64,000 nucleotides of DNA from Anaerolineae bacterium (GTDB lineage Bacteria > Chloroflexota > Anaerolineae > Anaerolineales > Anaerolineaceae): NCBI GenBank assembly GCA_013178295.1, contig JABLWW010000003.1, positions 62,001 through 126,000 on the forward strand, in the 5' to 3' direction. Of the stretch, positions 1 to 64,000 are shown in pieces. Made by a program: the position numbers and the translations under genes. Within the stretch, counting starts at the first letter, position 1, and each line of letters starts with the position of its first letter. Under the pieces are notes generated by a model. It was given only the letters and a program-made list of their open reading frames with translations, did no database searches and was not told the origin of the DNA.

Positions 1-200
1 AAGGTATATAGCATATTGGCAGGTGTTTCTGATGCCATCACCAGCCAGCGCGCCAGAGCTTGCGGGTTGCAGCGGGGGAACACTCGCTTGAATGGCGCCA
101 GCGCCTGGCTGAGATGATGTACCCAGCGGTCATCGGTGTCGCTGAGGGTGCCATCCACATCAAAACACAGGGCACGGATGCGGGTTGTGTCAAGTGCCAT
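1..200 (-). CDS. HAD-family phosphatase/hydrolase, N-terminal part (cut by window edge)
   Basis: The first 66 residues of a haloacid dehalogenase-superfamily protein can be read on the minus strand, starting at the ATG whose complement is 200-198. Residues about 12-18 give the class-defining motif I, DVDGTLS, whose first Asp is the phosphoryl-accepting nucleophile in this family. A GGAGA ribosome site lies about 9 nt upstream. The cap domain and motifs II-IV lie beyond the left edge, so substrate class cannot be judged. The start is 4 nt after the stop of nothing obvious and 17 nt downstream of the neighbouring peptidase gene, so it is probably the last gene of the same minus-strand operon. 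Confidence 0.75.
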   Translation of the reverse strand, partial: MALDTTRIRALCFDVDGTLSDTDDRWVHHLSQALAPFKRVFPRCNPQALARWLVMASETPANMLYT

Positions 201-216
201 CTGAGCATTGTCTCCG

Positions 217-1596
217 TTATTCCATTGCTGCTAGGACGAGGTCAGCGGTTGTCTGATCGGGCGCTATGATCCATCGGGTTTCCATAGTGTTGATCGAAAT
301 GGAAACATACCCTTGTGATGTGTCTTGCCATGCTGCCAGCTGATCGTTCTTAACAATAGGCGCCGTTTCCCAGCGGTCGGAACCGTATTTTACAAGGGCT
401 TCCCAAAATTCGTGGGCATCATTAGGAGTCTGCCAGATAGAGCGCAGCACGAAAATGACCTTGCCAGTCTCGCTGTTGTGTAAGAGGGTGTACGTATCCC
501 CCTCCCAGCCTGCAGCGGCTTTGCGGGCCGCACCTAATGGCATACGGGCTTGCTCGCGCCATCCATAAGCCAGCACTAAGTAAGTGTACCACTCACCGAG
601 TGCGTTTTGTTCGACGACGCGCCATTTTTTGCCAAGAACTGTGTCCAGTCGCGGGGAAGCAATGTCATCTGGAGTGTCGTCAGGGTACTGGTATGGGTGG
701 AGTATTTGCTCTGTAGATACAGGCGGGCGAGAAAATGCCTGGTCAATGGCGGCTTGTCCTTGTTGGTCAAACAGGGTCGCGGCGAACTCCATTCCCTCGC
801 GGTAGGGAAACAACAAATCTTTTTGCAAGAACAGGGGCGCAGAATCGAAAACTGGACTGTTAAATTCGCTCATAAAGTCCTGTACCTCTTGCCTGTCGGT
901 TCTACTGCCATAACGTGAGAACCAGGATTGGGCGGTTAGAACGGCGTCTCCCTCAATCAGGGCAGTTACTGCGGCACAGTATTCGCCGGCTTTTTCGCAG
1001 TCATTGGCGTTGAGCTTGAGACCTTTTTCCAGGTCGTAATACTGGTCCTGCAGGGCATGGGTGAATTCGTGGGCATAGGTCATGCGTTCCATGCCGCCAA
1101 AAGATTCGCCCTGTACCACATACATTTTCTTAGTTTGCGTATCGTAATAACCGGCTACCTGCTCACTGTATAGCTCAAGTAGCAGATTGTACAGGTCATA
1201 ATCCAGAGGCAAAAGCCCGAGCGTGCTGAGCAGGATGGCGTCGTCGCGGGCTTTCTCATGTGGGTAATCGGCGAAAAAATCTTCCTCAACTTTTTTTCTA
1301 AGCTCTGTGGATGTCAGGACGTTGCGCGGAACGTGGGTTAGTGGCGTCAAGCCGCGAATTTGAATCACCTGCGTTTGGATTGTGTCCATTTGTGCGGCAA
1401 TGTGGGCGGGGAGATTCTCGGGTTCGGCAGGTGTGGGAAGTTGCGAAGGGGGGATAATGGTTGAAGTCGGTTCTGGCGGCGAGGCATGCAAGCGGTTGGC
1501 CGCCAAGAGCAGACTGCCCAGACTGGTGATACAAATCAGCACCAGGCATGCGACAACCGCCAGAGTAAGAAGTGTCAGCAGAACCCTTTTTGTCAT
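217..1596 (-). CDS. Secreted/anchored zinc metallopeptidase-like protein (HEFTH motif)
   Basis: A 459-residue protein with an N-terminal hydrophobic segment (about residues 5-33), a Pro/Ser/Thr-rich linker (38-60) and an HExxH zinc-protease motif, HEFTH, at 176-180. It has no close resemblance to a named peptidase that I can recall. A downstream acidic motif around residue 215 (LIEGDA) could supply the third ligand, as in gluzincin-type enzymes. The protein is probably tethered to the outer face of the membrane. Its start lies 1 nt after the stop of the upstream C39-like/TPR gene, so the two are co-transcribed and probably translationally coupled. Substrate unknown. Confidence 0.7.
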   Translation of the reverse strand: MTKRVLLTLLTLAVVACLVLICITSLGSLLLAANRLHASPPEPTSTIIPPSQLPTPAEPENLPAHIAAQMDTIQTQVIQIRGLTPLTHVPRNVLTSTELRKKVEEDFFADYPHEKARDDAILLSTLGLLPLDYDLYNLLLELYSEQVAGYYDTQTKKMYVVQGESFGGMERMTYAHEFTHALQDQYYDLEKGLKLNANDCEKAGEYCAAVTALIEGDAVLTAQSWFSRYGSRTDRQEVQDFMSEFNSPVFDSAPLFLQKDLLFPYREGMEFAATLFDQQGQAAIDQAFSRPPVSTEQILHPYQYPDDTPDDIASPRLDTVLGKKWRVVEQNALGEWYTYLVLAYGWREQARMPLGAARKAAAGWEGDTYTLLHNSETGKVIFVLRSIWQTPNDAHEFWEALVKYGSDRWETAPIVKNDQLAAWQDTSQGYVSISINTMETRWIIAPDQTTADLVLAAME

Positions 1597-1597
1597 T

Positions 1598-2851
1598 TCA
1601 GTTTGCCTGGATGAATTGTACCGCGTTCAGGGCGTCAATGTAATCTGGAGATACCTCAAGGGCTTTTTGCAAATTTGCCAGTGCCTCGTCCTTTTTGCCA
1701 GCACGGTAAAGCGCCCAGGCGCGCCAGAGCAACGCTTCTTCGGAGTTGGGGGTGATTTTGAGCGCGTATTCGGTCAAGCTGAGCAGGTCTTCGTTGCGCC
1801 CGCTGTGAAAATATGCCATGAATGGGGCAAAGCGGTAACGCAGTATCCGCTGTGGCAATCCGTTTTGACGTGCCTGGTCAAATGCGCTTGCGGCTTCGCC
1901 GTAGCGCTGAAAATATGTCAACGCACTGCCAAGATTGAACCAGGCGATGGCGTCATTCGGATTGATGTTTATCTCACGGCGAGCGCGCTGCATGGCGTTG
2001 ATATAGTTGTCTTCCTCATCCCAGTCGGCAACCAGCAATGTGCGTACGATGTCAGCTTTTTGCGGGGGGTAGATGAGCATATACAAGTAGTTGAAGGATT
2101 GCCAGTTTTGTCGCAGCTGGTCATAGCGGATGGTCTTATCTGCGGTGGTAAAGGAATCCTGAGCGGTAAAAGTTTGCGTGTAGTCATTATAGGCTGTAAG
2201 AAGAAGGTAATGCCCTGCCCAGAGATCATCTCCAAACCAAAAAGGTTCCTCGAGGTGGTACCCTTCCTCTACAATAACAGGTATCTGGTTAGCGATGAGG
2301 CTGCGCAAAAGGTTGATGTCCCCGGCGACACGATAGCGGATATGATAGCCAGGTACGTTTTGCGCTACATACGCGGCAAGTTCGTCTATGTTGACATTGC
2401 GGTCAGCGCGGGTTGGTTTTACCTTGTCAGCGATATCAAATTGGTTTCCCTGCCACCCATAGAAGTGTAGATACATGGCAAGCGTGGCAGGACCACAGTT
2501 GTTCCAGTCTTGGGCTTCGTACTGAGGGGATGGCAGATTCACGACAGCGGGCAGCGCCGTGGGGGATGGAGACGGGGTGAAGGCGGGGGGTGCTGTGCCC
2601 GGCGTAGTGGTAGGGTGCAGGACGTATGCGGTGGCGGTTGTTGTTGGGAGAGGGACGGCGAAATCAGTTGCTGTTATGACGTCTGGTGCGGACGGTGTGG
2701 GCACGCTGCCAGCCGGGTGTAGCAGAAGACGTACAAATGTGGAAGCGGCTTCCAAACGCCAGGGGAGCGATGTCGCCATGCGCGGCAACATCACAACCAG
2801 CAATACCGGGAGGGCGATCAAAATACATAGAAACAAGGCTTTTCTGGTCAT
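1598..2851 (-). CDS. Extracytoplasmic C39-like peptidase domain joined to TPR repeats
   Basis: A 417-residue protein. Residues about 5-25 form a signal/anchor helix, followed by a Pro/Thr-rich linker to about residue 108. A papain-like peptidase_C39_2 domain follows, with the Cys motif DWNNCGPATLAM (about 114-125) and a downstream His in GHYLLLTAY (about 212-220). The last 150 residues contain tetratricopeptide repeats (NPNDAIAWFNLGSAL, SEEALLWRAWALYRAG, DYIDALNAV). This arrangement, which recurs in Chloroflexota, points to a cell-surface cysteine peptidase or peptidase-like binding protein. No strong ribosome site precedes the ATG. It is the first gene of a minus-strand operon with the HEFTH peptidase and the HAD protein. 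Confidence 0.75.
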   Translation of the reverse strand: MTRKALFLCILIALPVLLVVMLPRMATSLPWRLEAASTFVRLLLHPAGSVPTPSAPDVITATDFAVPLPTTTATAYVLHPTTTPGTAPPAFTPSPSPTALPAVVNLPSPQYEAQDWNNCGPATLAMYLHFYGWQGNQFDIADKVKPTRADRNVNIDELAAYVAQNVPGYHIRYRVAGDINLLRSLIANQIPVIVEEGYHLEEPFWFGDDLWAGHYLLLTAYNDYTQTFTAQDSFTTADKTIRYDQLRQNWQSFNYLYMLIYPPQKADIVRTLLVADWDEEDNYINAMQRARREININPNDAIAWFNLGSALTYFQRYGEAASAFDQARQNGLPQRILRYRFAPFMAYFHSGRNEDLLSLTEYALKITPNSEEALLWRAWALYRAGKKDEALANLQKALEVSPDYIDALNAVQFIQAN

Positions 2852-2920
2852 GTGTTGTTGCCTGGGCGCATGACCGCCGTGGCAGGAGGAGATTATACCA
2901 CTGCGGGTTTTGGGTTTTGC

Positions 2921-2950
2921 TTGCCAGAATTGACAGGGGTGGGGTATAAT
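2921..2950 (+). promoter_or_regulatory. Promoter of tRNA-Pro
   Basis: TTGCCA (2921-2926), an 18-nt spacer and TATAAT (2945-2950) place transcription start just before the mature tRNA 5' end at 2961. The match to a housekeeping sigma promoter is visible directly. Confidence 0.6.
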
Positions 2951-2960
2951 GAGCGCTGTT

Positions 2961-3035
2961 CGGGGCGTGGCTCAGTCCGGATAGAGTGCACGGTTCGGGT
3001 CCGTGAGGTCGGCGGTTCAAATCCGCCCGCCCCGA
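2961..3035 (+). tRNA. tRNA-Pro(CGG)
   Basis: The cloverleaf can be folded by eye. The acceptor stem is CGGGGCG (2961-2967) with CGCCCCG (3028-3034) and discriminator A at 3035. The D stem is 2970-2973 with 2984-2987. The anticodon stem is CACGG with CCGTG around loop TTCGGGT, giving anticodon CGG at 2996-2998. The T stem is GGCGG with CCGCC around TTCAAAT. CCA is not encoded. A T-run (3037-3040) follows. The gene is plus strand and converges on the alpha-2-macroglobulin gene, whose stop lies only 4 nt beyond the tRNA. Confidence 0.95.
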
Positions 3036-3039
3036 CTTT

Positions 3040-6000
3040 TTACTCCACAATGACCACATCGCTGCTGCTGCGCCCAAAGACCTCCGGGGTGTACATTTCT
3101 TCGGCTTTGGCAGGCGGGACGATAAACCTGCCGGGGGTTGTGGCGCGGGCAAGATAGGTGTATTGGTAAACGCCATCCCACAATAGCGGGGTGAAAGCCT
3201 CGGCGCGCTCGTCACGCAGGTTCTGGTGATCAAACCACGGCCTCCACCACCACCAGCCCGATTGATAATCGGAGCTGTTAGGGTCTTGCGGGATGCTGCC
3301 AGAGACAGCCAGAAGCGGGTTGACAATTTCCAGCCCGGCGGGGATGGGGTCGGCAAGTGCCACATGATAACGACGGTTGTCTGCTACCATCTGTATGCGG
3401 ACGCGCACACGGGCACCAGCGCGGATATGCCAAATACCGTTTTCATCCAGCTGCACATCTTGGGGGGCATCCACGGCTTCATAGGTGCGCTGGACGACAA
3501 AACCCATGTCGAGAGCATCCATTTTGAGTGAGGTGGGCGCATAACGTAATCCCAAACGATAATACAGCCTGCCAGCGCCCTCCTTACTAAGAATGAGGTG
3601 GGTGACACCATCGGCAGGCATATTTTCAAGCAGATAAGACATTGGAATATCTGTTTGGTGCCTTTCGGTTGTTCTGCCGCGGTAGGCGTGGTCGCCAGCG
3701 TATGAATCGCCCAGCCAGATACGGGCAACAAAGTCGGGCGTTTGCGCTTCGTAGGTGTTGAAATACTTATCCAGCGCCAGAAGGACGAAGACATTTTCCT
3801 GTGTGTTCCCCCAGCGTCCGCGGGTGCGGTGTGCCAGCAAGCCGTTAACCAGTTTGGGTATCAAATCGCTGTTAGGGTTATCGCTCATTAGAGCGTTGAG
3901 CAGGATGGCGTCTGTGCGGCGGTCTGAACTGAGGAGCAGGTAATTTTGCTCATCATATTCAGTAACAAAGTTGGCTGAGGCAGCGGTTTCCACGACGCGG
4001 TTTGCCACATGACGACGGATCGCATTCAGGTCTGAACTGGCTTCTGGGTAGTTTTCTAGCACAACCCAGAGCCAGCCGACTGCATCGAGCCGCAGGTTTT
4101 CCAGCCCGGCTTCGTTTAGCAGCAGTTGCGCTTTTTGCGGGTCAGAGTCGTTCATCAACTGGCGTACATACAGCGTATAGGCGGAAAGCGTCCAGCGGGT
4201 TTGCTTGCTGTACCAGTATGGATAGTAATCTTCAATATGGCGCAGGTAGTTGAGCAGAGACGTTTTCATTTCCTGTGGAACCTGAAAGCCTTTTTGCTCA
4301 GCGCGCTGGAGGGCATGCGCGACGTGAATGGTATGGAAGGGTATCGATTCCTGACCACGCCGCCAGTAGGGGATTCCGCCATCCTGGTTCTGCATACTCT
4401 GTAAGCGGTTCACGTCACGCTGGACGGCGTCTTCCATTTCTTGGGGGGAGGGTAGCCCTTCGGCTTTGAAGGCGGTGAGCACGTCGCGCAACGCGGCAAT
4501 TGCCAGGATGCGCGAAGCAAGCTGCTCAGAACACTCGTAGGGGTAAGCTACCAGGTAGAGGACGGCATCGGTGAGCGCCTGGAGAGCGGTGGACGAGGTG
4601 GTGATTTCCAACCCTCCGTATTGGGGAAAGATATCATTCATGGCGGCGATAGGCTGGGAGATGGCGCCTTGATCCACCGTGCCGTAAGTGGCAAAGGCTT
4701 CTGTGGTGGCGGGGGTGTAAACGGGCAGTTCGATCATGGCAGCATCGGCATAACTGCCCGAGGCGGCAGCTACCTGAAAACGTGCCGTACCCGCCATCTG
4801 GGCGGCGGCGGGGAAGCGGACTTCAACACGGTCGCGGGCTGGGACGGTAACTCGCAGACCGCGGCTGCCGGTTAGATCAAGGTTGCTGGCGCGCAGGGCA
4901 ACATCTACATTAAGTGGGGCATCGGTTTGGTTTTGCAACACAACTGGCAGTTCAAACTGGTCGCCAAAGTTGAGGAAGCGCGGGGCGGATGGGCGCACCA
5001 TCAACGGCAAACGGGCGGTGATGGTTGATTCGCCGATGCCAAACTGACGGGCATCATCCACTGCCACCGCCATGATGCGGTAACGGGTGAGATTGTCTGG
5101 TAATTTGATCGGCACATTTGCCAGACCGCTGGCATCGGTGTGGATGACCGGCGCAAATGCTGCCAGGGGATTGAAGTCAAAACGTACACGGATGGGCGTA
5201 GTTGGTGAAGGGGGAGTGCTTTCTGCCATGCCAGCCATATCCATTGGAGCGGCGGGCATCATCATGGGCATTGCAGTACCCATTGCGTATCTTTCCTGCG
5301 CTTCTACTTCCTGCTTTGCTCTGACTGCCTCAATAAGCGCCTGAGGGTCTATCAGAAGGATGCTGGAACGGCCATATAGGCTGGTAACGTCTGCTGGGCG
5401 GGGGGCGTAAAAGATGCTGATAGGGTCTGATAGTGCATAATTGCTGAGCGCAAGGATGGCTTCATCAACGACCACCACGGCAATTTCGGCGTTTGCAACG
5501 GGTTTTCCGGAGGCATCTTTCAGCAGGGCGCGCACGCTGGTTTCTCCGCCAGGTTCCAGTTCAGACTGCGCTGGTGTAATTTCCAGACTGAGAGTGCGCT
5601 GGCGGGGCGGGATGTTGAGCGTCAAAGACCCTGAGGCGTAGGCGGGGCGCAGGGGTGCATCCTTGATCACTTCGCCCTTGTCATCAGTTCGCGGGGCAGC
5701 GCCAGTCAAATCCACCTGAATATTCAGGTTGGGGATGTGTTTGTCTTCGATTGGGATATCCAGCGTGGTGGATTCCTGGTCAATGCGGAAGTGTTTGGTA
5801 TACACAATTCCGCTGCGGCTGACGGTGAGCAGACCTTCAGCAGGAGTGAAAGGCGACTGAACAAGAATATGCGCCACATCTCCGGGTTTGTAATTTTCTT
5901 GATCAGGTATTAGAGTAACAGACTCCATTTCCACCTTGCGGCTTGGGGGCTGTTCTCCTCCGCTCACCCAGCGGGTAATCTGGCTCTGATTTTTGCGCCC

Positions 6001-9000
6001 TTGCAGATCGGTTACAACCGCGCTGATGCGGTATCTGCCGCCTTTGAGGGTCTCAAAGATGCAGGAGACGGGTTCTTGATCCGACCCTTTCTTGCAAGTC
6101 TGAATGTCCGTTTCGATTTCTTTCCAACTTCCATCTTGATATTTCCACTGTAAAAGGGCGGAACGGATTTCCACCGGGCGGTCTGATACTGGTTTGCCAT
6201 CTATGTCGGTTACGATGAAATCAACTTCCAGTGGATCACCGCGACTGACAAAATACCGTTCACTACGCAGCCCAATATAAAGGTCTGCAGGGTGCACCAA
6301 AAGAGAGGTGGTTGCTGTCCATGCCTGACGGTTGACGTCCATAACGGTGGCTTCAGCGGAAATGCTCAAAGGTCTGGGTTGTATGATTTTGTTGAAATCA
6401 AGACGCAGATAATGTGCACCGCTAGCATCTGTGCGCCCGGTGAAAGTTTCTGTTGTGGTTTCGGAAGAATCAATTTCGCTCACCCACCAGGGAGACCAGT
6501 ACCCAAATGTAAAATCGGGCCATCCAGGGGGTTGATAATTTCCTGGGGAGCTGGTTACCTCCCAGGTGACTTCAGCATCCGGTAGTGGTCCCCCAGCATA
6601 GTATTTGGCTTCTACAACAGTAATAGCATAATCCCCGGCAAAATATGGTGGATTGGTCTCGTTGCGGGCAGTGACTTCGAACTCCGGACGGCGGAATTCC
6701 TGTATTTGGAAGGTGTGGATATATTCCAATCCATTCAGCATTTCACTGCCGCCCATTGCTTGCATGTATATCTGGCTGTTACCTAGATTGACCTGCTCAG
6801 GGATGGTGAAAGCGAAATCAAACCCGCCAAAGGCGTTGATCTGGGTTTCCCCGCTGCCCAGTTCGTTGCCCTGTGATTCGATGATTTTGTAGTAAATCGT
6901 TGTTGCCTCATTGCCCTTCCAGCTTACATCTCCATCCTGTTTGCCGCCAATGCGCCGCAGCCATCCCTTGACGTGAATTTCCTCACCGGGTTTATACATC
7001 TGACGGTCATCAAACACATACCAGCGCAGCTCGTCTATCACAGGTCTGGAAGACCAGTTATCATTTCCCCAAAGATATGTGGAACGCGGCAGTAGGGCAA
7101 CATCTTTCCCTTTTCTAGCAATCAAATACTCAGTGTTATCCGGGATGGCAAAACGGGCGATTCCGTCTTTGTTGGTCATATAAGCTTTGTCGGCTTTTCC
7201 AGCCTGAACGATTACATCGGAAAGCGGGGAGCCGTCTTTGAGAGCGGTTGTCCAGACAACCATCTGGCTGTGGTCATTGAATGCGTCCAGGGCAATCTGT
7301 GTTACCTGCACCCAGGTGTAAACTGTCTGCCACGAAGGATATTGTTGAAACAGGAAGGATTCGGGTGGCTCAACGACGACAATGAATTGCCCATAACCAT
7401 CGTTCACCACCTCGCTGAGGTCAATATCCACCTGATAGAGCGTGTCGTCAGGGGCGTCGAGGCGGAGGGTTTTCTCTAATATCAATTTGCCGGGCAGTGT
7501 GAGCTTTTCTTCTGTGCGGCGGTAATTTTGCAGATAGTTTTTGAAATCAGACCAGTTCTCTGGCTGAACAGAGTAAATCTTTAGTTTGAGCCTGTTATAG
7601 TTGATCGTATAGACAGAAAATACCGGTTTGCTAGAGGCCGGGTCAAGGGTGACAAAGCTTTGCTCAGGTCCAACCAGGGCTGGTTCAGCTGACCCGACAC
7701 GAAAACTCAGACGCTTATCTTCCGCCATTGTCTGCCCAAAAACATCACGTATGTTTTTGTTGACGATCACTGTGTAGGTTGTCTTACCACGTGTTGACCC
7801 CTGAATGTTGATAGTGTTACCGTAAACGGTGAAGGTCGCATCAGAGATCTCCGGTTTGATGCTTAGCAGGCTGTCTTTGAACACATTGGCATCAATGGGG
7901 TTATTAAACTCAATGTAAAATGGGGTGAGCGGGGGGCAGTTATCCCCATACCACGAGCAGCCGTGTTGAACCACACTCAGGGGTGCATAAGTCTGAAAGG
8001 AGAAGGTTTGTTCTTCCTGTGTTGTTAATGGCCCCTCGGCTGAGGGAGTTCCAGCAGGGATGACAACATCAATCTGGCTGTTGGCGGGCAAAAGCTCTTT
8101 GGCTTTGAAAGCCAACCAGCGCCCCTCTAGGGCCCGCTTTACCAGAGCAGAAACCTGCTTATCTGCCTGTATTTCAGTCTCGCTAGCCGGACGGATGCCC
8201 ACCGGCTGTCCTGAAGCCGTTACACTAAGCCGCTGCAAGATGCTTTCTGGGTTGATTCTTTGGTCAAATTCAATGAAGAACACGGGATCGCGTGGCTGGG
8301 ACTGGTTGTTTGGGTGTGAGACGGCAATTTTAGGCGGCGGTGTTGTAAATTCCCAAGAGACTGTTTTTTGCAATGTGCCGCCTATGACAGATTTTGTGCC
8401 TGCCGGTACACTGACCAGAAACTTTGTCGCTTTTGGCAAACGGTCAATTGACTCCGAATCGTATTCAAAGGTAAGGGTTTTTGTGCCCAGCCAGCGCCAG
8501 GTTCCGGGCAAGGAAGGGCTGATTTGTACAGGCACATCTTTTTCTGCCAGGTTGGCAAGCGTTGCGATGGATATCATCGGCTGATTGAAAGTAACGCTAA
8601 TGAATGGCGCAATGCTGATTTCACCTTCGGGCGCATAGCGTACAACCTGCAAGGGCTCGGCAACAGTTTGCGAAGGGGTGGCAGATGGAGCTGGCGGGGG
8701 GAAAGGCTCGTTGATTGTGTCGCCTGTGCGTGGTGGGGGAATTGGCTCGGTGGGAAGCCTGAATTCAACGCGATCCTCGGCCTCTACTTCGATCTCCGGC
8801 AGCCGGGATAGTAGTGCTTGGATTTCATCTTCTGATAGCGGGATCCCGCTAGCGGCGGGCAACGAAGTTATCTCTTGGGGCTGTGGCTTTCCTTCGCTCA
8901 ACTGAACGGGTTGCGGGGTTTCCTGTATTTCCATGGTGCTTATTTCTCCATCTTGTACTGTGGCTGTTGTCCCAACCTCAACGGTGGCAGTAGGGGTAGG

Positions 9001-9114
9001 GTTGGGTTGTAGCCAGTTGCATGTTGTGAGAATGAAAACGCTAAGTGCTAACAGAGTTATCGGAAAAGCTTTGGATAGTGTGACACAGTGCCAAAAGTGA
9101 GAAGATTTTTTCAT
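3040..9114 (-). CDS. Bacterial alpha-2-macroglobulin (thioester protease inhibitor), lipoprotein-like
   Basis: A 2,024-residue protein. Although the frame is open further upstream, the start is placed at 9114: MKKSSHF opens a typical signal peptide ending at a lipobox-like LTTC, and a GAGG ribosome site lies about 9 nt upstream. The chain has a Pro/Thr-rich linker, many beta-sandwich macroglobulin (MG) domains and an Ala/Met/Pro-rich bait-like stretch before the MG7/ANA domains. The thioester motif is CSEQ (Cys1528-Gln1531), within YPYECSEQLASR, so the covalent-trap chemistry should be intact. Family members of this type inhibit proteases at the envelope by trapping them. The usual partner pbpC is not next to it. 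The 3' end abuts the convergent tRNA-Pro. Confidence 0.9.
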   Translation of the reverse strand: MKKSSHFWHCVTLSKAFPITLLALSVFILTTCNWLQPNPTPTATVEVGTTATVQDGEISTMEIQETPQPVQLSEGKPQPQEITSLPAASGIPLSEDEIQALLSRLPEIEVEAEDRVEFRLPTEPIPPPRTGDTINEPFPPPAPSATPSQTVAEPLQVVRYAPEGEISIAPFISVTFNQPMISIATLANLAEKDVPVQISPSLPGTWRWLGTKTLTFEYDSESIDRLPKATKFLVSVPAGTKSVIGGTLQKTVSWEFTTPPPKIAVSHPNNQSQPRDPVFFIEFDQRINPESILQRLSVTASGQPVGIRPASETEIQADKQVSALVKRALEGRWLAFKAKELLPANSQIDVVIPAGTPSAEGPLTTQEEQTFSFQTYAPLSVVQHGCSWYGDNCPPLTPFYIEFNNPIDANVFKDSLLSIKPEISDATFTVYGNTINIQGSTRGKTTYTVIVNKNIRDVFGQTMAEDKRLSFRVGSAEPALVGPEQSFVTLDPASSKPVFSVYTINYNRLKLKIYSVQPENWSDFKNYLQNYRRTEEKLTLPGKLILEKTLRLDAPDDTLYQVDIDLSEVVNDGYGQFIVVVEPPESFLFQQYPSWQTVYTWVQVTQIALDAFNDHSQMVVWTTALKDGSPLSDVIVQAGKADKAYMTNKDGIARFAIPDNTEYLIARKGKDVALLPRSTYLWGNDNWSSRPVIDELRWYVFDDRQMYKPGEEIHVKGWLRRIGGKQDGDVSWKGNEATTIYYKIIESQGNELGSGETQINAFGGFDFAFTIPEQVNLGNSQIYMQAMGGSEMLNGLEYIHTFQIQEFRRPEFEVTARNETNPPYFAGDYAITVVEAKYYAGGPLPDAEVTWEVTSSPGNYQPPGWPDFTFGYWSPWWVSEIDSSETTTETFTGRTDASGAHYLRLDFNKIIQPRPLSISAEATVMDVNRQAWTATTSLLVHPADLYIGLRSERYFVSRGDPLEVDFIVTDIDGKPVSDRPVEIRSALLQWKYQDGSWKEIETDIQTCKKGSDQEPVSCIFETLKGGRYRISAVVTDLQGRKNQSQITRWVSGGEQPPSRKVEMESVTLIPDQENYKPGDVAHILVQSPFTPAEGLLTVSRSGIVYTKHFRIDQESTTLDIPIEDKHIPNLNIQVDLTGAAPRTDDKGEVIKDAPLRPAYASGSLTLNIPPRQRTLSLEITPAQSELEPGGETSVRALLKDASGKPVANAEIAVVVVDEAILALSNYALSDPISIFYAPRPADVTSLYGRSSILLIDPQALIEAVRAKQEVEAQERYAMGTAMPMMMPAAPMDMAGMAESTPPSPTTPIRVRFDFNPLAAFAPVIHTDASGLANVPIKLPDNLTRYRIMAVAVDDARQFGIGESTITARLPLMVRPSAPRFLNFGDQFELPVVLQNQTDAPLNVDVALRASNLDLTGSRGLRVTVPARDRVEVRFPAAAQMAGTARFQVAAASGSYADAAMIELPVYTPATTEAFATYGTVDQGAISQPIAAMNDIFPQYGGLEITTSSTALQALTDAVLYLVAYPYECSEQLASRILAIAALRDVLTAFKAEGLPSPQEMEDAVQRDVNRLQSMQNQDGGIPYWRRGQESIPFHTIHVAHALQRAEQKGFQVPQEMKTSLLNYLRHIEDYYPYWYSKQTRWTLSAYTLYVRQLMNDSDPQKAQLLLNEAGLENLRLDAVGWLWVVLENYPEASSDLNAIRRHVANRVVETAASANFVTEYDEQNYLLLSSDRRTDAILLNALMSDNPNSDLIPKLVNGLLAHRTRGRWGNTQENVFVLLALDKYFNTYEAQTPDFVARIWLGDSYAGDHAYRGRTTERHQTDIPMSYLLENMPADGVTHLILSKEGAGRLYYRLGLRYAPTSLKMDALDMGFVVQRTYEAVDAPQDVQLDENGIWHIRAGARVRVRIQMVADNRRYHVALADPIPAGLEIVNPLLAVSGSIPQDPNSSDYQSGWWWWRPWFDHQNLRDERAEAFTPLLWDGVYQYTYLARATTPGRFIVPPAKAEEMYTPEVFGRSSSDVVIVE

Positions 9115-9202
9115 GGCTGCCGACCTCGCTCTATAAAGATATTGTATGCTAAATGAGAGACGATGCAAGTGGATAATACGTTCCCGAATGATGCGGAAAA
9201 AT

Positions 9203-9211
9203 TGGTATAAT
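9203..9211 (+). promoter_or_regulatory. Extended -10 promoter of the class II aldolase gene
   Basis: TGG-TATAAT (9203-9211) is an extended -10 element. No convincing -35 box is seen at the right distance. It lies 41 nt before the ATG at 9252, in the divergent gap with the alpha-2-macroglobulin gene. Confidence 0.45.
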
Positions 9212-9251
9212 GACGGTGTTATTGAGCCTGTGCTGAAGGTCAAAAAAACAC

Positions 9252-9911
9252 ATGTTGCTACAAACCTTACGAGAACAAATTGTCCAGATTGGTTTGCGAA
9301 TGGTGGAGGATGGTCTGGCGCATGGTGCACAGGGTAACATCAGCGCTCTGGATGTGGAAACAGGGCTGATTGCGATTACGCCGAGCGCGTACCCCTATTA
9401 TTTGCGCAAGGCAGAAGATATCTGTGTCATAGATTTGCAGCGCAACCTGATTGAAGGGAAGTGGAAACCGACCAGTGAGATCGCGCTGCATACGATTTTC
9501 TATCAAAAAAGAAAAGATGTGCGTGCGGTGGTACACAGCCATGCGCCAAACAGCACGGTTTTTGGGGTAATTGGCGAGCAGATACCCGCTGTATTGACCG
9601 AGGCAGCGTTTTACCTGACAGGTTCTGTGCCGGTAGCGCCTTATGCATGTCCGGGTTCCGATGAGGTGGCAGAGGTTACTTATGCGGCGATGGGGGAATG
9701 CGGATCAGCGGCTGTTATGGCACATCATGGTTTGCTCACCGTGGGGGATAATCTGGAGCATGCCTATGAGACTACCCTGGCAGCGGAGATGACGGCGCGT
9801 ATTGTCATTATGGCGCGCTCGATGGGGGCAAAGGAAATACCTCTTGACCCGGTTGAGGGTGCTATTTTTAGAATTATCAGAGAATATGGTCTGGCAACGC
9901 GCACGCGCTGA
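9252..9911 (+). CDS. Class II aldolase/adducin-family protein (sugar-phosphate aldolase type)
   Basis: A 219-residue protein matching the fuculose-1-phosphate aldolase/ribulose-5-phosphate epimerase family in length and motifs. The phosphate-binding GNIS loop is at 28-31. The acidic catalytic residue is in TSE (Glu76). Zinc ligands are His95 and His97 in HSH, and a third His is in the HHG motif at about 158-160. Such enzymes cleave or isomerise ketose phosphates or related 3-hydroxy acids via a zinc enediolate. It faces the Mch1 gene tail to tail across a 25-nt gap, and is the first gene of the catabolic part of the window. The exact substrate cannot be assigned. Confidence 0.85.
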   Translation: MLLQTLREQIVQIGLRMVEDGLAHGAQGNISALDVETGLIAITPSAYPYYLRKAEDICVIDLQRNLIEGKWKPTSEIALHTIFYQKRKDVRAVVHSHAPNSTVFGVIGEQIPAVLTEAAFYLTGSVPVAPYACPGSDEVAEVTYAAMGECGSAAVMAHHGLLTVGDNLEHAYETTLAAEMTARIVIMARSMGAKEIPLDPVEGAIFRIIREYGLATRTR

Positions 9912-9936
9912 CGCCGATGCCTAACAAGGCGTAAAG

Positions 9937-10893
9937 TTAGTCCCTTCCCAAGAAGGATTTACGTAGCATATCGCGATCGATTGCACCTGCCGAAAAACAG
10001 TTTCCACTAGAGATGTTGTTAATCTGTACCAGTGCAACGGAGTGAATACGCAGGTCAATCTTGTGAAAATCCATATCATGTTCCACAAAGATCTGGCGAA
10101 ATGTTTTACCATATTGATTGGAAGAACGGGTGGGCAGGTTAGGCAAAATGCGCTGGATGTCGGCGTCATGCCCCTCAAGGTAGATGAGGACTTGCCCGCC
10201 GTAGAGCATACTATCGTTGATTCTTCCCATCGCTTCCAATGCGTCTTCTGCCAGCGGTGGAACGGGGGAGGAAGAGAAAGCATAGCGGACCTTGTGAATG
10301 TCAATTCCTTCTTCGTGCAAACGGTGCATCAGGTTGTCAATTGGGCGGGCGGCAACCTGGATGGCACATACCAGACTGTTGGAAGGGGCGACAAGGATGT
10401 ACAGGTTTTTGGGGTTTAGCTGGCAGGCATCTGCGACCCAATTAGCAAAGTCTTCGGTGATCGGTGCGCTGGTTTGGAAAGGCGCCACTGCCACATCACT
10501 ATCATCGTGGTAGTTTGCATACACAATGCTGGCATCCGGAGGTTTGAGAAGTGCCTTGGCGGGACCGGCTAAGATGGGCTGGTGCTCGGCACCTGGAAGC
10601 GGGTCGGCATGTTTTTGCGATACCCAGCCAGCCAGAAAGGGATTGGCGCTGGTGACTTTCACGGATGGCAGCGTGTATTCATCCAACTGAAAACTATCAA
10701 ATGTTACTTCCCCCATGCCCCCCATCGTGATTTCGGCATAGTATTTTCCGGCAAGCCAGCTGCCTTTTGCTTTTTGCCCCATATCAATCACTGTTGTACC
10801 GTTTTTGAGGGTGCTAACAATGACGTTTAATTGCTCTGCCTGCTCTATTATCTTGTCAACAATCTTTTTGGCTTCCCGATTTACGCTGATCAT
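9937..10893 (-). CDS. mch: Methenyl-tetrahydromethanopterin cyclohydrolase-like protein 1 (Mch1)
   Basis: A 318-residue protein that aligns over its whole length with archaeal/methylotroph Mch: the start MISVNREA, VIDMGQ (36-41), LAGPAKAL (108-115), DSDVAVAPF, LYILVAPSNS (164-173), GRINDSMLYGG (223-233) and the C-terminal HKIDLRIHS...VQINN block. Mch interconverts methenyl- and formyl-tetrahydromethanopterin. The start at 10893 (not the further upstream ATG) has a GAGGAG ribosome site and matches the family N-terminus. In the region of the archaeal catalytic Arg/Glu pair this protein has Arg183 but Asp186 instead of Glu, so its activity may be altered. It is divergent from the AOR1-E1-E2 operon, with back-to-back promoters. 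A second copy lies at 42.2 kb. Confidence 0.85.
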   Translation of the reverse strand: MISVNREAKKIVDKIIEQAEQLNVIVSTLKNGTTVIDMGQKAKGSWLAGKYYAEITMGGMGEVTFDSFQLDEYTLPSVKVTSANPFLAGWVSQKHADPLPGAEHQPILAGPAKALLKPPDASIVYANYHDDSDVAVAPFQTSAPITEDFANWVADACQLNPKNLYILVAPSNSLVCAIQVAARPIDNLMHRLHEEGIDIHKVRYAFSSSPVPPLAEDALEAMGRINDSMLYGGQVLIYLEGHDADIQRILPNLPTRSSNQYGKTFRQIFVEHDMDFHKIDLRIHSVALVQINNISSGNCFSAGAIDRDMLRKSFLGRD

Positions 10894-10940
10894 CTCCTGT
10901 CTCCTCTTTTTGTGCAAAGGTGATCTTGCAGTCTTTTGTT

Positions 10941-10969
10941 ATTCTAGCATGTGGCAACGCAAGTGTCAA
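10941..10969 (-). promoter_or_regulatory. Minus-strand promoter of mch1
   Basis: On the minus strand, TTGACA (10969-10964), a 17-nt spacer and TAGAAT (10946-10941) form a near-consensus promoter about 48 nt before the Mch1 start. Its -35 box is the left half-site of the shared operator pattern. Confidence 0.6.
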
Positions 10970-11004
10970 TTTACACTTTACATTTTGCAAAGCATCAGTT
11001 GACA
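10961..11004. promoter_or_regulatory. Candidate operator, mch1/AOR1 divergent region
   Basis: An 18-bp imperfect palindrome, AAGTGTCAATTTACACTT (10961-10978), contains TGTCAA at 10964-10969. TTGACA follows at 10999-11004, exactly 35 bp from the start of TGTCAA. The same 35-bp offset recurs at 18648/18683 and 46249/46284. The function is inferred. Confidence 0.45.
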
Positions 11005-11027
11005 AAGATTTGGATTTATGATAATTT
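10999..11027 (+). promoter_or_regulatory. Promoter of the AOR1-E1-E2 operon
   Basis: TTGACA (10999-11004), a 17-nt spacer and TAATTT (11022-11027) lie 58 nt before the AOR1 ATG. Confidence 0.6.
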
Positions 11028-11084
11028 GATAGAGACGCTTTTGTTTGTTCCACCCTATTTATGTACACAGAGGAATAGTGCGCT

Positions 11085-12950
11085 ATGGCAAAAACAGCTT
11101 TTGTCGATCTTTCGAGCGGTGTTGTTCGTCTTGAACAGAGTGACCCTGCTCTACTGGAAATGTTTCTTGGCGGGCGTGGTTATGCCAGCAAGTTGCTATA
11201 TGATCGGGTTCCGCCGGATGTGCAGCCGCTTTCGCCTGAAAATTTGCTAATTTTTTCAATGGGCATGATGGGGGGAACGCCATGGCCGACTGCCTCGCGT
11301 GGGCATGTGACGTTTAAGTCCCCTGTTACTGGGGCATACGGGCACGCCAATTCGGGAGGTTATTGGGGGGCAGAGCTTGCCAGAGCTGGTTATGATGCGC
11401 TGGTGATTAAGGGGAAGGCCTCGCAACCTGTGTATCTCTATGTTACGGATGATGGGGTGGAAATTCGCCAAGCGGGTGATTTGTGGGGACTGGAAATTAC
11501 ACCTGTTACACAGCGGCTGGAATCTCTTGGTAAGGTGGCATGTATTGGCCCAGCCGGAGAAAATCTGGTCAATTTTGCTGCGATTATGAATGATTACAGC
11601 CGGGCGGCGGCGCGCAGCGGAAGCGGCGCAGTGATGGGTAGTAAATTACTTAAGGCAGTGGTGGTGAAGGCTGCCGGAAAGAAAAATGTGCCTGAAGCTT
11701 ATCTAAAGAAGATCAAAGAACTTTCTCAACGTATGCGGGATGACCGCAACATCGAAGAGTTGAAGCGTTATGGCACATCCATTCTGGTGGAAATCCAGAA
11801 TATGTCGGGCGCTTTGCCTTCGCGTAACCATCAGCGTGTACAGGTGCCTTTTGTGGAGAAGGTGGGTGCTTTTGCACTGGATAAGTATGTGCTACGTGGC
11901 AAGGGGTGTTTCTCCTGCCCGGTGCATTGTGGGCGGGTTACTAAGATACCGCAGGGAGAGTATGCTTGTGATACTGGAGGTCCAGAATACGAGTCGATGT
12001 CTGCTTTGGGTCCGATGACGTGGAACTCCAATATTGAATCGGTGGTTTATGCCAATTTGCGTTGTAATGAGTTGGGGTTGGATACCATCTCAACGGGTGT
12101 AACCATTGCATTTGCAATGGAATGCGCCGAGAATGGTTTGTTGAAGGACGATGAGTTATCTTTGGAGTGGGGGGATGTTAAGACGGAGCTAACATTGATT
12201 GAAAAGATTGCCCGGCGGGAAGGGATTGGCAATCTCCTGGCGGATGGCACCCGCTTGGCAGCAAAGGCAATTGGTGGCGGTGCCGAACGTTTTGCGATGC
12301 AGGTCAAAGGATTAGAACTGCCGCGTCAGGATCCGCGTGTGGCGAAAGGTTTTGGGATGGCACATGCGGTGGGCAATCGCGGGGCAGATCATTTGTATGC
12401 GTTGCCAACAATTGATGCAGCTGGACTTTGGGAAACGGCAAGGCATTATTTCCCTGAAGAGATGCTGGATGAATTAATGGACACTGTCAATGAGAAGTAT
12501 AAGCCGGATATTGTGATTTTGGGGGAGCATTTTTGCGCGCTGGTGGATTCGCTGGGTATCTGCAAACTGGCTTCGGTGGAGAATTTTGCTATTACGCCGG
12601 AGGATCTGGCAGATGGTTTGAGCGAACTGCTGGGCAAGAAAGTAACTGCCGAAGAATTGTTGCTGATCGGAGAACGGGTTGTAAATTTAGAGCGGATGTA
12701 TAACGTCCGTCATGGATACAGCCGCAAAGATGACTATCTCCCCGAGCGGTTTATGAAAGAACCGGTGAATGTGTGGGAGTACACCCCTAATCCTGAGACG
12801 GGGTGGGGCACGCCCTCTGAAAAACCCATTCGAGAGAATGTGGTGATCCGCGACCTGGATGCCATGTTGGATCGCTATTACAGTCTGCGCGGCTGGAGTC
12901 AAGATGGTATTCCTGCTGATGAGACTTTGAGGCGGCTTAAGTTGCTGTAG
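11085..12950 (+). CDS. Aldehyde:ferredoxin oxidoreductase family protein 1 (AOR1)
   Basis: A 621-residue tungsten (or molybdenum) bis-pterin enzyme. The N-terminal pterin domain is recognisable by LGGRGYASKLLYD (28-40), LSPENLLIF (49-57) and GPAGEN (155-160). The 4Fe-4S cluster Cys are C275-x2-C278-x3-C282 (CFSCPVHC) and C493 in SLGICK. The motif NRGADHL (431-437) binds pterin. AORs oxidise aldehydes to carboxylates and reduce ferredoxin in the anaerobic cytoplasm. This is the first gene after the operator at 10.96 kb, followed 32 nt later by E1 alpha. The 16-Cys ferredoxin encoded at 16.27 kb is the likely electron partner. The aldehyde substrate is unknown. Confidence 0.92.
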   Translation: MAKTAFVDLSSGVVRLEQSDPALLEMFLGGRGYASKLLYDRVPPDVQPLSPENLLIFSMGMMGGTPWPTASRGHVTFKSPVTGAYGHANSGGYWGAELARAGYDALVIKGKASQPVYLYVTDDGVEIRQAGDLWGLEITPVTQRLESLGKVACIGPAGENLVNFAAIMNDYSRAAARSGSGAVMGSKLLKAVVVKAAGKKNVPEAYLKKIKELSQRMRDDRNIEELKRYGTSILVEIQNMSGALPSRNHQRVQVPFVEKVGAFALDKYVLRGKGCFSCPVHCGRVTKIPQGEYACDTGGPEYESMSALGPMTWNSNIESVVYANLRCNELGLDTISTGVTIAFAMECAENGLLKDDELSLEWGDVKTELTLIEKIARREGIGNLLADGTRLAAKAIGGGAERFAMQVKGLELPRQDPRVAKGFGMAHAVGNRGADHLYALPTIDAAGLWETARHYFPEEMLDELMDTVNEKYKPDIVILGEHFCALVDSLGICKLASVENFAITPEDLADGLSELLGKKVTAEELLLIGERVVNLERMYNVRHGYSRKDDYLPERFMKEPVNVWEYTPNPETGWGTPSEKPIRENVVIRDLDAMLDRYYSLRGWSQDGIPADETLRRLKLL

Positions 12951-12982
12951 AACGAAGTGATTCTGGCGCAGAGAGGCATTTT

Positions 12983-13975
12983 TTGAAACTCGAAGGATAC
13001 CCAAAAGACTTCTTGATCGATTTGTATCGGCGGATGGTGCTGATCCGTGAATTTGATTTACGCGCGGTCACAGCTAGACAGCAGGGTTTGATACCTGGTT
13101 TTATTCATCCCAGCGAGGGGCAGGAGGCGGTTGCTGTTGGTGTTTGCGCGGCGTTGAACAGCGATGATGTGATTGTCAGCAACCATCGTGGGCATGCGCA
13201 CCATATTGCCAAAGGCGGCGATGTTAGAACGGCGATGGCAGAGCTGGCGGGGCGCGAAACAGGTGATTGCCATGGCAGAGGGGGGAGTTTGCATGTAGCG
13301 AACTTTCGTATAGGCAATATTGGTGCCAACGGTATTGTGGGGGGAGGCATCCCCATCGCTGTGGGGGCTGCGTTGGCATTTCAATATGGGGGCGAAGCGC
13401 GTGTGGCGGTTGCTTTCTTCGGTGATGGGGCGTCAAATCAAGGCACATTTCATGAGGCATGTAATCTAGCTTCGTTGTGGAAATTGCCAGTGGTTTTTGT
13501 CTGTGAAAACAATCATTATGGTGAGGGCACTGCACAGGCTCGACACATGGCTATCGAACGAATTGCCAATCGGGCGCAGGCGTATGGTATGCCGGGCGTA
13601 CACGTGGATGGCAATGATGTTTTAGCAGTGTTTGAGGCGTCAAAAGTGGCGGTTGAAAGAGCGCGTAGCGGCTTGGGTCCGACTTTGATTGAAGCAGAGA
13701 CGGATCGTCTTTGTGGCGCTTATGAAGGTGACCCTCAGTATTATCGTTCTAAAGAGAGCGTGGAGATATTGCGTCAGAAATGTCCCATTGCGCGTTTGCG
13801 CCATGCGCTTTTGGAAAGCCATATCTCGACAGAAGATGAAATTACCGTATATCATCTTGATGCAAAAACAAAGATAGATGAGGCCGTTGACTTTGCTGGC
13901 AAAAGCCCGCTACCTGATCCCAAACAAGTGAATCGCTGGGTGTATGTGGATAGTCATCAGGGCAAAGTGTTTTAG
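12983..13975 (+). CDS. Thiamine-diphosphate dehydrogenase E1 alpha subunit, module 1
   Basis: A 330-residue protein of the pyruvate/acetoin/branched-chain 2-oxoacid dehydrogenase E1 alpha family. The ThDP motif is present: GDG (147-149) through NN (176-177), within GDGASNQGTFHEA and CENNHYGEG. The start is a TTG preceded by AGAGAGG. No ATG fits the family N-terminus. E1 alpha decarboxylates a 2-oxoacid, or cleaves a 2-hydroxyketone such as acetoin, and hands the acyl unit to a lipoyl group. It is followed by E1 beta after 14 nt. The sequence does not tell which 2-oxo compound is used. A close paralog (module 2) lies at 18.8 kb. Confidence 0.9.
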   Translation: MKLEGYPKDFLIDLYRRMVLIREFDLRAVTARQQGLIPGFIHPSEGQEAVAVGVCAALNSDDVIVSNHRGHAHHIAKGGDVRTAMAELAGRETGDCHGRGGSLHVANFRIGNIGANGIVGGGIPIAVGAALAFQYGGEARVAVAFFGDGASNQGTFHEACNLASLWKLPVVFVCENNHYGEGTAQARHMAIERIANRAQAYGMPGVHVDGNDVLAVFEASKVAVERARSGLGPTLIEAETDRLCGAYEGDPQYYRSKESVEILRQKCPIARLRHALLESHISTEDEITVYHLDAKTKIDEAVDFAGKSPLPDPKQVNRWVYVDSHQGKVF

Positions 13976-13989
13976 GAGAGGGATACACC

Positions 13990-14961
13990 ATGCGTGAAAT
14001 GACTTATGCCCAGGCGATACGCGAGGCTCTGGCAGAGGAGATGCGCAGAGATAAGAATGTCTTTCTGATGGGGGAAGATATAGCAATTTTTGAAGGCGCT
14101 TTTGGCGTTACTGGTAACTTGTGGAAAGAGTTTGGGTTGGAACGGGTTCGCGATACGCCCATCTCTGAAGCTGCCATTGTGGGTGCAGGCGTAGGCGCTG
14201 CGATCATGGGCAAACGACCGGTGGTTGAAATTATGTTTGGCGATTTTTTGCCGGTCGGGATGGATCAGATCGTCAATCAGGCAGCCAAGGCGCGGTATAT
14301 GTCGGGGGGGAAGGTGTCTGTTCCGTTGACTATTCGAGTTACGACGGGCGCGACAGGTGCTGCGGCAGGGCATCACTCCCAGAGTTTTGAGGGCTGGTTG
14401 ATTGGAATACCTGGTTTGAAAATAGCGGTTCCTGCATCTCCCGAAGATGCGAAAGGGTTGTTAAAGACAGCCATTCGGGGGGAAGACCCGGTGATATTCT
14501 TTGAACATAAACGTTTATATGGGATGCGCGGTGCTGTGCCTGAGGGAGATTTCACCATTCCTTTTGGCAAAGCCAGGCTGGTTAGACGCGGGAAAGATGT
14601 TACCCTGATAGGGATATCAGGGATGGTGCCGACCTGTTTGGAGGCGGCGGAGGAGCTGCAGAGGGAAGGAGTTGATGCTGAAGTCATTGACCCACGTACG
14701 CTCGTACCACTTGACCGTGATTTAATCCTTGAATCAGCGGTCAAGACTGGGCGGGTGGTTGTTGTTCAGGAGGCGCATAGCCGCGGCGGTGCGGCGGCAG
14801 AGATCGCTGCTCTGATTGCTGAACATGCGATGGATTGGATGAATGCCCCCATTCTGCGCGTGGGCGCGCGTAATGTACCTATTCCGTACAGCCCTGTTTT
14901 AGAGCAGGAAGTGTTACCGGGTAAAGAAGATATTATTGCGGCAGTCAGGAAGCTATTTTGA
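13990..14961 (+). CDS. Thiamine-diphosphate dehydrogenase E1 beta subunit, module 1
   Basis: A 323-residue E1 beta (transketolase central plus C-terminal domain). Typical motifs are FLMGEDIAIFEGAFG, RDTPISEAAIVGAGVG, the HHSQSFEGW active-site region, and VPIPYSPVLEQEVLP near the C-terminus, which in relatives contacts the E2 peripheral-subunit-binding domain. It forms an alpha2beta2 heterotetramer with the upstream subunit. The ribosome site AGGAGAGG precedes the ATG. It is followed, after 3 nt, by the MoaD-E2 fusion, leaving no room for a separate lipoyl-domain gene. Confidence 0.9.
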   Translation: MREMTYAQAIREALAEEMRRDKNVFLMGEDIAIFEGAFGVTGNLWKEFGLERVRDTPISEAAIVGAGVGAAIMGKRPVVEIMFGDFLPVGMDQIVNQAAKARYMSGGKVSVPLTIRVTTGATGAAAGHHSQSFEGWLIGIPGLKIAVPASPEDAKGLLKTAIRGEDPVIFFEHKRLYGMRGAVPEGDFTIPFGKARLVRRGKDVTLIGISGMVPTCLEAAEELQREGVDAEVIDPRTLVPLDRDLILESAVKTGRVVVVQEAHSRGGAAAEIAALIAEHAMDWMNAPILRVGARNVPIPYSPVLEQEVLPGKEDIIAAVRKLF

Positions 14962-14964
14962 AAA

Positions 14965-16290
14965 ATGATTGAAGTTTCGGTTAAGTACTACAATCTGGCA
15001 GCCGATTATATGGCGAAAAAGGCTGAAAAACGCCACATAGCAGACGGCAGCACCTGTCATGATTTATTGATCGTGCTAGCGCGAGAAAACGAGCGATTCT
15101 CCAAGCTGGCACTCAATAGAGAAGGAGTCGTCGGTGGGAGAGTGCGCGTTTTTCGCAATGGAAAAATCGTTTCTAATCTCACTGAGACTCCCCTGGTGAA
15201 TGGGGATGAAATCCAGATATTCCCTGCAGTATCGGGCGGCAGTATCGCATCCGATGAAAATGTTCAGGCTGACGTGCCGTGCCGATTGACGCCGCTGGCT
15301 CGCAGAGTTGCCCAGGTTGCTGGTGTCGATGTACGCCAAATCAAAGGGAGCGGGCGTAATGGTTTGATTACCCGAGCGGATGTCGAACGGGCAATTGTAG
15401 ATCGAGATTCGGGGCATATTTTATGGGACGAGGAAAAAATCTGGTCTCCGTCTTTCAACGCGCCACCAAGAGCAACTCCTATAGCGCGGCGGCTGGCGCG
15501 TCAGGCAGGCGTTAGCGTTGAAGGTGTATGCGGAACAGGCCTTCTTGGGCGGATTACGCGCGAGGATATTGAGCGTACAATTTGCCAAACGCGGTCTTTT
15601 GCTAGCTATGGCGGCGAAAGGCGGCAGGAAAGACTTCTTAATCAACCGGTGCCTGTAACGTTAATGACACAATGTGATTTGACGGCGCTGGTGCCGATAA
15701 AAGATAGCCTGATCAATAGCAGCACAGGGGTTCCTGATCGTGTATTCTATTCTGCTTTTCTGCTTGCGGCTTGTGTTCAAGCGCTATCTGAGTTCTCATC
15801 AGTGAATTGCCATCTGATTGGTGGTGCTCTGCGCTTTTTTAAGAAAGTGCACTTGCGTTTTGTTATTGTTGGCAGTGCGCAGCAGACGAATGAGATTGTT
15901 TTTGAAGATGCACAAAGATATACACTTTCAGATATGCTTTCTGAGCTTGGGGTTTGGTTTTCTGGCGCTGGTGCTTTTAGCAGTACTGGATTAGTGTCTG
16001 AAAAGAGCACGTTCACAGTGGTTGATTATGGCGATACAGTTGTGCGTCATGCCACCATCGCGCTGTATCCTCCACAAGTGGCGGTTTTATGTATTGGAAA
16101 GATGCAGCTTTTGCCGGTAGTCAGAGATGGACAAATTTGTGTGGCAGAGATATTACCTTTGTGTCTGACGTTTGATCATCGGGCGATGGATGGGGCGGGT
16201 GCAGCCCGTTTTTTGGATAGGATGATCACATTATTGCAACAGCCGATTAGATTTCTTGAATTGATTAATGGTAGAACAGATGAGACATAA
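14965..16290 (+). CDS. E2-like acyltransferase with N-terminal MoaD/ThiS-like domain and no lipoyl domain
   Basis: A 441-residue fusion. Residues 1-92 look like a MoaD/ThiS beta-grasp protein, ending in the hydrophobic IQIFPAVSGG with the Gly-Gly at 91-92 that is normally the C-terminus. Two peripheral-subunit-binding domains follow (about 105-144, TPLARRVAQVAG...GLITRADVERA; about 168-206, TPIARRLARQAG...GRITREDIERT). A 2-oxoacid dehydrogenase acyltransferase core runs from about 225 to 435, with the active-site motif DHRAMDG (His405, Asp409). The lipoyl domain and its DKxxxE-type lysine motif, normal at the N-terminus of E2, are absent. PSBDs imply assembly with the adjacent E1. The MoaD-like part recalls the MoaD genes that accompany AORs. 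Acyl donor and role of the Gly-Gly are unknown. Confidence 0.85.
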   Translation: MIEVSVKYYNLAADYMAKKAEKRHIADGSTCHDLLIVLARENERFSKLALNREGVVGGRVRVFRNGKIVSNLTETPLVNGDEIQIFPAVSGGSIASDENVQADVPCRLTPLARRVAQVAGVDVRQIKGSGRNGLITRADVERAIVDRDSGHILWDEEKIWSPSFNAPPRATPIARRLARQAGVSVEGVCGTGLLGRITREDIERTICQTRSFASYGGERRQERLLNQPVPVTLMTQCDLTALVPIKDSLINSSTGVPDRVFYSAFLLAACVQALSEFSSVNCHLIGGALRFFKKVHLRFVIVGSAQQTNEIVFEDAQRYTLSDMLSELGVWFSGAGAFSSTGLVSEKSTFTVVDYGDTVVRHATIALYPPQVAVLCIGKMQLLPVVRDGQICVAEILPLCLTFDHRAMDGAGAARFLDRMITLLQQPIRFLELINGRTDET

Positions 16291-16699
16291 AGTTAAACTT
16301 GTTGTAAATGCAGAAAGATGCACAGGCTGCTTGATTTGCATGAACTTTTGCTCGTTTCATCATGAGAGTATGGTGTGGCAGCAAAAAGCGCGCCTGCGTA
16401 TTGATTCCGAAAGCGATGATGGTCCTTTTCAAGTGCTGATTTGCTGGCAATGTGAGGATGCGGCCTGCGCGGCGGCATGCCCGGTTGAGGCGATTATTCT
16501 CGATCAACAAACAGGTGCCTGGGTGGTGCAAGAGGATATTTGTGTGGGTTGCGGCGAGTGTGTAACAGCTTGCCCTTATGGGGCTATGTATTTAGATGAG
16601 ACGCGTGGCGTTTCGATAAAGTGCGATTTGTGCCAGGGCGCTCCGGAGTGTGCTTTGTTGTGCCCAACGAAAGCTATTTCGCTTGAGCGCGTTATCTAG
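16268..16699 (+). CDS. Ferredoxin-like protein with four 4Fe-4S motifs (AOR electron-transfer subunit)
   Basis: A 143-residue protein with sixteen Cys in four clusters: C18/21/24/28, C59/62/67/71, C92/95/98/102 and C119/122/128/132. This is the HycB/NrfC-like pattern commonly encoded beside AORs. It lies between AOR1's operon and AOR2 and probably carries electrons from one or both AORs to the ferredoxin pool. The reading frame overlaps the end of the E2-like gene by 23 nt. A second in-frame ATG at 16280 would give an 11-nt overlap and a more typical N-terminus. Neither has a clear ribosome site, so coupling to E2 translation is likely. Confidence 0.9.
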   Translation: MVEQMRHKVKLVVNAERCTGCLICMNFCSFHHESMVWQQKARLRIDSESDDGPFQVLICWQCEDAACAAACPVEAIILDQQTGAWVVQEDICVGCGECVTACPYGAMYLDETRGVSIKCDLCQGAPECALLCPTKAISLERVI

Positions 16700-16711
16700 A
16701 GGTATGGCGAG

Positions 16712-18637
16712 ATGTTTGCGTATAAAGGTTTTGCTGGCAAGTGGTTATATGTAGATTTGACGACCTCTAAGATCGAAGTCTGTTCATCTGAACCTCATAT
16801 CGCTGAAGCGTATCTTGGCGGGAGCGGTTTTGGGACGCGCTTGTTATGGGAGAAAGTGTCCCCTCAAACTGACGCTTTATCGCCCGAGAATTTTTTGATT
16901 TTCTCGGCTGGACCATTGTGTGGGACGCTTTTGCCCAATTCCTCGCGGATAGCGGTGATCGCTAAGTCACCGTTGTCTGGTGTTTATGGCGATTCAAACA
17001 GCGGTGGCTTTTGGGGTCCCGAACTCAAATTGGCTGGCTGGGACGCGGTTGTTGTTGTTGGTAAGTCCCCAAAACCCGTTTATTTATCAATTCAAGACGA
17101 TCATGCTGTTTTATGTGATGCCAGCGGGCTGTGGGGATTAACGACAAGCGAGACCGAAAGAGCGATTCGCTCCGAACAAAAGGATGCAAAAATCAAAGTG
17201 GCGGCGATTGGCCCTGCAGGGGAAAATCTGGTGCGTTTTGCTGGGATTCAGTTTACCCCGCAGCGTTCTGCCGCGCGGGTAGGTATGGGCGCGGTGATGG
17301 GCAGCAAGCGTCTGAAAGCGGTGGCGGTGCGCGGCCATGGCCCAGTGCGGGTCGCTGATGCTAAAAGATTTCATCAGTTATCGGTGTCTTTTCATCAGCG
17401 CCTGCACCAGAACCCGATTTATGAGGCAGTAACTCGTTACGGCACTCCGGGGATCACGTCCATTATGAATGCTTTGGGCAGGTTCCCTACGCGTAATTTT
17501 CAGCTGGGTTCTTTTCCGGAGTCTGAGCGTATTGATGCTGAAGCCTTGGAAAGACGAGCGTTTGTACGTCATCTGGCTTGTTTTAATTGTCCGGTGGGTT
17601 GTGATAAACTTTTTCGTGTGCCTGATGGAGATATGGCAGGGCTGGCTTTGCGCAGTGTCGAGTATGAGAATGTCAATGCGCTTGGCGGGGGTATCTGGAA
17701 TGGGGATTTGGACCAGCTTTTGTATCTCAATCGCATATGTGATGAAATGGGGATGGATGTCATCTCTGCTGGCAGAGCGATTAGTTTTGCAATGGAACTG
17801 TGGGAAAATGAGATTCTAAATCTGGATGATACGGGGGGAATCCCCATACGTTGGGGAGATGTAGCGATAACAGCCAGGTTGTTGGTGATGATTGCGAAAC
17901 GTGAAGGATTTGGTGCGCTTTTGGGCGAGGGCGTTAAGCGGGCGGCAGAAAAAATCGGGCGCGGCGCGGAAGAATTTGCCATGCATGTTAAGGGCGTGGA
18001 AATTCCTGGACAAGATGGTAGAGCGCAAAAGTCAATGGGACTGGCACATGCGACCTCTAGCCGCGGGGCAGATCATTTGAAGGCGTTTCCCACAATTGAT
18101 GAAACTAATCAACCAGATGATGCCCTGCGTAGGTATGGTGAGGCGTATTTACCGGAAATGGCAAACCCTTTGGAAACCAGGTATAAGCCCTTTTTAATCA
18201 AAGATGGTGAAGATTTTTGTGCTGTGGTTGATGCTGTTGGTGTGTGTAAGTCGGGAGGCACAAATGTGTTTACCGAATTCTATTGGGAGGATATTGCGGA
18301 AGCGGTAGAGTTTGCGACAGGTATGGAGATGCCCGTGGAGCGTCTCAAGGAAATTGGCGAGCGAATTTGCAACCTTCAACGTTGCTACAATGTGCTGCAT
18401 GGCATTACCCGCACAGATGACCGGCTGCCGCGCCGCTTTTTGCTGGAGGCAAACCCTTCGGGCAATGCGCGCGGCTCAACCATTGATCTTGAACCGATGT
18501 TGGATGAGTACTATGATTTGCGCGGCTGGGAACGTGTTACTGGTTATCCAGGCAAGGAAATTTTGCTAAAGCTCGGATTGGAGGATGCCTGGCAGAGGTT
18601 ATGCGTGTTTCGAAAAGCTTCTGAATCCATGATATAA
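16712..18637 (+). CDS. Aldehyde:ferredoxin oxidoreductase family protein 2 (AOR2)
   Basis: A 641-residue paralog of AOR1. It has LSPENFLIFSAG (56-67) and GPAGENL (167-173). The 4Fe-4S ligands are C290-x2-C293-x3-C297 (CFNCPVGC) plus C512 in AVGVCKSGG, and RGADHL is at 451-456. It starts 12 nt after the ferredoxin gene, so it is co-transcribed with module 1 but is followed by its own promoter gap and module 2. It should be a cytoplasmic W/Mo aldehyde oxidoreductase. The substrate pocket differs from AOR1 in many positions, but no prediction of specificity is justified. Confidence 0.92.
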   Translation: MFAYKGFAGKWLYVDLTTSKIEVCSSEPHIAEAYLGGSGFGTRLLWEKVSPQTDALSPENFLIFSAGPLCGTLLPNSSRIAVIAKSPLSGVYGDSNSGGFWGPELKLAGWDAVVVVGKSPKPVYLSIQDDHAVLCDASGLWGLTTSETERAIRSEQKDAKIKVAAIGPAGENLVRFAGIQFTPQRSAARVGMGAVMGSKRLKAVAVRGHGPVRVADAKRFHQLSVSFHQRLHQNPIYEAVTRYGTPGITSIMNALGRFPTRNFQLGSFPESERIDAEALERRAFVRHLACFNCPVGCDKLFRVPDGDMAGLALRSVEYENVNALGGGIWNGDLDQLLYLNRICDEMGMDVISAGRAISFAMELWENEILNLDDTGGIPIRWGDVAITARLLVMIAKREGFGALLGEGVKRAAEKIGRGAEEFAMHVKGVEIPGQDGRAQKSMGLAHATSSRGADHLKAFPTIDETNQPDDALRRYGEAYLPEMANPLETRYKPFLIKDGEDFCAVVDAVGVCKSGGTNVFTEFYWEDIAEAVEFATGMEMPVERLKEIGERICNLQRCYNVLHGITRTDDRLPRRFLLEANPSGNARGSTIDLEPMLDEYYDLRGWERVTGYPGKEILLKLGLEDAWQRLCVFRKASESMI

Positions 18638-18647
18638 GACTTTATAA

Positions 18648-18688
18648 TGTCAAGTAACACTTATGTTTGTGTCAAATTTCACTTGACA
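18648..18688. promoter_or_regulatory. Candidate operator upstream of module 2
   Basis: TGTCAAGTAACACTT (18648-18662) is followed by TGTCAA (18670-18675), and TTGACA (18683-18688) is the right arm of the dyad TGTCAA-N7-TTGACA. The first TGTCAA and the TTGACA are offset by exactly 35 bp, as at 10.96 and 46.25 kb. The right half is the -35 box of the E1 alpha 2 promoter, so binding would occlude RNA polymerase. Confidence 0.5.
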
Positions 18689-18711
18689 AAATGCTCGCTG
18701 GCTTGTATGGT
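18683..18711 (+). promoter_or_regulatory. Promoter of module 2 (E1 alpha 2 onward)
   Basis: TTGACA (18683-18688), a 17-nt spacer and TATGGT (18706-18711) lie 62 nt before the GTG start of E1 alpha 2. This is the only clear promoter inside the long plus-strand gene run of 11-39 kb. Confidence 0.65.
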
Positions 18712-18772
18712 ATACCCAAAACGTTTGATATATCAGGGAGTGGATAAATTTCTATTCTGACAAGGAGTACAA

Positions 18773-19759
18773 GTGGCAAATTATAAAAAATTTTTTGTTC
18801 TGGATGTGTATCGTAGGATTTACCTGGTCAGGGAGTTTGAGCTTCGTGCAATCGAAGAGCGCAGACGAGGGTTGATTCCTGGCTTTATTCATTCGTGTGT
18901 TGGCGAAGAGGCGACCGCCGTTGGCGCGTGTCTTGCGCTTCATCAAGATGATGTGATTACCAGTACGCATCGCGGGCATGGACATTTGCTGGCAAAGGGC
19001 GGTGACCCGAAATATATGATGGCTGAACTAGCGGCGCGCTCATCTGGATATTGCAAGGGGCGCGGCGGGTCGCTGCATATTGCCGATTTTGATTTGGGAA
19101 TTTTGGGAGCGAACGGTATTGTGGGTGGTGGGATACCAGCGGCTGTTGGGGCGGCATTGGCGTTTTCGCTGCGCAAGGAAAAACGTGTTGCGCTTTCGTT
19201 TTTTGGAGATGGTGCGACCAATCAAGGCTCGTTTCATGAAGCTGCCAACATGGCGGGTTTGTGGAAGCTGCCCGTTATCTTTTTCTGCGAGAACAATTTG
19301 TATGGCGAGGGAACGCCGCAGAGCAAACAGGCGCCTTTGTGTGATCTGGCAAAGCGGGCGGAGAGTTTTTGCTTTCCGGGTGTCATTGTGGATGGCAATG
19401 ACCCGTTGGCGGTCTATGAAGCAACCCGTGAGGCAGTTGAACGGGCACGTGCAGGTGAAGGTCCGACCTTTATCGAAGGAAAAACCTATCGTTTTCGTGG
19501 ACATTACGAAGGAGATCCGCAGGTGTATCGCATCCCGGGCGAGTTGGAAGAATGGCAAGCGCGCGATCCCATCCCGACTTTCCGCCAACGTTTGATAGAG
19601 CAGTGGTCTATTGCAGAAGACGAGATTAAGCAAGTGGAAGATTCTGTTCAGCAGCAACTCAACGAGGCAGTTGCGTATGCATCTTCAGCGCCTATTCCGC
19701 AGGAGGAAGAAGCTTTGGAAGGCGTCTATGCGGATATCCATGGAGGAAAGGTATTCTAA
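18773..19759 (+). CDS. Thiamine-diphosphate dehydrogenase E1 alpha subunit, module 2
   Basis: A 328-residue paralog of the module 1 E1 alpha, with ThDP motif GDG (145-147)...NN (174-175) and the same LIPGFIH, GANGIVGGGIPAAVGAA and WKLPV segments. The GTG start has an AAGGAG ribosome site 7 nt upstream. It retains the RGHYEGDPQ segment near the C-terminal third that module 1 has changed to CGAYEGDPQ, so the two are diverged copies and not recent duplicates. The gene directly precedes E1 beta 2, with one nt between stop and ATG. Confidence 0.9.
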   Translation: MANYKKFFVLDVYRRIYLVREFELRAIEERRRGLIPGFIHSCVGEEATAVGACLALHQDDVITSTHRGHGHLLAKGGDPKYMMAELAARSSGYCKGRGGSLHIADFDLGILGANGIVGGGIPAAVGAALAFSLRKEKRVALSFFGDGATNQGSFHEAANMAGLWKLPVIFFCENNLYGEGTPQSKQAPLCDLAKRAESFCFPGVIVDGNDPLAVYEATREAVERARAGEGPTFIEGKTYRFRGHYEGDPQVYRIPGELEEWQARDPIPTFRQRLIEQWSIAEDEIKQVEDSVQQQLNEAVAYASSAPIPQEEEALEGVYADIHGGKVF

Positions 19760-19760
19760 T

Positions 19761-20747
19761 ATGCGTGAGATCAGTTACTCAGAAGCCATACGCGAAGCTA
19801 TGTGCGAGGAGATGCGCAGGGACGCATCCGTGTTTTTGATGGGTGAGGATGTGGGCGTGTTTGGCGGTGTTTGGGGTGTGTCGCATGATATGTTGCAGGA
19901 GTTTGGCGAGGAGCGAGTGCTGGATACACCCATTAGCGAGATTGCCATTGTCGGGGCTGGGCTGGGGGCTGCTCTGGTGGGAATGCGCCCGATTGTGGAG
20001 ATTATGTTTGGCGACTTTTTGATGTGTGCGGGGGATCAAATTGTCAATCAGGTTGCAAAGGCGCGCTTTATGAGTGGGGGCAAAGCCAGCGTGCCCTTGA
20101 CGATTCGCGTTACCAGCGGCGCTCCTGGTTCAGCAGCCGCACAACATTCTCAAAGTCCCGAGTCATGGTTTATGAATATACCCGGACTGAAGATTGTGGT
20201 CCCAGCAACGCCTGCTGATGCTAAAGGTTTGTTGAAAACGGCATTGCGCGGCGAGGACCCAGTAATTTTTCTTGAGCATAAAATGCTTTATGGTGAGGTG
20301 GGTCCTGTCCCCGAAGACCCTGACTTTATGGTTCCCTTCGGAGAAGCCAATATTTTGCGCTCCGGCAAAGATTTAACAATCATTGCAGTCGGTATCATGG
20401 TCAAAAAGGCGCTTGAGGCTGCCGCACAGTTGGAAAAAGAGTCAATTGATGCTGAAGTGGTTGATGTGCGTACACTGGTGCCGCTGGATAAGCCAACGTT
20501 AATCGCCTCGGTGGCGCGCACTGGCCGGGTTATTGTTGCTCACGAAGCCCATGTGCGCTCTGGTCCAGGTGCGGAGATTGCTGCTATGCTGGCGGAAGAG
20601 GCAATCGAATACTTGGATGGCCCAATTGTGCGAGTGGGCGCGAAAAATGTGCCGCTTCCATATAGCCCGGTATTGGAACAATTTGTTCTGCCTGGGGTTG
20701 CAGATATCGTCCGTGCTGCCAGATCGTTTTGGCCTGCGCACACATAA
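19761..20747 (+). CDS. Thiamine-diphosphate dehydrogenase E1 beta subunit, module 2
   Basis: A 328-residue E1 beta. The frame is open for 50 codons further upstream, inside E1 alpha. The start at 19761 is chosen because MREISYSEAIREA matches the module 1 start MREMTYAQAIREA and an AGGAAAGG site precedes it. Motifs include FLMGEDVGVFGG, LDTPISEIAIVGAG, QHSQSPESW and VPLPYSPVLEQFVLP. It pairs with the preceding alpha subunit. Downstream come a hydroxypyruvate-isomerase-like gene and a conventional E2. Confidence 0.9.
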   Translation: MREISYSEAIREAMCEEMRRDASVFLMGEDVGVFGGVWGVSHDMLQEFGEERVLDTPISEIAIVGAGLGAALVGMRPIVEIMFGDFLMCAGDQIVNQVAKARFMSGGKASVPLTIRVTSGAPGSAAAQHSQSPESWFMNIPGLKIVVPATPADAKGLLKTALRGEDPVIFLEHKMLYGEVGPVPEDPDFMVPFGEANILRSGKDLTIIAVGIMVKKALEAAAQLEKESIDAEVVDVRTLVPLDKPTLIASVARTGRVIVAHEAHVRSGPGAEIAAMLAEEAIEYLDGPIVRVGAKNVPLPYSPVLEQFVLPGVADIVRAARSFWPAHT

Positions 20748-20773
20748 CACTTGAAAACTGAAAGGAATGCAAG

Positions 20774-21574
20774 ATGGAACTCACAGGATATTTGGACTTT
20801 TGGTTTACTGATCGCCCTCTTATTGAAAGGGTAGAGCCTTTTGCTCGTTTGGGGATTAAACGCTTTGATGTTTGGTGTTGGCGGAGTGTCCCAATGGCTG
20901 ATTTGGCAGCGGAATGCAAACGTCATGACTGTATCATCAATTCGACATTTGATGAAGAGATGGGTTCACTTGTTGATCCAAATGATAACCAGTTGACGCT
21001 GCGTACCTGGCAGGAAAGTTTGGAGATGGCGGTGCAGTACGATGTGAAGCATCTGTTCATCTTTTCAAACCAGATTGACATTATTAATGGCAAGGAATGG
21101 ACGCGCCGTCTGTCGCGCAATGTTACAGAGGCTGAGCAATACGCGAACTTACTTGAACAAACGGAAAAGATATTGAAACTGGTTGAACAGACTCATGTCC
21201 AAGTTTGGGTAGAAGCGCTCAATGAATTTCACATCCAGGGGGGCGTTCTGGTGCATGACCATGATCTGGCTGCGGACTGGGTGCGGCGTTTCAACCACCC
21301 TCAGTTCAGGCTGGCGTTTGATTGTTATCATCAACAGCGGACGGCAGGCAATTTGTTTTATGGTTTGGAGGCTTATCGCGATCTGTATCCCACAGTGCAT
21401 GTTGGTGATGTGCCGACGAGACAGGAACCAGGGACAGGGGAGATTAACTTTCCTGGCGTTGCAAAGAAATTGCGGGAATTGGGCTTTGATGGCTTGATTG
21501 GTATGGAGTTCAGACCTTCGCAGACGGAAGAACTGGCTTTGAAGCGGGTTAAAGAGATCTTTTCGATAGGTTGA
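20774..21574 (+). CDS. Hydroxypyruvate isomerase-like TIM-barrel protein (xylose isomerase-like family)
   Basis: A 266-residue AP-endonuclease-2/xylose-isomerase-like barrel. The segment HVGDVPTRQEPGTGEINF (about 210-227) is close to the HADVPGR-EPGTGEINY block of bacterial hydroxypyruvate isomerases, and metal-ligand candidates include the Glu of VEALNE and the Asp/His of DCYHQQ. Members isomerise or epimerise small 2-keto/hydroxy acids or sugars. It sits between E1 beta 2 and E2 of module 2, with 26 and 3 nt gaps, suggesting that it feeds a 2-oxo compound to this dehydrogenase. The exact reaction is not assignable. Confidence 0.75.
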   Translation: MELTGYLDFWFTDRPLIERVEPFARLGIKRFDVWCWRSVPMADLAAECKRHDCIINSTFDEEMGSLVDPNDNQLTLRTWQESLEMAVQYDVKHLFIFSNQIDIINGKEWTRRLSRNVTEAEQYANLLEQTEKILKLVEQTHVQVWVEALNEFHIQGGVLVHDHDLAADWVRRFNHPQFRLAFDCYHQQRTAGNLFYGLEAYRDLYPTVHVGDVPTRQEPGTGEINFPGVAKKLRELGFDGLIGMEFRPSQTEELALKRVKEIFSIG

Positions 21575-21577
21575 TGC

Positions 21578-22777
21578 ATGGTACCCGAAGCGCAAAAAGC
21601 CGATAATGTCTATACGGTGGTGATGCCCAAGCTGGGGCTCATCATGACCGAAGCTTTACTGGTTGAATGGCGGAAAAAGGAAGGCGAATGGGTTGATAAA
21701 GGGGAAGTTCTTTTCGCAATGGAGAGTGATAAGTCCACACTCGAGATTGAAGCCCCTGCCAGCGGGTATGTACATATTCTGGTAGCTGCGGGCGAAGTTG
21801 TCCCTGTGCAGACCCCTATTTGTTTAATCTCTGATCAATTGCAATCGCCTAAGCCTGTGGTTGAGCAGCTTCCCAGAGTGCAGGAAGTTCACAGCGATGT
21901 TAAGATGCTTAAGCAGCCAGATACGATTTCTGTTTCTGATATTGTGCCAAGGGTTGCCGCGTCACCCAAAGCCCGTACGCTTGCACGCAGGTTGAATCTG
22001 GACCTGACAAAAATATCTGCCAGCGGTCCAAAGGGGATGATTGTCAGTAATGATGTGGCGAATGCTAGTAAGCAAAAGGACGCGCCTTCCGAAACGTTGC
22101 CGTTGAGCGGTTTGCGCGCGGTGATTGCAGAGCGTTTGTCTGCCAGCTGGCGCGAAAGACCGCAGGTAACACTGGTTACAGAAATTGATGCCACCGATTT
22201 GGTTAGCGCACGCAGCCAGATACAGTTGGAGACTGGGAAGAAGCTGTCTTATAATGCGTTTTTTATGGCTGCCGTTGCGCGTGCGCTCTATGAACATCCT
22301 TATGTCAATGCTCATTTGGAAAAAGATGGGCTTTGCCGAATGGAAGCAATTCACATCGGCATCGCTGTGGATACGCCAAGAGGGCTAATGGTTCCGGTGG
22401 TACGTGATGTTGATCACAAAGGTTTGCTGGAAATTGACGATGAGCTTAAGCGTTTGGCGGCAAATGCCCTCGAAGGACGAAGCACGCCGGATGAGTTGAG
22501 CGGTGGAACGTTTACCATCACCAATCTGGGACAGTTTGGTATTGATGCCTTTACGCCGATCATCAATCCGCCCGAAGCCGCTATTTTGGGTGTTGGGCGA
22601 ATTTCGCCACGTCCTTTCGTGTTCAATGGGCAGTTGGCTGTTCGCGAGACGGTAACATTGAGTTTGTCCTTTGATCATCGTTTGTTGGATGGCGCTCCGG
22701 CGGCGCGTTTTTTGCAGCGTGTATCGCAGTTGCTTGAACGCCCTGTTCTGCTGTATTCTCATAAGTTTGGTGTGTGA
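21578..22777 (+). CDS. Dihydrolipoamide acyltransferase (E2) with lipoyl domain, module 2
   Basis: A 399-residue conventional E2. The lipoyl domain covers about 12-86, with lipoylated Lys52 in ESDKSTLE. One peripheral-subunit-binding domain runs from about 128 to 163 (SPKARTLARRLN...GMIVSNDV). The catalytic domain covers about 172-395, with DHRLLDG (His367, Asp371). It transfers the acyl group from lipoyl to CoA in a 2-oxoacid or acetoin dehydrogenase complex. It is encoded 3 nt after the isomerase-like gene. No dihydrolipoamide dehydrogenase (E3) is encoded anywhere in the window, so E3 must come from elsewhere, or electrons leave the lipoyl group another way. Confidence 0.92.
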   Translation: MVPEAQKADNVYTVVMPKLGLIMTEALLVEWRKKEGEWVDKGEVLFAMESDKSTLEIEAPASGYVHILVAAGEVVPVQTPICLISDQLQSPKPVVEQLPRVQEVHSDVKMLKQPDTISVSDIVPRVAASPKARTLARRLNLDLTKISASGPKGMIVSNDVANASKQKDAPSETLPLSGLRAVIAERLSASWRERPQVTLVTEIDATDLVSARSQIQLETGKKLSYNAFFMAAVARALYEHPYVNAHLEKDGLCRMEAIHIGIAVDTPRGLMVPVVRDVDHKGLLEIDDELKRLAANALEGRSTPDELSGGTFTITNLGQFGIDAFTPIINPPEAAILGVGRISPRPFVFNGQLAVRETVTLSLSFDHRLLDGAPAARFLQRVSQLLERPVLLYSHKFGV

Positions 22778-22779
22778 TT

Positions 22780-23511
22780 ATGGATATCAAAGATTCTGTG
22801 ATTCTGATTACAGGGGCTGCGACCCGCGTGGGGCGGCATGTAGCACTTTTTTTAGCAAAAAAGGGCGCGAATATTTGCTTTAGTTATTATCTGGATAGTG
22901 AGCCTTGGCAACAAACTCTGCGGGATATTGAACAGTGCAATGTGGCTGCTATGGCACATCAAACGGAGATTCGTTCTGCAGCGTCTGTTAGAGAGCTAGT
23001 TAACGCTACTGTCGAGAAATTTGGACGTATTGACGTGCTGATTAACAATGCTTCTGTATGGCTCAGAGCGCCGTTTTTGGAGATCAAAGAGGAAGATTGG
23101 GATACAGCGCTGGACGTTAACCTTAAAGGGCCTTTTTTGGCATCGCAGATCACTGCGCCGTATATGCTCAAGCGGCGAGGGGGTGTGATTATTAACATCA
23201 CGGATTTGTCAGCTTTTCAGGTGTGGGCAGGGTATGCGCATCATGCCGCCAGCAAAGCGGGTCTGGTTGCTTTGACCAAGAGCATGGCATTGGAATTGTC
23301 GCCGCATATACGCGTCAACGCAATTGCTCCTGGCACTGTTTTGCTGCCTGAGAATGCTCCTCCTGAGAAGAAGCAATGGGCGGAAGAGAAATCAGTTCTT
23401 AAGCGTGTTGGGACACCTGAAGATGTAGCCCGTCTGGTAGAGTTTATTATCGAATGTGATTTTGCCACTGGCGCGGTGTATTTTGTGGACGGAGGGAGGG
23501 CGCTTGTGTAA
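22780..23511 (+). CDS. Pteridine-reductase-like SDR with Tyr-to-His active site (copy 1)
   Basis: A 243-residue Rossmann SDR. The cofactor loop TGAATRVGR (TGxxxRxG type, about 11-19) and the VNAIAPGTVLLPE segment are those of the PTR1/FolM pteridine reductase branch, and the catalytic Ser of ordinary SDRs is Asp (Asp142), as in PTR1. The active-site YxxxK is HAASK: Tyr is replaced by His155, with Lys159 kept. The ATG at 22780 is chosen because MDIKDSVILITG matches the paralog's MEIKDKVALVTG. A GTG two codons earlier overlaps the E2 stop. Its stop overlaps the start of its paralog (TAATG), so the two are made together. Confidence 0.8.
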   Translation: MDIKDSVILITGAATRVGRHVALFLAKKGANICFSYYLDSEPWQQTLRDIEQCNVAAMAHQTEIRSAASVRELVNATVEKFGRIDVLINNASVWLRAPFLEIKEEDWDTALDVNLKGPFLASQITAPYMLKRRGGVIINITDLSAFQVWAGYAHHAASKAGLVALTKSMALELSPHIRVNAIAPGTVLLPENAPPEKKQWAEEKSVLKRVGTPEDVARLVEFIIECDFATGAVYFVDGGRALV

Positions 23512-24263
23512 TGGAAATAAAAGATAAGGTGGCGCTGGTTACTGGTGGCGCGCATCGGGTGGGGCGGGTAATGATGCTGGCTTTGGCAAAAGCTGGCGCA
23601 AATGTTGTGATTAATTATCGTTCCAGCCGCGAGGAGGCTGAGCGCACGGCTGAGGAAGCGCGGGCGTATGGTGTTGAAGCCATGACGGTGCAGGCGGATG
23701 TTGCACATTACGATCAAGTCAAACGCATGGCTGAGGAGGTGCGGCAGAAATTTGGAGGGGTGGATATTCTGATCAACAGCGCTTCTATATTTCAAAAGAC
23801 ACCTTTCCCATTGGAAGATGTGGAACTTTGGCATCAGGTAACAGCAATACAAATCGATGGCCCCTTTTACTGCGCAAATGTTTTTGCCCCTGATATGCTC
23901 AAAAGAGGAGAAGGCGTCATCATTAACATTGTGGATTTATCAGCATGGGAGCCGTGGCCCAATTTTGCCGCGCACAGTGTTGGCAAGGCGGCATTGCTTG
24001 CACTGACGAGGCAACTGGCGTTAGAACTGGCGCCCGCAGTGCGTGTCAATGCAATTGCTCCTGGACCTGTGCTTCCGCCACCGGACTATGACGACGCCAA
24101 AATCGCCCGTACAGCAAAGAAGACCTTATTGCAGCGCTGGGGCAGCCCGGAAGATATTTCTCATGCGGTTCTGTTTCTGGTAGAATCAAACTATATTACC
24201 GGTGACACGATTATTGTGGATGGCGGCGAACGTTTTGCTCACCGCAGAACAGAAGAAGGATGA
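23511..24263 (+). CDS. Pteridine-reductase-like SDR with Tyr-to-His active site (copy 2)
   Basis: A 250-residue paralog of the preceding gene, with TGGAHRVGR (11-19), Asp142, and HSVGK at 155-159, where the catalytic Tyr should be. The canonical NNAG is NSAS. VNAIAPGPVLPPP again points to the pteridine-reductase branch. Because both neighbours have the same substitution, a hetero-oligomer with an unusual proton donor, or a non-redox role, is possible. Translation is coupled to copy 1 by a 1-nt overlap. The next gene, an amidohydrolase, begins 7 nt later. Confidence 0.8.
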   Translation: MEIKDKVALVTGGAHRVGRVMMLALAKAGANVVINYRSSREEAERTAEEARAYGVEAMTVQADVAHYDQVKRMAEEVRQKFGGVDILINSASIFQKTPFPLEDVELWHQVTAIQIDGPFYCANVFAPDMLKRGEGVIINIVDLSAWEPWPNFAAHSVGKAALLALTRQLALELAPAVRVNAIAPGPVLPPPDYDDAKIARTAKKTLLQRWGSPEDISHAVLFLVESNYITGDTIIVDGGERFAHRRTEEG

Positions 24264-24270
24264 GAAATAT

Positions 24271-25668
24271 ATGCCATCCGTGGATCTTCTGATAACACAT
24301 GCGACGGTCGTAACACAAAATGAGGGGAGAGATGTTATCACGGATGGCGCTATGGCGATACAGGGCGGGCGTATTGTCGCTTTGGGGAAAACAGATGAAG
24401 TAGCGTCACACTATTCTGCCCGGCAAACCATTTCTGTTGAAAATCAGATTGTTTTCCCGGGGCTTGTAAACACGCATACGCATTTGTTTCAGGTGGCAAC
24501 AAAAGGTTTAGGGGAGGATATGCCAGTGCAGGGCTGGGTAGAAGCAGTTACCGCACCAACTGCCACTCATGTAACCCCTGATGAGATGTATATTTTCTGT
24601 CTTACAGGCTGTCTTGAACTGATTCATAGCGGGGTAACAACTCTGGCGGATATGAGCTACATGGCACATTCGTATGAACTGCATGAGCAGAATATCCAGG
24701 CGATCATGGATAGTGGTTTGCGGGGGATATATACCACGATCATTTCGGATTTTGGCGAAGAATATGGTGTTCTGCCGGGGTTGATCAAGCCGATTGAATG
24801 GTTTATTGATGTGTATGAAAGGCTGATGCAACAGTACAAGGTGTGTGAGCGCCTGTCCATAGGAATTGCAATTGGTGCACCGTGGACAGTTACGGATGAG
24901 GGCATTCACCGGGTTATTAAACTGGCGGATAAAAGCAGGGCGCGTCTTTTTATGCATATCAACGAAAATGAGTTAGATAATATCCTCAGCCAAAAACGGT
25001 ATCGCAAGAACATCGTTCCTTATCTTGACGAGGTTGGTTTTCTAAGACCGGATTTGTTAGCAATTCACTGTGTCGTTACGGATGATGAGGATATTCGTCT
25101 GTATCAGAAGAATGATGTCAAGATTTCATATAATCCAGTCAGCAATATGTACTTGGGTTCTGGTATTGCCCCAATCATCCGCATGGCGCAGTCTGGGTTG
25201 ACCATTGGGCTGGGTGTTGATGGAGCGGGTAGCAATAATTCGCAGGACATGATTGAAACACTGAAAGTGGCTGCGCTTTTGCAGAAGGTCAGCGCCAAGG
25301 ATGCTTCTGTGGTTGATGCTCAGCAGGTGTTGGACTGGGCTACGCTTGGCGGCGCAAAAGCGCTTGGACTTGAGAACGAGATTGGTTCGCTTGAGGTTGG
25401 CAAGCGGGCGGATTTTTTTGTCCTTTCGGCAAATTCAGCCAAGGTTGTGCCTATCCATGACCCTGTGGCTACGCTGGTGTATTCTGCTGGAGAGGAAAAC
25501 GTTGTGATGACAGTGGCAAATGGCAAAATCTTGATGAAAGACCGCCGTATTCAACATTTGGATGAACAGGATATATTGAGAAAGTGCCAGGTGGCTGCCA
25601 GCGGCTTGGCGGAAAGGTGCGGCTCGAGCTTGAGATTAAAGCGAAAGTGGGTAACATCTTGGGAATGA
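24271..25668 (+). CDS. Amidohydrolase of the Atz/Trz-SsnA deaminase group (A)
   Basis: A 465-residue metal-dependent hydrolase. The metal-binding HxH is in NTHTHLFQ (His69, His71). Further ligands are in LFMHINENE and AIHCV and the Asp in GVDGAGSNNSQD. The family removes amino groups or halides from N-heterocycles (guanine, 8-oxoguanine, adenosine analogues, triazines). The start at 24271 has an AGAAGGA ribosome site; the longer frame runs into the SDR gene. Its TGA overlaps the next gene's ATG. Four homologous hydrolases are present in the window; A and B share the SNNSQDM motif. Confidence 0.88.
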   Translation: MPSVDLLITHATVVTQNEGRDVITDGAMAIQGGRIVALGKTDEVASHYSARQTISVENQIVFPGLVNTHTHLFQVATKGLGEDMPVQGWVEAVTAPTATHVTPDEMYIFCLTGCLELIHSGVTTLADMSYMAHSYELHEQNIQAIMDSGLRGIYTTIISDFGEEYGVLPGLIKPIEWFIDVYERLMQQYKVCERLSIGIAIGAPWTVTDEGIHRVIKLADKSRARLFMHINENELDNILSQKRYRKNIVPYLDEVGFLRPDLLAIHCVVTDDEDIRLYQKNDVKISYNPVSNMYLGSGIAPIIRMAQSGLTIGLGVDGAGSNNSQDMIETLKVAALLQKVSAKDASVVDAQQVLDWATLGGAKALGLENEIGSLEVGKRADFFVLSANSAKVVPIHDPVATLVYSAGEENVVMTVANGKILMKDRRIQHLDEQDILRKCQVAASGLAERCGSSLRLKRKWVTSWE

Positions 25669-26441
25669 TGTCTCGGTTTTCCGGTAAGGTTGCGGTGGTT
25701 ACGGGTGCAGCGCGAGGAATCGGGCAGGCGATAGCTTTAAGGTTTGCCGAGGAGAAAGCCCGCGTGGCAGTTCTTGATATTGTGGATCGCTCTGATACAG
25801 TGAGTGCGTGCTGTAAGTTTGGGGTTGAATGTGTTGACCTTGAAGTGGATGTGGCTTCGCGGGATAGCATTGAGTTTGCTGTTCAAACAGTTGTGGGTAG
25901 ATGGGGACGGTTGGATATCTGGGTGAATAACGCTGGCATTTTTGATTTGACGCCAGTGGCGGCTCTCTCGGATGAGCGTTGGGAAAAGATGGTTCATGTC
26001 AATGTGCGCTCAATGTTCTGGTGCGCACGAGCTGTTGTTCCCCAGATGGAAAAACAGGGCTGGGGGCGGATTATCAATATCTCTTCCATGGCAGGAAAGA
26101 TTGCTTTTGCCGACGAAATTGCTTATTGCACGACTAAGACCGCTGTGTTGGGGTTGACCAGGGCGCTGGCTGTGGAGTTGGGAGCGAAGGGGATTACCGC
26201 GAATGCGATTTGCCCCGGGCCAATAGAGACAGATATGTTGAGACATACGTATCAAACACTTGCCGATCAAAATCGCGTTTCGCTGGAGGAGTGGCGGGAA
26301 AATGTACGGCGGACAATACCGGTTGGGCGTTTTGGAAAGCCTGATGAGGTAGCAGCGCTGGCAGCTTTTCTGGCTTCGGATGAAGCCGGTTTTATCAACG
26401 GGCAAGCTATTAATATTGATGGAGGAATGGTTTTTTACTAA
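25665..26441 (+). CDS. Short-chain dehydrogenase/reductase (classical)
   Basis: A 258-residue SDR with an intact NAD(P) loop TGAARGIG (13-20), NNAG (88-91), Ser141 region, and catalytic Tyr154-x3-Lys158 in YCTTK. Asp at the end of beta-2 (VLDIVD) suggests NAD rather than NADP. The ATGATG start overlaps the TGA of the amidohydrolase gene, indicating coupling. It oxidises or reduces an alcohol/ketone in the same pathway. The substrate is unknown. It resembles the SDR at 35.5 kb more than the two pteridine-reductase-like ones. Confidence 0.88.
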
Positions 26442-26442
26442 C

Positions 26443-27234
26443 ATGAACACACGTAGATTAAATCGTATCTTTAGACCGGATGGTCGTGCTTTGATTGTGG
26501 CCATGGATCATGGCTTGATTGATGGTCCATGTGCAGGATTGGAGAACCCGGCTGACACAATTAATAAGATTGTTTCTGGCGGGGCAGATGCAGTGCTGAC
26601 CTCTTATGGTTTGGCGCGGCGTTTTGCCAGAGAATTAGCCCCTATTGGTCTGATTTTGAGGTCAGATGGATCAAATACCAAAATAGGGAATAAGGATGCG
26701 CCCACGCCTGTTTTCTTTGGTGTAGAAGAGGCTCTGCGCTTGGGCGCGGATGCGCTGGTTGTTTCGGCTTACCCTGGTTCTTCCAAAGAAGTAGAGTCTT
26801 TATCAAATTTGGCGTTGGTGGCGGGAGAGGCGCATGCCTGGGGGCTGGCAATGCTGGCCGAGATGGTGCCGGGCGGGTTTGACAGCGCCCCTGAATATCG
26901 CACTGTAGAGAATATTGCACTATCGGCGCGGCTGGGCGCAGAGCTGGGAGCAGACTTTATCAAAACCCCGTATGTAGCAGGTTTTGAATCTGTTACTCAG
27001 AGGTGTTTTGCCCCGGTGGTTATATTGGGCGGCGCAAAGCGCGGTAAGGAGGCTGATATGCTGGCGGAGATCAAGCAAGCAGTGCAAAGCGGTGCGGCGG
27101 GGGTCGCAATTGGCAGAAATATTTTCCAGGCGGAAGACCCACGTTTGATGACAGCAGCTGTCGCTGCCATTCTGCATGATGATGCTACGGTAGAAGACGC
27201 TTTGAAGATTCTTGGAGGCAGCTTAAAACCGTAG
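26443..27234 (+). CDS. Class I (Schiff-base) aldolase, DeoC/LacD/DhnA-like
   Basis: A 263-residue TIM-barrel aldolase, with the [10 protein letters not shown] segment (20-29) and the likely Schiff-base lysine Lys174 in [10 protein letters not shown]. The GGAKRG and [10 protein letters not shown] phosphate-binding loops are at the C-terminus. Relatives include DhnA-type fructose-bisphosphate aldolase, LsrF and ADH synthase of archaeal aromatic biosynthesis. The start at 26443 follows the SDR stop by 1 nt; the upstream extension is within the SDR gene. It is the last gene of the run before the transporter genes and probably cleaves a phosphorylated keto product. Confidence 0.8.
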
Positions 27235-27376
27235 ATTTGTGAAGATATTGGGAAAAATTTGAAAGGAGGTGGTTGTATCGGAGAAGCAGAGCGCGCGAGG
27301 TGTACAGGTGTCGTTGAAGCGTCATCGTGGCACAAGTCCAAATTGCTAATCAAACTATTTGAAGGAGAATAAGAAA

Positions 27377-28492
27377 ATGAAAAAGCATGCTATGTTTATG
27401 CTTGCTACGCTGGTGATTGTCCTTACGCTGGTGATGGCTGCCTGTCAGCCTGCCCCGGCGCCGCAACCAGAAAAGGTCGTTGAGACAGTCGTTGTCGAAA
27501 AACAGGTCGAAGTTGAGAAAGTTGTTGAGAAAACGGTTGTTGTCGAAAAAGAAAAAGAAGACCCCATGGCTGCTTTGAATGGCATGAAGATGGCTGGTGT
27601 TCTTTCTGGACCTGTCAATGATGGCGGCTGGAATACCAACGCGTACAAGGCGCTAGTGAATCTGCGGGATAAATATGGATTAGAGATTGCATACACAGAA
27701 CACACCAAAGTTGAAGATGCTGCTCAGGTGATGCGCGATTATGCTGATTCGGGATACCAGATCATTTTTGCGCATGGCTATGAGTATGCTGATCAGGTCA
27801 AGCAGGTAGCGCAGGAGTACCCCGATCTCAAGTTCATTCAGACAAATGGCAGCGAGGCAAATATTCCCAATCTTTACACAGTTACCTTTGCTGCTGGTGA
27901 GGGTGGGTATATCATTGGTTACACTGCCGGGCTGACCACAAAGGCAAATAAAGTGCACTGGGTTGTTGGTACCGAGTTCCCACTGATGACCTATGAACTA
28001 GAGGAATCTGCCAGAGGCTGCAAGGCATCCAATCCTAGCTGTGAGGTAACCTGGTCATTTGTTGGTTCTTGGAATGATCCTGCCAAAGCCAAGGAACTGG
28101 CAAAAGCGGCGCTGGACAATGGCAATGATGTAATTATTGGCTGTGCAGATGCTGGCGATGTTGGTTCTGTTGAGGCTGTCAAAGAGTTTGCCCAGGGCGA
28201 GAAGTATGTGCGCTTTATTTCTTGGGTGGCGGACCGCAACTACATGGCTCCAGACCTGGTGCTTGGTGGGTGGCAGCAAGACGTGCCGGTTGAGATCGAA
28301 AATATTGTCAGAATGATCGCTGAGGGCAAGCCGGGCGGACACTTCTCGCTGGATATGACCACTGGTTCACACTACATGAACCCGTTCTATGGCCTTATCC
28401 CGGTAGAGAACGAACAAAAAGTTGTTGATTTGATCAACAAATACTTGGCGGACCCCAAGAGCGTGGACATCAAAGTACGTTATGACCTGTAA
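27377..28492 (+). CDS. Bmp/PnrA-family substrate-binding lipoprotein of a nucleoside-type ABC importer
   Basis: A 371-residue protein with a lipoprotein signal peptide ending in VMAAC (lipid on Cys22), a Val/Glu/Lys-rich linker of about 35 residues, and a Bmp domain starting at about 65 ([15 protein letters not shown]). Bmp/PnrA proteins bind purine nucleosides in several bacteria. The start at 27377 has GAAGGAG upstream. It is followed by a stem-loop and then the ATPase and two permeases. It probably captures the substrate of the island at the outer membrane face. Ligand identity (nucleoside, nucleobase, pterin or other) is not proven by sequence. Confidence 0.88.
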
Positions 28493-28552
28493 TGTTTAAC
28501 GGTCTCTCTCGGCATGGCTTGGCAAAAAGCTTTGTTTGTGGAGAGATAAAGA

Positions 28553-28583
28553 GGTGTTATCCGGCTCATCCCCGGATAACACC
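28553..28583 (+). terminator. Intercistronic stem-loop between binding protein and ATPase genes
   Basis: GGTGTTATCCGG (28553-28564) pairs perfectly with CCGGATAACACC (28572-28583) across a 7-nt loop. There is no T-run after it, so it is more likely a 3'-stabilising or attenuating hairpin that keeps the binding protein more abundant than the membrane parts. Confidence 0.6.
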
Positions 28584-28611
28584 CCGATTAAGGTGTGATG
28601 AGGGCTTGACT

Positions 28612-30156
28612 ATGACAGAACTTCTTCGCCTGGAAAAAATCTGTAAAACTTTCCCTGGTGTGATTGCGAATGACAACGTGGATTTAAGCATTGAGCGCGG
28701 GGAAATTCGAGCCTTGCTGGGCGAAAACGGCGCTGGCAAAACGACCTTGATGAACTGCGTGTATGGGGTGTATCGCCCAAACAGTGGGAAAATTTTTTGG
28801 AAGGGGAAAGAGGTACATATCCATCGGGCAAGGGATGCGATCGCGTTGGGGATTGGTATGGTGCATCAGCATTTCATGCTGGTACCACCTTTGACGGTAG
28901 CCGAAAATGTGATCCTAGGATTGCCTTCTCCCAGGGAGCCGCTCCTTGAGCTTTCCAAAGTGGAAGCGCAGATTCGTGAAAGTGGGGAAAAATATCGTTT
29001 ACTGGTTGACCCCAAGGCGCGTATATGGCAACTGCCGGTGGGTATTCAGCAGCGGGTGGAGATTCTCAAAGCGCTTTACCGTAAAGCCGAATTGCTTATT
29101 CTGGATGAGCCTACCGCAGTGTTGACGCCAGGCGAAGTGGAAGAATTATTTGTGATTTTACGTAAGCTGGCAGAGGATGGACTTGCGATCATTTTTATTT
29201 CTCATAAACTGGAAGAGGTGCGTGCAATTTGTGAGAAGGTTACTGTGCTTCGTGGGGGGCGGGTTGTGGACACGGTCAATGCCTGTGATACATCGGCGCG
29301 GGAATTGGCAAAGATGATGGTTGGGCGTGAGGTGTTTCTAAAGTTCGATAAACCGAAAATTGAACCTGGGGAAGTCGTATTGTCGGTGAAGAACCTCTCA
29401 GCAAGGGACAATCGTGATTTGCCAGCGGTGCGCGGTGTCTCGTTTGAGGTAAGACGACATGAAATCTTAGGGATTGCCGGTGTGGATGGTAACGGCCAAA
29501 CGGAGCTAGCCGAGGTAATTGCCGGTTTGCGTGAAGCTACGGGTGGAACAGTTTCTATCTTAGGGAAGGATACCACCAAAAAGACGCCTCGAGAGATTAT
29601 TGCGATGAATGTTGCATATATCCCGCCAGACCGTCAACATACAGGTTTGCTTTTGGACTTTTCGATTACGGAAAACTTGGTTGGAAAAGCCTTTTGGAAG
29701 CCGGATTTTTCCCGATCTGGCTTTTTATCGAAGAAAAAATTGGACTTATTTGCTGATAGGGCAATTCGCGAATTTGATGTGCGTACACCAGGCGCAGGGC
29801 TCAAAGCCAAACTTTTATCGGGGGGAAATCAGCAAAAAGTTGTTTTGGCTAGAGAGTTGAGCGGCAACCCGGATTTGGTCATTGCTTCACAGCCTACGCG
29901 TGGTCTGGATATTGGTGCTACTGAATATGTACACAAACAGATGCTGGAAGCACGCGCAAGAGGCGCTGCCATATTATTTGTTTCCACAGAGCTTGAAGAA
30001 ATCTTATCTCTTTCAGACAGAATTGCTGTGATGTACGAGGGTCAAATTATGGGCATTGTGCCTGCCCAGGACGCCGATATCCATGAGATTGGCGAAATGA
30101 TGGCAGGGGTTCGTCGTTTGGGCGAGGCAGTAGGTTCAGGGGAGAAGATGGGTTGA
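28612..30156 (+). CDS. ABC transporter ATPase with two nucleotide-binding domains (Nup/YufO-like)
   Basis: A 514-residue protein. The N-terminal domain has Walker A GENGAGKTT (about 38-46), signature VGIQQRVEI and Walker B LLILDEPTA. The C-terminal domain has a degenerate P-loop (GVDGNGQTE), signature LSGGNQQKV and LVIASQPTRGLD. This double-NBD design is typical of ribose/nucleoside importers. The start at 28612 is chosen because it gives the family N-terminus MTELLRLEKI and places the hairpin outside the coding region; the frame is open back to 28492. It is followed by the permease gene after 16 nt. Confidence 0.9.
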   Translation: MTELLRLEKICKTFPGVIANDNVDLSIERGEIRALLGENGAGKTTLMNCVYGVYRPNSGKIFWKGKEVHIHRARDAIALGIGMVHQHFMLVPPLTVAENVILGLPSPREPLLELSKVEAQIRESGEKYRLLVDPKARIWQLPVGIQQRVEILKALYRKAELLILDEPTAVLTPGEVEELFVILRKLAEDGLAIIFISHKLEEVRAICEKVTVLRGGRVVDTVNACDTSARELAKMMVGREVFLKFDKPKIEPGEVVLSVKNLSARDNRDLPAVRGVSFEVRRHEILGIAGVDGNGQTELAEVIAGLREATGGTVSILGKDTTKKTPREIIAMNVAYIPPDRQHTGLLLDFSITENLVGKAFWKPDFSRSGFLSKKKLDLFADRAIREFDVRTPGAGLKAKLLSGGNQQKVVLARELSGNPDLVIASQPTRGLDIGATEYVHKQMLEARARGAAILFVSTELEEILSLSDRIAVMYEGQIMGIVPAQDADIHEIGEMMAGVRRLGEAVGSGEKMG

Positions 30157-30172
30157 AAAGGAAGCATTAGAA

Positions 30173-31450
30173 ATGACAGACAAACCAAAAACTTACATTT
30201 GGCAGGCGCTTCTGGAAAAGTCTTTTAATATCCTGATACCTGTTTTTGCGATACTGGCAGCGTTTTTGATCAGTGGTATCTTGATTATCGCCTGGGGTGC
30301 TAACCCCTTAGAAGCTTATAAGGCTTTGCTGGCTGGCGCTTTTGGGACGCCAAATGCGATTGCGACCACAATGACCAGGTTGTCTCCGTTGGTTTTTACT
30401 GGTTTGGCAGTTTCGTATGGCTATCGCAGCGGATTTTTTAACATTGGTGCAGAAGGGCAGTTTTTTCTGGGGGCGCTTGCTGCAACGTGGGTAGGAATAA
30501 CGTTCACTAATCTGCCAGGCTGGGTGCTGATACCCCTTTGTGCGTTAGCTGCTGCGCTGGCTGGTGCTTTCCTGGCTGTTATTCCTGGCTTGCTCAAGGC
30601 GTTACGGGGATTCAATGAGGTCTTGACGACACTGCTGCTTAACTATGTGGCGATTCAGTATTTTGAATGGGCGCTGCGCATTGAGCATTACCGCCCTGAT
30701 ATTAACGTCACCTGGGATGATAAGCCCATCAAATGGACATTTTTAAATTGGATTGGTGTAAAGGATGTTACGCAGCCGTTTCCACAGTCCCCTGGCATTG
30801 TGGAAGCTGCAGAACTGCCCAAGTTGGGAACTTTGCTAAAAACTGGACTGCTTAATCAGCTGTTTGGGCAGGCACACTGGTATGAGGAATTTGTAGCTAA
30901 CCCAGCCGTCAATCGTATGACACTTGCGCCGATTATTGCATTGGTTTTTGTGGTGATTATGTATTTTGTACTTTTTCGCATGACGGTGGGTTTTCAGGCG
31001 CGGGCAGTTGGGGTAAACCCAGATGCTGCCAGGTTTATGGGCATTAACGTGCCTCGTACCATTATTATTACTTCGCTGATCAGTGGGGCGTTAGCGGGTT
31101 TAGGTGGGAGCATTGAAGTTTTAGGAGCGCAACATCGAGTCATACCAAACTTTTTGGTCAATGCGGGTTTTGATGGTATCCCGGTTGCTCTAATTGGGCA
31201 GTTGCATCCTGCTGGAGTTTTCTTGAGTGCTCTATTCTTTGGCGCGTTGCGCGCAGGGGCGAATAAGATGCAGATTTTAACGCAAGTTCCTATATCAGTG
31301 GTGTATGTGATTCAGGCTCTGGCGATTTTGTTTGCAATTGCAGGCGCTCTACTGGATTTGCAGTCTAAAATAAAGATCGCCCGGCTTGCAAAACAGACTG
31401 AAGCGGCAGGCGAACAGCCTGTAGCCGAGAAGGAGGTGTCCGGTGCTTGA
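30173..31450 (+). CDS. ABC transporter permease 1 (Bmp/Nup-type)
   Basis: A 425-residue polytopic membrane protein with about ten hydrophobic segments and the family motif FFNIGAEGQFFLGAL (about 87-101). A second conserved loop, RAVGVNPDAARFMGIN, lies in the second half, and GLGGSIEVLG follows. It pairs with permease 2 to form the transmembrane channel of the nucleoside-type importer. Its stop overlaps the GTG start of permease 2 by 8 nt. Confidence 0.9.
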   Translation: MTDKPKTYIWQALLEKSFNILIPVFAILAAFLISGILIIAWGANPLEAYKALLAGAFGTPNAIATTMTRLSPLVFTGLAVSYGYRSGFFNIGAEGQFFLGALAATWVGITFTNLPGWVLIPLCALAAALAGAFLAVIPGLLKALRGFNEVLTTLLLNYVAIQYFEWALRIEHYRPDINVTWDDKPIKWTFLNWIGVKDVTQPFPQSPGIVEAAELPKLGTLLKTGLLNQLFGQAHWYEEFVANPAVNRMTLAPIIALVFVVIMYFVLFRMTVGFQARAVGVNPDAARFMGINVPRTIIITSLISGALAGLGGSIEVLGAQHRVIPNFLVNAGFDGIPVALIGQLHPAGVFLSALFFGALRAGANKMQILTQVPISVVYVIQALAILFAIAGALLDLQSKIKIARLAKQTEAAGEQPVAEKEVSGA

Positions 31451-32402
31451 GCAGATTGTAGCCGTTATTTTGTCGGTAGAACTATACACAGCTGTTGTGC
31501 GGATGACAACGCCGTTGCTGCTTGCTGCGCTTGGTAGCATCCTTGCTGAACGTTCGGGGGTGGTTACCTTTTCTATGGAGGCTATGATGCTTCTTGGGGC
31601 AGTTGGTGCGATTATTGGCAGTGGTCTGACTGGAAGCGCATGGCTGGGGCTATGTGTTGCCATGCTTTTTGGCGCTCTGGTAGGGTTGATTTATGCGGTT
31701 TGGGCGGTTTCGATTGGCGCCAACCAAATCGTCACCAGTGTTGCGCTCAACCTTGGCGCTCTTGGTTTGTCCAGCATTTTGTATGTGATGACATTTGCTC
31801 CAGCTAAGGGTGAAGTGATTGAGCAAGTCATTCAGGTACCCAGTTTGCCTGCATGGAAAATTCCATTGTTGGGTGATATCCCTGTCATTGGCACAGTGTT
31901 TTTTAATCAGATACCCATTGTTTATTTTGGTTATTTGCTGATACCCATTATATGGTTCATACTATACAAGACGACCTGGGGGTTAAAGGTGCGTGCCGTT
32001 GGTGAGCATCCCCACGCTGCAGATACTGTTGGGATCAGTGTGGCAGGCGTCCGCTATATATCTGTGGTTATTTCCGGCATCATGTCTGGCTTGGCGGGCG
32101 CTTTTCTGTCTATTGGCATGTTGAATACCTTTCAGGAAGGTATGTCTGCCGGGCGCGGATTTATTGCCTATACGGCGATTGTCTTTGGAAAGTGGGAGCC
32201 TCTCGGGGTGGCGTTAGGAACGGTTTTGTTTGGCGCGGCGGATGCTTTGCAGTTGCGTCTGCAGGCGATGAATCTGGCTATTCCATATCAGTTCATGGTG
32301 GCTTTCCCATATCTGGTGACATTTATCACACTGGTCGTTTTTGTGGGAAAGGCGGTCTGGCCTGCTTCGTATGGTATGCCGTTTCAGCGTGAAGGAAAAT
32401 AA
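31443..32402 (+). CDS. ABC transporter permease 2 (Bmp/Nup-type)
   Basis: A 319-residue polytopic protein of the same permease family, with TPLLLAALGSILAERSGVVTFSMEAMMLLGA near the N-terminus and RAVGEHPHAADTVGI mid-protein. The GTG start at 31443 has AAGGAGGTG upstream and overlaps the previous gene. About eight to nine transmembrane segments are visible. It completes the four-gene importer (binding protein, ATPase, two permeases). Confidence 0.9.
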   Translation: MLEQIVAVILSVELYTAVVRMTTPLLLAALGSILAERSGVVTFSMEAMMLLGAVGAIIGSGLTGSAWLGLCVAMLFGALVGLIYAVWAVSIGANQIVTSVALNLGALGLSSILYVMTFAPAKGEVIEQVIQVPSLPAWKIPLLGDIPVIGTVFFNQIPIVYFGYLLIPIIWFILYKTTWGLKVRAVGEHPHAADTVGISVAGVRYISVVISGIMSGLAGAFLSIGMLNTFQEGMSAGRGFIAYTAIVFGKWEPLGVALGTVLFGAADALQLRLQAMNLAIPYQFMVAFPYLVTFITLVVFVGKAVWPASYGMPFQREGK

Positions 32403-32462
32403 GCCTGCTATCTTCAACATTTTTTGTGCGGGAGCGTGGTGCTGGTTTATGGAGGTGATTGT

Positions 32463-33614
32463 TTGTCTGTTGTAGGGACTGAGAAAGCCTATGATGTCAT
32501 TGTTGTGGGCGGTGGTTTTGCTGGCACAGCTATCGCTTATTCTTTAGCCCGCTCTGGTGTGAAATCCCTGCTTTTGGAAGCCGGGCATCTGTGCGGTGGC
32601 ACTTCGGGTGCCTGCGCTGGGCGTGCTCAGATTATCGAAAGCGAAACGGAGGATTATTTGGACTTGGTTCTTCAGGGGTTTCGGCGGTTGGAGGGGCTGA
32701 GCGAAGAACTTGGAGTTGATCTGGAATGGGATACCCCAGGACATTTGAGCCTGATACGCAATGCGGAGCAGTGGCAAAACTATTGTGGTTATGTGGATCG
32801 TCTGGTCAAGCGTGGCGTTGAAGCTCAGATGCTGGAAGCGAATGCGTTACAGCGTGTGGAGCCGAACCTGCGTCTGGAAAACGTCATCGGTGCAGCATAT
32901 TCACAGGAAGGGCACTTAAACCCCTTCAAGTATTGTATGGGCTTTGCCCGCGCAGCGAGGCGATATGGGGCGCAGATTTTACCTCATGTGCCAGTGCAGG
33001 AAGTTGAAATGCGAGGGGAGAGATTTGTCACCGTCAATACACCCTGTGGTAAATTTTCGGCAGGCGTTTTACTGATTGCCGCTGGAGCATGGTCTGGTAA
33101 GCTGGTGAAAATGGCGGGGCTGGAACTGCCGGTGCGATATACCCATGCAGAGGCAATGGTCAGTGAACCCCTTCCACCTTTGGTATATCATCACGTTGGG
33201 ATGCCAGGCTTTTACGAAGCCGTGCATGGCGCAAGCCGAACGGTGACGCTTGGCTTTGGCCAGCATCGCAGCGGGACGTTGTTGATTTCTAATGCGATCC
33301 AGCCAGCTGATGACATAGATATGAAAAGTACTCACTGGGGGATGCCAGCTATTTCACATTCGCTTGCCGAGATTTTGCCCTCTTTTACTGATATTCGCAT
33401 GGTGCGTACGTGGGCGGCGCCGAGTCCATTTATGCCGGATTATTTACCAGCCATTGGTTTTCTACCGGGTGCTGTGAATGTGTATGTGGCTATTGGTTTT
33501 CACCTTGCCATTCCAACCATTCCTGTGCTGGCTGACTGGATTGCCAACGATTTGACAGCAGAGATAAAAACCGAAGCGCTTTTGCCTTTTTCGCCCAATA
33601 GATTTTTTGTCTGA
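32463..33614 (+). CDS. FAD-dependent amine/opine-type oxidoreductase (DAO fold), subunit of a three-part enzyme
   Basis: A 383-residue protein with an N-terminal FAD motif VIVVGGGFAGTAIAYSLARSG and the DAO-family C-terminal segment (PSPFMPDYLPAIG, then GFHLAI). The TTG start at 32463 is chosen because a perfect GGAGGTGA lies 6 nt upstream; the frame is open further upstream. Together with the next two genes it makes the set known from HcnABC, opine oxidases and D-hydroxyproline dehydrogenase, which oxidise secondary or primary amines of amino-acid-like substrates. It lies 60 nt after the transporter and is probably co-transcribed. Confidence 0.85.
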   Translation: MSVVGTEKAYDVIVVGGGFAGTAIAYSLARSGVKSLLLEAGHLCGGTSGACAGRAQIIESETEDYLDLVLQGFRRLEGLSEELGVDLEWDTPGHLSLIRNAEQWQNYCGYVDRLVKRGVEAQMLEANALQRVEPNLRLENVIGAAYSQEGHLNPFKYCMGFARAARRYGAQILPHVPVQEVEMRGERFVTVNTPCGKFSAGVLLIAAGAWSGKLVKMAGLELPVRYTHAEAMVSEPLPPLVYHHVGMPGFYEAVHGASRTVTLGFGQHRSGTLLISNAIQPADDIDMKSTHWGMPAISHSLAEILPSFTDIRMVRTWAAPSPFMPDYLPAIGFLPGAVNVYVAIGFHLAIPTIPVLADWIANDLTAEIKTEALLPFSPNRFFV

Positions 33615-33625
33615 GAGGTTATCGT

Positions 33626-33928
33626 ATGAGGGTTCATTTGTCGAGTGATCTTAAAAGGGGGAAGAAAGTACAGATATTTGTAGATGGAGAAACGGTTGAG
33701 GCATTTGCAGGTGAAACGATTGCTGCTGCGCTTTTAGCATCTGGGATAAAGCGTTTCAGATATACCAGAAAAAAAGGTGATCCTAGGGGGATATTTTGTG
33801 GTATGGGAGTGTGTTTTGAATGTCTCGTAACGGTAAACGGCGAGAGCAATGTGCGTGCCTGTCTTACCCCTGTTGTAGATGGCATGAAGATTGACACAAA
33901 ATCAGGATGGTTAGCGCATGAATCGTAA
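33626..33928 (+). CDS. Small 2Fe-2S protein (HcnA-like subunit)
   Basis: A 100-residue plant-type 2Fe-2S domain with Cys58, Cys63, Cys66 and Cys79 in CGMGVCFEC...C spacing, as in HcnA and the N-terminus of sarcosine oxidase alpha. It transfers electrons between the two flavoprotein subunits encoded on either side. It starts 11 nt after the DAO-type subunit and overlaps the next gene by 11 nt. Confidence 0.9.
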   Translation: MRVHLSSDLKRGKKVQIFVDGETVEAFAGETIAAALLASGIKRFRYTRKKGDPRGIFCGMGVCFECLVTVNGESNVRACLTPVVDGMKIDTKSGWLAHES

Positions 33929-35369
33929 AGAACTGGTTGTGATTGGCGCTGGACCAGCAGGGATTGAAGCAGCTTTGACTGCCTCGGAGCTTGGGGTTGA
34001 GGTGCTGCTGGTGGATAGTTTTCCCACTGCTGGAGGGCAATATTATAAACAGCCGCCACAGGCGTTTGAGGACCATCGCAAGAAGAATGCCAGTCAGAAG
34101 GAAGGCAAATTGCTGTTGCAGATGTTGGATTCGTCCAATGTACAACTTCTGACAGGCTGTTTGGTATGGGGCTTGTTCGAAGATCATGACAAAGGCAGCT
34201 GGGTGGTGCAATTGGCTTTACCGGATAGACCTATGCAGGTAAAGGCAGATGCTGTAATTATCGCGACGGGGGCTTATGACCGCCCGTTTGCATTTCCGGG
34301 GTGGACACTGCCGGGAGTGATGACGGCTGGCGCCGGGCAAATTCTGGTCAAGACTCAGGGGGTTGTTCCTGGCAGCAAGGTTCTGCTTACAGGAACGGGC
34401 CCGCTTCAGATTGCGCTGGCTGACCAGCTGATACATGCAGGGGTAACGCCTGTGGCAATGCTGGAAGCATCTACTATCTCGCTGTGGGATTTGTTGCGCC
34501 ATGTCCCTGTGTTTCTAGGGCAATTTAATCGCATGGTCGAGGGATTGGGCTATGGATTTGATATTTTGCGCTCTGGAATGCAGGTGCGTATGGGCTGGGC
34601 TGTTGTGGAAGCGCGCGGGGATGGGAGCGTCGAGGAAGCTGTTATTGCCCGTCTGGGACCTGACTGGAAAGTAATCGCGGGAAGCGAAGAAAAGGTACAA
34701 GTGGATACGGTCATATTGGGCTATGGGTTGGTTCCAAACAACCGTCTGAGCCGCATGGTTGAGTGTGAACATGAGTATGTGGCGGTCAAGGGCGGCTGGG
34801 TACCTATAAGAGATGAGACGCTGCAAACGACCTGCCCCAATGTATATGTAGTTGGGGACGCAGCAGGTGTAGGAGGTGCTGAACTGGCGCATGTGGAGGG
34901 CAAAATTGCAGGATTGGCAGTTGCTTCGCGTTGCGGTCGCGGCAAACAGAGTGATTTTCAGTGGCGTTACGCCAAATTACGCCCGGAACTGCTTCGTCAG
35001 AGGCGTTATGCAAAAGCGCTCGGAGAATTGTTTACGCCCCAGCCAGGTGCCTTGTCCCTTTTCAGGGAGAACATGACTGTGTGCCGCTGTGAAGAAGTTA
35101 GCTATCGGGATATTCTGGATGCCATTCAATTGGGTGCGCGTTCGGTGAACGAAGTAAAGATGATCACGCGTGCAGGTATGGGCAACTGTCAGGGCAGGAT
35201 GTGTGAAGGCTTGATAGCCCAAATCTTGTTGAATGCACTTTCTGTTGAGAATGTTGATATGCAACGGATAGGCGCCTCTACAGTGCGACCGCCGCTTGAA
35301 CCGATGACGCTGGATATGCTTGCGCGCGCAAGTCAGATGATTGAAACTGAAGAAAATCAATTAACATAA
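33918..35369 (+). CDS. NAD(P)/FAD oxidoreductase with BFD-type 2Fe-2S domain (HcnB-like subunit)
   Basis: A 483-residue protein. The N-terminal FAD motif is VVIGAGPAGIEAAL. A middle disulfide-reductase-like fold follows, with GTGPLQIALADQL as the second dinucleotide loop and VYVVGDAAG near 310-320. At the C-terminus a BFD-like domain carries VCRCEEV and GNCQGRMCEG, giving four Cys for a 2Fe-2S cluster. This matches the alpha subunit of opine/HcnABC-type dehydrogenases. It completes the tripartite enzyme with the two preceding genes. Confidence 0.88.
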   Translation: MNRKELVVIGAGPAGIEAALTASELGVEVLLVDSFPTAGGQYYKQPPQAFEDHRKKNASQKEGKLLLQMLDSSNVQLLTGCLVWGLFEDHDKGSWVVQLALPDRPMQVKADAVIIATGAYDRPFAFPGWTLPGVMTAGAGQILVKTQGVVPGSKVLLTGTGPLQIALADQLIHAGVTPVAMLEASTISLWDLLRHVPVFLGQFNRMVEGLGYGFDILRSGMQVRMGWAVVEARGDGSVEEAVIARLGPDWKVIAGSEEKVQVDTVILGYGLVPNNRLSRMVECEHEYVAVKGGWVPIRDETLQTTCPNVYVVGDAAGVGGAELAHVEGKIAGLAVASRCGRGKQSDFQWRYAKLRPELLRQRRYAKALGELFTPQPGALSLFRENMTVCRCEEVSYRDILDAIQLGARSVNEVKMITRAGMGNCQGRMCEGLIAQILLNALSVENVDMQRIGASTVRPPLEPMTLDMLARASQMIETEENQLT

Positions 35370-35453
35370 TGATCGTGTTAAAAGAGGATAAGATATTGCC
35401 AATAATTAAATTGGCTTATGGCAAAAAATAAAAAAAGGAACAAGGAGCAAAAA

Positions 35454-36242
35454 ATGGACATGAAGAGATTTGTAGGTCAGGTAGCAGTTGTTACTGGAGC
35501 GGCAAAAGGTATTGGCGCTGCCGCCGCACTGCGTTTTGCACAGGAAGGGGCAAATGTGGCTTGCATGGATGTTGATCGTGAGACAAATGAAGCGACAGCT
35601 GCCCGTATCAAGCAGGATTGTGGTGTGGATACCCTGGCAATCTATTGCAATGTGGCTGATCCCGAGAGTGTTAAACAGGCTTTTGATCAGGTTCTGCAGC
35701 GATGGGGCAGAATCGATGTGCTGGTAACTTCTGCGGGGATTTATACTGGCTCGCCTTTAGCGGACGTCTCCCTTCAACAATGGCAGCGTACGATTGACGT
35801 TAACCTGACAGGTGTTTTCCTTTGCAACCAAGCTGTAGCGCCAGTGATGATGAAGCAAAAGTCGGGTAGCATTATTAATATTTCATCTATGGCTGGAAAA
35901 ACAAGCTGGCCTGGAACAATGGAATATTCAGCGTCAAAATCTGGTGTGATTGGTTTAACGCGCTCTGTAGCAATGGAATTGGCGCCTTATGGCGTCACGG
36001 CGAATGCGGTTTGTCCGGGCAATACCCTCACGGAGATGGTCAAGGGTGTGGCAGAACAGGTAGGCGCGCGGGATGGCATGTCAGCACAGGAGTGGTTGGC
36101 GATGCGGGCGAATGATTGTCCAATGAAGCGTATCGCAGAACCTTGGGAAATTGCAGGGGTCATTGCGTTTTTGGCATCGCAGGATTCGCGTTATCTGACG
36201 GGGCAGGCGATCGAAGTTGATGGTGGCATGGTGATGAGCTGA
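35454..36242 (+). CDS. Short-chain dehydrogenase/reductase (classical)
   Basis: A 262-residue SDR with cofactor loop TGAAKGIG, active-site Tyr158-x3-Lys162 (YSASK) and C-terminal QAIEVDGGMVM. NNAG is replaced by TSAG. The start at 35454 has AAGGAG 6-8 nt upstream; a longer Lys-rich extension to 35418 is unlikely. An Asp after beta-2 (CMDVD) suggests NAD. It follows the tripartite oxidase after an 84-nt gap and precedes the zinc alcohol dehydrogenase by 11 nt. Confidence 0.88.
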   Translation: MDMKRFVGQVAVVTGAAKGIGAAAALRFAQEGANVACMDVDRETNEATAARIKQDCGVDTLAIYCNVADPESVKQAFDQVLQRWGRIDVLVTSAGIYTGSPLADVSLQQWQRTIDVNLTGVFLCNQAVAPVMMKQKSGSIINISSMAGKTSWPGTMEYSASKSGVIGLTRSVAMELAPYGVTANAVCPGNTLTEMVKGVAEQVGARDGMSAQEWLAMRANDCPMKRIAEPWEIAGVIAFLASQDSRYLTGQAIEVDGGMVMS

Positions 36243-36253
36243 GAGAGCTGGTT

Positions 36254-37291
36254 ATGAAGACAAGAACAGCGGTTTTTACTGCTCCTAAGAGTATAGAAAT
36301 ACGCGAGTTTGAGTTACCTTCTCTTGGGGCGCATCAGATACTGGTCAAGGTGAAAAGCTGCGCGCTTTGCACTTGGGAGCAGCGTTTCTATAAAGGCTCT
36401 GCAAGTGAAGATTACCCGTTTCGTGGCGGACACGAAGTGGCAGGCGAAGTGGTTGAGTTGGGCAAAGAAGCCAATTGTGTTGCGGGCGTTGGGGACCCGG
36501 TGTGTTTGGCAATTATGACGCGCTGCGGGACGTGCGACTTTTGCCGCCGTGGGATGGACAATTTTTGCGACTGCGACAATGGCGGGAGGGTGCCGGGACA
36601 ACCGTGGGGACCGGGTGGTTTGAGTGACTATGTTATTCTGGAAGATTACCAGGTGTATAGTGCTGGTTCTTCTCGAGATTTTGCCAGTTTGGCTTTGGCA
36701 GAACCAGTTGCCTGCGTGGCGCGTAGTGTGTCTCGCCCAGAGATAGAATTTGGTGACACTGTATTGGTGCAGGGGGCTGGAATTATGGGGTTGCTGCACA
36801 TTCTGCTCTTGAAACAGCAGGGCGTGCGGGTGATGGTGAGCGAACCTGATGCTGCACGTCGAGAGCAGGCATCTGCCTTGGGGGCGACGGTTGCCATGTC
36901 GCCCTTTGATGCAGTCTTCGAAGATGCTGTACAAGAGTTTACGCGCGGGCGGGGTTTTAAAGCCATCTTTTTTACTGCTGGTGGCGTGCCTGCCGTGGAG
37001 CAAGCTGTCTCGTTGCTGTCTAAGGGAGGCTGGTTGTGCCTCTATGGATCAATCCATCCAAAGGGAATGATGCAGCTTGATCCGAATTGTATCCATTACA
37101 ACGAATATGTGTTGACGGGTACTTTTTCGCACACCCGGCGCAGCTTCCGCCAGGCAGTTGAGATGCTTTCCTATGGCTTGGTGGATGTCAGCCACTTTAT
37201 CAGCAAGAAGGTTGCTTTTCCAGATGTGCAGCAGGGGTTTGAATTGGCGATACAGCCGGATACGTATCGCGTTGTGATGATGTTTGAGTAA
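36254..37291 (+). CDS. Zinc-dependent medium-chain alcohol dehydrogenase
   Basis: A 345-residue MDR protein. Catalytic zinc ligands are Cys39, His60 and Glu61 (GGHEVAG). Structural zinc Cys are 91, 94, 97 and 105 (CGTCDFC...C). The nucleotide loop VLVQGAGIMGLLHI is followed by VSEPD, whose acidic residue favours NAD. It resembles sorbitol/threonine-dehydrogenase-type polyol enzymes. It sits between an SDR and a sugar kinase, consistent with processing a hydroxylated side chain or sugar-like fragment. Confidence 0.88.
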   Translation: MKTRTAVFTAPKSIEIREFELPSLGAHQILVKVKSCALCTWEQRFYKGSASEDYPFRGGHEVAGEVVELGKEANCVAGVGDPVCLAIMTRCGTCDFCRRGMDNFCDCDNGGRVPGQPWGPGGLSDYVILEDYQVYSAGSSRDFASLALAEPVACVARSVSRPEIEFGDTVLVQGAGIMGLLHILLLKQQGVRVMVSEPDAARREQASALGATVAMSPFDAVFEDAVQEFTRGRGFKAIFFTAGGVPAVEQAVSLLSKGGWLCLYGSIHPKGMMQLDPNCIHYNEYVLTGTFSHTRRSFRQAVEMLSYGLVDVSHFISKKVAFPDVQQGFELAIQPDTYRVVMMFE

Positions 37292-37356
37292 GAGGTGACC
37301 AGTACAAATGGAATGGAGAGAGTTATCTTGATGACGCGCGGGTGGGTTGTTTATTG

Positions 37357-38865
37357 ATGGCACAAAATGTTCTATTGGGGTTAGATATAGGCACTCAGGC
37401 GGTTAAGGGAGTGCTCGTTACTTCTGATGGGGATGTGTTGTCCAGCGCAAGCCTGGAGAGGGGCCCTCAACATCCCCATCAGGGATGGGCAGAGATGGAT
37501 GCCGAAAAAGACTGGTGGCAGGCGGGTGTTACGGTTGTTCGTAAGTTGTTGGCGACTTCGGGAATTGACCCCAGAACCATCTCCGCTGTTGGTGTTACGG
37601 CATTAGCCTGTTGTTTGTGCCCCTTGGATGCTTGGGGTGTTCCGCTGCGCCCTGCTATTATATATTCTGACAATCGCGCTATTGCCGAGTTGGAATGGGT
37701 TAACCATGTGAGCGGATTGTCTTTGAGCGCCGAGGCCGTGGTGCCAAAATTGATTTGGATCAGACAGCATGAACCAGAGGTGTTCTCGAAAATAAAAACC
37801 ATTCTTTCTGCCAATAACTATGTTGTCTATCGGTTAACTGGCAGACAAACCATGGACTATGATAACGCCAGCATTATGGGGGGGATTTTTGAAGTCAAAA
37901 CCAAGACATGGAATACCGAGCGGCTGCGGTTGTTGGAATTGTCGGCTTCCATTTGGCCCGAACTTTTGCCAGCTACAGGAATTGCTGGTAGAGTTTCGGA
38001 TGAGGCTGCGCAGGTTACAGGGTTGGTATCTGGTACGCCGGTTATTGCTGGAACGGGCGACACGTTTCCAACAATTGTGGGTTGTGGCGCAGTGGGTAGT
38101 GGTGATGCAATGGTGTCTTTTGGCACCACGGGATTGCTTACTCTGGCGAATAGACCGCTGGTTGAAGCCGTTGAGGGACCTCACTTTAGCAGCGTTTTAG
38201 GCGAGGGGGCGGTAACATGGGGCGCTAATGTGCTTTCAGCTGGACGGCTTCTTAAATGGTTCCGCGATCAATTTGCCGGACAAGAGCTTGTGGTGGCAGA
38301 ACGGATGGGCATCAGCGAGTATGATTTGCTAGAAAAGGAAGCTGAGCGGGTTGCTCCAGGGGCAGAAGGTCTCATTGTCCTGCCGCATCTGCTTGGCCGC
38401 CGCACACCGACTGCAAACCCGGTGCTGCGCGGGGCAATTTTGGGGTTGACCCCGTCGCATACCACCGTGCACATTTATCGCGCTATGTTGGAGGCATTTG
38501 CCTTCAATGTTCGCCAAGGTTTTGATGTGGTACGTCCAAATGTGCGGCGCTTGATAGCAACTGCAGGCGGCGCTCGCAGCACTCTCTGGCGACAGATTGT
38601 AGCCAGCGTTTTAGAAATGCCCTTGGTGTATCATGCGAATGGGAGTGGTCCCTTGGGAATTGCTTACATAGCGGCTTATGCCTTAGGATTGGTGCAAAGC
38701 TTTGATGAAATTAATACCCGCTGGTTACGTTTCCCGAAAACAACAGCACCTGTTTCAGAGTGGGCAGAAGTATATCGGCAGGTTTATCCTGTATATGCTG
38801 ACTTTGACGAGGCGCTTGTTAAGCCCTTCTCCAATTTGGCTTTGCTAAATCATACGACCATCTAA
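37357..38865 (+). CDS. FGGY-family carbohydrate kinase (xylulokinase-like)
   Basis: A 502-residue kinase with the N-terminal ATPase motif LLGLDIGTQAVKG (Asp10 phosphate loop), the WAEMD substrate segment (about residues 44-48), the catalytic Asp in AGTGDTFP, and the adenosine motif TAGGARSTLWRQ. Length and motifs fit xylulokinase-type enzymes that phosphorylate a ketopentose or related polyol. The ATG at 37357 is chosen from the family N-terminus; a GTG at 37342 is the alternative, and neither has a strong ribosome site. Last gene of the 28-kb plus-strand run, its 3' end overlaps the convergent DUF3592-like gene by 21 nt. Confidence 0.88.
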   Translation: MAQNVLLGLDIGTQAVKGVLVTSDGDVLSSASLERGPQHPHQGWAEMDAEKDWWQAGVTVVRKLLATSGIDPRTISAVGVTALACCLCPLDAWGVPLRPAIIYSDNRAIAELEWVNHVSGLSLSAEAVVPKLIWIRQHEPEVFSKIKTILSANNYVVYRLTGRQTMDYDNASIMGGIFEVKTKTWNTERLRLLELSASIWPELLPATGIAGRVSDEAAQVTGLVSGTPVIAGTGDTFPTIVGCGAVGSGDAMVSFGTTGLLTLANRPLVEAVEGPHFSSVLGEGAVTWGANVLSAGRLLKWFRDQFAGQELVVAERMGISEYDLLEKEAERVAPGAEGLIVLPHLLGRRTPTANPVLRGAILGLTPSHTTVHIYRAMLEAFAFNVRQGFDVVRPNVRRLIATAGGARSTLWRQIVASVLEMPLVYHANGSGPLGIAYIAAYALGLVQSFDEINTRWLRFPKTTAPVSEWAEVYRQVYPVYADFDEALVKPFSNLALLNHTTI

Positions 38866-39393
38866 CGACTGTTTTTTGTGGTATAGCAAGTTTTGACGTG
38901 GATTATCCGTTTTGTAGATAACATACACTTTAGCGTTCTTGCAGTATTGCGGCGAAGGCGGGTTTGACATGGCACACGTGCCGCGGTATTCCGTGCCCAT
39001 GATAGCGAAACGATAATGTATCAACCACTGCGGTTGGCGCAGAATGCGGACAGATAGATTCTCTTGGACTTCAATGATTTGCCCGATGGTGAAGTCGCCG
39101 TTGATGTAAATGCTGGCATTTTTTCTGGTTTGCTGAAAACGCCAGAGCAAGTCGGGGATGCCGGCAATGAGAAATATCAGACCGAACAGCAGGCATAAGT
39201 CTTTGAGGTTTGCTGCATTCTGGTTGGAAGAAAGCAGGTATCCGACAAGAATGAGCAGACATCCTAGAACACTAAAAATGATCGCTATGACCGCTAGTGC
39301 CTCGCTGCACATGCTTTTCCAGATATATCCTCGAGCAAGCTGGCGCGGGGCTGGAGGGGGTGGCAGTAGTCTGTACTCGGAGGAGAATGTCAT
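38845..39393 (-). CDS. Membrane protein with DUF3592-like region
   Basis: A 182-residue protein with two transmembrane helices (about 33-55 and 67-83) followed by a soluble beta-rich domain (about 95-175) resembling DUF3592 in pattern. I do not recognise a function. Its ATG overlaps the TGA of the upstream amidohydrolase gene (ATGA), so the two are translationally coupled. Its tail overlaps the kinase gene end. Confidence 0.6.
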   Translation of the reverse strand: MTFSSEYRLLPPPPAPRQLARGYIWKSMCSEALAVIAIIFSVLGCLLILVGYLLSSNQNAANLKDLCLLFGLIFLIAGIPDLLWRFQQTRKNASIYINGDFTIGQIIEVQENLSVRILRQPQWLIHYRFAIMGTEYRGTCAMSNPPSPQYCKNAKVYVIYKTDNPRQNLLYHKKQSLDGRMI

Positions 39394-40769
39394 ACAAAAA
39401 GGTGGGCTTTTGAGGCGATATTTCCTCGCTTACAGATTCTCTCAACCGCTTGCTGACAGTCTGAAAGCAGTTTCTCTTCGTCAACGTGTTTCATTTTGCC
39501 GTTCTGTACCAGCACTTTTCCTGCGACAATAACGGTATCTATATCGTTGCCGTTGGCGTTGTATACCAGAGCGGATTGCGCAGAGTGGACAGGCATAATA
39601 TGGGCTTTGCGCAGGTTGACCAAGACAATGTCTGCGAGGGCGCCTGGCTTCAGCTTGCCAATTTGGTTCTCGAGGCGCATGGCTTTTGCACCGCCCCAAA
39701 GTGCCATCTCTAAAACGTCCTCAGGCAATAGGGCTGTGGCATTTAGTGTGCCAACCTTTTGCAGACAGGCAGTGAATTTCAGGACTTCCATCATATCCTG
39801 TGAGTTGTTGGAGCCTGGTCCATCGGTTGCAAGCGCAGTAGGAATACCACGTTTGCGCCATTCCACTACTTTTGGTATGCCGGATGCCAAATACATGTTG
39901 CTGACAGGATTGTGTATAATGAGACTGCCGTGCTTGGCGATCAAATCCATTTCTTCCTCATCCAACCACACACAGTGCACCAGTTGCCAATGCTCATCCA
40001 GCACGCCGAGGTCTGCCAGCCAGCGGATGGGGCGTACCCCGAATTCATCCAGACTCATTTGTACTTCAGGGAGTGTTTCGTTGACGTGAATGTGAACACC
40101 AACGTCCCACTCTTTGGCAAGCTGACTGATTGTTTGCAGGGTGTCTCCACGGCACCCCCACGGGATCAAGGGTGCAAACTCTACACGGATTCTCCCGCCG
40201 TTGCGGTGATTCCAATACTTCACAAGGCGCTGTGTTTCTTTAATCACCTGTTCAGGGGTTTCGCGGAATTCTTCACGATATGGCTCTCGGTCGGCGTATC
40301 CGCGCGCCAGAAGCGCACGTATACCAATTTCTTCGGCTGCCTGTGCCACAACATCCATGTTTCTGGTAGAGGTTTGCACGTAGTCTTGCGATAAAACCGA
40401 AGTTGCTCCGCACTTTAAATTTTCCATAAAACCAAGTTTTGCAGAGAGATAAAAATCCTCCTCTGTCATTGCCAGTGCCCCGGGCCATGTAGCAGCAGCG
40501 AGCCATTCTAGCAGGGGTTTGTCATCCGCAAGCCCCCGCAGAAAAGTTTGAAAGAGGTGAGTGTGAGCGTTGACGAGGCCGGGAATGACGGCGCATCCTG
40601 AAGCTGAGATGACTTCGTCACATTTACCAACTAAATCTGACGACGGTTGCCCTGGCTCAACTTGTACAATACGTTCGCCTTCGATGACGATGTATCCTGG
40701 GGAGATGACCTCCCGCATATCCGTTACACAGGGCAATATTGTGCCATTTTGAATAAGCGTTGTATGCAT
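39390..40769 (-). CDS. Amidohydrolase of the Atz/Trz-SsnA deaminase group (B)
   Basis: A 459-residue hydrolase with HxH in NAHTHLFQ (His69, His71), VHIHVNE, LVHCVW, and the Asp in ATDGPGSNNSQDM. It is closely related to protein A at 24.3 kb. The start at 40769 gives the family N-terminus MHTTLIQNGT and has AAGGGA about 12 nt upstream; the frame is open to 40814. It is divergent from a third homolog (C), 133 nt away. A heterocycle or nucleoside deaminase role is likely; the substrate is not assignable. Confidence 0.87.
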   Translation of the reverse strand: MHTTLIQNGTILPCVTDMREVISPGYIVIEGERIVQVEPGQPSSDLVGKCDEVISASGCAVIPGLVNAHTHLFQTFLRGLADDKPLLEWLAAATWPGALAMTEEDFYLSAKLGFMENLKCGATSVLSQDYVQTSTRNMDVVAQAAEEIGIRALLARGYADREPYREEFRETPEQVIKETQRLVKYWNHRNGGRIRVEFAPLIPWGCRGDTLQTISQLAKEWDVGVHIHVNETLPEVQMSLDEFGVRPIRWLADLGVLDEHWQLVHCVWLDEEEMDLIAKHGSLIIHNPVSNMYLASGIPKVVEWRKRGIPTALATDGPGSNNSQDMMEVLKFTACLQKVGTLNATALLPEDVLEMALWGGAKAMRLENQIGKLKPGALADIVLVNLRKAHIMPVHSAQSALVYNANGNDIDTVIVAGKVLVQNGKMKHVDEEKLLSDCQQAVERICKRGNIASKAHLFV

Positions 40770-40816
40770 GTCAATTATTCCCTTATCTTCTTGCCAAAGG
40801 TTCTGTTCATACAAAC

Positions 40817-40825
40817 TGGTATAAT
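40817..40825 (+). promoter_or_regulatory. Extended -10 promoter of amidohydrolase C
   Basis: TGG-TATAAT (40817-40825) lies 77 nt before the ATG at 40903. There is no clear -35 box, as expected for an extended -10 promoter. Confidence 0.4.
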
Positions 40826-40902
40826 CGCTACGGCTTACAGAGTAATTATACGTTAGTTTTTAAAGCTTTCTGGCGATTTCACGATTTGGAAAGAGGCTCA
40901 CT

Positions 40903-42186
40903 ATGAAGACGGTTGTCATCCAGGATGGTACGCTGCTGACACCAACTGGCTGGGTTGAAGGCGGGTATGTAGCTGTTCGTGGGGATTCTATTGTTGCAAT
41001 TGGCTCTGAACTTCCTGGCGACTTGCTGCCCGATGAAGTTGTTTCTGCAAAGCATTGTGCTGTTATCCCCGGTTTGCTGAATGGACACACACACCTTTCA
41101 CAGACCTTCATGCGCGGTTTAGCAGGGGGAAGAACGTTGCTTGCATGGCTAAAAGAGCGGATTTGGCCGATACAGAATGCCATGACGCCGGAAATTTTGT
41201 ATCTGGCAGCTACGCTGGGGCTACTGGAGAATTTGCGTTGTGGCGTAACCCATGTGGTGAATCATCATAAGATTACCGCAACGCCTCAACACACAGATAT
41301 GGTGATGAAAGCAGCGCAGGAGACAGGGTTGAATTTTACTCTGGCGCGCTCCTGGGCGGATATAGGTAGCAATGCAGAGTCCCCCGACGCTATTTGGGAG
41401 GATATGAAAAGACTGTACACGGAGTGGCATGGGAAAGGCAATATTCGCATTGCTGATGGCCCTTTGACCCCTTGGCGTTGTTCAATGGAGTCATTGAGAA
41501 AGATGCACGCGCTGAGTCTAGATTGCGGTTCTTTTACCCATATCCATGTAGCAGAGACGCAGGAAGAGGTGCACATGAGCCTTCGGGATTGCGGGTGTCA
41601 TCCAATCGCATGGCTCAAGCAGATTGGCGTTCTAGATGCAAGCACCCAGATTGTTCATGCAGTGTGGGTGGGTGATATGGAAATAGAAATGCTTGCTTCT
41701 GCTGGGGCAACAGTGGTACATTGCCCAGTTAGTAATGCAGTGTTGGCTTCAGGAATCGCACCTCTATCATCGCTGAGGAGCAGACACATCCCTGTGCGGT
41801 TAGGCACAGATGGTCCCGCAAGCGGCGACATGCAAGATCTTTGGGAAGTCATTAAATCTGCGCTTCTGTTTTCTCGGGCTTCCATGCTGGATGCAATGGC
41901 GATTGCGCCGGGCGAGGCACTGGATTTGGGGCTTTCTACGACTGGTTTGCAAGTGGGAGATGTTGCTACGTTAACGGTGGTGGATCTTAACCATTGCCGC
42001 GCAATGCCTGTGTATGATGTGGGTTCTGCGTTGGCGCTTTGCACCCATGGTTGCGATGTCCGCTCGGTTATGGTAAATGGAAAGTTTCTAATCCGAGATG
42101 GACAGGTGCTGTTTTTGGATGAACCCGCGTTATTACAGGAATGCCGTCAGGCAGCGCAGCACTTGAGGAAGCTAGCCGGTTTTTGA
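40903..42186 (+). CDS. Amidohydrolase of the Atz/Trz-SsnA deaminase group (C)
   Basis: A 427-residue homolog of proteins A and B, with NGHTHLSQ (His62, His64), THIHVAE, IVHAVW, and the metal Asp in LGTDGPASGDMQD. The SNNSQD motif of A and B is replaced by ASGDMQD, suggesting a different substrate preference. It is transcribed away from B and converges on the Mch2 gene with a 15-nt gap. Probably a cytoplasmic deaminase or hydrolase of a ring nitrogen substituent. Confidence 0.85.
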   Translation: MKTVVIQDGTLLTPTGWVEGGYVAVRGDSIVAIGSELPGDLLPDEVVSAKHCAVIPGLLNGHTHLSQTFMRGLAGGRTLLAWLKERIWPIQNAMTPEILYLAATLGLLENLRCGVTHVVNHHKITATPQHTDMVMKAAQETGLNFTLARSWADIGSNAESPDAIWEDMKRLYTEWHGKGNIRIADGPLTPWRCSMESLRKMHALSLDCGSFTHIHVAETQEEVHMSLRDCGCHPIAWLKQIGVLDASTQIVHAVWVGDMEIEMLASAGATVVHCPVSNAVLASGIAPLSSLRSRHIPVRLGTDGPASGDMQDLWEVIKSALLFSRASMLDAMAIAPGEALDLGLSTTGLQVGDVATLTVVDLNHCRAMPVYDVGSALALCTHGCDVRSVMVNGKFLIRDGQVLFLDEPALLQECRQAAQHLRKLAGF

Positions 42187-42201
42187 AGTTGCGGTGGTCT
42201 G

Positions 42202-43152
42202 TTAGAAAAAAGAACGCCGCAAAATATCTGTATTGATTTTACCCGAAAGGAAACTCTTGCCGCTGCGCATGTTGTTTATCTGCACAGCTGCTGGTGAGTG
42301 CACATCGAGAGGTATCTGGTAAAAATCACGGTTATACCGCTCATAGATTTCTATGAACAATTGCCCGTAAGTGTTGGAAGCATCTGATGTGATGTGTGAA
42401 ATGACATCTTCAACTTTTTTATCCTCGCTGTCCACAATTAAACTGGCAAGCCCGCCGTATAACAGAGCATCGTTGATTCTCCCCATAGAGACCAATTTGT
42501 CATTGGCAAGGGGTGGCACGACACAGTAACCCTGCGCAAATCTTACTTGATTGATATCAAAACCTTCCTCGTCTAGCCTGTGTAAAGTTTGCTCGATAAT
42601 TCTGGCAGATACCTGCACCGCTGTTGTAAGGCTGGCATTGTTGGCTACCAGGATGTAGAGATTTTGCGGAGAGAGCTGACAGGATTCGGCAATCATTTGG
42701 GCGATTTTTGGGCTGATGGGGTCTTCTGTTTGTATGGCAATGACACCTTCGTGGTGGTGATCGCGATAAGTGATTAGGTCAAAATAGTGATCAGGGTTCT
42801 TACGGTTTAGTGCTCGGGCCGGGCCAGAAGTCATCGGCGCATCAGCCCGCGCTTCAAGCCGCCAGCCTGCAATTTGGGAGGCAATACAGGCTTCCATAGG
42901 ATGATCAACCACTACCCGCACAGCCGTTAATTGGAATTGATCAAGAGGAAAAGGCTCAAACGATACTTCCGCAATTCCGCCAAGCGTGATCAACGCATAA
43001 TACTTACCAGCTAACCATCCCCCTTTTGCCTGTTGTCCCATATCGATGACGGTACAACCGTTGTCTAGTTTTGAGATGGACACGCCAAACTTTTGCGGGT
43101 CTTCCAGCAACTGATGCACATAGGTCATTGCAGAGCGGTTGATGCTCAACAT
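42202..43152 (-). CDS. mch: Methenyl-tetrahydromethanopterin cyclohydrolase-like protein 2 (Mch2)
   Basis: A 316-residue Mch-family protein with MLSINRSA, TVIDMGQ (34-40), SGPARAL (109-115), LYILVANNAS (165-174), GRINDALLYGG (224-234) and PLDVHSPAAVQINN. In contrast to Mch1 it keeps both residues of the archaeal catalytic pair, Arg184 and Glu187 (SARIIEQ). The start at 43152 has GAGGAG upstream; the longer frame overlaps the SDR. It is the last gene of the operon E1 alpha 3 - E1 beta 3 - lipoyl carrier - SDR - Mch2, which ties the cyclohydrolase to a thiamine-dependent dehydrogenase a second time. Confidence 0.87.
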   Translation of the reverse strand: MLSINRSAMTYVHQLLEDPQKFGVSISKLDNGCTVIDMGQQAKGGWLAGKYYALITLGGIAEVSFEPFPLDQFQLTAVRVVVDHPMEACIASQIAGWRLEARADAPMTSGPARALNRKNPDHYFDLITYRDHHHEGVIAIQTEDPISPKIAQMIAESCQLSPQNLYILVANNASLTTAVQVSARIIEQTLHRLDEEGFDINQVRFAQGYCVVPPLANDKLVSMGRINDALLYGGLASLIVDSEDKKVEDVISHITSDASNTYGQLFIEIYERYNRDFYQIPLDVHSPAAVQINNMRSGKSFLSGKINTDILRRSFF

Positions 43153-43183
43153 TGTTAACTCCTCTTTGAAGGATTGGGATGTG

Positions 43184-43957
43184 TTAACGTGGTCCTGCTT
43201 CCTGGATGCCGAGTGCGCCATCTACCGGCAACACGATCCCGTTGATGTATTTTGCCTTATCTGAAGCCAAAAATAGAACAGCTTCTGCAATGTCTTCGGG
43301 GTCACCAAAATGTCCGCTGGGAATGTAGCGCTGAACCATAGTCTGTTTTTCGGGATCAGAGAACGCTGCCAGGAGGGCTTCAGTGCGAATCATACCGGGT
43401 GCCACGACATTGACACGGATGTTATACGGGGCAAGATCGAGCGCCATGGCGCGAGCAAGACTTTCGATGGCGCCTTTGCTGGCACTGTAAATACTACGGT
43501 TTCTTACGGTCATCTGTGCCAGAATCGAGCTGATATGTATAATCGCTCCCTTGCCTTTTTTAACCATGCTCCGGGCTGCCAGCTGACTAAGCTTAAAAAC
43601 GCCGAAAACATTGGTGTCAAAAACGCGATGCAATTCTTCCAAATCAACTTCCAGAAATGGATCACGGTTGAACGCGGCAGCGTTGTTGACCAGTACACTT
43701 AGATGCCCTAATTCGCGTTCAATCTCTTCAATCATCTGCTGGCATTCATCCGGTTTGCTAATATCTGCCTTGAAAAGACGGGCGGCTCCTCCATGCTGTT
43801 CAATGGTTCTCAGCGCCTCGTTAGCGCCATTCTCGTTGGAGCGGTAATTGAGGATAACTTGGGCACCCTGGCGGGCAAAGGCAATGGCTGTTGCCTTGCC
43901 AATTCCGCCGGAGGCGCCAGTGACCAAGACCACTTCGTTAGAAAAGCTTGCGGGCAC
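43184..43957 (-). CDS. Short-chain dehydrogenase/reductase (FabG-like)
   Basis: A 257-residue classical SDR with TGASGGIG (13-20), NNAAAF, a Ser in HISSI, and Tyr157-x3-Lys161 (YSASK). It ends with NGIVLPVDGALGIQ. An Arg after beta-2 (NYRSNE) favours NADPH. It lies between the lipoyl carrier gene (8-nt gap) and Mch2 (31-nt gap), so it belongs to the module 3 operon. Substrate unknown. Confidence 0.88.
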   Translation of the reverse strand: MPASFSNEVVLVTGASGGIGKATAIAFARQGAQVILNYRSNENGANEALRTIEQHGGAARLFKADISKPDECQQMIEEIERELGHLSVLVNNAAAFNRDPFLEVDLEELHRVFDTNVFGVFKLSQLAARSMVKKGKGAIIHISSILAQMTVRNRSIYSASKGAIESLARAMALDLAPYNIRVNVVAPGMIRTEALLAAFSDPEKQTMVQRYIPSGHFGDPEDIAEAVLFLASDKAKYINGIVLPVDGALGIQEAGPR

Positions 43958-43965
43958 TTTTACCT

Positions 43966-44202
43966 CTATTCAATAACGCAAATCACGGTTCCAACATCAA
44001 TGTTCTCGCTGCCATCCGGGACAAGTATTTTGGCAACTTTTCCGCTTACAGGCGCTTCTATCTGCTGGACAATTTTGTCTGTCTCAATTTCGACCAGGGG
44101 GCTGCCCTGTTGCACGGTATCTCCTTCTTTGACCAGCCAGTTGGTGATCGTGGCGTTTTCCATCGTTAAGCCCAGTTTGGGCAGAATCACTTCAGTTGAC
44201 AT
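43966..44202 (-). CDS. Free-standing lipoyl carrier protein
   Basis: A 78-residue protein consisting only of a lipoyl/biotinyl domain, with Lys43 in ETDKIVQQ at the hairpin turn. The E-x-DK context is that of lipoylation rather than biotinylation (no MKM). It is encoded 12 nt after E1 beta 3, where an E2 gene would normally be. No acyltransferase domain is present in this operon, so the acyl-lipoyl product of E1 must be used by a separate protein. The lipoyl-less E2-like protein at 15 kb is a candidate partner (inference). Confidence 0.9.
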   Translation of the reverse strand: MSTEVILPKLGLTMENATITNWLVKEGDTVQQGSPLVEIETDKIVQQIEAPVSGKVAKILVPDGSENIDVGTVICVIE

Positions 44203-44214
44203 GGGTAAAATCTC

Positions 44215-45195
44215 CTATGCTTTCTTAAGGGTTTTGTGAACGGCAGATATAATTTTTTCTTTGTCGGGAAGTATCAGTTTTTCTAATATTAATGAAAACG
44301 GAATGGGAGTATCCAAAGCAGCCACTCTTTGAACGGGGGACTTTAGGAAAGAAAATGCCTCCTCAGAGATCACTGCGCTGATATCTGCTGATAACCCTCC
44401 AATTTTAGGCGCTTCGTTGACAACAACTGCTCTTCCGGTTCGGGCGACGGACTCAAGCACAGTTTCATGATCCCAGGGGCGCAAAGTGCGCAGATCAATT
44501 ACTTCTGCAGAAATCCCTTCGGATGCCAGGTCTTCTGCTGCGTTCAACGCAAGGTGGTACATCCACATGGACGCCACAATGGTTACATCTTTTCCTTCCC
44601 TTCCAATTTTTGCCTTTCTGATGGGTACAGTGTATTTTTCCTCGGGCACGTCTTCTTTTATCCGGTAAAGCGCTTTGTGTTCCAGGAACAAAATGGGGTT
44701 GTCGTTTTCTATAGATGCGATTAACAGCCCTTTGGCATCATACGGTGTAGAAGGCGCCACAATCACCAGCCCTGGCACATTCATGAACCAGCCTTCCACG
44801 CTTTGTGAATGGTGTGGTCCGCCGCCAAAACCGGCACCACAGGCAGTGCGGATGACAATAGAGCTTTTGAATTGTCCATCGAACATGTAATGCACCTTTG
44901 CTGCATTATTGACAATCTGGTCATAGCAGGTGGTCAGGAAGTCAGCGAACATGATTTCGGCGACTGGTCGCATACCAACCATGGCAGCGCCTACTGCGGT
45001 GCCGATAATAGCTGCTTCAGACAGAGGCGTGTCGCGCACGCGTTCTGCACCGAATTTTTCGTACAGCCCGCGCGTCACGCCAAAATCGCCGCCCATTTTG
45101 CCAACATCTTCGCCCAGAACAAAAACCCTTTCGTTTTCCTCCATGGCGATGTGGAGAGCGTCATTTAAGGCCTGTACCATTGTCATCTTTTTCAT
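44215..45195 (-). CDS. Thiamine-diphosphate dehydrogenase E1 beta subunit, module 3
   Basis: A 326-residue E1 beta with FVLGEDVGKMGGDFG, RDTPLSEAAIIG, HHSQSVEGWFMN and DTPIPFSLILEKLILP. The ATG at 45195 overlaps the E1 alpha TGA (ATGA). It is more diverged from modules 1 and 2 than these are from each other: the Val-Pro-x-Pro-Tyr-Ser segment of modules 1 and 2, near the E2 contact, reads TPIPFSL here. This fits the absence of a PSBD-containing E2 in the operon. Confidence 0.9.
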   Translation of the reverse strand: MKKMTMVQALNDALHIAMEENERVFVLGEDVGKMGGDFGVTRGLYEKFGAERVRDTPLSEAAIIGTAVGAAMVGMRPVAEIMFADFLTTCYDQIVNNAAKVHYMFDGQFKSSIVIRTACGAGFGGGPHHSQSVEGWFMNVPGLVIVAPSTPYDAKGLLIASIENDNPILFLEHKALYRIKEDVPEEKYTVPIRKAKIGREGKDVTIVASMWMYHLALNAAEDLASEGISAEVIDLRTLRPWDHETVLESVARTGRAVVVNEAPKIGGLSADISAVISEEAFSFLKSPVQRVAALDTPIPFSLILEKLILPDKEKIISAVHKTLKKA

Positions 45196-46169
45196 GCTTT
45201 TTCTACCTCCCAACCTACGTATACGTTGGCAGTTGCTTTTTCAGGATTGGGCAAAGGGCTTTGCATGGCAAAATTGACCCAATCTTCAATACGAGCGTTG
45301 ACTTCTTGCTCTATTTTTGTCAGATGAGCTTCGTCGGCGATGTTTTTGTCCAAAATCAACTTGCGTGTCATCTGGATGGGATCATGTTCTTCCTTGTAGT
45401 AGCGTACTTCTTCAGGGGGGCGGAATTCGCCACTGAAGAGACCTTGCCAGCGCCAGGTTTTATACTCAACAAAATATGGCCCGTTTCCAGCACGTATGTG
45501 CGCAACGGCTTTTTGTGTTGCCTCGTATGCGGCTAACAGGTCATTCCCATCTACCTGGACCGAGGGAATTTTGTATGCTTTTGCAAACTCGTACAGGTCT
45601 GCCGTGGCATGACTTTCACCCACAGGGGTTGAAATGGCATACCCGTTGTTCACACAGCAGTACAGGATAGGCAGCTTCCAGGTGGCAGCCAGGTTCAGGC
45701 TTTCATGCCATTCACCACGACCGGAAGTGCCATCACCTACCATGACGGCGACCACGCTATCTTTCCCTTGCATTTTCCACCCCAAGCCCACCCCAAGCGC
45801 AGTTACCATGAAAGACCCCTCTACAGCGTTATCCCCAAAGTTGCCCACGCTGGGGTCAGCTGAGTGAAGAGAGCCACCTTTACCGCTGCAAACGCCTGTG
45901 GCTTTGCCAAAGAGTTCTGCCATGATTTTTTCTCCGGGTGTCCCTGCCAAAACCAGCAACCCGTGACAACGGTGATCGGGGAAGAAACCGTCTGATTTTC
46001 TGATGGAGTGAGCTATGGCGGTTAGCAGAGCTTCCTGCCCAACGCCAGTGTGTAACATTCCTGGAACATTACCTTTTTTGAATTCGCGTTCAAGGGCGAA
46101 CTCAAACGAACGGATAATGCACATATCTCGGTACATTGCGAGAATTTTTCCCGTTTCAATTTCTCCCAT
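45192..46169 (-). CDS. Thiamine-diphosphate dehydrogenase E1 alpha subunit, module 3
   Basis: A 325-residue E1 alpha with ThDP motif GDG (145-147)...NN (174-175). The pattern GDGTSGRGEWHES and CCVNNGYAIST resembles the acetoin dehydrogenase/AcoA branch. AAGGAG lies 7 nt before the ATG. It is the first gene of the minus-strand operon through Mch2, and is divergent from a FAD oxidase gene across 178 nt that contain the shared half-sites. Confidence 0.9.
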   Translation of the reverse strand: MGEIETGKILAMYRDMCIIRSFEFALEREFKKGNVPGMLHTGVGQEALLTAIAHSIRKSDGFFPDHRCHGLLVLAGTPGEKIMAELFGKATGVCSGKGGSLHSADPSVGNFGDNAVEGSFMVTALGVGLGWKMQGKDSVVAVMVGDGTSGRGEWHESLNLAATWKLPILYCCVNNGYAISTPVGESHATADLYEFAKAYKIPSVQVDGNDLLAAYEATQKAVAHIRAGNGPYFVEYKTWRWQGLFSGEFRPPEEVRYYKEEHDPIQMTRKLILDKNIADEAHLTKIEQEVNARIEDWVNFAMQSPLPNPEKATANVYVGWEVEKA

Positions 46170-46211
46170 TGTGAACTCCTTTCAGGGGGGAAGTGTGTAT
46201 TTGTATTTAAT

Positions 46212-46217
46212 ATTATA
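46212..46217 (-). promoter_or_regulatory. Minus-strand -10 box of the E1 alpha 3 operon
   Basis: TATAAT on the minus strand (46217-46212), about 43 nt before the ATG. No good -35 box is visible at 17 nt, so the promoter may need an activator. The TTGACA on this strand (46254-46249) is 31 nt upstream, too far to be its -35. Confidence 0.35.
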
Positions 46218-46248
46218 CATAAAAACAAGCCATTGTCTGTATAATTAA

Positions 46249-46297
46249 TGTCAATATTTTATGAATTTAATCAGCATAGTTAATTGACACTTGACAC
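46249..46297. promoter_or_regulatory. Candidate operator in the E1 alpha 3 / FAD oxidase divergent region
   Basis: TGTCAA (46249-46254) and TTGACA (46284-46289) are offset by exactly 35 bp. A second TTGACAC follows in direct repeat (46284-46290, 46291-46297). This matches the pattern at 10.96 and 18.65 kb, but here neither TTGACA sits at a proper -35 distance from a -10 box, which argues that the half-sites are protein-binding sites and not only -35 boxes. Confidence 0.45.
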
Positions 46298-46320
46298 GTT
46301 CCTGATAAAAAGGCTTCGTA

Positions 46321-46329
46321 TGTTATAAT
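46321..46329 (+). promoter_or_regulatory. Extended -10 promoter of the FAD oxidase / Mo-hydroxylase genes
   Basis: TGT-TATAAT (46321-46329) lies 18 nt before the GTG start at 46348, implying a short leader that still contains AGGAG. Confidence 0.4.
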
Positions 46330-46347
46330 CGTAAACAGGAGTGAACG

Positions 46348-47505
46348 GTGGAACGGGTTTATGACGCTGTGGTGGTGGGTGCCGGTTACGTGGGCTGCTC
46401 TGTTGCGTATCATTTGACAAAAAGCGGCTTGCGCACAGTGCTCGTTGAACAGGGAAATGGAATTTGCAGCGGCGCTTCGGGAGGAAATTACGGTTGCGTT
46501 CAGGTGCAGGACGCCGAGTTAAAACATAGTGTGCCATTTGTAAAAGCCGGTTTTCGTTATTTCGACTGTCTCGAAGATGAACTGGGTATGTCGTTTCGCT
46601 TGCGCCCGCGTTATTCTTTGCTGGTGATAGAGAATGAAAACCAGTGGGATAAGATGAAATTGCGTCATGAGGTTATTCGCCAGGCGGGCATTCAATCTGA
46701 ATTGATTCCTGCGGAGCGAATACCAGAGATTGAACCGTTGTTTAACCATCATACAGTGTTGGGAGCATTGTATCATCCTTATGAAGCGCAGGTTTATCCA
46801 TTTGATTTTGCCTGGGCGTATGTTAATCGTGCTCAGCAAATGGGATTGGAGTTTCTAACCAATACACAGGTTACAGGATTTGAACTACAAGGTGGGCGCA
46901 TTGCTGGGGTCAGAATACAGGATAGGGTGATGTCAACCGGGTTGGTGGTGCTCACAACTGGTGCGTGGACGTCCCAATTGGGAAAGACGCTAGGGTATGA
47001 TTGGGAGATTTCTTATATTACGGGGCAGGCGTGTGCGACAGAAGTAACCGGAGAAGAGATGCAGGGGTATGTATCTTCTGCGGCGTTTTTTGAGGATGTG
47101 CAGAGCGACTCTGATCTTTCGTCGGTAAAATGCGCGCTTGCAATTGCGCAGTCGCCGCATGGCAATTTTCTCCTGGGAGAATCCAGCTCAGTGCAGGCAG
47201 AGTTTCGCCGCCGAGTATCATATCAAGGCATATCGGCTATTGTTGAGCAGTCCACCCGTTATTTTCCTATATTGGAGCGTCTCAACATTATTCGGAGCTG
47301 GGCTGTCCCTGTAGCACATACTGCTGACCAATTGCCCTTTTTGGGTGCTGTTTCTGGTGTGCCGGGGTTGTTCATGGCTGTGGCTTTTCACTCTACGGTA
47401 ATTACCACACCGCTGGTGGGTAATTTGATCAAACAGCTTGTGTTTGGCGAGGAGACCGAAGTGAACATTCGGGCTTTTTCGCCAGATCGTTGTGTTGTTT
47501 GTTAA
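46348..47505 (+). CDS. FAD-dependent oxidoreductase of the DAO/glycine-sarcosine oxidase family
   Basis: A 385-residue flavoprotein with AVVVGAGYVGCSVAYHL at the N-terminus, EQGNGICSGASGGNYG as the second FAD-contact segment, and a DAO-type C-terminus (PVAHTADQLPFLG). The GTG start has AGGAG 6-7 nt upstream. No 2Fe-2S partner is adjacent, unlike the homolog at 32.5 kb. It oxidises an amine or amino acid-like compound. It is followed by the three-subunit Mo-hydroxylase, likely in one transcript. Confidence 0.83.
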   Translation: MERVYDAVVVGAGYVGCSVAYHLTKSGLRTVLVEQGNGICSGASGGNYGCVQVQDAELKHSVPFVKAGFRYFDCLEDELGMSFRLRPRYSLLVIENENQWDKMKLRHEVIRQAGIQSELIPAERIPEIEPLFNHHTVLGALYHPYEAQVYPFDFAWAYVNRAQQMGLEFLTNTQVTGFELQGGRIAGVRIQDRVMSTGLVVLTTGAWTSQLGKTLGYDWEISYITGQACATEVTGEEMQGYVSSAAFFEDVQSDSDLSSVKCALAIAQSPHGNFLLGESSSVQAEFRRRVSYQGISAIVEQSTRYFPILERLNIIRSWAVPVAHTADQLPFLGAVSGVPGLFMAVAFHSTVITTPLVGNLIKQLVFGEETEVNIRAFSPDRCVVC

Positions 47506-47528
47506 ATACTATTTGGAATGGGAAAGGG

Positions 47529-48386
47529 ATGATGAAAGAAATGGATTATATTCGACCAAACAGTATTGAGGAGGCGGTGCAAATTCTCTCTGATCCTGGC
47601 AGGAGGGGTAAGCTTTTGGCAGGTGGTACTGACCTTTTGGTGCAGAAACGAGTTGACCCTCCTGATTACGATTGCTTTGTAGATATCAGTCGCCTGAGCG
47701 AAATACAGCAAATCAGGGTATCCGATGGAGTGTTTTATCTTGGCGCTGGCGTAACGCATGCCGTAATTGCCCAAGACCCGCTTATTCTCAAATATGTGTC
47801 CTTTCTGGCGCAGGCATGTTTGAGCGTGGGAAGCCCGCAGATACGCAATACTGGCACGCTTGGCGGGAATGTAGCCAACGCAGCCGCTTGTGCCGATTCA
47901 CTTCCGGCTTTGGTTTGCCTGGACGCGGTAGCGCATTTGCGTTCAAAACGCGGTGAGCGACAAATGCTTGTTACAGAGTTAGTCAAAGGCCCACATGAGA
48001 CAGCATTAGAAACGGACGAGCTGATCACCCATTTTACGTTTCTCCAGCCACCGCCAGGTGTGAAAACACATTTTATCAAGATTGGGAGACGTAATGCTCA
48101 GTCAATTTCTCGCTTGAGCATTGCTGCCATGGGGAGAAAAGATAAAAATGGCAATGTGGATTTTATCCGAATTTGTCCTGGTGCTGCGACGCCGCGAACG
48201 ATGCGCTTTACAGAGGTTGAAACGTATCTGATGGGCAAACAGGCTTGCGAAGAACTCTACGTTGACGCTGGGCAGCGCATGGCTGCCAGGATGGTGGAAA
48301 TTACTGGGGTGCGCTGGTCAACGGAATACAAAGAGGTGGCTTTGAAAGCGATCACCGAACGTGTTCTGCGAGAGGTTCTTGGGTAA
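47529..48386 (+). CDS. FAD subunit of a xanthine-dehydrogenase/CO-dehydrogenase-type Mo-hydroxylase
   Basis: A 285-residue CoxM/XdhB-like protein with FAD-binding LLAGGTDLLV (about 28-37) and TLGGNVANAAACADSLPAL. The start is uncertain among ATGs at 47529, 47532 and 47541; AAAGGG lies directly upstream. It delivers electrons from the 2Fe-2S clusters to an acceptor. The genes run FAD, 2Fe-2S, molybdenum subunit in order. Confidence 0.88.
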   Translation: MMKEMDYIRPNSIEEAVQILSDPGRRGKLLAGGTDLLVQKRVDPPDYDCFVDISRLSEIQQIRVSDGVFYLGAGVTHAVIAQDPLILKYVSFLAQACLSVGSPQIRNTGTLGGNVANAAACADSLPALVCLDAVAHLRSKRGERQMLVTELVKGPHETALETDELITHFTFLQPPPGVKTHFIKIGRRNAQSISRLSIAAMGRKDKNGNVDFIRICPGAATPRTMRFTEVETYLMGKQACEELYVDAGQRMAARMVEITGVRWSTEYKEVALKAITERVLREVLG

Positions 48387-48431
48387 GGATTGTCAATAGA
48401 CGCGAGATTTTTATAAGAAGGATGTTTGGTT

Positions 48432-48926
48432 ATGGAGATAACGTTTATTTTAAACCGTCAAAAGGTGCGCGTGGATGTACCCGCGGATATCACGCTTTTA
48501 TCTTTGTTGCGGGATTATTTACACATGACTGGTACAAAAGTGGGTTGCGAGGTTGGCGAGTGTGGAGCGTGTTCGGTTCTTTTGGATGGCAAGCTGGTTG
48601 ACAGTTGTCTGGTATTGGCTCCGCAGGTGGAAGGCAGAGAGGTGATTACGATTGAAGGTGTATGTGCGGAAGATGGCTCTCCGAGTGATTTGCAAAAGAA
48701 CTTTATTTCTGCGGGCGCTGTGCAGTGCGGATATTGTATCCCCGGGATGGTGATGGCTGGCGAGGCATTGCTGCGAAAAACGTTAAAGCCGACGCGGAGT
48801 GAGATACGAGAGGCGCTGACGGGAAATCTATGTCGTTGTACGGGGTACCAGCAAATTGTGGATGCCATTGAGATGACAGCCAAGCAACGCTCTCAAACAC
48901 AGTCCGGGAGGGATAAAAATGTCTGA
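48432..48926 (+). CDS. 2Fe-2S subunit of the xanthine-dehydrogenase-type Mo-hydroxylase
   Basis: A 164-residue CoxS/XdhC-like protein with a plant-type cluster (Cys39, 44, 47, 59 in CEVGECGAC...C) and an alpha-helical cluster domain (Cys99, 102, 134, 136 in CGYC and CRC). AAGGA lies 10-14 nt before the ATG; a TTG two codons earlier (48426) is a possible start. Its end overlaps the large-subunit ATG by 8 nt. Confidence 0.9.
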   Translation: MEITFILNRQKVRVDVPADITLLSLLRDYLHMTGTKVGCEVGECGACSVLLDGKLVDSCLVLAPQVEGREVITIEGVCAEDGSPSDLQKNFISAGAVQCGYCIPGMVMAGEALLRKTLKPTRSEIREALTGNLCRCTGYQQIVDAIEMTAKQRSQTQSGRDKNV

Positions 48927-51258
48927 TTTACAGTATAAGTATATAGGTAAACCTGCTGATCGGGTGGATGCCTTGGAAAAGGTAACGGGCGCCGCTAAGT
49001 ATGTGGGTGATTATTACTTACCAGATATGCTGTATGCTCGCGCATTGCGCAGCGAATTGCCCCATGCCCGCATTAAACATCTTGATACCCGCCCGGCGCT
49101 GAATGTTCCCGGTGTAATTGCGGTGATTACCAGTGAGGATTTTATTGATCATGGACGCTTTGGTTTCCCGGTCAAGGATCATTTTGCATTAGCGTTTGAG
49201 AAGGTGCGGTATGTAGGGCAGGCGATCGCAGCGGTGGCTGCCGAAACGCCAGAAGCTGCTCTAAATGGCGTAAAAGCGATCATCTGTGAACTGGAACCGC
49301 TGCCAGGTGTGTTTGATATGGATCATGCCCTTGACCCTGATGCTCCACAGGTTGGTTTTGAGCGCGAAGACCATAAACATCCCAACTTTTTGGATATGAG
49401 CCCGGTGTATAAGGGCGATCCAGACGAGGTGCTGAAGGATTGCCCAGTGGTGTTGCATGAGGAGTATCGCACAGTGCATCAGGAACACAGTTATCTGGAG
49501 ACGGAAGGTGCATTGGCAATCCCGACATCAGATGGCGGGGTGACAGTTTACTGCAATAATCAGAGCCCGTTTATCACTAAAGGAAATCTGGTTGCTGTTT
49601 TGGGCCTTGATCCGATCAAAGTGCGTGTGATACAACCGCATGTTGGGGGGTCGTTTGGCGGGAAGGATGATCTCAATTACCTGACGGCATGTCAGGTGGC
49701 TGCTCTTGCGCTGAAAGCTAAACGCCCCGTGCGGATGACTTTCTCGCGTGAGGAGAGCATGATCGCGAGCTATAAGCGGGATGCGATGCACATGCGGATC
49801 ACTTTGGGGGCTGATAAAGATGGAACTTTGCGTGCTTGTAAGGCTATCCACACATTGGACTCGGGAGCATATTCTTCGCAAAGTCCATTCACTGCCTGGC
49901 GTGCAAGCATTCATGCGATGGGGGCATATCGCTATGATGCGGTCAAAGTTGAAGTGACCAGCGTTTATACAAACAATGGTTTTTCGGGGGCGTTTCGCGG
50001 TTTTGGCAATACGGAGGCTTGTTTTGGGATTGAGTCGGCGATTGATGAGCTGGCAGAGAAATTGGGCATGGACCCAATTGATTTTCGTCTTAAGAATTGT
50101 CTGCGTGTGGGTGATGTTACTCCTCATGGGCAAAAGCTTACGGAGTCGGTTGGGTTGGTAGAATGTCTGGAGACGGTGCGCAAATTGAGCGATTGGGATC
50201 GCAAACGGGCAGAGTACGCCAGGCAGACCTCACAGGATACACGCTGTGGAATTGGTGTAGCAGTGCTTTTTCATGGTACTTCACTGGGAGCTGAGGGGGT
50301 GGATTGCGCGACAAACACCATAGAAATTCTGCCAGATTATTCAGTGGCTTGCGCTTCTGGCTTGACGGATTATGGGCAGGGACCGCGCACAGTGTATACG
50401 CTCATCACGGCGGAAGAATTGGGAATATCTCCGGAACGCGTCCGCATTCTGCTGGCAGACACCGATACCGCAATTGACTCAGGTCCCACGGTGGCAAGCC
50501 GTTCAACCATTCTGGCAGGTAATGCGATGCGCGTAGCCGCACAAACACTTGCTAGAACGCTCAATTTTGCTGCGGCGGACATGTTGAAATGTGAGCCTCA
50601 AAGAGTGATGCGCATTGGGGAAGCTTACGTGGGACCCAATGAAGAGCCAGTGAGCTGGGAGAAGGTGGTTGATCATGCCCGTAGCATGGGGCTGGTGTTG
50701 TCAGCGCACGGCAAATGGTCTGCCCCTGAGATTCACTGGGATCACCATAAAGGCACCGGAACGCCCTATTTTGGTTATCACTTTGCGGCTCAGGTGGCAG
50801 AAGTGCAGGTGGACTTGCGTATAGGTAAGACGCAGGTCTTGAATATTTGGGCGGCGCATGACACAGGCAAGGTGATTTTCCCTCAAGGAGCTTTAGGGCA
50901 AGTATACGGTGGGATTACACAAGGGCTTGGATATGCGCTGATGGAGGAAGCCATTTATGCGGATGGGTATTTGCAGAGCGTCAACTTTGACACATACCTG
51001 ATACCAACATCTATGGATGTGCCTGACATGACGGCCCGCTTTGTTGAAACCAATTTTTCGCCTGGACCGTATGGCGCCAAGAACATTGCTGAACCGGCGA
51101 TGGTACCCACAGCCCCAGCAATTGTCAATGCCATTTATCATGCCACAGGTAAGCGCATTCGTGTTTTACCCGCTGATTTGGAGCGCGTGGCGTTAGGTAA
51201 GTCCTTGCATAAACGCGGTTCACCGGTTAGTTGTAAGGTGGGCTTAAAAGTTAAGTGA
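48919..51258 (+). CDS. Molybdenum subunit of a xanthine-dehydrogenase-type hydroxylase
   Basis: A 779-residue protein with the cytosine-dinucleotide/pterin contact segments GGSFGGKDD (about 235-243) and GAFRGFGNTEA (about 355-365), and the catalytic Glu725 in KNIAEPAMVPTAPA. It hydroxylates an electron-poor ring carbon (purines, nicotinate, pterins or similar) with water as oxygen donor. The residues that would separate purine from other substrates are not clear by eye. Last gene of the set, ending before a bidirectional terminator. Confidence 0.9.
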   Translation: MSDLQYKYIGKPADRVDALEKVTGAAKYVGDYYLPDMLYARALRSELPHARIKHLDTRPALNVPGVIAVITSEDFIDHGRFGFPVKDHFALAFEKVRYVGQAIAAVAAETPEAALNGVKAIICELEPLPGVFDMDHALDPDAPQVGFEREDHKHPNFLDMSPVYKGDPDEVLKDCPVVLHEEYRTVHQEHSYLETEGALAIPTSDGGVTVYCNNQSPFITKGNLVAVLGLDPIKVRVIQPHVGGSFGGKDDLNYLTACQVAALALKAKRPVRMTFSREESMIASYKRDAMHMRITLGADKDGTLRACKAIHTLDSGAYSSQSPFTAWRASIHAMGAYRYDAVKVEVTSVYTNNGFSGAFRGFGNTEACFGIESAIDELAEKLGMDPIDFRLKNCLRVGDVTPHGQKLTESVGLVECLETVRKLSDWDRKRAEYARQTSQDTRCGIGVAVLFHGTSLGAEGVDCATNTIEILPDYSVACASGLTDYGQGPRTVYTLITAEELGISPERVRILLADTDTAIDSGPTVASRSTILAGNAMRVAAQTLARTLNFAAADMLKCEPQRVMRIGEAYVGPNEEPVSWEKVVDHARSMGLVLSAHGKWSAPEIHWDHHKGTGTPYFGYHFAAQVAEVQVDLRIGKTQVLNIWAAHDTGKVIFPQGALGQVYGGITQGLGYALMEEAIYADGYLQSVNFDTYLIPTSMDVPDMTARFVETNFSPGPYGAKNIAEPAMVPTAPAIVNAIYHATGKRIRVLPADLERVALGKSLHKRGSPVSCKVGLKVK

Positions 51259-51278
51259 TTCGGAGTAGGGAAAATCTT

Positions 51279-51325
51279 AACCCGGCGGAGTGTTAGAATT
51301 TGCACCTTGCTCCGCCGGGTTTTCT
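51279..51325. terminator. Bidirectional terminator between Mo-hydroxylase and SsnA-like genes
   Basis: AACCCGGCGGAG (51279-51290) pairs with CTCCGCCGGGTT (51310-51321), followed by TTCTT. An outer AATCTTAA / TTAAGATT pair (51273-51280, 51329-51336) extends it. It serves the two converging operons. Confidence 0.8.
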
Positions 51326-51350
51326 TAACTTAAGATTATGTGAAATTTTG

Positions 51351-52676
51351 TCAACGGGCTTTTGACCACAGTTTGAGAGCCGCCGAACGAGTTCGCTCTT
51401 CCAGAGTTTCCCAGTCTGCGTCTAATACGTCTCCACATGCCACTCTCACGGTGCCTGCTACCCATACCGACGTGACATGCTGGGCATTACGGTAGAGTAC
51501 CAGTTGCTCGTACAGATTGTGTTCTTCAAGGGGAGTGGGGAGTTCTCCATTGATGAGTTGAAGGTCTGCCTGCCAGCCGGGGGCAATTCTTCCAACCTTT
51601 TCCAGATTGAGGGCGCGTGCGCCTCCTTCTGTGGCAATATACCAGACGATATTGGCGGGCATCAAACGCGGGTCTAGCTGATTGGCTTTGTGAATCAGGA
51701 ACGCGCCGCGCATGACCTCAAAGAAATCGTCAATATAGCCATCGCTGCCCAGCCCTACAGTGGCGTTAGCTTCAACAAGCTGTGGTATAGGGGCAATTCC
51801 GCCGCCCACTTCACAGTTGGAAAGGGGCATGTGACTGACGCGTATGCCCTGTTCGGCGATTAAGGCAATTTCGGAGGCATCTATTTGTACACATTGCGAT
51901 GCTAAAAATCCGGAGTTGGCTATGCCTAGCTTTTTATAGTAATGCAACGTTCGCATCCCAAATTCTTTGAGAGCAAATTCTGGCTCGTAGGTTCCTTCGG
52001 ATACATGTGCATGATGCAAAACGCCGCGCTGTTTTGCCATCTCATTTGCCTGTAATATAAATTCCTTGGAACAGGTGAAGGTTGTATGGTGGCACATAAC
52101 GCCCTGCACTAAACCGCCCTGACGTTGACATGAGTCGATAAACTCAGCATTCTCGCGCAGACCAAGCTGACCGTTTTCCTTGCTGACCCTTTCTGTGGCT
52201 TCGAAAGAGAGAAATCCTCTCAAACCGCGACGTCGGACAACTTCTGCCTGAGCAAACAAACACCCGGGCAGAGCAAAAGGCGCTTCGGTGCAATCATAAA
52301 AGCTGGTAACCCCACTTTTTAACATGTGACAGCAACGCAAGTCTGTTGCGGCGCAGATCATTTCGTGATCCAGGCGATCTTCAATTAACGGCCACCAAAA
52401 ATCTTCCAGAAAGGGCCAGAAACCGGAGGGCGCTTTGGCAAGTGGGATGCCGTGCGCGAGGATACCATACAGATGGGTGTGCGCATTAACAAATCCAGGA
52501 GAAAGAACATCATCAGGAGCGTTCCAAATTTTATCGTCTGGGTAGCGTTTTTCCAGTTCTTGGTTGGGGGCAACGTCGGTGATTGTATCTCCCACAATAC
52601 GAACACCATGCTGATGCAGAGGTTTTTCGAGGGCACTGGTGATTAACCATTCGGGTAATATAATTGTTCCGTTCAT
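51351..52676 (-). CDS. ssnA: SsnA-like amidohydrolase (D)
   Basis: A 441-residue hydrolase, the same length as E. coli SsnA (442). It shares with it the WWPLIEDRLD-type segment (SsnA: LWWRLDRALD), the C-terminal PTPL...HSV-type segment and an Ala/Trp-rich C-terminus. HxH is in NAHTHLYG (His66, His68), and GLGSDGYIDD carries the metal Asp. SsnA is part of E. coli purine-degradation gene sets, where it acts as an aminohydrolase. It lies downstream of a dihydropyrimidinase gene in an Fe-ADH-AOR3-regulator-HydA-SsnA operon. Confidence 0.82.
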   Translation of the reverse strand: MNGTIILPEWLITSALEKPLHQHGVRIVGDTITDVAPNQELEKRYPDDKIWNAPDDVLSPGFVNAHTHLYGILAHGIPLAKAPSGFWPFLEDFWWPLIEDRLDHEMICAATDLRCCHMLKSGVTSFYDCTEAPFALPGCLFAQAEVVRRRGLRGFLSFEATERVSKENGQLGLRENAEFIDSCQRQGGLVQGVMCHHTTFTCSKEFILQANEMAKQRGVLHHAHVSEGTYEPEFALKEFGMRTLHYYKKLGIANSGFLASQCVQIDASEIALIAEQGIRVSHMPLSNCEVGGGIAPIPQLVEANATVGLGSDGYIDDFFEVMRGAFLIHKANQLDPRLMPANIVWYIATEGGARALNLEKVGRIAPGWQADLQLINGELPTPLEEHNLYEQLVLYRNAQHVTSVWVAGTVRVACGDVLDADWETLEERTRSAALKLWSKAR

Positions 52677-52725
52677 GAGACTCTCCTTAAGCTGAAGAAA
52701 TTCGTAAAAATCCGGTTATTTATCT

Positions 52726-54105
52726 TTAACAGTCTGGCAATTTGCGGGCAAGGTACTTCCCTGTTATTTTGGTATCTAGAAATGTTCCGTCTTTTGCAAT
52801 GGGCTTGCCACCTTTTATCGTCATGACCGGGTAGCCTTTAAGTTGCATACCTTCATAAGGTGTGTAGTCCACATTCTCATGCAAGATGTCTTTACGGACC
52901 GTCAGGATTTTGTGCGGGTCAAAGAGAACGATATCGGCATCTGCTCCGGGGAGAAGGCAGCCTTTGCGGGGATATAACCCGAACAGTCTAGCTGCTGCTG
53001 TTGAGCAGGTTTCGACCCAGCGGTTGAGGCTCAAGTGCCCGCCGCAAACACCATAAGAGTACATTAGCGAGAGGCGCAGTCCCACGCCGGGCAGCCCGCC
53101 GGGTATCTTGCTAAAGTTATCCTTCCCCAGGTCTTTCTGCCCTTTGAAGAAAAAAGGGCAGTGATCGGTCGCTGCTACCTGGATTGTTCCATTTGACAGC
53201 GCCTGCCACAGCGCACGGGTGTCTGACTTTTTGCGCAGGGGAGGCGAGCAGACAAATTTTGCGCCTTCAAAATCGGGCTGTTGATATAAACTGTGATCCA
53301 GCAACAGATATTGAGGACATGTTTCACCAAAAGCTTTTTGACCTCTCAAACGTGCGTGACACACCATTTCTGCGCCCTGCCGGGTGGATATATGAACAAT
53401 ATACACAAATGCGCGGGTGATTTCTGCCAGAGATAATATGCGATGGATAGCTTCTCTTTCGGCAGTTTCCGGTCTGCTCAAAGGATGTGAGGCGGGATTG
53501 TTCAGGTCTGTTTTTAACAGATCTTGTGTGCGCCATTGAATGATGGCGTCGTTTTCCGAGTGGACAATGGCTAAAGCCTCCAGCTTGTGAATAGCATTTA
53601 GGACTTTGAGAAGCTGCGTATCATCGAGCTTGAATCCCGTGTAAGTGGTATAAAGTTTGAAAGATGTAATTCCTTGTTCAATAAGATCGGGCAACTGGCT
53701 AAGCGTGTTCTGCTCGCTGTTAGTGATTGTCATGTGCAGCCCAAAATCAAGTACAGACTTATTTTCTGCCTGCTGCCGCCGCAACATGTAGGCTTCGCGA
53801 AGAGATTGATTATTTTCTGGCTCGACAAAGTCAATGAGCGTGGTTGTTCCGCCACATGCAGCGGCAATGCTGCCGCTTTGCCAATCATCGCTAGAGGTGG
53901 TGATGCCGGCTGGCATTTCCAGGTGGACGTGAGGATCAACAGCGCCTGGTAGTACATACAATCCCCCTGCGTCAATTATTTCTTTCCCTTCCAGATTTTT
54001 GCCAATCAGAGCTATTTTCTCATCGGAAATACCGATATCCGCCTCAATGACCTCGCTGGCATTGATCAGCGTTCCACCTTTTATGACCAGGTCTATGGCT
54101 TTCAT
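52726..54105 (-). CDS. hydA: Dihydropyrimidinase/hydantoinase family cyclic amidohydrolase
   Basis: A 459-residue enzyme with HxH in DPHVHLE (His59, His61), the carboxylated Lys150 in TSFKLYTTY bridging two zinc ions, IVHSEN and YIVHIST, and the metal Asp in AATDHCPF. It matches the D-phenylhydantoinase/dihydropyrimidinase family in length. It hydrolyses a cyclic amide or ureide ring, for example dihydrouracil or a hydantoin. It begins 5 nt downstream of the XRE-cupin gene end and is followed by the SsnA-like gene. Confidence 0.88.
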   Translation of the reverse strand: MKAIDLVIKGGTLINASEVIEADIGISDEKIALIGKNLEGKEIIDAGGLYVLPGAVDPHVHLEMPAGITTSSDDWQSGSIAAACGGTTTLIDFVEPENNQSLREAYMLRRQQAENKSVLDFGLHMTITNSEQNTLSQLPDLIEQGITSFKLYTTYTGFKLDDTQLLKVLNAIHKLEALAIVHSENDAIIQWRTQDLLKTDLNNPASHPLSRPETAEREAIHRILSLAEITRAFVYIVHISTRQGAEMVCHARLRGQKAFGETCPQYLLLDHSLYQQPDFEGAKFVCSPPLRKKSDTRALWQALSNGTIQVAATDHCPFFFKGQKDLGKDNFSKIPGGLPGVGLRLSLMYSYGVCGGHLSLNRWVETCSTAAARLFGLYPRKGCLLPGADADIVLFDPHKILTVRKDILHENVDYTPYEGMQLKGYPVMTIKGGKPIAKDGTFLDTKITGKYLARKLPDC

Positions 54106-54110
54106 GGGGA

Positions 54111-54725
54111 TTAGAAAACTGCTGGTGTAATCACAGAAACCCAGACGGCATCTTCGTCAGTTGAAGCACAAATAATTTTTTGTAGCGAGCGACCTTCAAA
54201 ATAGATAGTGTCGTGGGCATTGAGAATATATTCACCGCTGTCCAGACCAATCAGCAGACTGCCCTGTAAGACGTAGATAATCTCTTCTGTGGGTTCGTGA
54301 AGCCGTCTGGCAATGTTATCGCTGCCTGGCGAAAGCCTGCCGCTAAGGGCTACCATTTTTCTGCCTACACTTGGGGTGAGTAACTCATATTGCACACCCG
54401 AGAGGGGCAAAATCAGCTTGGGGCGCTCTGAGCGTGTGATGACGGGTGAATAGGATAAGGTTTCATCAGCGGGCTTACCATTGGTCTGGGGAATGTGAGG
54501 CTCAGAGGCTTTGTGAGCTGTCTCTTCCAGGAAATAGAGCAAAGGCACGTTTAAAGCCTGTGCAATACGATGCAGCGAGTTCAGCGACAGGTTGGCTTTG
54601 CCTCGTTCTACCTGACTGAGAAAAGAAGCTGTTAAGTCAGTCATCTGGGCAAGTTTGCGCAGGCTGATGTTTAGCTCCTGGCGGCGTTTGTTGAGTCTGT
54701 GTCCCACCATCGAATCAAAATTCAT
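54111..54725 (-). CDS. XRE-family transcription regulator with C-terminal cupin domain
   Basis: A 204-residue regulator. The helix-turn-helix covers about 9-63 (LRKLAQMTDLTASFLSQVERGKANLS), and a cupin sensor domain covers about 125-200 (RRLHEPTEEIIYVLQGSLLIGL). The start at 54725 has GGAGGAAAG directly upstream. XRE-cupin proteins usually repress or activate amine and nitrogen catabolism genes in response to a small ligand. It is the only regulator-like gene in the window and is embedded in the Fe-ADH/AOR3/hydA operon, so it is the natural candidate for the shared TGTCAA/TTGACA sites. Confidence 0.9.
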   Translation of the reverse strand: MNFDSMVGHRLNKRRQELNISLRKLAQMTDLTASFLSQVERGKANLSLNSLHRIAQALNVPLLYFLEETAHKASEPHIPQTNGKPADETLSYSPVITRSERPKLILPLSGVQYELLTPSVGRKMVALSGRLSPGSDNIARRLHEPTEEIIYVLQGSLLIGLDSGEYILNAHDTIYFEGRSLQKIICASTDEDAVWVSVITPAVF

Positions 54726-54755
54726 CTTTCCTCCTGCTAACACATTTGCAATTGT

Positions 54756-56489
54756 TTAAACCTGCCAGATTGAGTCGATTGCCTCATCAGGGACGTCAAA
54801 AGTGCAGCTTGAAGGCGGTAACGGCTCCTGGATAAAGAAATCTGGCAAACGATCATCTTGGGGGGTGAAACCGGCCGCGCGGTTGAATTTCAACTCTGCT
54901 TGGATGGTGTTGGTGCCCAGCTCGGTTAACCAATCTTCAGGCAATTGGGTTTGATAAATGGCTTGCAGCATATTGAGGATAAGATCAGGTCTTTGCCCAG
55001 TGGCGCTCAGATTGAAGACACAAATCCCCAACGCGTCATAGGCGGCACGCAAGATTTGTGTGTTGCGCGACACAGTTACTGCTTGTGATGGGTCTTTGTG
55101 ATCGATGGGGGCAAAAATGGTCAGCCCTGCGGTGTGATCTGCGCCCATTGGTGTGGTGGCATACGTGACCCCCATACTTTTGATGGCTCTAGGATCATAG
55201 GCGCTGATCGCCTGTCCTTTGACCGCGGGGATACGTTGGGCGCCTATAGCTTTGCCAACTGCAGCAACGCCATTACCAATTAGTCTACCCAATTCTGTTC
55301 CTTGTTCAATTTCTTTTATCAGTTCAAGGGCTCGCCGCGCATCCCCAAAACGGGGTAACATATCTTTGGGGATATCTCCTTTGTAGTCTGGGCTTTCTGC
55401 CATTTCCATTAGAACACCCAGCGCTGCGCCTATTTCAATTGTGTCTAATCCCAAGTCATTGCACAGGCGGTTAATGTGGGCAATATCGTCAAAAGAGGAG
55501 ATGGCAAGATTGGAGCCGCATAACCCTACCGTCTCATATTCCACAGGCGCTGCAATGATCTCCCCCTGCTCATCTGGAAAAGCGTTACTGCAACGTATGA
55601 CACACACCGGCATACAATTTTTGCCAACAGCGCCCTGTCCGCCACGCGTCAGTATTGTTTCTCGTAGCACTTCTGCGCTGATGGATTCGGCTTCTTCATA
55701 GGTGCCCTCGCGAAAGTTTCTGACAACCAACCCCTGCATTTTTTGGGTTGGCATCAGCACAGAAGTAGTGCCAAACTCTCGCAATACCTGTGTGCGCGGG
55801 CTGGTGGCAACATGTTTGTTAAAAGCGGCAACTGCTGAGCGAATTTCCGGTTGTTGATTGATTTTTTCGAGCGCTTTGCCATTTTTTCGTATCAGGATCG
55901 CTTTGATGCCCTTACTTCCCATCACAGCTCCCATTCCGCCTCGTGCAGCAAAACGATAAGGCTTATCGTGGGCATCGGTAACCGCTATGCCAGCGGCCGT
56001 CATTTTTTGCTCTCCGCTTATCCCAACACTGATGATGACATATTCTTTACCAAAAGCCTGTTGTAGGGCAGTTGTAGAGTCTCCGATGCCTTTTCCCCAA
56101 TATGGTGTAGCATCAATAAAGCGGCAGCCTTGCTCGTCAATGATGCACACGGCGGGCTGATTTTTGGGGAGAGCGTTTTTGAAAACAATTCCCCGATAGC
56201 CTAAAGCGGCAATACAATCGCCTGCTGGACCGCCGGAATTGGATTCTTTGATTCCCTGTGTCAAAGGACTTTTTCCACCCACAGATAAACGGCTTCCAGT
56301 AGATATACGAAAACCCGCCAGTGGCCCGCAGAGAAATGTGAGGACATTTTCCGGCCCAAGCGGATCACAACCAGGGGGAACAAGCTCGTTGATTACAAGA
56401 GCGTTCAGGTATCGTCCACCAGCAAGCGCCTCCGGTATTGCCTGTTCATTAAGCTGATGTGTGGCCAGGTCAACGACAAGTAACTTCAT
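54756..56489 (-). CDS. Aldehyde:ferredoxin oxidoreductase family protein 3 (AOR3)
   Basis: A 577-residue AOR-family protein, shorter than AOR1/2. It has LGPENVLTF (44-52) and ARGGMGAVMGSKGIKA (182-197). The cluster Cys are C292-x3-C296-x3-C300 and C490 in ALGICV; the first spacing is x3 where AOR1/2 have x2, which is seen in some AOR branches. The RGADH motif is MGADH (449-452). The start at 56489 has GGAGA 7 nt upstream and overlaps the Fe-ADH stop (ATGA). Coupling to an alcohol dehydrogenase suggests alcohol to aldehyde to acid oxidation. Confidence 0.9.
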   Translation of the reverse strand: MKLLVVDLATHQLNEQAIPEALAGGRYLNALVINELVPPGCDPLGPENVLTFLCGPLAGFRISTGSRLSVGGKSPLTQGIKESNSGGPAGDCIAALGYRGIVFKNALPKNQPAVCIIDEQGCRFIDATPYWGKGIGDSTTALQQAFGKEYVIISVGISGEQKMTAAGIAVTDAHDKPYRFAARGGMGAVMGSKGIKAILIRKNGKALEKINQQPEIRSAVAAFNKHVATSPRTQVLREFGTTSVLMPTQKMQGLVVRNFREGTYEEAESISAEVLRETILTRGGQGAVGKNCMPVCVIRCSNAFPDEQGEIIAAPVEYETVGLCGSNLAISSFDDIAHINRLCNDLGLDTIEIGAALGVLMEMAESPDYKGDIPKDMLPRFGDARRALELIKEIEQGTELGRLIGNGVAAVGKAIGAQRIPAVKGQAISAYDPRAIKSMGVTYATTPMGADHTAGLTIFAPIDHKDPSQAVTVSRNTQILRAAYDALGICVFNLSATGQRPDLILNMLQAIYQTQLPEDWLTELGTNTIQAELKFNRAAGFTPQDDRLPDFFIQEPLPPSSCTFDVPDEAIDSIWQV

Positions 56490-57628
56490 AAAGATTTCTC
56501 CAAAATGTATTTGCAATCTTCAAAACTGGCGCCACGGATGTTGTTTCCAATCATTGCCATTTGCAAAGTCTCTTGTGCCATTTTTTCTATTGAGGAAGGC
56601 TGCACACCCAATTCTCTCAGTTTTGTCGGCAAACCCAGCCCGCGAATAAATTTTGTTGCCCATTCTTCCAAGATTGCAGGCTGTGCATCTGTAGGCAAAC
56701 CAAGTGCGTCACGTAGAGGTGCCCATTTTTCGGCATTGATCGCCAAAGCGTTGAAAGCCAGTGTGGCGGGCAGTAATACAGTATTTCCTAAACCATGATG
56801 CACGTGGTAGTGATTTGCCAGCGGGCCGCACAATGCATGGCACAGACCCAGCCCTGCCTGATCAAAAGCGATTCCTGCCCATGACGACGCCTGAAGCATG
56901 GCTTTGCGGGCTTCAAGGTTTTCCCCGTGATGTACGGCTTCTGGCAACCAGTGCACAATATCCTTAATAGCCCTCAGTGCATACAGGTTGGTCATGGGGT
57001 TAGCTCGCTTGCCGAGATAGGCTTCGATGCCATGTACCAACGCATCCATACCGGTCGCGGCTGTCAAATTGGATGGAAGCGTTTTCGTTAGGCTGGCATC
57101 GAGCAGAGCGACAGACGGGAAAAGGCTGGGGTGTACAACACCTTTCTTGAAACCCTTTGAGTCCCCTATAACAGCAACGTGCGTAACCTCGCTACCTGTT
57201 CCTGCCGTGGTAGGGATGGCAATCAGCGGCAAAGCGCTATTGACTATTTTTGCACGCCCCCACTGCAAGTCTTCCCATGTTACCCCATTGTGTGTAGATA
57301 GAATGGCTATTGCTTTTGCGGTATCGATAACCGAACCGCCGCCTATGGCAATAATCAGATGCGGTTGGCAGTCTTGAGCTACTCGCATTGCTTTCTCAAC
57401 GTCATTGATGTCGGGGTTGCCAGGAATATCGTTAAAGATTGAGACACGTTTGTTGTCATTGGCGAGAGCTTCAATAATGGGCTGGGTGATGCCTGCTCGA
57501 ACAACACCTTGGTCTGCGAGTACTAGCACGGCATCTTGTCCTGGTTTGCTTTCTATTAGCGAGGGTAAATCCGTAGAGATATTATTGGATACAAAGAAAC
57601 GGGTAGGGAAGTAAAAGCTATAGCTCAT
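56486..57628 (-). CDS. Iron-containing alcohol dehydrogenase
   Basis: A 380-residue group III ADH with NAD loop GGGSVIDTAKAI (about 94-105), PTTAGTGSEVTHVAV, and metal ligands in DALVHGIEAYLG and LCHALCGPLANHYHVHHG. The start at 57628 gives MSYSFYFPTRFF with GAGGG upstream. It is the first gene of the minus-strand operon Fe-ADH - AOR3 - XRE-cupin - HydA - SsnA. It interconverts an alcohol and the aldehyde that AOR3 may oxidise, to judge from the ATGA overlap. Confidence 0.9.
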   Translation of the reverse strand: MSYSFYFPTRFFVSNNISTDLPSLIESKPGQDAVLVLADQGVVRAGITQPIIEALANDNKRVSIFNDIPGNPDINDVEKAMRVAQDCQPHLIIAIGGGSVIDTAKAIAILSTHNGVTWEDLQWGRAKIVNSALPLIAIPTTAGTGSEVTHVAVIGDSKGFKKGVVHPSLFPSVALLDASLTKTLPSNLTAATGMDALVHGIEAYLGKRANPMTNLYALRAIKDIVHWLPEAVHHGENLEARKAMLQASSWAGIAFDQAGLGLCHALCGPLANHYHVHHGLGNTVLLPATLAFNALAINAEKWAPLRDALGLPTDAQPAILEEWATKFIRGLGLPTKLRELGVQPSSIEKMAQETLQMAMIGNNIRGASFEDCKYILEKSL

Positions 57629-57738
57629 TTCGCCCTCAATCAAAAAATAGGACCTATTATGCTTGCACCTTCACGCTGTTTTGCCAATAGCGGGAAAGTG
57701 TTGTAAGGAATAAACCTGTTTTGAGATTTTACAATTCA

Positions 57739-57767
57739 AGTTTAGCATATAGGGGTATGCTTGTCAA
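57739..57767 (-). promoter_or_regulatory. Minus-strand promoter candidate, Fe-ADH operon (proximal)
   Basis: On the minus strand, TTGACA (57767-57762), a 17-nt spacer and TAAACT (57744-57739), 111 nt before the Fe-ADH start. Confidence 0.45.
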
Positions 57768-57811
57768 ACAGAATTTAACTATATAGACAAATAGTGATGA
57801 AAATCATATTA

Positions 57812-57840
57812 AAATTAGTGTGTATAAGTCGTTGTGTCAA
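57812..57840 (-). promoter_or_regulatory. Minus-strand promoter candidate, Fe-ADH operon (distal)
   Basis: On the minus strand, TTGACA (57840-57835), a 17-nt spacer and TAATTT (57817-57812). The -35 box is the left arm of the 11-bp dyad. Confidence 0.5.
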
Positions 57841-57873
57841 GTTATAATTAACATTGAGTATAATAACTTGACA
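57835..57873. promoter_or_regulatory. Perfect 11-bp dyad operator between divergent operons
   Basis: TGTCAAGTTAT (57835-57845) and its exact inverse ATAACTTGACA (57863-57873) are separated by 17 bp. Each arm contains the -35 box of a promoter leading away from it, so one bound dimer or tetramer could control both operons. The offset here is 33 bp, against 35 at the other three sites. Confidence 0.6.
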
Positions 57874-57896
57874 TTTGTCTCTGTTTCTCATAATAT
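57868..57896 (+). promoter_or_regulatory. Promoter of the UbiD operon
   Basis: TTGACA (57868-57873), a 17-nt spacer and TAATAT (57891-57896), 68 nt before the UbiD ATG. Confidence 0.6.
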
Positions 57897-57964
57897 AGTA
57901 ATGGGGCAAGTAATTAGCGAGTTTTTGTGGCAATGAGTTTTGGAGAATATGGGACTGAAGAAAA

Positions 57965-59308
57965 ATGACCGAAACACATGATTTGCGCAGTTACATTGAC
58001 AGGCTTAAAGAAAGCGGGCAGCTTGTGTGTATTGATCGCCCGGTTTCTTTGCAACACGAACTGGCAAATGTAGCTGCGGCAGTTGCCCGTCAGGGACGAG
58101 GAGCAGTATTGTTCAATCACCCCATAGGGGCAAGCTGGCCAGTATTTGCTGGCGCGGTTGCCACGCCTGCTCTGGCGGCGTTATCACTGGGCTGTGATCT
58201 TAATCGAGTCTCTGAGGTGATGGGACGCGTTTTAGAAGTGGAACAAGGGATACCGCCTGTTCGCGGAGACGATGCAGCCTGGAAAGCCAATGTGATCACA
58301 GGTGATGCGATTGATCTCAACCAGTTGCCTATCCCGGTACATGGCGCCAACGATGGCGGTCCGTTTATTACTGGTGGCGTAACGGTTTCTAAAGACCCCG
58401 TCAGCGGGCGGGGTAACTTGTCATACAATCGTATGCAGGTGCTGGAGAAAAGGCTTCTGGGCTTTAATGTCAACATCTGGCGGCATGTGATGCAGTTTTA
58501 TAAAGTGATGGAGTCCAGAAATGAGCCTTTGCCTTTGGCAATTGCCATTGGTTTGGATCCGGCAATTATGATTGCGGCAGGGGCGCGATATGATGGCGAT
58601 GAGCTGTACATTGCAGGCGCTATTCGTGGGCGGGGCGTTCCTGTTAGCAAGGGGGTTACGGTAGATGTGGATATCCCAGCGGAAGCCGAAATCGTTATTG
58701 AAGGGTATTTACCCCCGCATGAGCGCCGAAATGAAGGCCCTTTGGCCGAATTTCATGGTTACTATGGCGAATTGTGGGAAAGCCCCGTTTTTCATGTTAC
58801 TGCAATATGTTATCGTGACGCACCGATATTTCAGACCATTGTTCCTGGAGCCAGTGAACATATCTACATCGGTAATGTATTGCCCCGCGAACCGTTGTTG
58901 ATGCGGTTTGTTCGGCATGTTAGCAATAATGTGACCGGCCTGCATATTCCGCCTTATGGAAATGGCTTTCTGGCAATTGTTCAGATGCAAAAAGGCAACG
59001 CCGGGGAACCCAAGAACGTTGCTCTGGCTGCTTTTACTGCACATGTCAATATCAAGAAAGTAATCGTTGTGGATGAGGATATTAACATTTATGATCCAGC
59101 GGATATTCTTTGGGCGCTGACCAACCGGGTGGACTGGGGCAGGGATACGTTCCTTGTCCCTGGAGCGCTTGGGCACGAGATGGACCCCACTGCAGATGTG
59201 CATGGTATTCACACAAAAATAGGAATTGATGCAACATACAAACCGGAACGGCGAGCGTATGGTGAGAGAATTCGTTATCCGGATGTTGATTTAACCCAAT
59301 ATATTTAA
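57965..59308 (+). CDS. UbiD-family prenylated-FMN decarboxylase
   Basis: A 447-residue UbiD-like protein. The family catalytic residues are visible: Arg156 in NLSYNRMQ, and Glu257 and Glu262 in [29 protein letters not shown] and PEGNGFLAI-type segments follow. UbiD enzymes reversibly decarboxylate aromatic, heteroaromatic (pyrrole, furan, indole) or alpha,beta-unsaturated acids using prFMN made by UbiX. A UbiX gene lies 1.1 kb downstream in the same run. There is no sign of ubiquinone biosynthesis genes, so a catabolic or carboxylating role is likely. The substrate is unknown. Confidence 0.9.
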
Positions 59309-59325
59309 AAAAATGGAGTAAAAAA

Positions 59326-60354
59326 ATGGCAGAAAAACATACTCGATTCGCATTATATTTGCAGGATAAGCATCCTATCCCCTATGAGCTCGAGATGGCG
59401 CGCTATGCCGAAGAGCGCGGCTTTAGTGAAATATGGCAGGCAGATACGCGTCTGGCGCGGGATTGTATTGTCATGATGAGTGCTTTTTTGACGCATACCA
59501 AGCGCCTTAGATATGGTTCTGGCATTCTGCCAATATGGACGCGCAACCCGGCTGTGATTGCTGCAACCTGGAGCACCATGTGGGAATTGGGTGGCAAGGT
59601 TGATGGGCGCGGCCGTGTGATGCTTGGCTTGGGTGCCTGGTGGGAGCCGATTGCAGGACGTGTTGGCGTTAAACGCGAGCGGCCGTTGCAGGCTATGCGT
59701 GAGCATGTTGAGGCGATACGGCAGCTATTCACGATGGAAGAAGTTACATATCAAGGCGAGTTTGTTAAGCTAGATCGCATTCGCCTGGATGTGGCTTTTG
59801 GAGATAAGTCCCCGCGCGATATCCCCATTTATATTGGCGCTACTGGCGAGAAGATGCTTGAAATGGCTGGCGAGATATGTGACGGTGTCGTCTTGAATTA
59901 TGTTGTGTCGGTTGATTATATTAAGCATGCTATTTCTATTGTGGAGGCTGGCGCCAAAAAGGCAGGCAAAACCATCAAAGATGTGGATCTGCCGGAGTTG
60001 TTGGTTTGCAGTCTCTCAGATAAAGACCCGAAAGCTGCTATGGCAGAAGGTAAGAAGTTGGTAGCGTATTATCTTGCTACCGAACCGCACATTATGAAGG
60101 CCAGCGGTGTCAGTGAAGAATTGCTAGAGAAAGTGCAATCCGTCATGGGGTGGCCAGCAACGGAGGAGGATTATATTAAGGCGAGCAAGCTGATACCAGA
60201 TGATGTTGTACGCAATTTAATGGCGGTGGGAACATCGGAGGAGTGCCGCGCAAAGGTGCGCGAATATATTGATGCGGGCGTAACCTGCCCAATCCTTTTC
60301 CCGATGATGGATGACATTAAGGCCGTCGTGGATGCTTTTGCTGATGGCGTATAG
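59326..60354 (+). CDS. Luciferase-like flavin/F420 oxidoreductase, Mer-like
   Basis: A 342-residue LLM-fold protein. The segments [38 protein letters not shown] and [27 protein letters not shown] align well with F420-dependent methylene-tetrahydromethanopterin reductase (Mer) and related F420 enzymes. GGAG precedes the ATG. Mer reduces methylene- to methyl-H4MPT. With two Mch-like proteins in the window, a C1-carrier or analogous cyclic substrate role is tempting, but the family also contains many unrelated oxidoreductases and monooxygenases. It lies between UbiD and UbiX. Confidence 0.82.
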
Positions 60355-60365
60355 GCTCAAGTTGT

Positions 60366-60402
60366 CAAGTCCATCCGACAATTTATTTGTCGGATGGACT
60401 TG
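60366..60402 (+). terminator. Long perfect hairpin between Mer-like and UbiX genes
   Basis: CAAGTCCATCCGACAA (60366-60381) and its exact inverse (60387-60402) form a 16-bp stem with a 5-nt loop. There is no T-run after it, so termination is uncertain; RNA-processing or partial attenuation is equally possible. TGTCAAGT at 60363-60370 overlaps its base. Confidence 0.55.
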
Positions 60403-60448
60403 TATAAACCGTTTCGGTCTTGTTTTTGTAACATAAAATGTGGCATCT

Positions 60449-61009
60449 ATGCGGTTGATTGTTGGTATTTCTGGCGCAAGCGGAGCGTTGTTGGGTGTTG
60501 AACTTCTTAAAACGTTGCGACTTTTTGATGACTGTGAAGTACATTTGATTGTTACAAAGAGCGCAGAAGTAACGCTTTCTGTCGAAACGGGAAAAAGCCT
60601 TGAGGATGTCATTCGCATGGCGGCATATTATCACCCGATTGACCGTATATCCGCGGTAATTGCAAGCGGCACTTTTATCACCGACGGAATGATTATTTGT
60701 CCGTGCAGCATGAAAACGGTCGCGGGCATCGCTTCAGGATACAGCGACAACTTGCTTCTGCGCGCGGCAGATGTTTGTCTTAAGGAAAAACGCAAAGTTA
60801 TTTTGGTGCCGCGCGAAACGCCATTGAGTAGTATTCATTTGCGCAATTTGCTTACGGTTTCACGGGAGGGTTGTATTGTTATCCCTCCTGTTTTTACGCT
60901 TTACCAGCGCCCTGAAACTTTACAAGAGTTGATGGACGCAATTGTTGCAAAGATACTGATGCAATTTGGGCTGAAGCATCCGCATTTTCGTCCATGGTCT
61001 GGAAGTTAG
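60449..61009 (+). CDS. ubiX: UbiX-family flavin prenyltransferase
   Basis: A 186-residue protein with the flavodoxin-like loop IVGISGASGALLG (4-16), CPCSMKTVAGIASGYSDNLLLRAADV and the PRETPLSS segment, all typical of UbiX. It prenylates FMN with dimethylallyl phosphate to make prFMN for UbiD. The ATG at 60449 fits the family N-terminus better than the GTG at 60440. It is encoded in the same direction as the UbiD gene, separated from it by the Mer-like gene. Confidence 0.93.
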   Translation: MRLIVGISGASGALLGVELLKTLRLFDDCEVHLIVTKSAEVTLSVETGKSLEDVIRMAAYYHPIDRISAVIASGTFITDGMIICPCSMKTVAGIASGYSDNLLLRAADVCLKEKRKVILVPRETPLSSIHLRNLLTVSREGCIVIPPVFTLYQRPETLQELMDAIVAKILMQFGLKHPHFRPWSGS

Positions 61010-61020
61010 TTGGATTATCG

Positions 61021-61049
61021 TTGACGTAGGAATTTGTTCATGTTATATT
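61021..61049 (+). promoter_or_regulatory. Promoter of the ygeY-like gene
   Basis: TTGACG (61021-61026), a 17-nt spacer and TATATT (61044-61049), 72 nt before the ATG at 61122. No TGTCAA half-site is found 35 bp upstream, so this promoter is outside the shared operator pattern. Confidence 0.5.
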
Positions 61050-61121
61050 GGCGTTGTGTAGTGTGACTTCACAAAGCAAAGCCAGAATTATAAGTTTTAT
61101 AGTGATATAGGACGCTATTTG

Positions 61122-62345
61122 ATGAAAGTCAACCAAGAAATAGCAAGCGCGGCTCGACAGATTGAGGAGAAGTCGCTTGCGCTCAATGAGCGTATGGTTC
61201 AGTTCTTAGCGGATTTGATCAGAATTCGCAGCTATACCGGCCAGGAGAAATTGGCGGTTGAGCGCACATTGCAAGAATTAAAAACCGTAGGCTGTGATGA
61301 AGTCTGGATGGATACAGCCGGTAATGCCCTAGGGCGCATTGGTAATGGGCGACATCTTATCCTGTATGATGCTCATCTGGATACCAACGAGGTGACAGAT
61401 GAGCGCGAATGGCGTCATCCGCCGCTGGAGCCGGTGATTGAAAGTGGGGTGCTATATGGTCTTGGCGCGTCTGACTGTAAGGGCGGTGTAGCTCCGATCG
61501 TTTATAGTGCTGCGATACTCAAAGAGCTTGGCTTGGTGGATGATTTTACTTTGATTATCATGGGTGCCACACTAGAGGAAGATGCCGAGGGTTTTGCGTT
61601 GCGTTCGCTGGTAGAACGAGATGGCTTGCGTCCACATGTGGTTTTGATCGCTGAAGCTTCGGACTTAACCTTGCGGATTGGACAACGCGGACGCTGTGAG
61701 GTTCGTGTGCGCACATTGGGCAAGGCAGCACATGCCAGCCAGCCGGAACTTGGGGAAAACGCTATTATCAAGATGGCGCCCATTCTGATGGCGCTGGATG
61801 GCATGTGTAAAAATTTACCCCAGCATCCTGTATTTGGGCAGGATAATCAAGTGGTTTCGCTGATCAATGGCCCCCACACGCCAAATTCGGTGCCTAGTTG
61901 GTGTGAGATCGCCATAGACCGGCGTATCGGGCCCGGTGAAACGATGGAGACGATTCTTGCCGAAATCCGAAGTGTCGTGGGCCCTCTAGGGGGTGAAGCT
62001 TACATCCCCGATCAACCAGTTTTGACACATACTGGTCAGCGGCTCGATGGCCCTTCGTTTTATCCTGGCTGGTTGCTATCAGAAGATTCCCCTTTGTTGG
62101 AAATCGGCAAAGAGACCTATCGGTCGTTGTGGTCAAGCCAACCCGAAGTTGGCGTCTGGCGATTTAGCACGGATGGAACCTATTCAGCTGGGGTTGCCAA
62201 TATTCCAACACTTGGCTTTGGTCCGCAAGAAGCGCAATATGTGCATACACCCGAAGACCAGATAAATTTAGAGAAAATGCGCAAAGCCGCGATGTTTTAT
62301 GCGCTGTTTCCTTTGGTTTATGTTGCCATGAATAAAAATCACTAA
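61122..62345 (+). CDS. ygeY: YgeY-like M20-family metallohydrolase
   Basis: A 407-residue M20 peptidase-family enzyme. The first metal His is in LYDAHLDTNE (HxD), GASDCKGG gives a second ligand, ATLEEDAEG carries the catalytic Glu pair, and the C-terminal HTPEDQ carries the last His. Across the length it aligns with E. coli YgeY (GQRGRxE, NAIxKMxPIL, IDRR, FGPxxExxxH). In E. coli ygeY sits beside ygeW and hydantoinase genes in the purine/urate-degradation region. It probably hydrolyses an acylated or carbamoylated diamino acid. Start at ATG 61122; TTG at 61119 is unlikely. Confidence 0.88.
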   Translation: MKVNQEIASAARQIEEKSLALNERMVQFLADLIRIRSYTGQEKLAVERTLQELKTVGCDEVWMDTAGNALGRIGNGRHLILYDAHLDTNEVTDEREWRHPPLEPVIESGVLYGLGASDCKGGVAPIVYSAAILKELGLVDDFTLIIMGATLEEDAEGFALRSLVERDGLRPHVVLIAEASDLTLRIGQRGRCEVRVRTLGKAAHASQPELGENAIIKMAPILMALDGMCKNLPQHPVFGQDNQVVSLINGPHTPNSVPSWCEIAIDRRIGPGETMETILAEIRSVVGPLGGEAYIPDQPVLTHTGQRLDGPSFYPGWLLSEDSPLLEIGKETYRSLWSSQPEVGVWRFSTDGTYSAGVANIPTLGFGPQEAQYVHTPEDQINLEKMRKAAMFYALFPLVYVAMNKNH

Positions 62346-62371
62346 AACAAATATCAGGAGTGTATAGAAAG

Positions 62372-63364
62372 ATGAAAACGACTTTATTCCACAAAGACTT
62401 TATTACAACCGAAGACTGGAGTGTGGACGAGCTGGAGGCAATGCTGGAGGCGGCTGGCGAATTGAAGCGCCGTTTTGCGTTTGGCGAAGCTCATGATCAT
62501 ATTTTGCGCAGCAAGACTCTTTTTATGTTGTTTTTCGAGGAGTCGACACGCACGCGCAACTCGTTTGAATCGGGTATCACGCAACTTGGCGGTCATGCTA
62601 TCTATTTGACCCCCAGCGCCACACAGGTAGGGCATGGCGAGAATGCAAAAGATACTGGAATGGTGTTGGAGCGTTATGGGCATGGGATTGCTGTACGCGA
62701 TTGTCGCACAAATATTGGACAAGCGTATCAATATGAACTTGCTAAATTTATTGATATCCCCGTGATTTCTATGCAGGATGATGTGGATCATCCCTGCCAG
62801 GCAATGGCGGATTTGATGACTATCAAGGAAAGATTTGGCAATGATTTGCGCGGACGCAAGTTTGTCATTTCCTGGACGTATGCTCCCAAGTATGTTCGCC
62901 CGCTTTCGGTACCTCAGGCGCTCATTATGTTGATGACGCGCTTTGGTATGGACGTTACTCTGGCGCATCCTAAGGGCTTTGAAATGATGCCCAAATGTTT
63001 GGAAGCCGCCAGGAAACATGCTCAAGAGAATGGCACGAAGTTCGAAATTGTTGACGACATGGATGCTGCCATCAAGGATGCGGATATTGTTTATGCCAAA
63101 AGCTGGGGGCCAATTATGGTTACCGAGGAACCCAAAGAGGTACAGGCGATGTGTGACCAACACAAGCAATGGATATGTGATGAACGCCGTATGTCATTAG
63201 CAAAACCCAGCTCGATTTATATGCACTGTATGCCAATTGATCGGGGCTATGAGGCTACAGATGCTGTTGTTGACGGTCCACATTCGGTGATCTATGATGA
63301 GGCTGAGAATCGTTTGCACGTACAGAAGGCCTTGATGGCTTTGACAATGGGCGGCAGGATATAG
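62372..63364 (+). CDS. ygeW: YgeW-like carbamoyltransferase
   Basis: A 330-residue aspartate/ornithine carbamoyltransferase-fold protein. The carbamoyl-phosphate loop is in FEESTRTRNSFE (STRTR), HPCQAMADLMT follows, and HCMPIDRGYE takes the place of the usual HCLP. YgeW is a carbamoyltransferase of unconfirmed natural substrate, genetically linked to purine-ureide degradation. Here it follows ygeY by 26 nt. It is shorter than the E. coli protein (about 396). Run in the phosphorolytic direction it would yield carbamoyl phosphate for ATP formation. AGGAG lies 11 nt before the ATG. Confidence 0.85.
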   Translation: MKTTLFHKDFITTEDWSVDELEAMLEAAGELKRRFAFGEAHDHILRSKTLFMLFFEESTRTRNSFESGITQLGGHAIYLTPSATQVGHGENAKDTGMVLERYGHGIAVRDCRTNIGQAYQYELAKFIDIPVISMQDDVDHPCQAMADLMTIKERFGNDLRGRKFVISWTYAPKYVRPLSVPQALIMLMTRFGMDVTLAHPKGFEMMPKCLEAARKHAQENGTKFEIVDDMDAAIKDADIVYAKSWGPIMVTEEPKEVQAMCDQHKQWICDERRMSLAKPSSIYMHCMPIDRGYEATDAVVDGPHSVIYDEAENRLHVQKALMALTMGGRI

Positions 63365-63385
63365 ATAATACGTCTTTGTAACTTG

Positions 63386-63442
63386 GCGGAGATTATGGAT
63401 GTTATTAATAGCTTGTCTGCTCCATAATCTCCGCACTTTTTT
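63386..63442 (+). terminator. Rho-independent terminator after ygeW
   Basis: GCGGAGATTATGGA (63386-63399) pairs with its inverse TCCATAATCTCCGC (63421-63434) across a 21-nt loop, followed by ACTTTTTT. Confidence 0.85.
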
Positions 63443-63460
63443 GCCCATTCGTGTTTACGA

Positions 63461-63691
63461 ATGAAAGAAAAGCAAATTAAAGCGATTATCCAGGTGGAAA
63501 GATTGCCAGGAGAGCCGCGTCAATCTATTGAGGTAGTGGCTGGTGTAACCATCCTGGAGGCTTTGGCATCTGTAGGTGTATCGTTGCAACAGCCGGTGGT
63601 TGCTTTGGTTAATGGAAAAACATCTGATATGAACTATGTCGTGCGACCAGGAGATTATGTTGTTTTGCTGCCTCAAATTGCTGGAGGGTAA
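63461..63691 (+). CDS. MoaD/ThiS-like sulfur-carrier protein
   Basis: A 76-residue beta-grasp protein with C-terminal GG (LLPQIAGG), as required for adenylation and thiocarboxylation by MoeB/ThiF-type enzymes. It is encoded directly before AOR4, as MoaD-like genes commonly are, and presumably supplies sulfur to the tungstopterin cofactor. It shares the pattern of the first 92 residues of the fusion protein at 15 kb. Confidence 0.88.
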   Translation: MKEKQIKAIIQVERLPGEPRQSIEVVAGVTILEALASVGVSLQQPVVALVNGKTSDMNYVVRPGDYVVLLPQIAGG

Positions 63692-64000
63692 ATGATGGAA
63701 AAAGTTTTGCAGACATTTGAATCGTTCCCCGTTCAGAAGTTTTTGGATGGAAAAAGCGCCTGGACAGGGCAGGTTTTGAAAGTGGATTTGTCTTCGGGAG
63801 AGATGCGTGTAGACCGGCAGGGAGAAGATTTTTACCGTAGATATTTAGGGGGGAGAGGGGTAATTTTGTATTATCTGCTCAACGAAACTCCACCAGGCGT
63901 TGATGCTCTTGCTGCTGAGAACCTGTTGATTTTTGCGCCTGGGTTATTAACTGGGACGGTTTTACCTGGATCTGGAAGGCATGCGGTGGGAGGCAAGTCG
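63692..64000 (+). CDS. Aldehyde:ferredoxin oxidoreductase family protein 4 (N-terminal part, cut by window edge)
   Basis: The first 103 residues of an AOR: KVDLSSGEM (about 31-39), YLGGRGVILYYLLNE (56-70) and AENLLIFAPGLLTGTVLPGSGRH (80-102). A roughly 20-residue N-terminal extension (MMEKVLQTF...) precedes the usual start. ATG at 63692 directly follows the MoaD stop, with GGAGGG overlapping the MoaD end; 63695 is the alternative. The Cys ligands lie beyond the right edge. It probably forms an operon with the MoaD gene. Confidence 0.88.
   Translation, partial: MMEKVLQTFESFPVQKFLDGKSAWTGQVLKVDLSSGEMRVDRQGEDFYRRYLGGRGVILYYLLNETPPGVDALAAENLLIFAPGLLTGTVLPGSGRHAVGGKS

Follow-up and report, generated by a model that had tools for sequence, protein, structure and literature searches.

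Fusions of MoaD-type sulfur carriers and E2 proteins without a lipoyl domain of their own have each been described. MoaX of M. tuberculosis and the MoaD-MoaE fusion of Deinococcus have an N-terminal MoaD, an internal Gly-Gly and a second protein behind it; according to the cited passages, cleavage of MoaX falls between Gly82 and Ser83, through a protease that the paper does not name (PMC4326299), and DRJAMM is the peptidase cutting the Deinococcus fusion (PMC8832034). MoaD genes adjoining genes of aldehyde ferredoxin oxidoreductase (AOR) have long been described and taken as tungstopterin sulfur carriers (PMC1779556; PMC6365974, in the parts cited), and a MoaD-AOR fusion is reported from Azoarcus (PMC1779556). 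The AorABC system of Aromatoleum aromaticum comprises the AOR large subunit, a four-cluster AorA ferredoxin and MoaD-like genes, in an operon running from aorA to aorE for which the available parts of PMC6365974 and PMC10413684 give no E1 or E2 genes. Among 2-oxoacid dehydrogenases, the eukaryotic E3-binding protein, or protein X, is described as an E2 paralogue combining a peripheral-subunit-binding domain (PSBD) with a degenerate core and accompanying an active E2 (PMC10156792). Finally, OdhA/KGD of actinobacteria has, as far as the cited text of PMC10415282 goes, an E2 domain that lacks its own lipoyl domain, is joined to E1 and is functional, the lipoyl group being supplied in trans; the statement of a sequence-only reading of the present DNA that all known E2s carry lipoyl domains is thereby too broad.

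The gene studied here lies at 14965-16290 of the window, i.e. the whole 64,000-nucleotide stretch that was analysed, and shares traits with each of these systems. As in MoaX and MoaD-MoaE, a MoaD stands at the N-terminus, an internal Gly-Gly and a second protein follow, and a JAMM protein is encoded in the genome, but the partner is a PSBD/E2-like protein rather than MoaE, and cleavage is here predicted. MoaD lies beside an AOR gene, as in the AOR-linked cases, but is joined to an E2 paralogue, unlike the Azoarcus fusion. The PSBDs and degenerate core recall protein X, as does the coexistence with a complete lipoyl E2 (21578-22777), but the present protein is bacterial, has no lipoyl domain, retains DHRAMDG and has gained MoaD, its core being judged from sequence. 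Unlike OdhA, it is not joined to E1; unlike the Aromatoleum operon, its cluster holds E1 and E2 genes.

Architecture of the fusion gene

The gene (+ strand) is a 441-aa frame free of stops, in which a MoaD/ThiS domain, two PSBDs and a degenerate E2-like core follow one another without interruption. Pfam agrees with the domain order proposed by the sequence-only reading, all three families scoring above their curated cut-offs: ThiS (PF02597) on residues 20-92 (E 4.7e-11, 43.5 bits versus 22.5), E3_binding (PF02817) in two stretches (84.7 bits) and 2-oxoacid_dh (PF00198) on residues 230-430 (E 3.9e-27, 95.6 bits versus 23). The MoaD/ThiS domain occupies residues 1-92 (14965-15240) and ends with Gly91-Gly92 (codons at 15235-15240), which is indeed internal, as had been claimed, and is the presumed cleavage or thiocarboxylate site, in the context FPAVSGG followed by S. 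An in-frame linker of residues 93-106 (15241-15282), without stop and without in-frame ATG, leads to the first PSBD (about residues 107-144, 15283-15396), which shares 45% identity across 38 aa with the PSBD found in an E2-like protein of a same-family relative (genome G223, discussed below). The second PSBD (residues 168-203, 15466-15573) is the best PF02817 stretch, and the remnant of the catalytic domain (residues 230-430, 15652-16254) is predicted to retain an E2-core fold. Within the latter, FTVVDYG (16012-16032) replaces FTI[ST]NLG, and DHRAMDG (residues 404-410, 16174-16194) is kept.

Biotin_lipoyl gave no match in the fusion up to E 1, and residues 1-104 contain no DK motif, which together speak against a lipoyl fold for residues 1-92. 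Nor has a lipoyl domain been left on a neighbouring fragment, as the earlier reading had rightly pointed out, since the E1-beta gene upstream stops at 14961, only 3 nt before the fusion begins. Composition does not break abruptly at the junction: over residues 1-92, 93-106 and 107-165, GC is 0.48, 0.52 and 0.53, and GC3 0.50, 0.50 and 0.47, falling to 0.39 in the core. An internal restart may yield a separate E2-like protein, as in-frame GTG (Val104) and TTG (Leu108) codons are present; against this, the linker has no in-frame ATG, and no clear ribosome-binding site is seen by eye before either codon. Rfam gave no match over window positions 9000-27000.

Searched by sequence against the PDB, the whole fusion finds E2 cores and PSBDs as its nearest entries, with protein X at 2e-6, and Foldseek with the predicted model matched E2 cores. 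In the AlphaFold prediction of the full chain, the PSBDs and most of the core are well modelled, the MoaD part having a pLDDT of about 30; residues 1-95 predicted alone reach 42, so that no usable MoaD structure was obtained.

The MoaD half and its possible release

The assignment of the N-terminal domain relies on the Pfam match and on its resemblance to known carriers. The moaD_arch model of NCBIfam aligns with residues 4-92 (1e-11, 45.2 bits, below its 49.5-bit cut-off) and the SAMP1 model with residues 4/5-92 (44.1 bits, below its cut-off of 60), while a PDB search with residues 1-95 brought up MoaD and SAMP1 proteins as the nearest sequences, at weak E-values (3e-4 at best). As encoded, the Gly-Gly is internal, and a free C-terminal Gly-Gly would exist only if the chain were cut.

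The genome offers a parallel for such a cut. Elsewhere than in the AOR/E1 cluster, it encodes a 232-aa MoaD-MoaE frame reading FFPPVSGGTDSP, whose internal Gly-Gly lies in the similar context FPPVSGG followed by T; MoaE is absent from the 14965-16290 fusion. MoaE and ThiS matches in one open frame (234-243 aa) were found in four of six genomes searched (G000, which is the window's own, G223, G227 and G216). A Prok-JAB protein bearing the JAMM signature HSHPKGPEVPSDTD is encoded in the window's genome as well (G000 C19:47679-47984). Given the similar internal Gly-Gly of MoaD-MoaE and the JAMM peptidase, release of MoaD after Gly92 is plausible, and cleavage there would be the economical reading. 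However, the genome has ten ThiS-family matches, among them one frame of 759 aa besides the fusion and MoaD-MoaE; with other free MoaD-like genes at hand, the release of the fused copy need not matter. Free MoaDs also carry short tails behind Gly-Gly: CYS in G223, and MV and CVFSTF in the own genome. A further AOR-linked MoaD fusion was noticed in genome G273 (L065 2376-3926), where a MoaD-like domain, Gly-Gly and a pyridine nucleotide-disulphide (FAD) oxidoreductase share one 516-aa frame adjoining an AOR2-like gene upstream.

Gene cluster around the fusion

The AOR/E1 setting described by the sequence-only reading holds, with three such genes directly upstream. The run, all on the + strand, consists of AOR1 (11085-12950; PF02730 and PF01314, 72% identity to AOR1 of G223), E1-alpha 1 (12983-13975; PF00676), E1-beta 1 (13990-14961; DTPISE and HSQS motifs kept in the alignment), the fusion, an AorA-like ferredoxin with four cysteine motifs (16268-16699; PDB 8c0z_C, E 1e-30), AOR2 (16712-18637; Pfam, PDB 1aor, E 1.3e-128), and E1-alpha 2 (18773-19759) and E1-beta 2 (19761-20747), both recognized by Pfam and 81% and 86% identical to their G223 counterparts. 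It continues with a xylose-isomerase-like TIM barrel (20774-21574; Pfam), used here as marker gene of the cluster, a complete E2, SDRs and an amidohydrolase. The complete E2 begins 5.3 kb downstream of the fusion and comprises a lipoyl domain (Biotin_lipoyl, 4.2e-14), a PSBD (E3_binding, 39.6 bits) and a core (PF00198, 278.1 bits).

The region 20774-36242 has the look of a catabolic cluster, with the TIM barrel, several SDRs and the amidohydrolase and, by eye, a DhnA-like aldolase, a BmpA-like lipoprotein with ABC permeases, and FAD oxidases. On the other side, divergent from the AOR/E1 genes, lies a gene of the MCH family (methenyl-tetrahydromethanopterin cyclohydrolase, PF02289, E 1e-95; 9937-10917, - strand). 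An MCH gene is likewise divergent from the cluster in G223 (L063 11987-12943, + strand), and L168, L169 and L170 have MCH-like frames close to the TIM-barrel gene. Further out, 3040-9330 (- strand) encodes a bacterial alpha-2-macroglobulin of 2096 aa.

A relative with separate genes

Among the 61 genomes searched with fusion residues 1-222, G223 (E 1.1e-24) is the informative one, and it is also conspicuous among the 147 family genomes searched with AOR1. Its cluster (L063) reads AOR1, MoaD, a 258-aa PSBD/E2-like protein, E1-alpha, E1-beta, TIM barrel and complete E2, followed downstream of the lipoyl E2 by the same run of SDRs and amidohydrolase as in the window. The MoaD, 93 aa long and ending in SGGCYS, is encoded directly behind AOR1, and the E2-like gene lies 22 nt away in a different frame (MoaD stop at L063 9645, next start at 9622). 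Pfam finds no lipoyl match in the E2-like protein. The MoaD is 49% identical to fusion residues 2-92 over 91 columns, and the E2-like protein 25% identical to residues 169-433; the other neighbours common to both clusters are 62-86% identical, MoaD aside.

Because the E2-like gene of G223 is lipoyl-less and stands apart from MoaD, MoaD was most likely joined to such a protein rather than substituted for a lipoyl domain. The window gene would thus most likely be a fusion of an AOR-linked MoaD with an E2 paralogue already without lipoyl domain, an order of events that we infer from the two genomes. The history proposed earlier, in which MoaD came to stand in the lipoyl domain's place by replacement, appears less likely in the light of G223.

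The E2-like half

In claiming an acyltransferase core with intact DHRAMDG, the sequence-only reading was right about the motif, but the core around it is strongly degenerate. The fourth position of FTI[ST]NLG is Ser or Thr in 31 of the 33 other E2 rows and lost in the window's FTVVDYG; the GLxVPV-type motif is gone and the N-terminal elbow reduced. The DH of DHRAMDG, kept in all 33 other rows, is retained in the window, while the G223 copy has its histidine replaced as well (FDSKTVDY). (Frames below 300 aa, namely those of L016, L162 14464-15168 and L169, were dropped from these rows, the G223 pseudo-E2 excepted, and one duplicate was merged.) In the E2-core tree, the end branches measure 4.11 (window) and 7.25 (G223) versus a median of 0.58, and the placement of the pseudo-E2s is unsure owing to these long branches.

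The PSBDs fare differently. In 11 complete E2s scanned (window, G223, L161, L013, L014, L018, L025, L029, L030, L183 and L186), core scores lie between 194 and 287 bits and those for E3_binding between 25 and 114 bits, as against 95.6 and 84.7 bits in the fusion, whose PSBDs are therefore within the normal range and whose core is far below it. The G223 E2-like protein, with one PSBD, scores 53.1 bits for E3_binding and 20.2 bits for the core, under the cut-off of 23. The idea that the PSBDs of the pseudo-E2s outscore those of complete E2s was dropped once the 11 complete E2s placed them in the normal range; as their scores are ordinary, they indicate that the PSBDs were kept and nothing further, and we hold the cut-and-scaffold reading set out below slightly less firmly, and a decaying remnant to be slightly more probable, than before that comparison. 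A lipoyl domain, two PSBDs and a core occur in three of the 11 complete E2s (L161, L013, L014), so that the tandem PSBD of the fusion was probably inherited. With normal PSBDs and a poor core, the E2 half most likely serves as a PSBD scaffold whose core has worn down, a role suggested by this pattern of conservation.

Loss of the Ser/Thr was also dropped as proof of an inactive core. Thr323Ala of E. coli E2o is reported to retain 45% activity, Asp and His carrying most of the catalysis (PMC5986005, in the part cited); with DHRAMDG intact, inactivity of the window core is thus unproven, and residual activity in trans would be possible.

An E1-alpha without its loop histidine

Another departure lies two genes upstream of the fusion. 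Residue 246 of E1-alpha 1, in the TYRxxGH loop (codon at 13718-13720), is Ala, as opposed to His in all 37 other E1-alpha rows (13 of 13 in a smaller first set; frames below 250 or above 459 aa left out). The protein departs at only two of 38 near-invariant columns (E25D and H246A), and E1-beta 1 at two of 48 (L284M and D285N). Residue 241 is Asp, at a position that is Tyr in 31 of the 37 other rows. E1-alpha 1 is 56% identical to E1-alpha 2 and, in a quick tree, the sister paralogue of the E1-alpha 2 clade (SH-aLRT 95).

Aligned with human E1-alpha, A246 falls on the His of the tyryhghsmsdp loop, and from the motif and this alignment it would be the counterpart of H271-alpha of G. stearothermophilus. 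A role for that histidine in helping acyl groups onto lipoate has been proposed, and replacing it by Ala reportedly gives a mutant similar to I206A-alpha, with activity towards an artificial acceptor raised and complex activity lowered (both from the cited part of PMC2663715). An E1 weak in lipoyl acylation, a lipoyl-less E2-like protein and two AORs would together suggest the release of an aldehyde to AOR. The E1-alpha of the G223 cluster keeps its histidine, however, so that these losses need not go together.

Distribution

Across overlapping, non-exhaustive samples, the fusion was found in the window's genome alone. No other was found with residues 1-222 in 61 genomes, with residues 1-150 in 400 genomes of the phylum, or with the whole protein at E 1e-30 in 199 genomes of the class (own genome included each time), nor in the 16 loci examined. 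None of 62 matching plasmid records covers 80% of residues 1-222, and a search of viral contigs with the MoaD part found no relative. Matches spanning the MoaD end and the first PSBD in L013, L014, L018, L025, L029, L030, L183 and L186 are all Biotin_lipoyl-positive; by eye, that of G200 has a lipoyl motif and that of G945 is a MoaD-MoeB-like frame, and the MoaD-like match of G387 lies within a 554-aa frame. The remaining rows of these searches were judged from the match range. Present in one genome, the fusion shows nothing of having been selected for. In the literature searched, we found no paper joining aldehyde ferredoxin oxidoreductase, MoaD and dihydrolipoamide acetyltransferase, and no title or abstract opening naming a MoaD-E2 fusion.

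The surrounding genes are more widespread. AOR1 was detected in 12 of 147 family genomes at 1e-150 (own included) and in eight of 301 genomes of the phylum sample at 1e-120. Nine of the 11 other AOR1-bearing family genomes have a MoaD-like frame near AOR1, always separate from any E2; the two others (G554 and G555), on short contigs of 4,885 and 11,238 bases, gave no MoaD by tblastn. The TIM-barrel gene was found at 1e-70 in 17 of 400 genomes of the order, own included, and the E1/TIM/E2 cluster seems to predate the fusion. In the 15 TIM-barrel loci besides those of the window and G223, a lipoyl E2 lies alongside in five (L161, L162, L166, L167 and L171), tblastn found no MoaD, and all matches of the pseudo-E2 fell on their E2s or on a core-only frame in L162.

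Other unusual E2 genes were encountered. The L162 frame (14464-15168, genome G207), downstream of a complete E2, encodes a 234-aa catalytic domain that is not decayed (216 bits) and matches no lipoyl domain or PSBD. Near the TIM-barrel gene of L169 (12717-13855, G642), a lipoyl frame of 135 aa and a core frame of 235 aa apparently represent a divided E2, through either a split gene or a frameshift. In L026 and L027 (Hydrogenedentota), 322-aa E2-like proteins with DHRAMDG have Ala at the Ser/Thr place and, by their length, are probably lipoyl-less.

Possible functions of the fusion

The reading that we favour, tentatively and as a joint claim, is that of a gene fusion whose chain is cut after Gly92 to give a free MoaD and a PSBD docking scaffold. 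Its starting points are the domain content, the separate genes of G223, the missing lipoyl domain, the decayed core with its PSBDs, and the MoaD-MoaE and JAMM genes of the genome; cleavage, scaffolding and the choice of partners we infer from these. Two neighbouring genes of an AOR/2-oxoacid-dehydrogenase cluster would have fused. The N-terminal half would be an AOR-linked MoaD-type sulfur carrier, whose usual job is sulfur donation in tungstopterin synthesis, and the C-terminal half a degenerate, lipoyl-less E2 paralogue whose PSBDs would dock E1 and/or E3, the scaffold acting on its own or jointly with the complete E2's core. Made whole, the chain would be cut after Gly92 by a JAMM/MPN+ peptidase, as in MoaD-MoaE fusions, into a MoaD with C-terminal Gly-Gly and a separate PSBD scaffold, approximately the products of the two G223 genes. 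A scaffold and processing after Gly-Gly had both been suggested from the sequence, and enter our leading readings in this conditional form; for a thiocarboxylate acyl carrier, a third suggestion, nothing speaks beyond the Gly-Gly itself.

If the chain instead stays uncut, MoaD could dock on AOR or on its maturation site, and the PSBDs could hold a lipoate-independent E1-alpha 1/E1-beta 1. This E1 would decarboxylate a 2-oxoacid (or split an acyloin) and free an aldehyde, which the tethered AOR would oxidize, passing electrons to the AorA-like ferredoxin. The two AORs and the ferredoxin in the same gene run are consistent with this, as are the intact DTPISE and HSQS motifs of E1-beta 1 and the replacement of a histidine found in 37 of 37 other rows, in an E1-alpha 1 with only two departures in 38 near-invariant columns. 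Yet we found no case in the literature of MoaD docking on a mature AOR, neither of the two MoaD-like proteins encoded in the Aromatoleum operon is present in the purified enzyme (in the available part of PMC6365974), G223 has a free MoaD with a histidine-bearing E1-alpha, and the equation of A246 with H271-alpha leans on motif and human alignment, in a loop where Tyr at position 241 occurs in no more than 31 of the 37 other rows. We therefore regard an uncut chain as unlikely, though as the foremost alternative. Somewhat more doubtful still is the full scheme of a lipoate- and CoA-free oxidative decarboxylation, with E1-alpha 1/E1-beta 1 on the PSBD scaffold and the fused MoaD recruiting a tungsten AOR; E1, deprived of the histidine for lipoyl acylation, would turn the 2-oxoacid into an aldehyde, AOR the aldehyde into an acid, and an AorA-type ferredoxin wire would take up the electrons.

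Three other explanations carry less weight. That the E2-like half is left over from an E2 duplication and is decaying, a tail on MoaD in a fusion with no role of its own, would fit the 25% identity of the pseudo-E2s as against 62-86% for shared neighbours except MoaD, as well as the single PSBD and weaker core of G223; with both frames open over their full length and PSBD scores in the range of complete E2s, we consider it improbable. Similarly placed, if in our view a shade less probable, is a core with acyltransferase activity that draws in trans on the lipoyl domain of the downstream complete E2: DHRAMDG is intact, that E2 lies in the same cluster, OdhA provides a precedent (PMC10415282, as cited) and the isolated E2o core is reported to be active in trans with a lipoyl domain (PMC5986005, likewise), but the elbow is reduced, the GLxVPV-type motif and the Ser/Thr are lost, the end branch is about seven times the median and the histidine itself is replaced in the G223 relative. 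Finally, an assembly or base-calling error joining two separate genes seems very improbable. There is a single assembly, and the nearest relative found has separate genes, but the frame is held through a 14-aa linker without ATG, composition does not change abruptly, and in G223, where the two genes differ in frame, a single base error would not fuse them.

The fusion is real and, so far, single, an AOR-linked sulfur carrier joined to a lipoyl-less E2-like protein that is probably a scaffold, and the functional reading proposed for it is bold and conjectural. Three losses in one gene run, those of the lipoyl domain, of E2 core motifs and of the E1 histidine, point in the same direction and, if the bolder reading were true, a 2-oxoacid dehydrogenase complex would have been rebuilt with a tungsten enzyme, instead of lipoate, at its centre. 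On the soberer reading, MoaD precursors may ride on unrelated proteins and be freed by a peptidase like the one maturing MoaD-MoaE.
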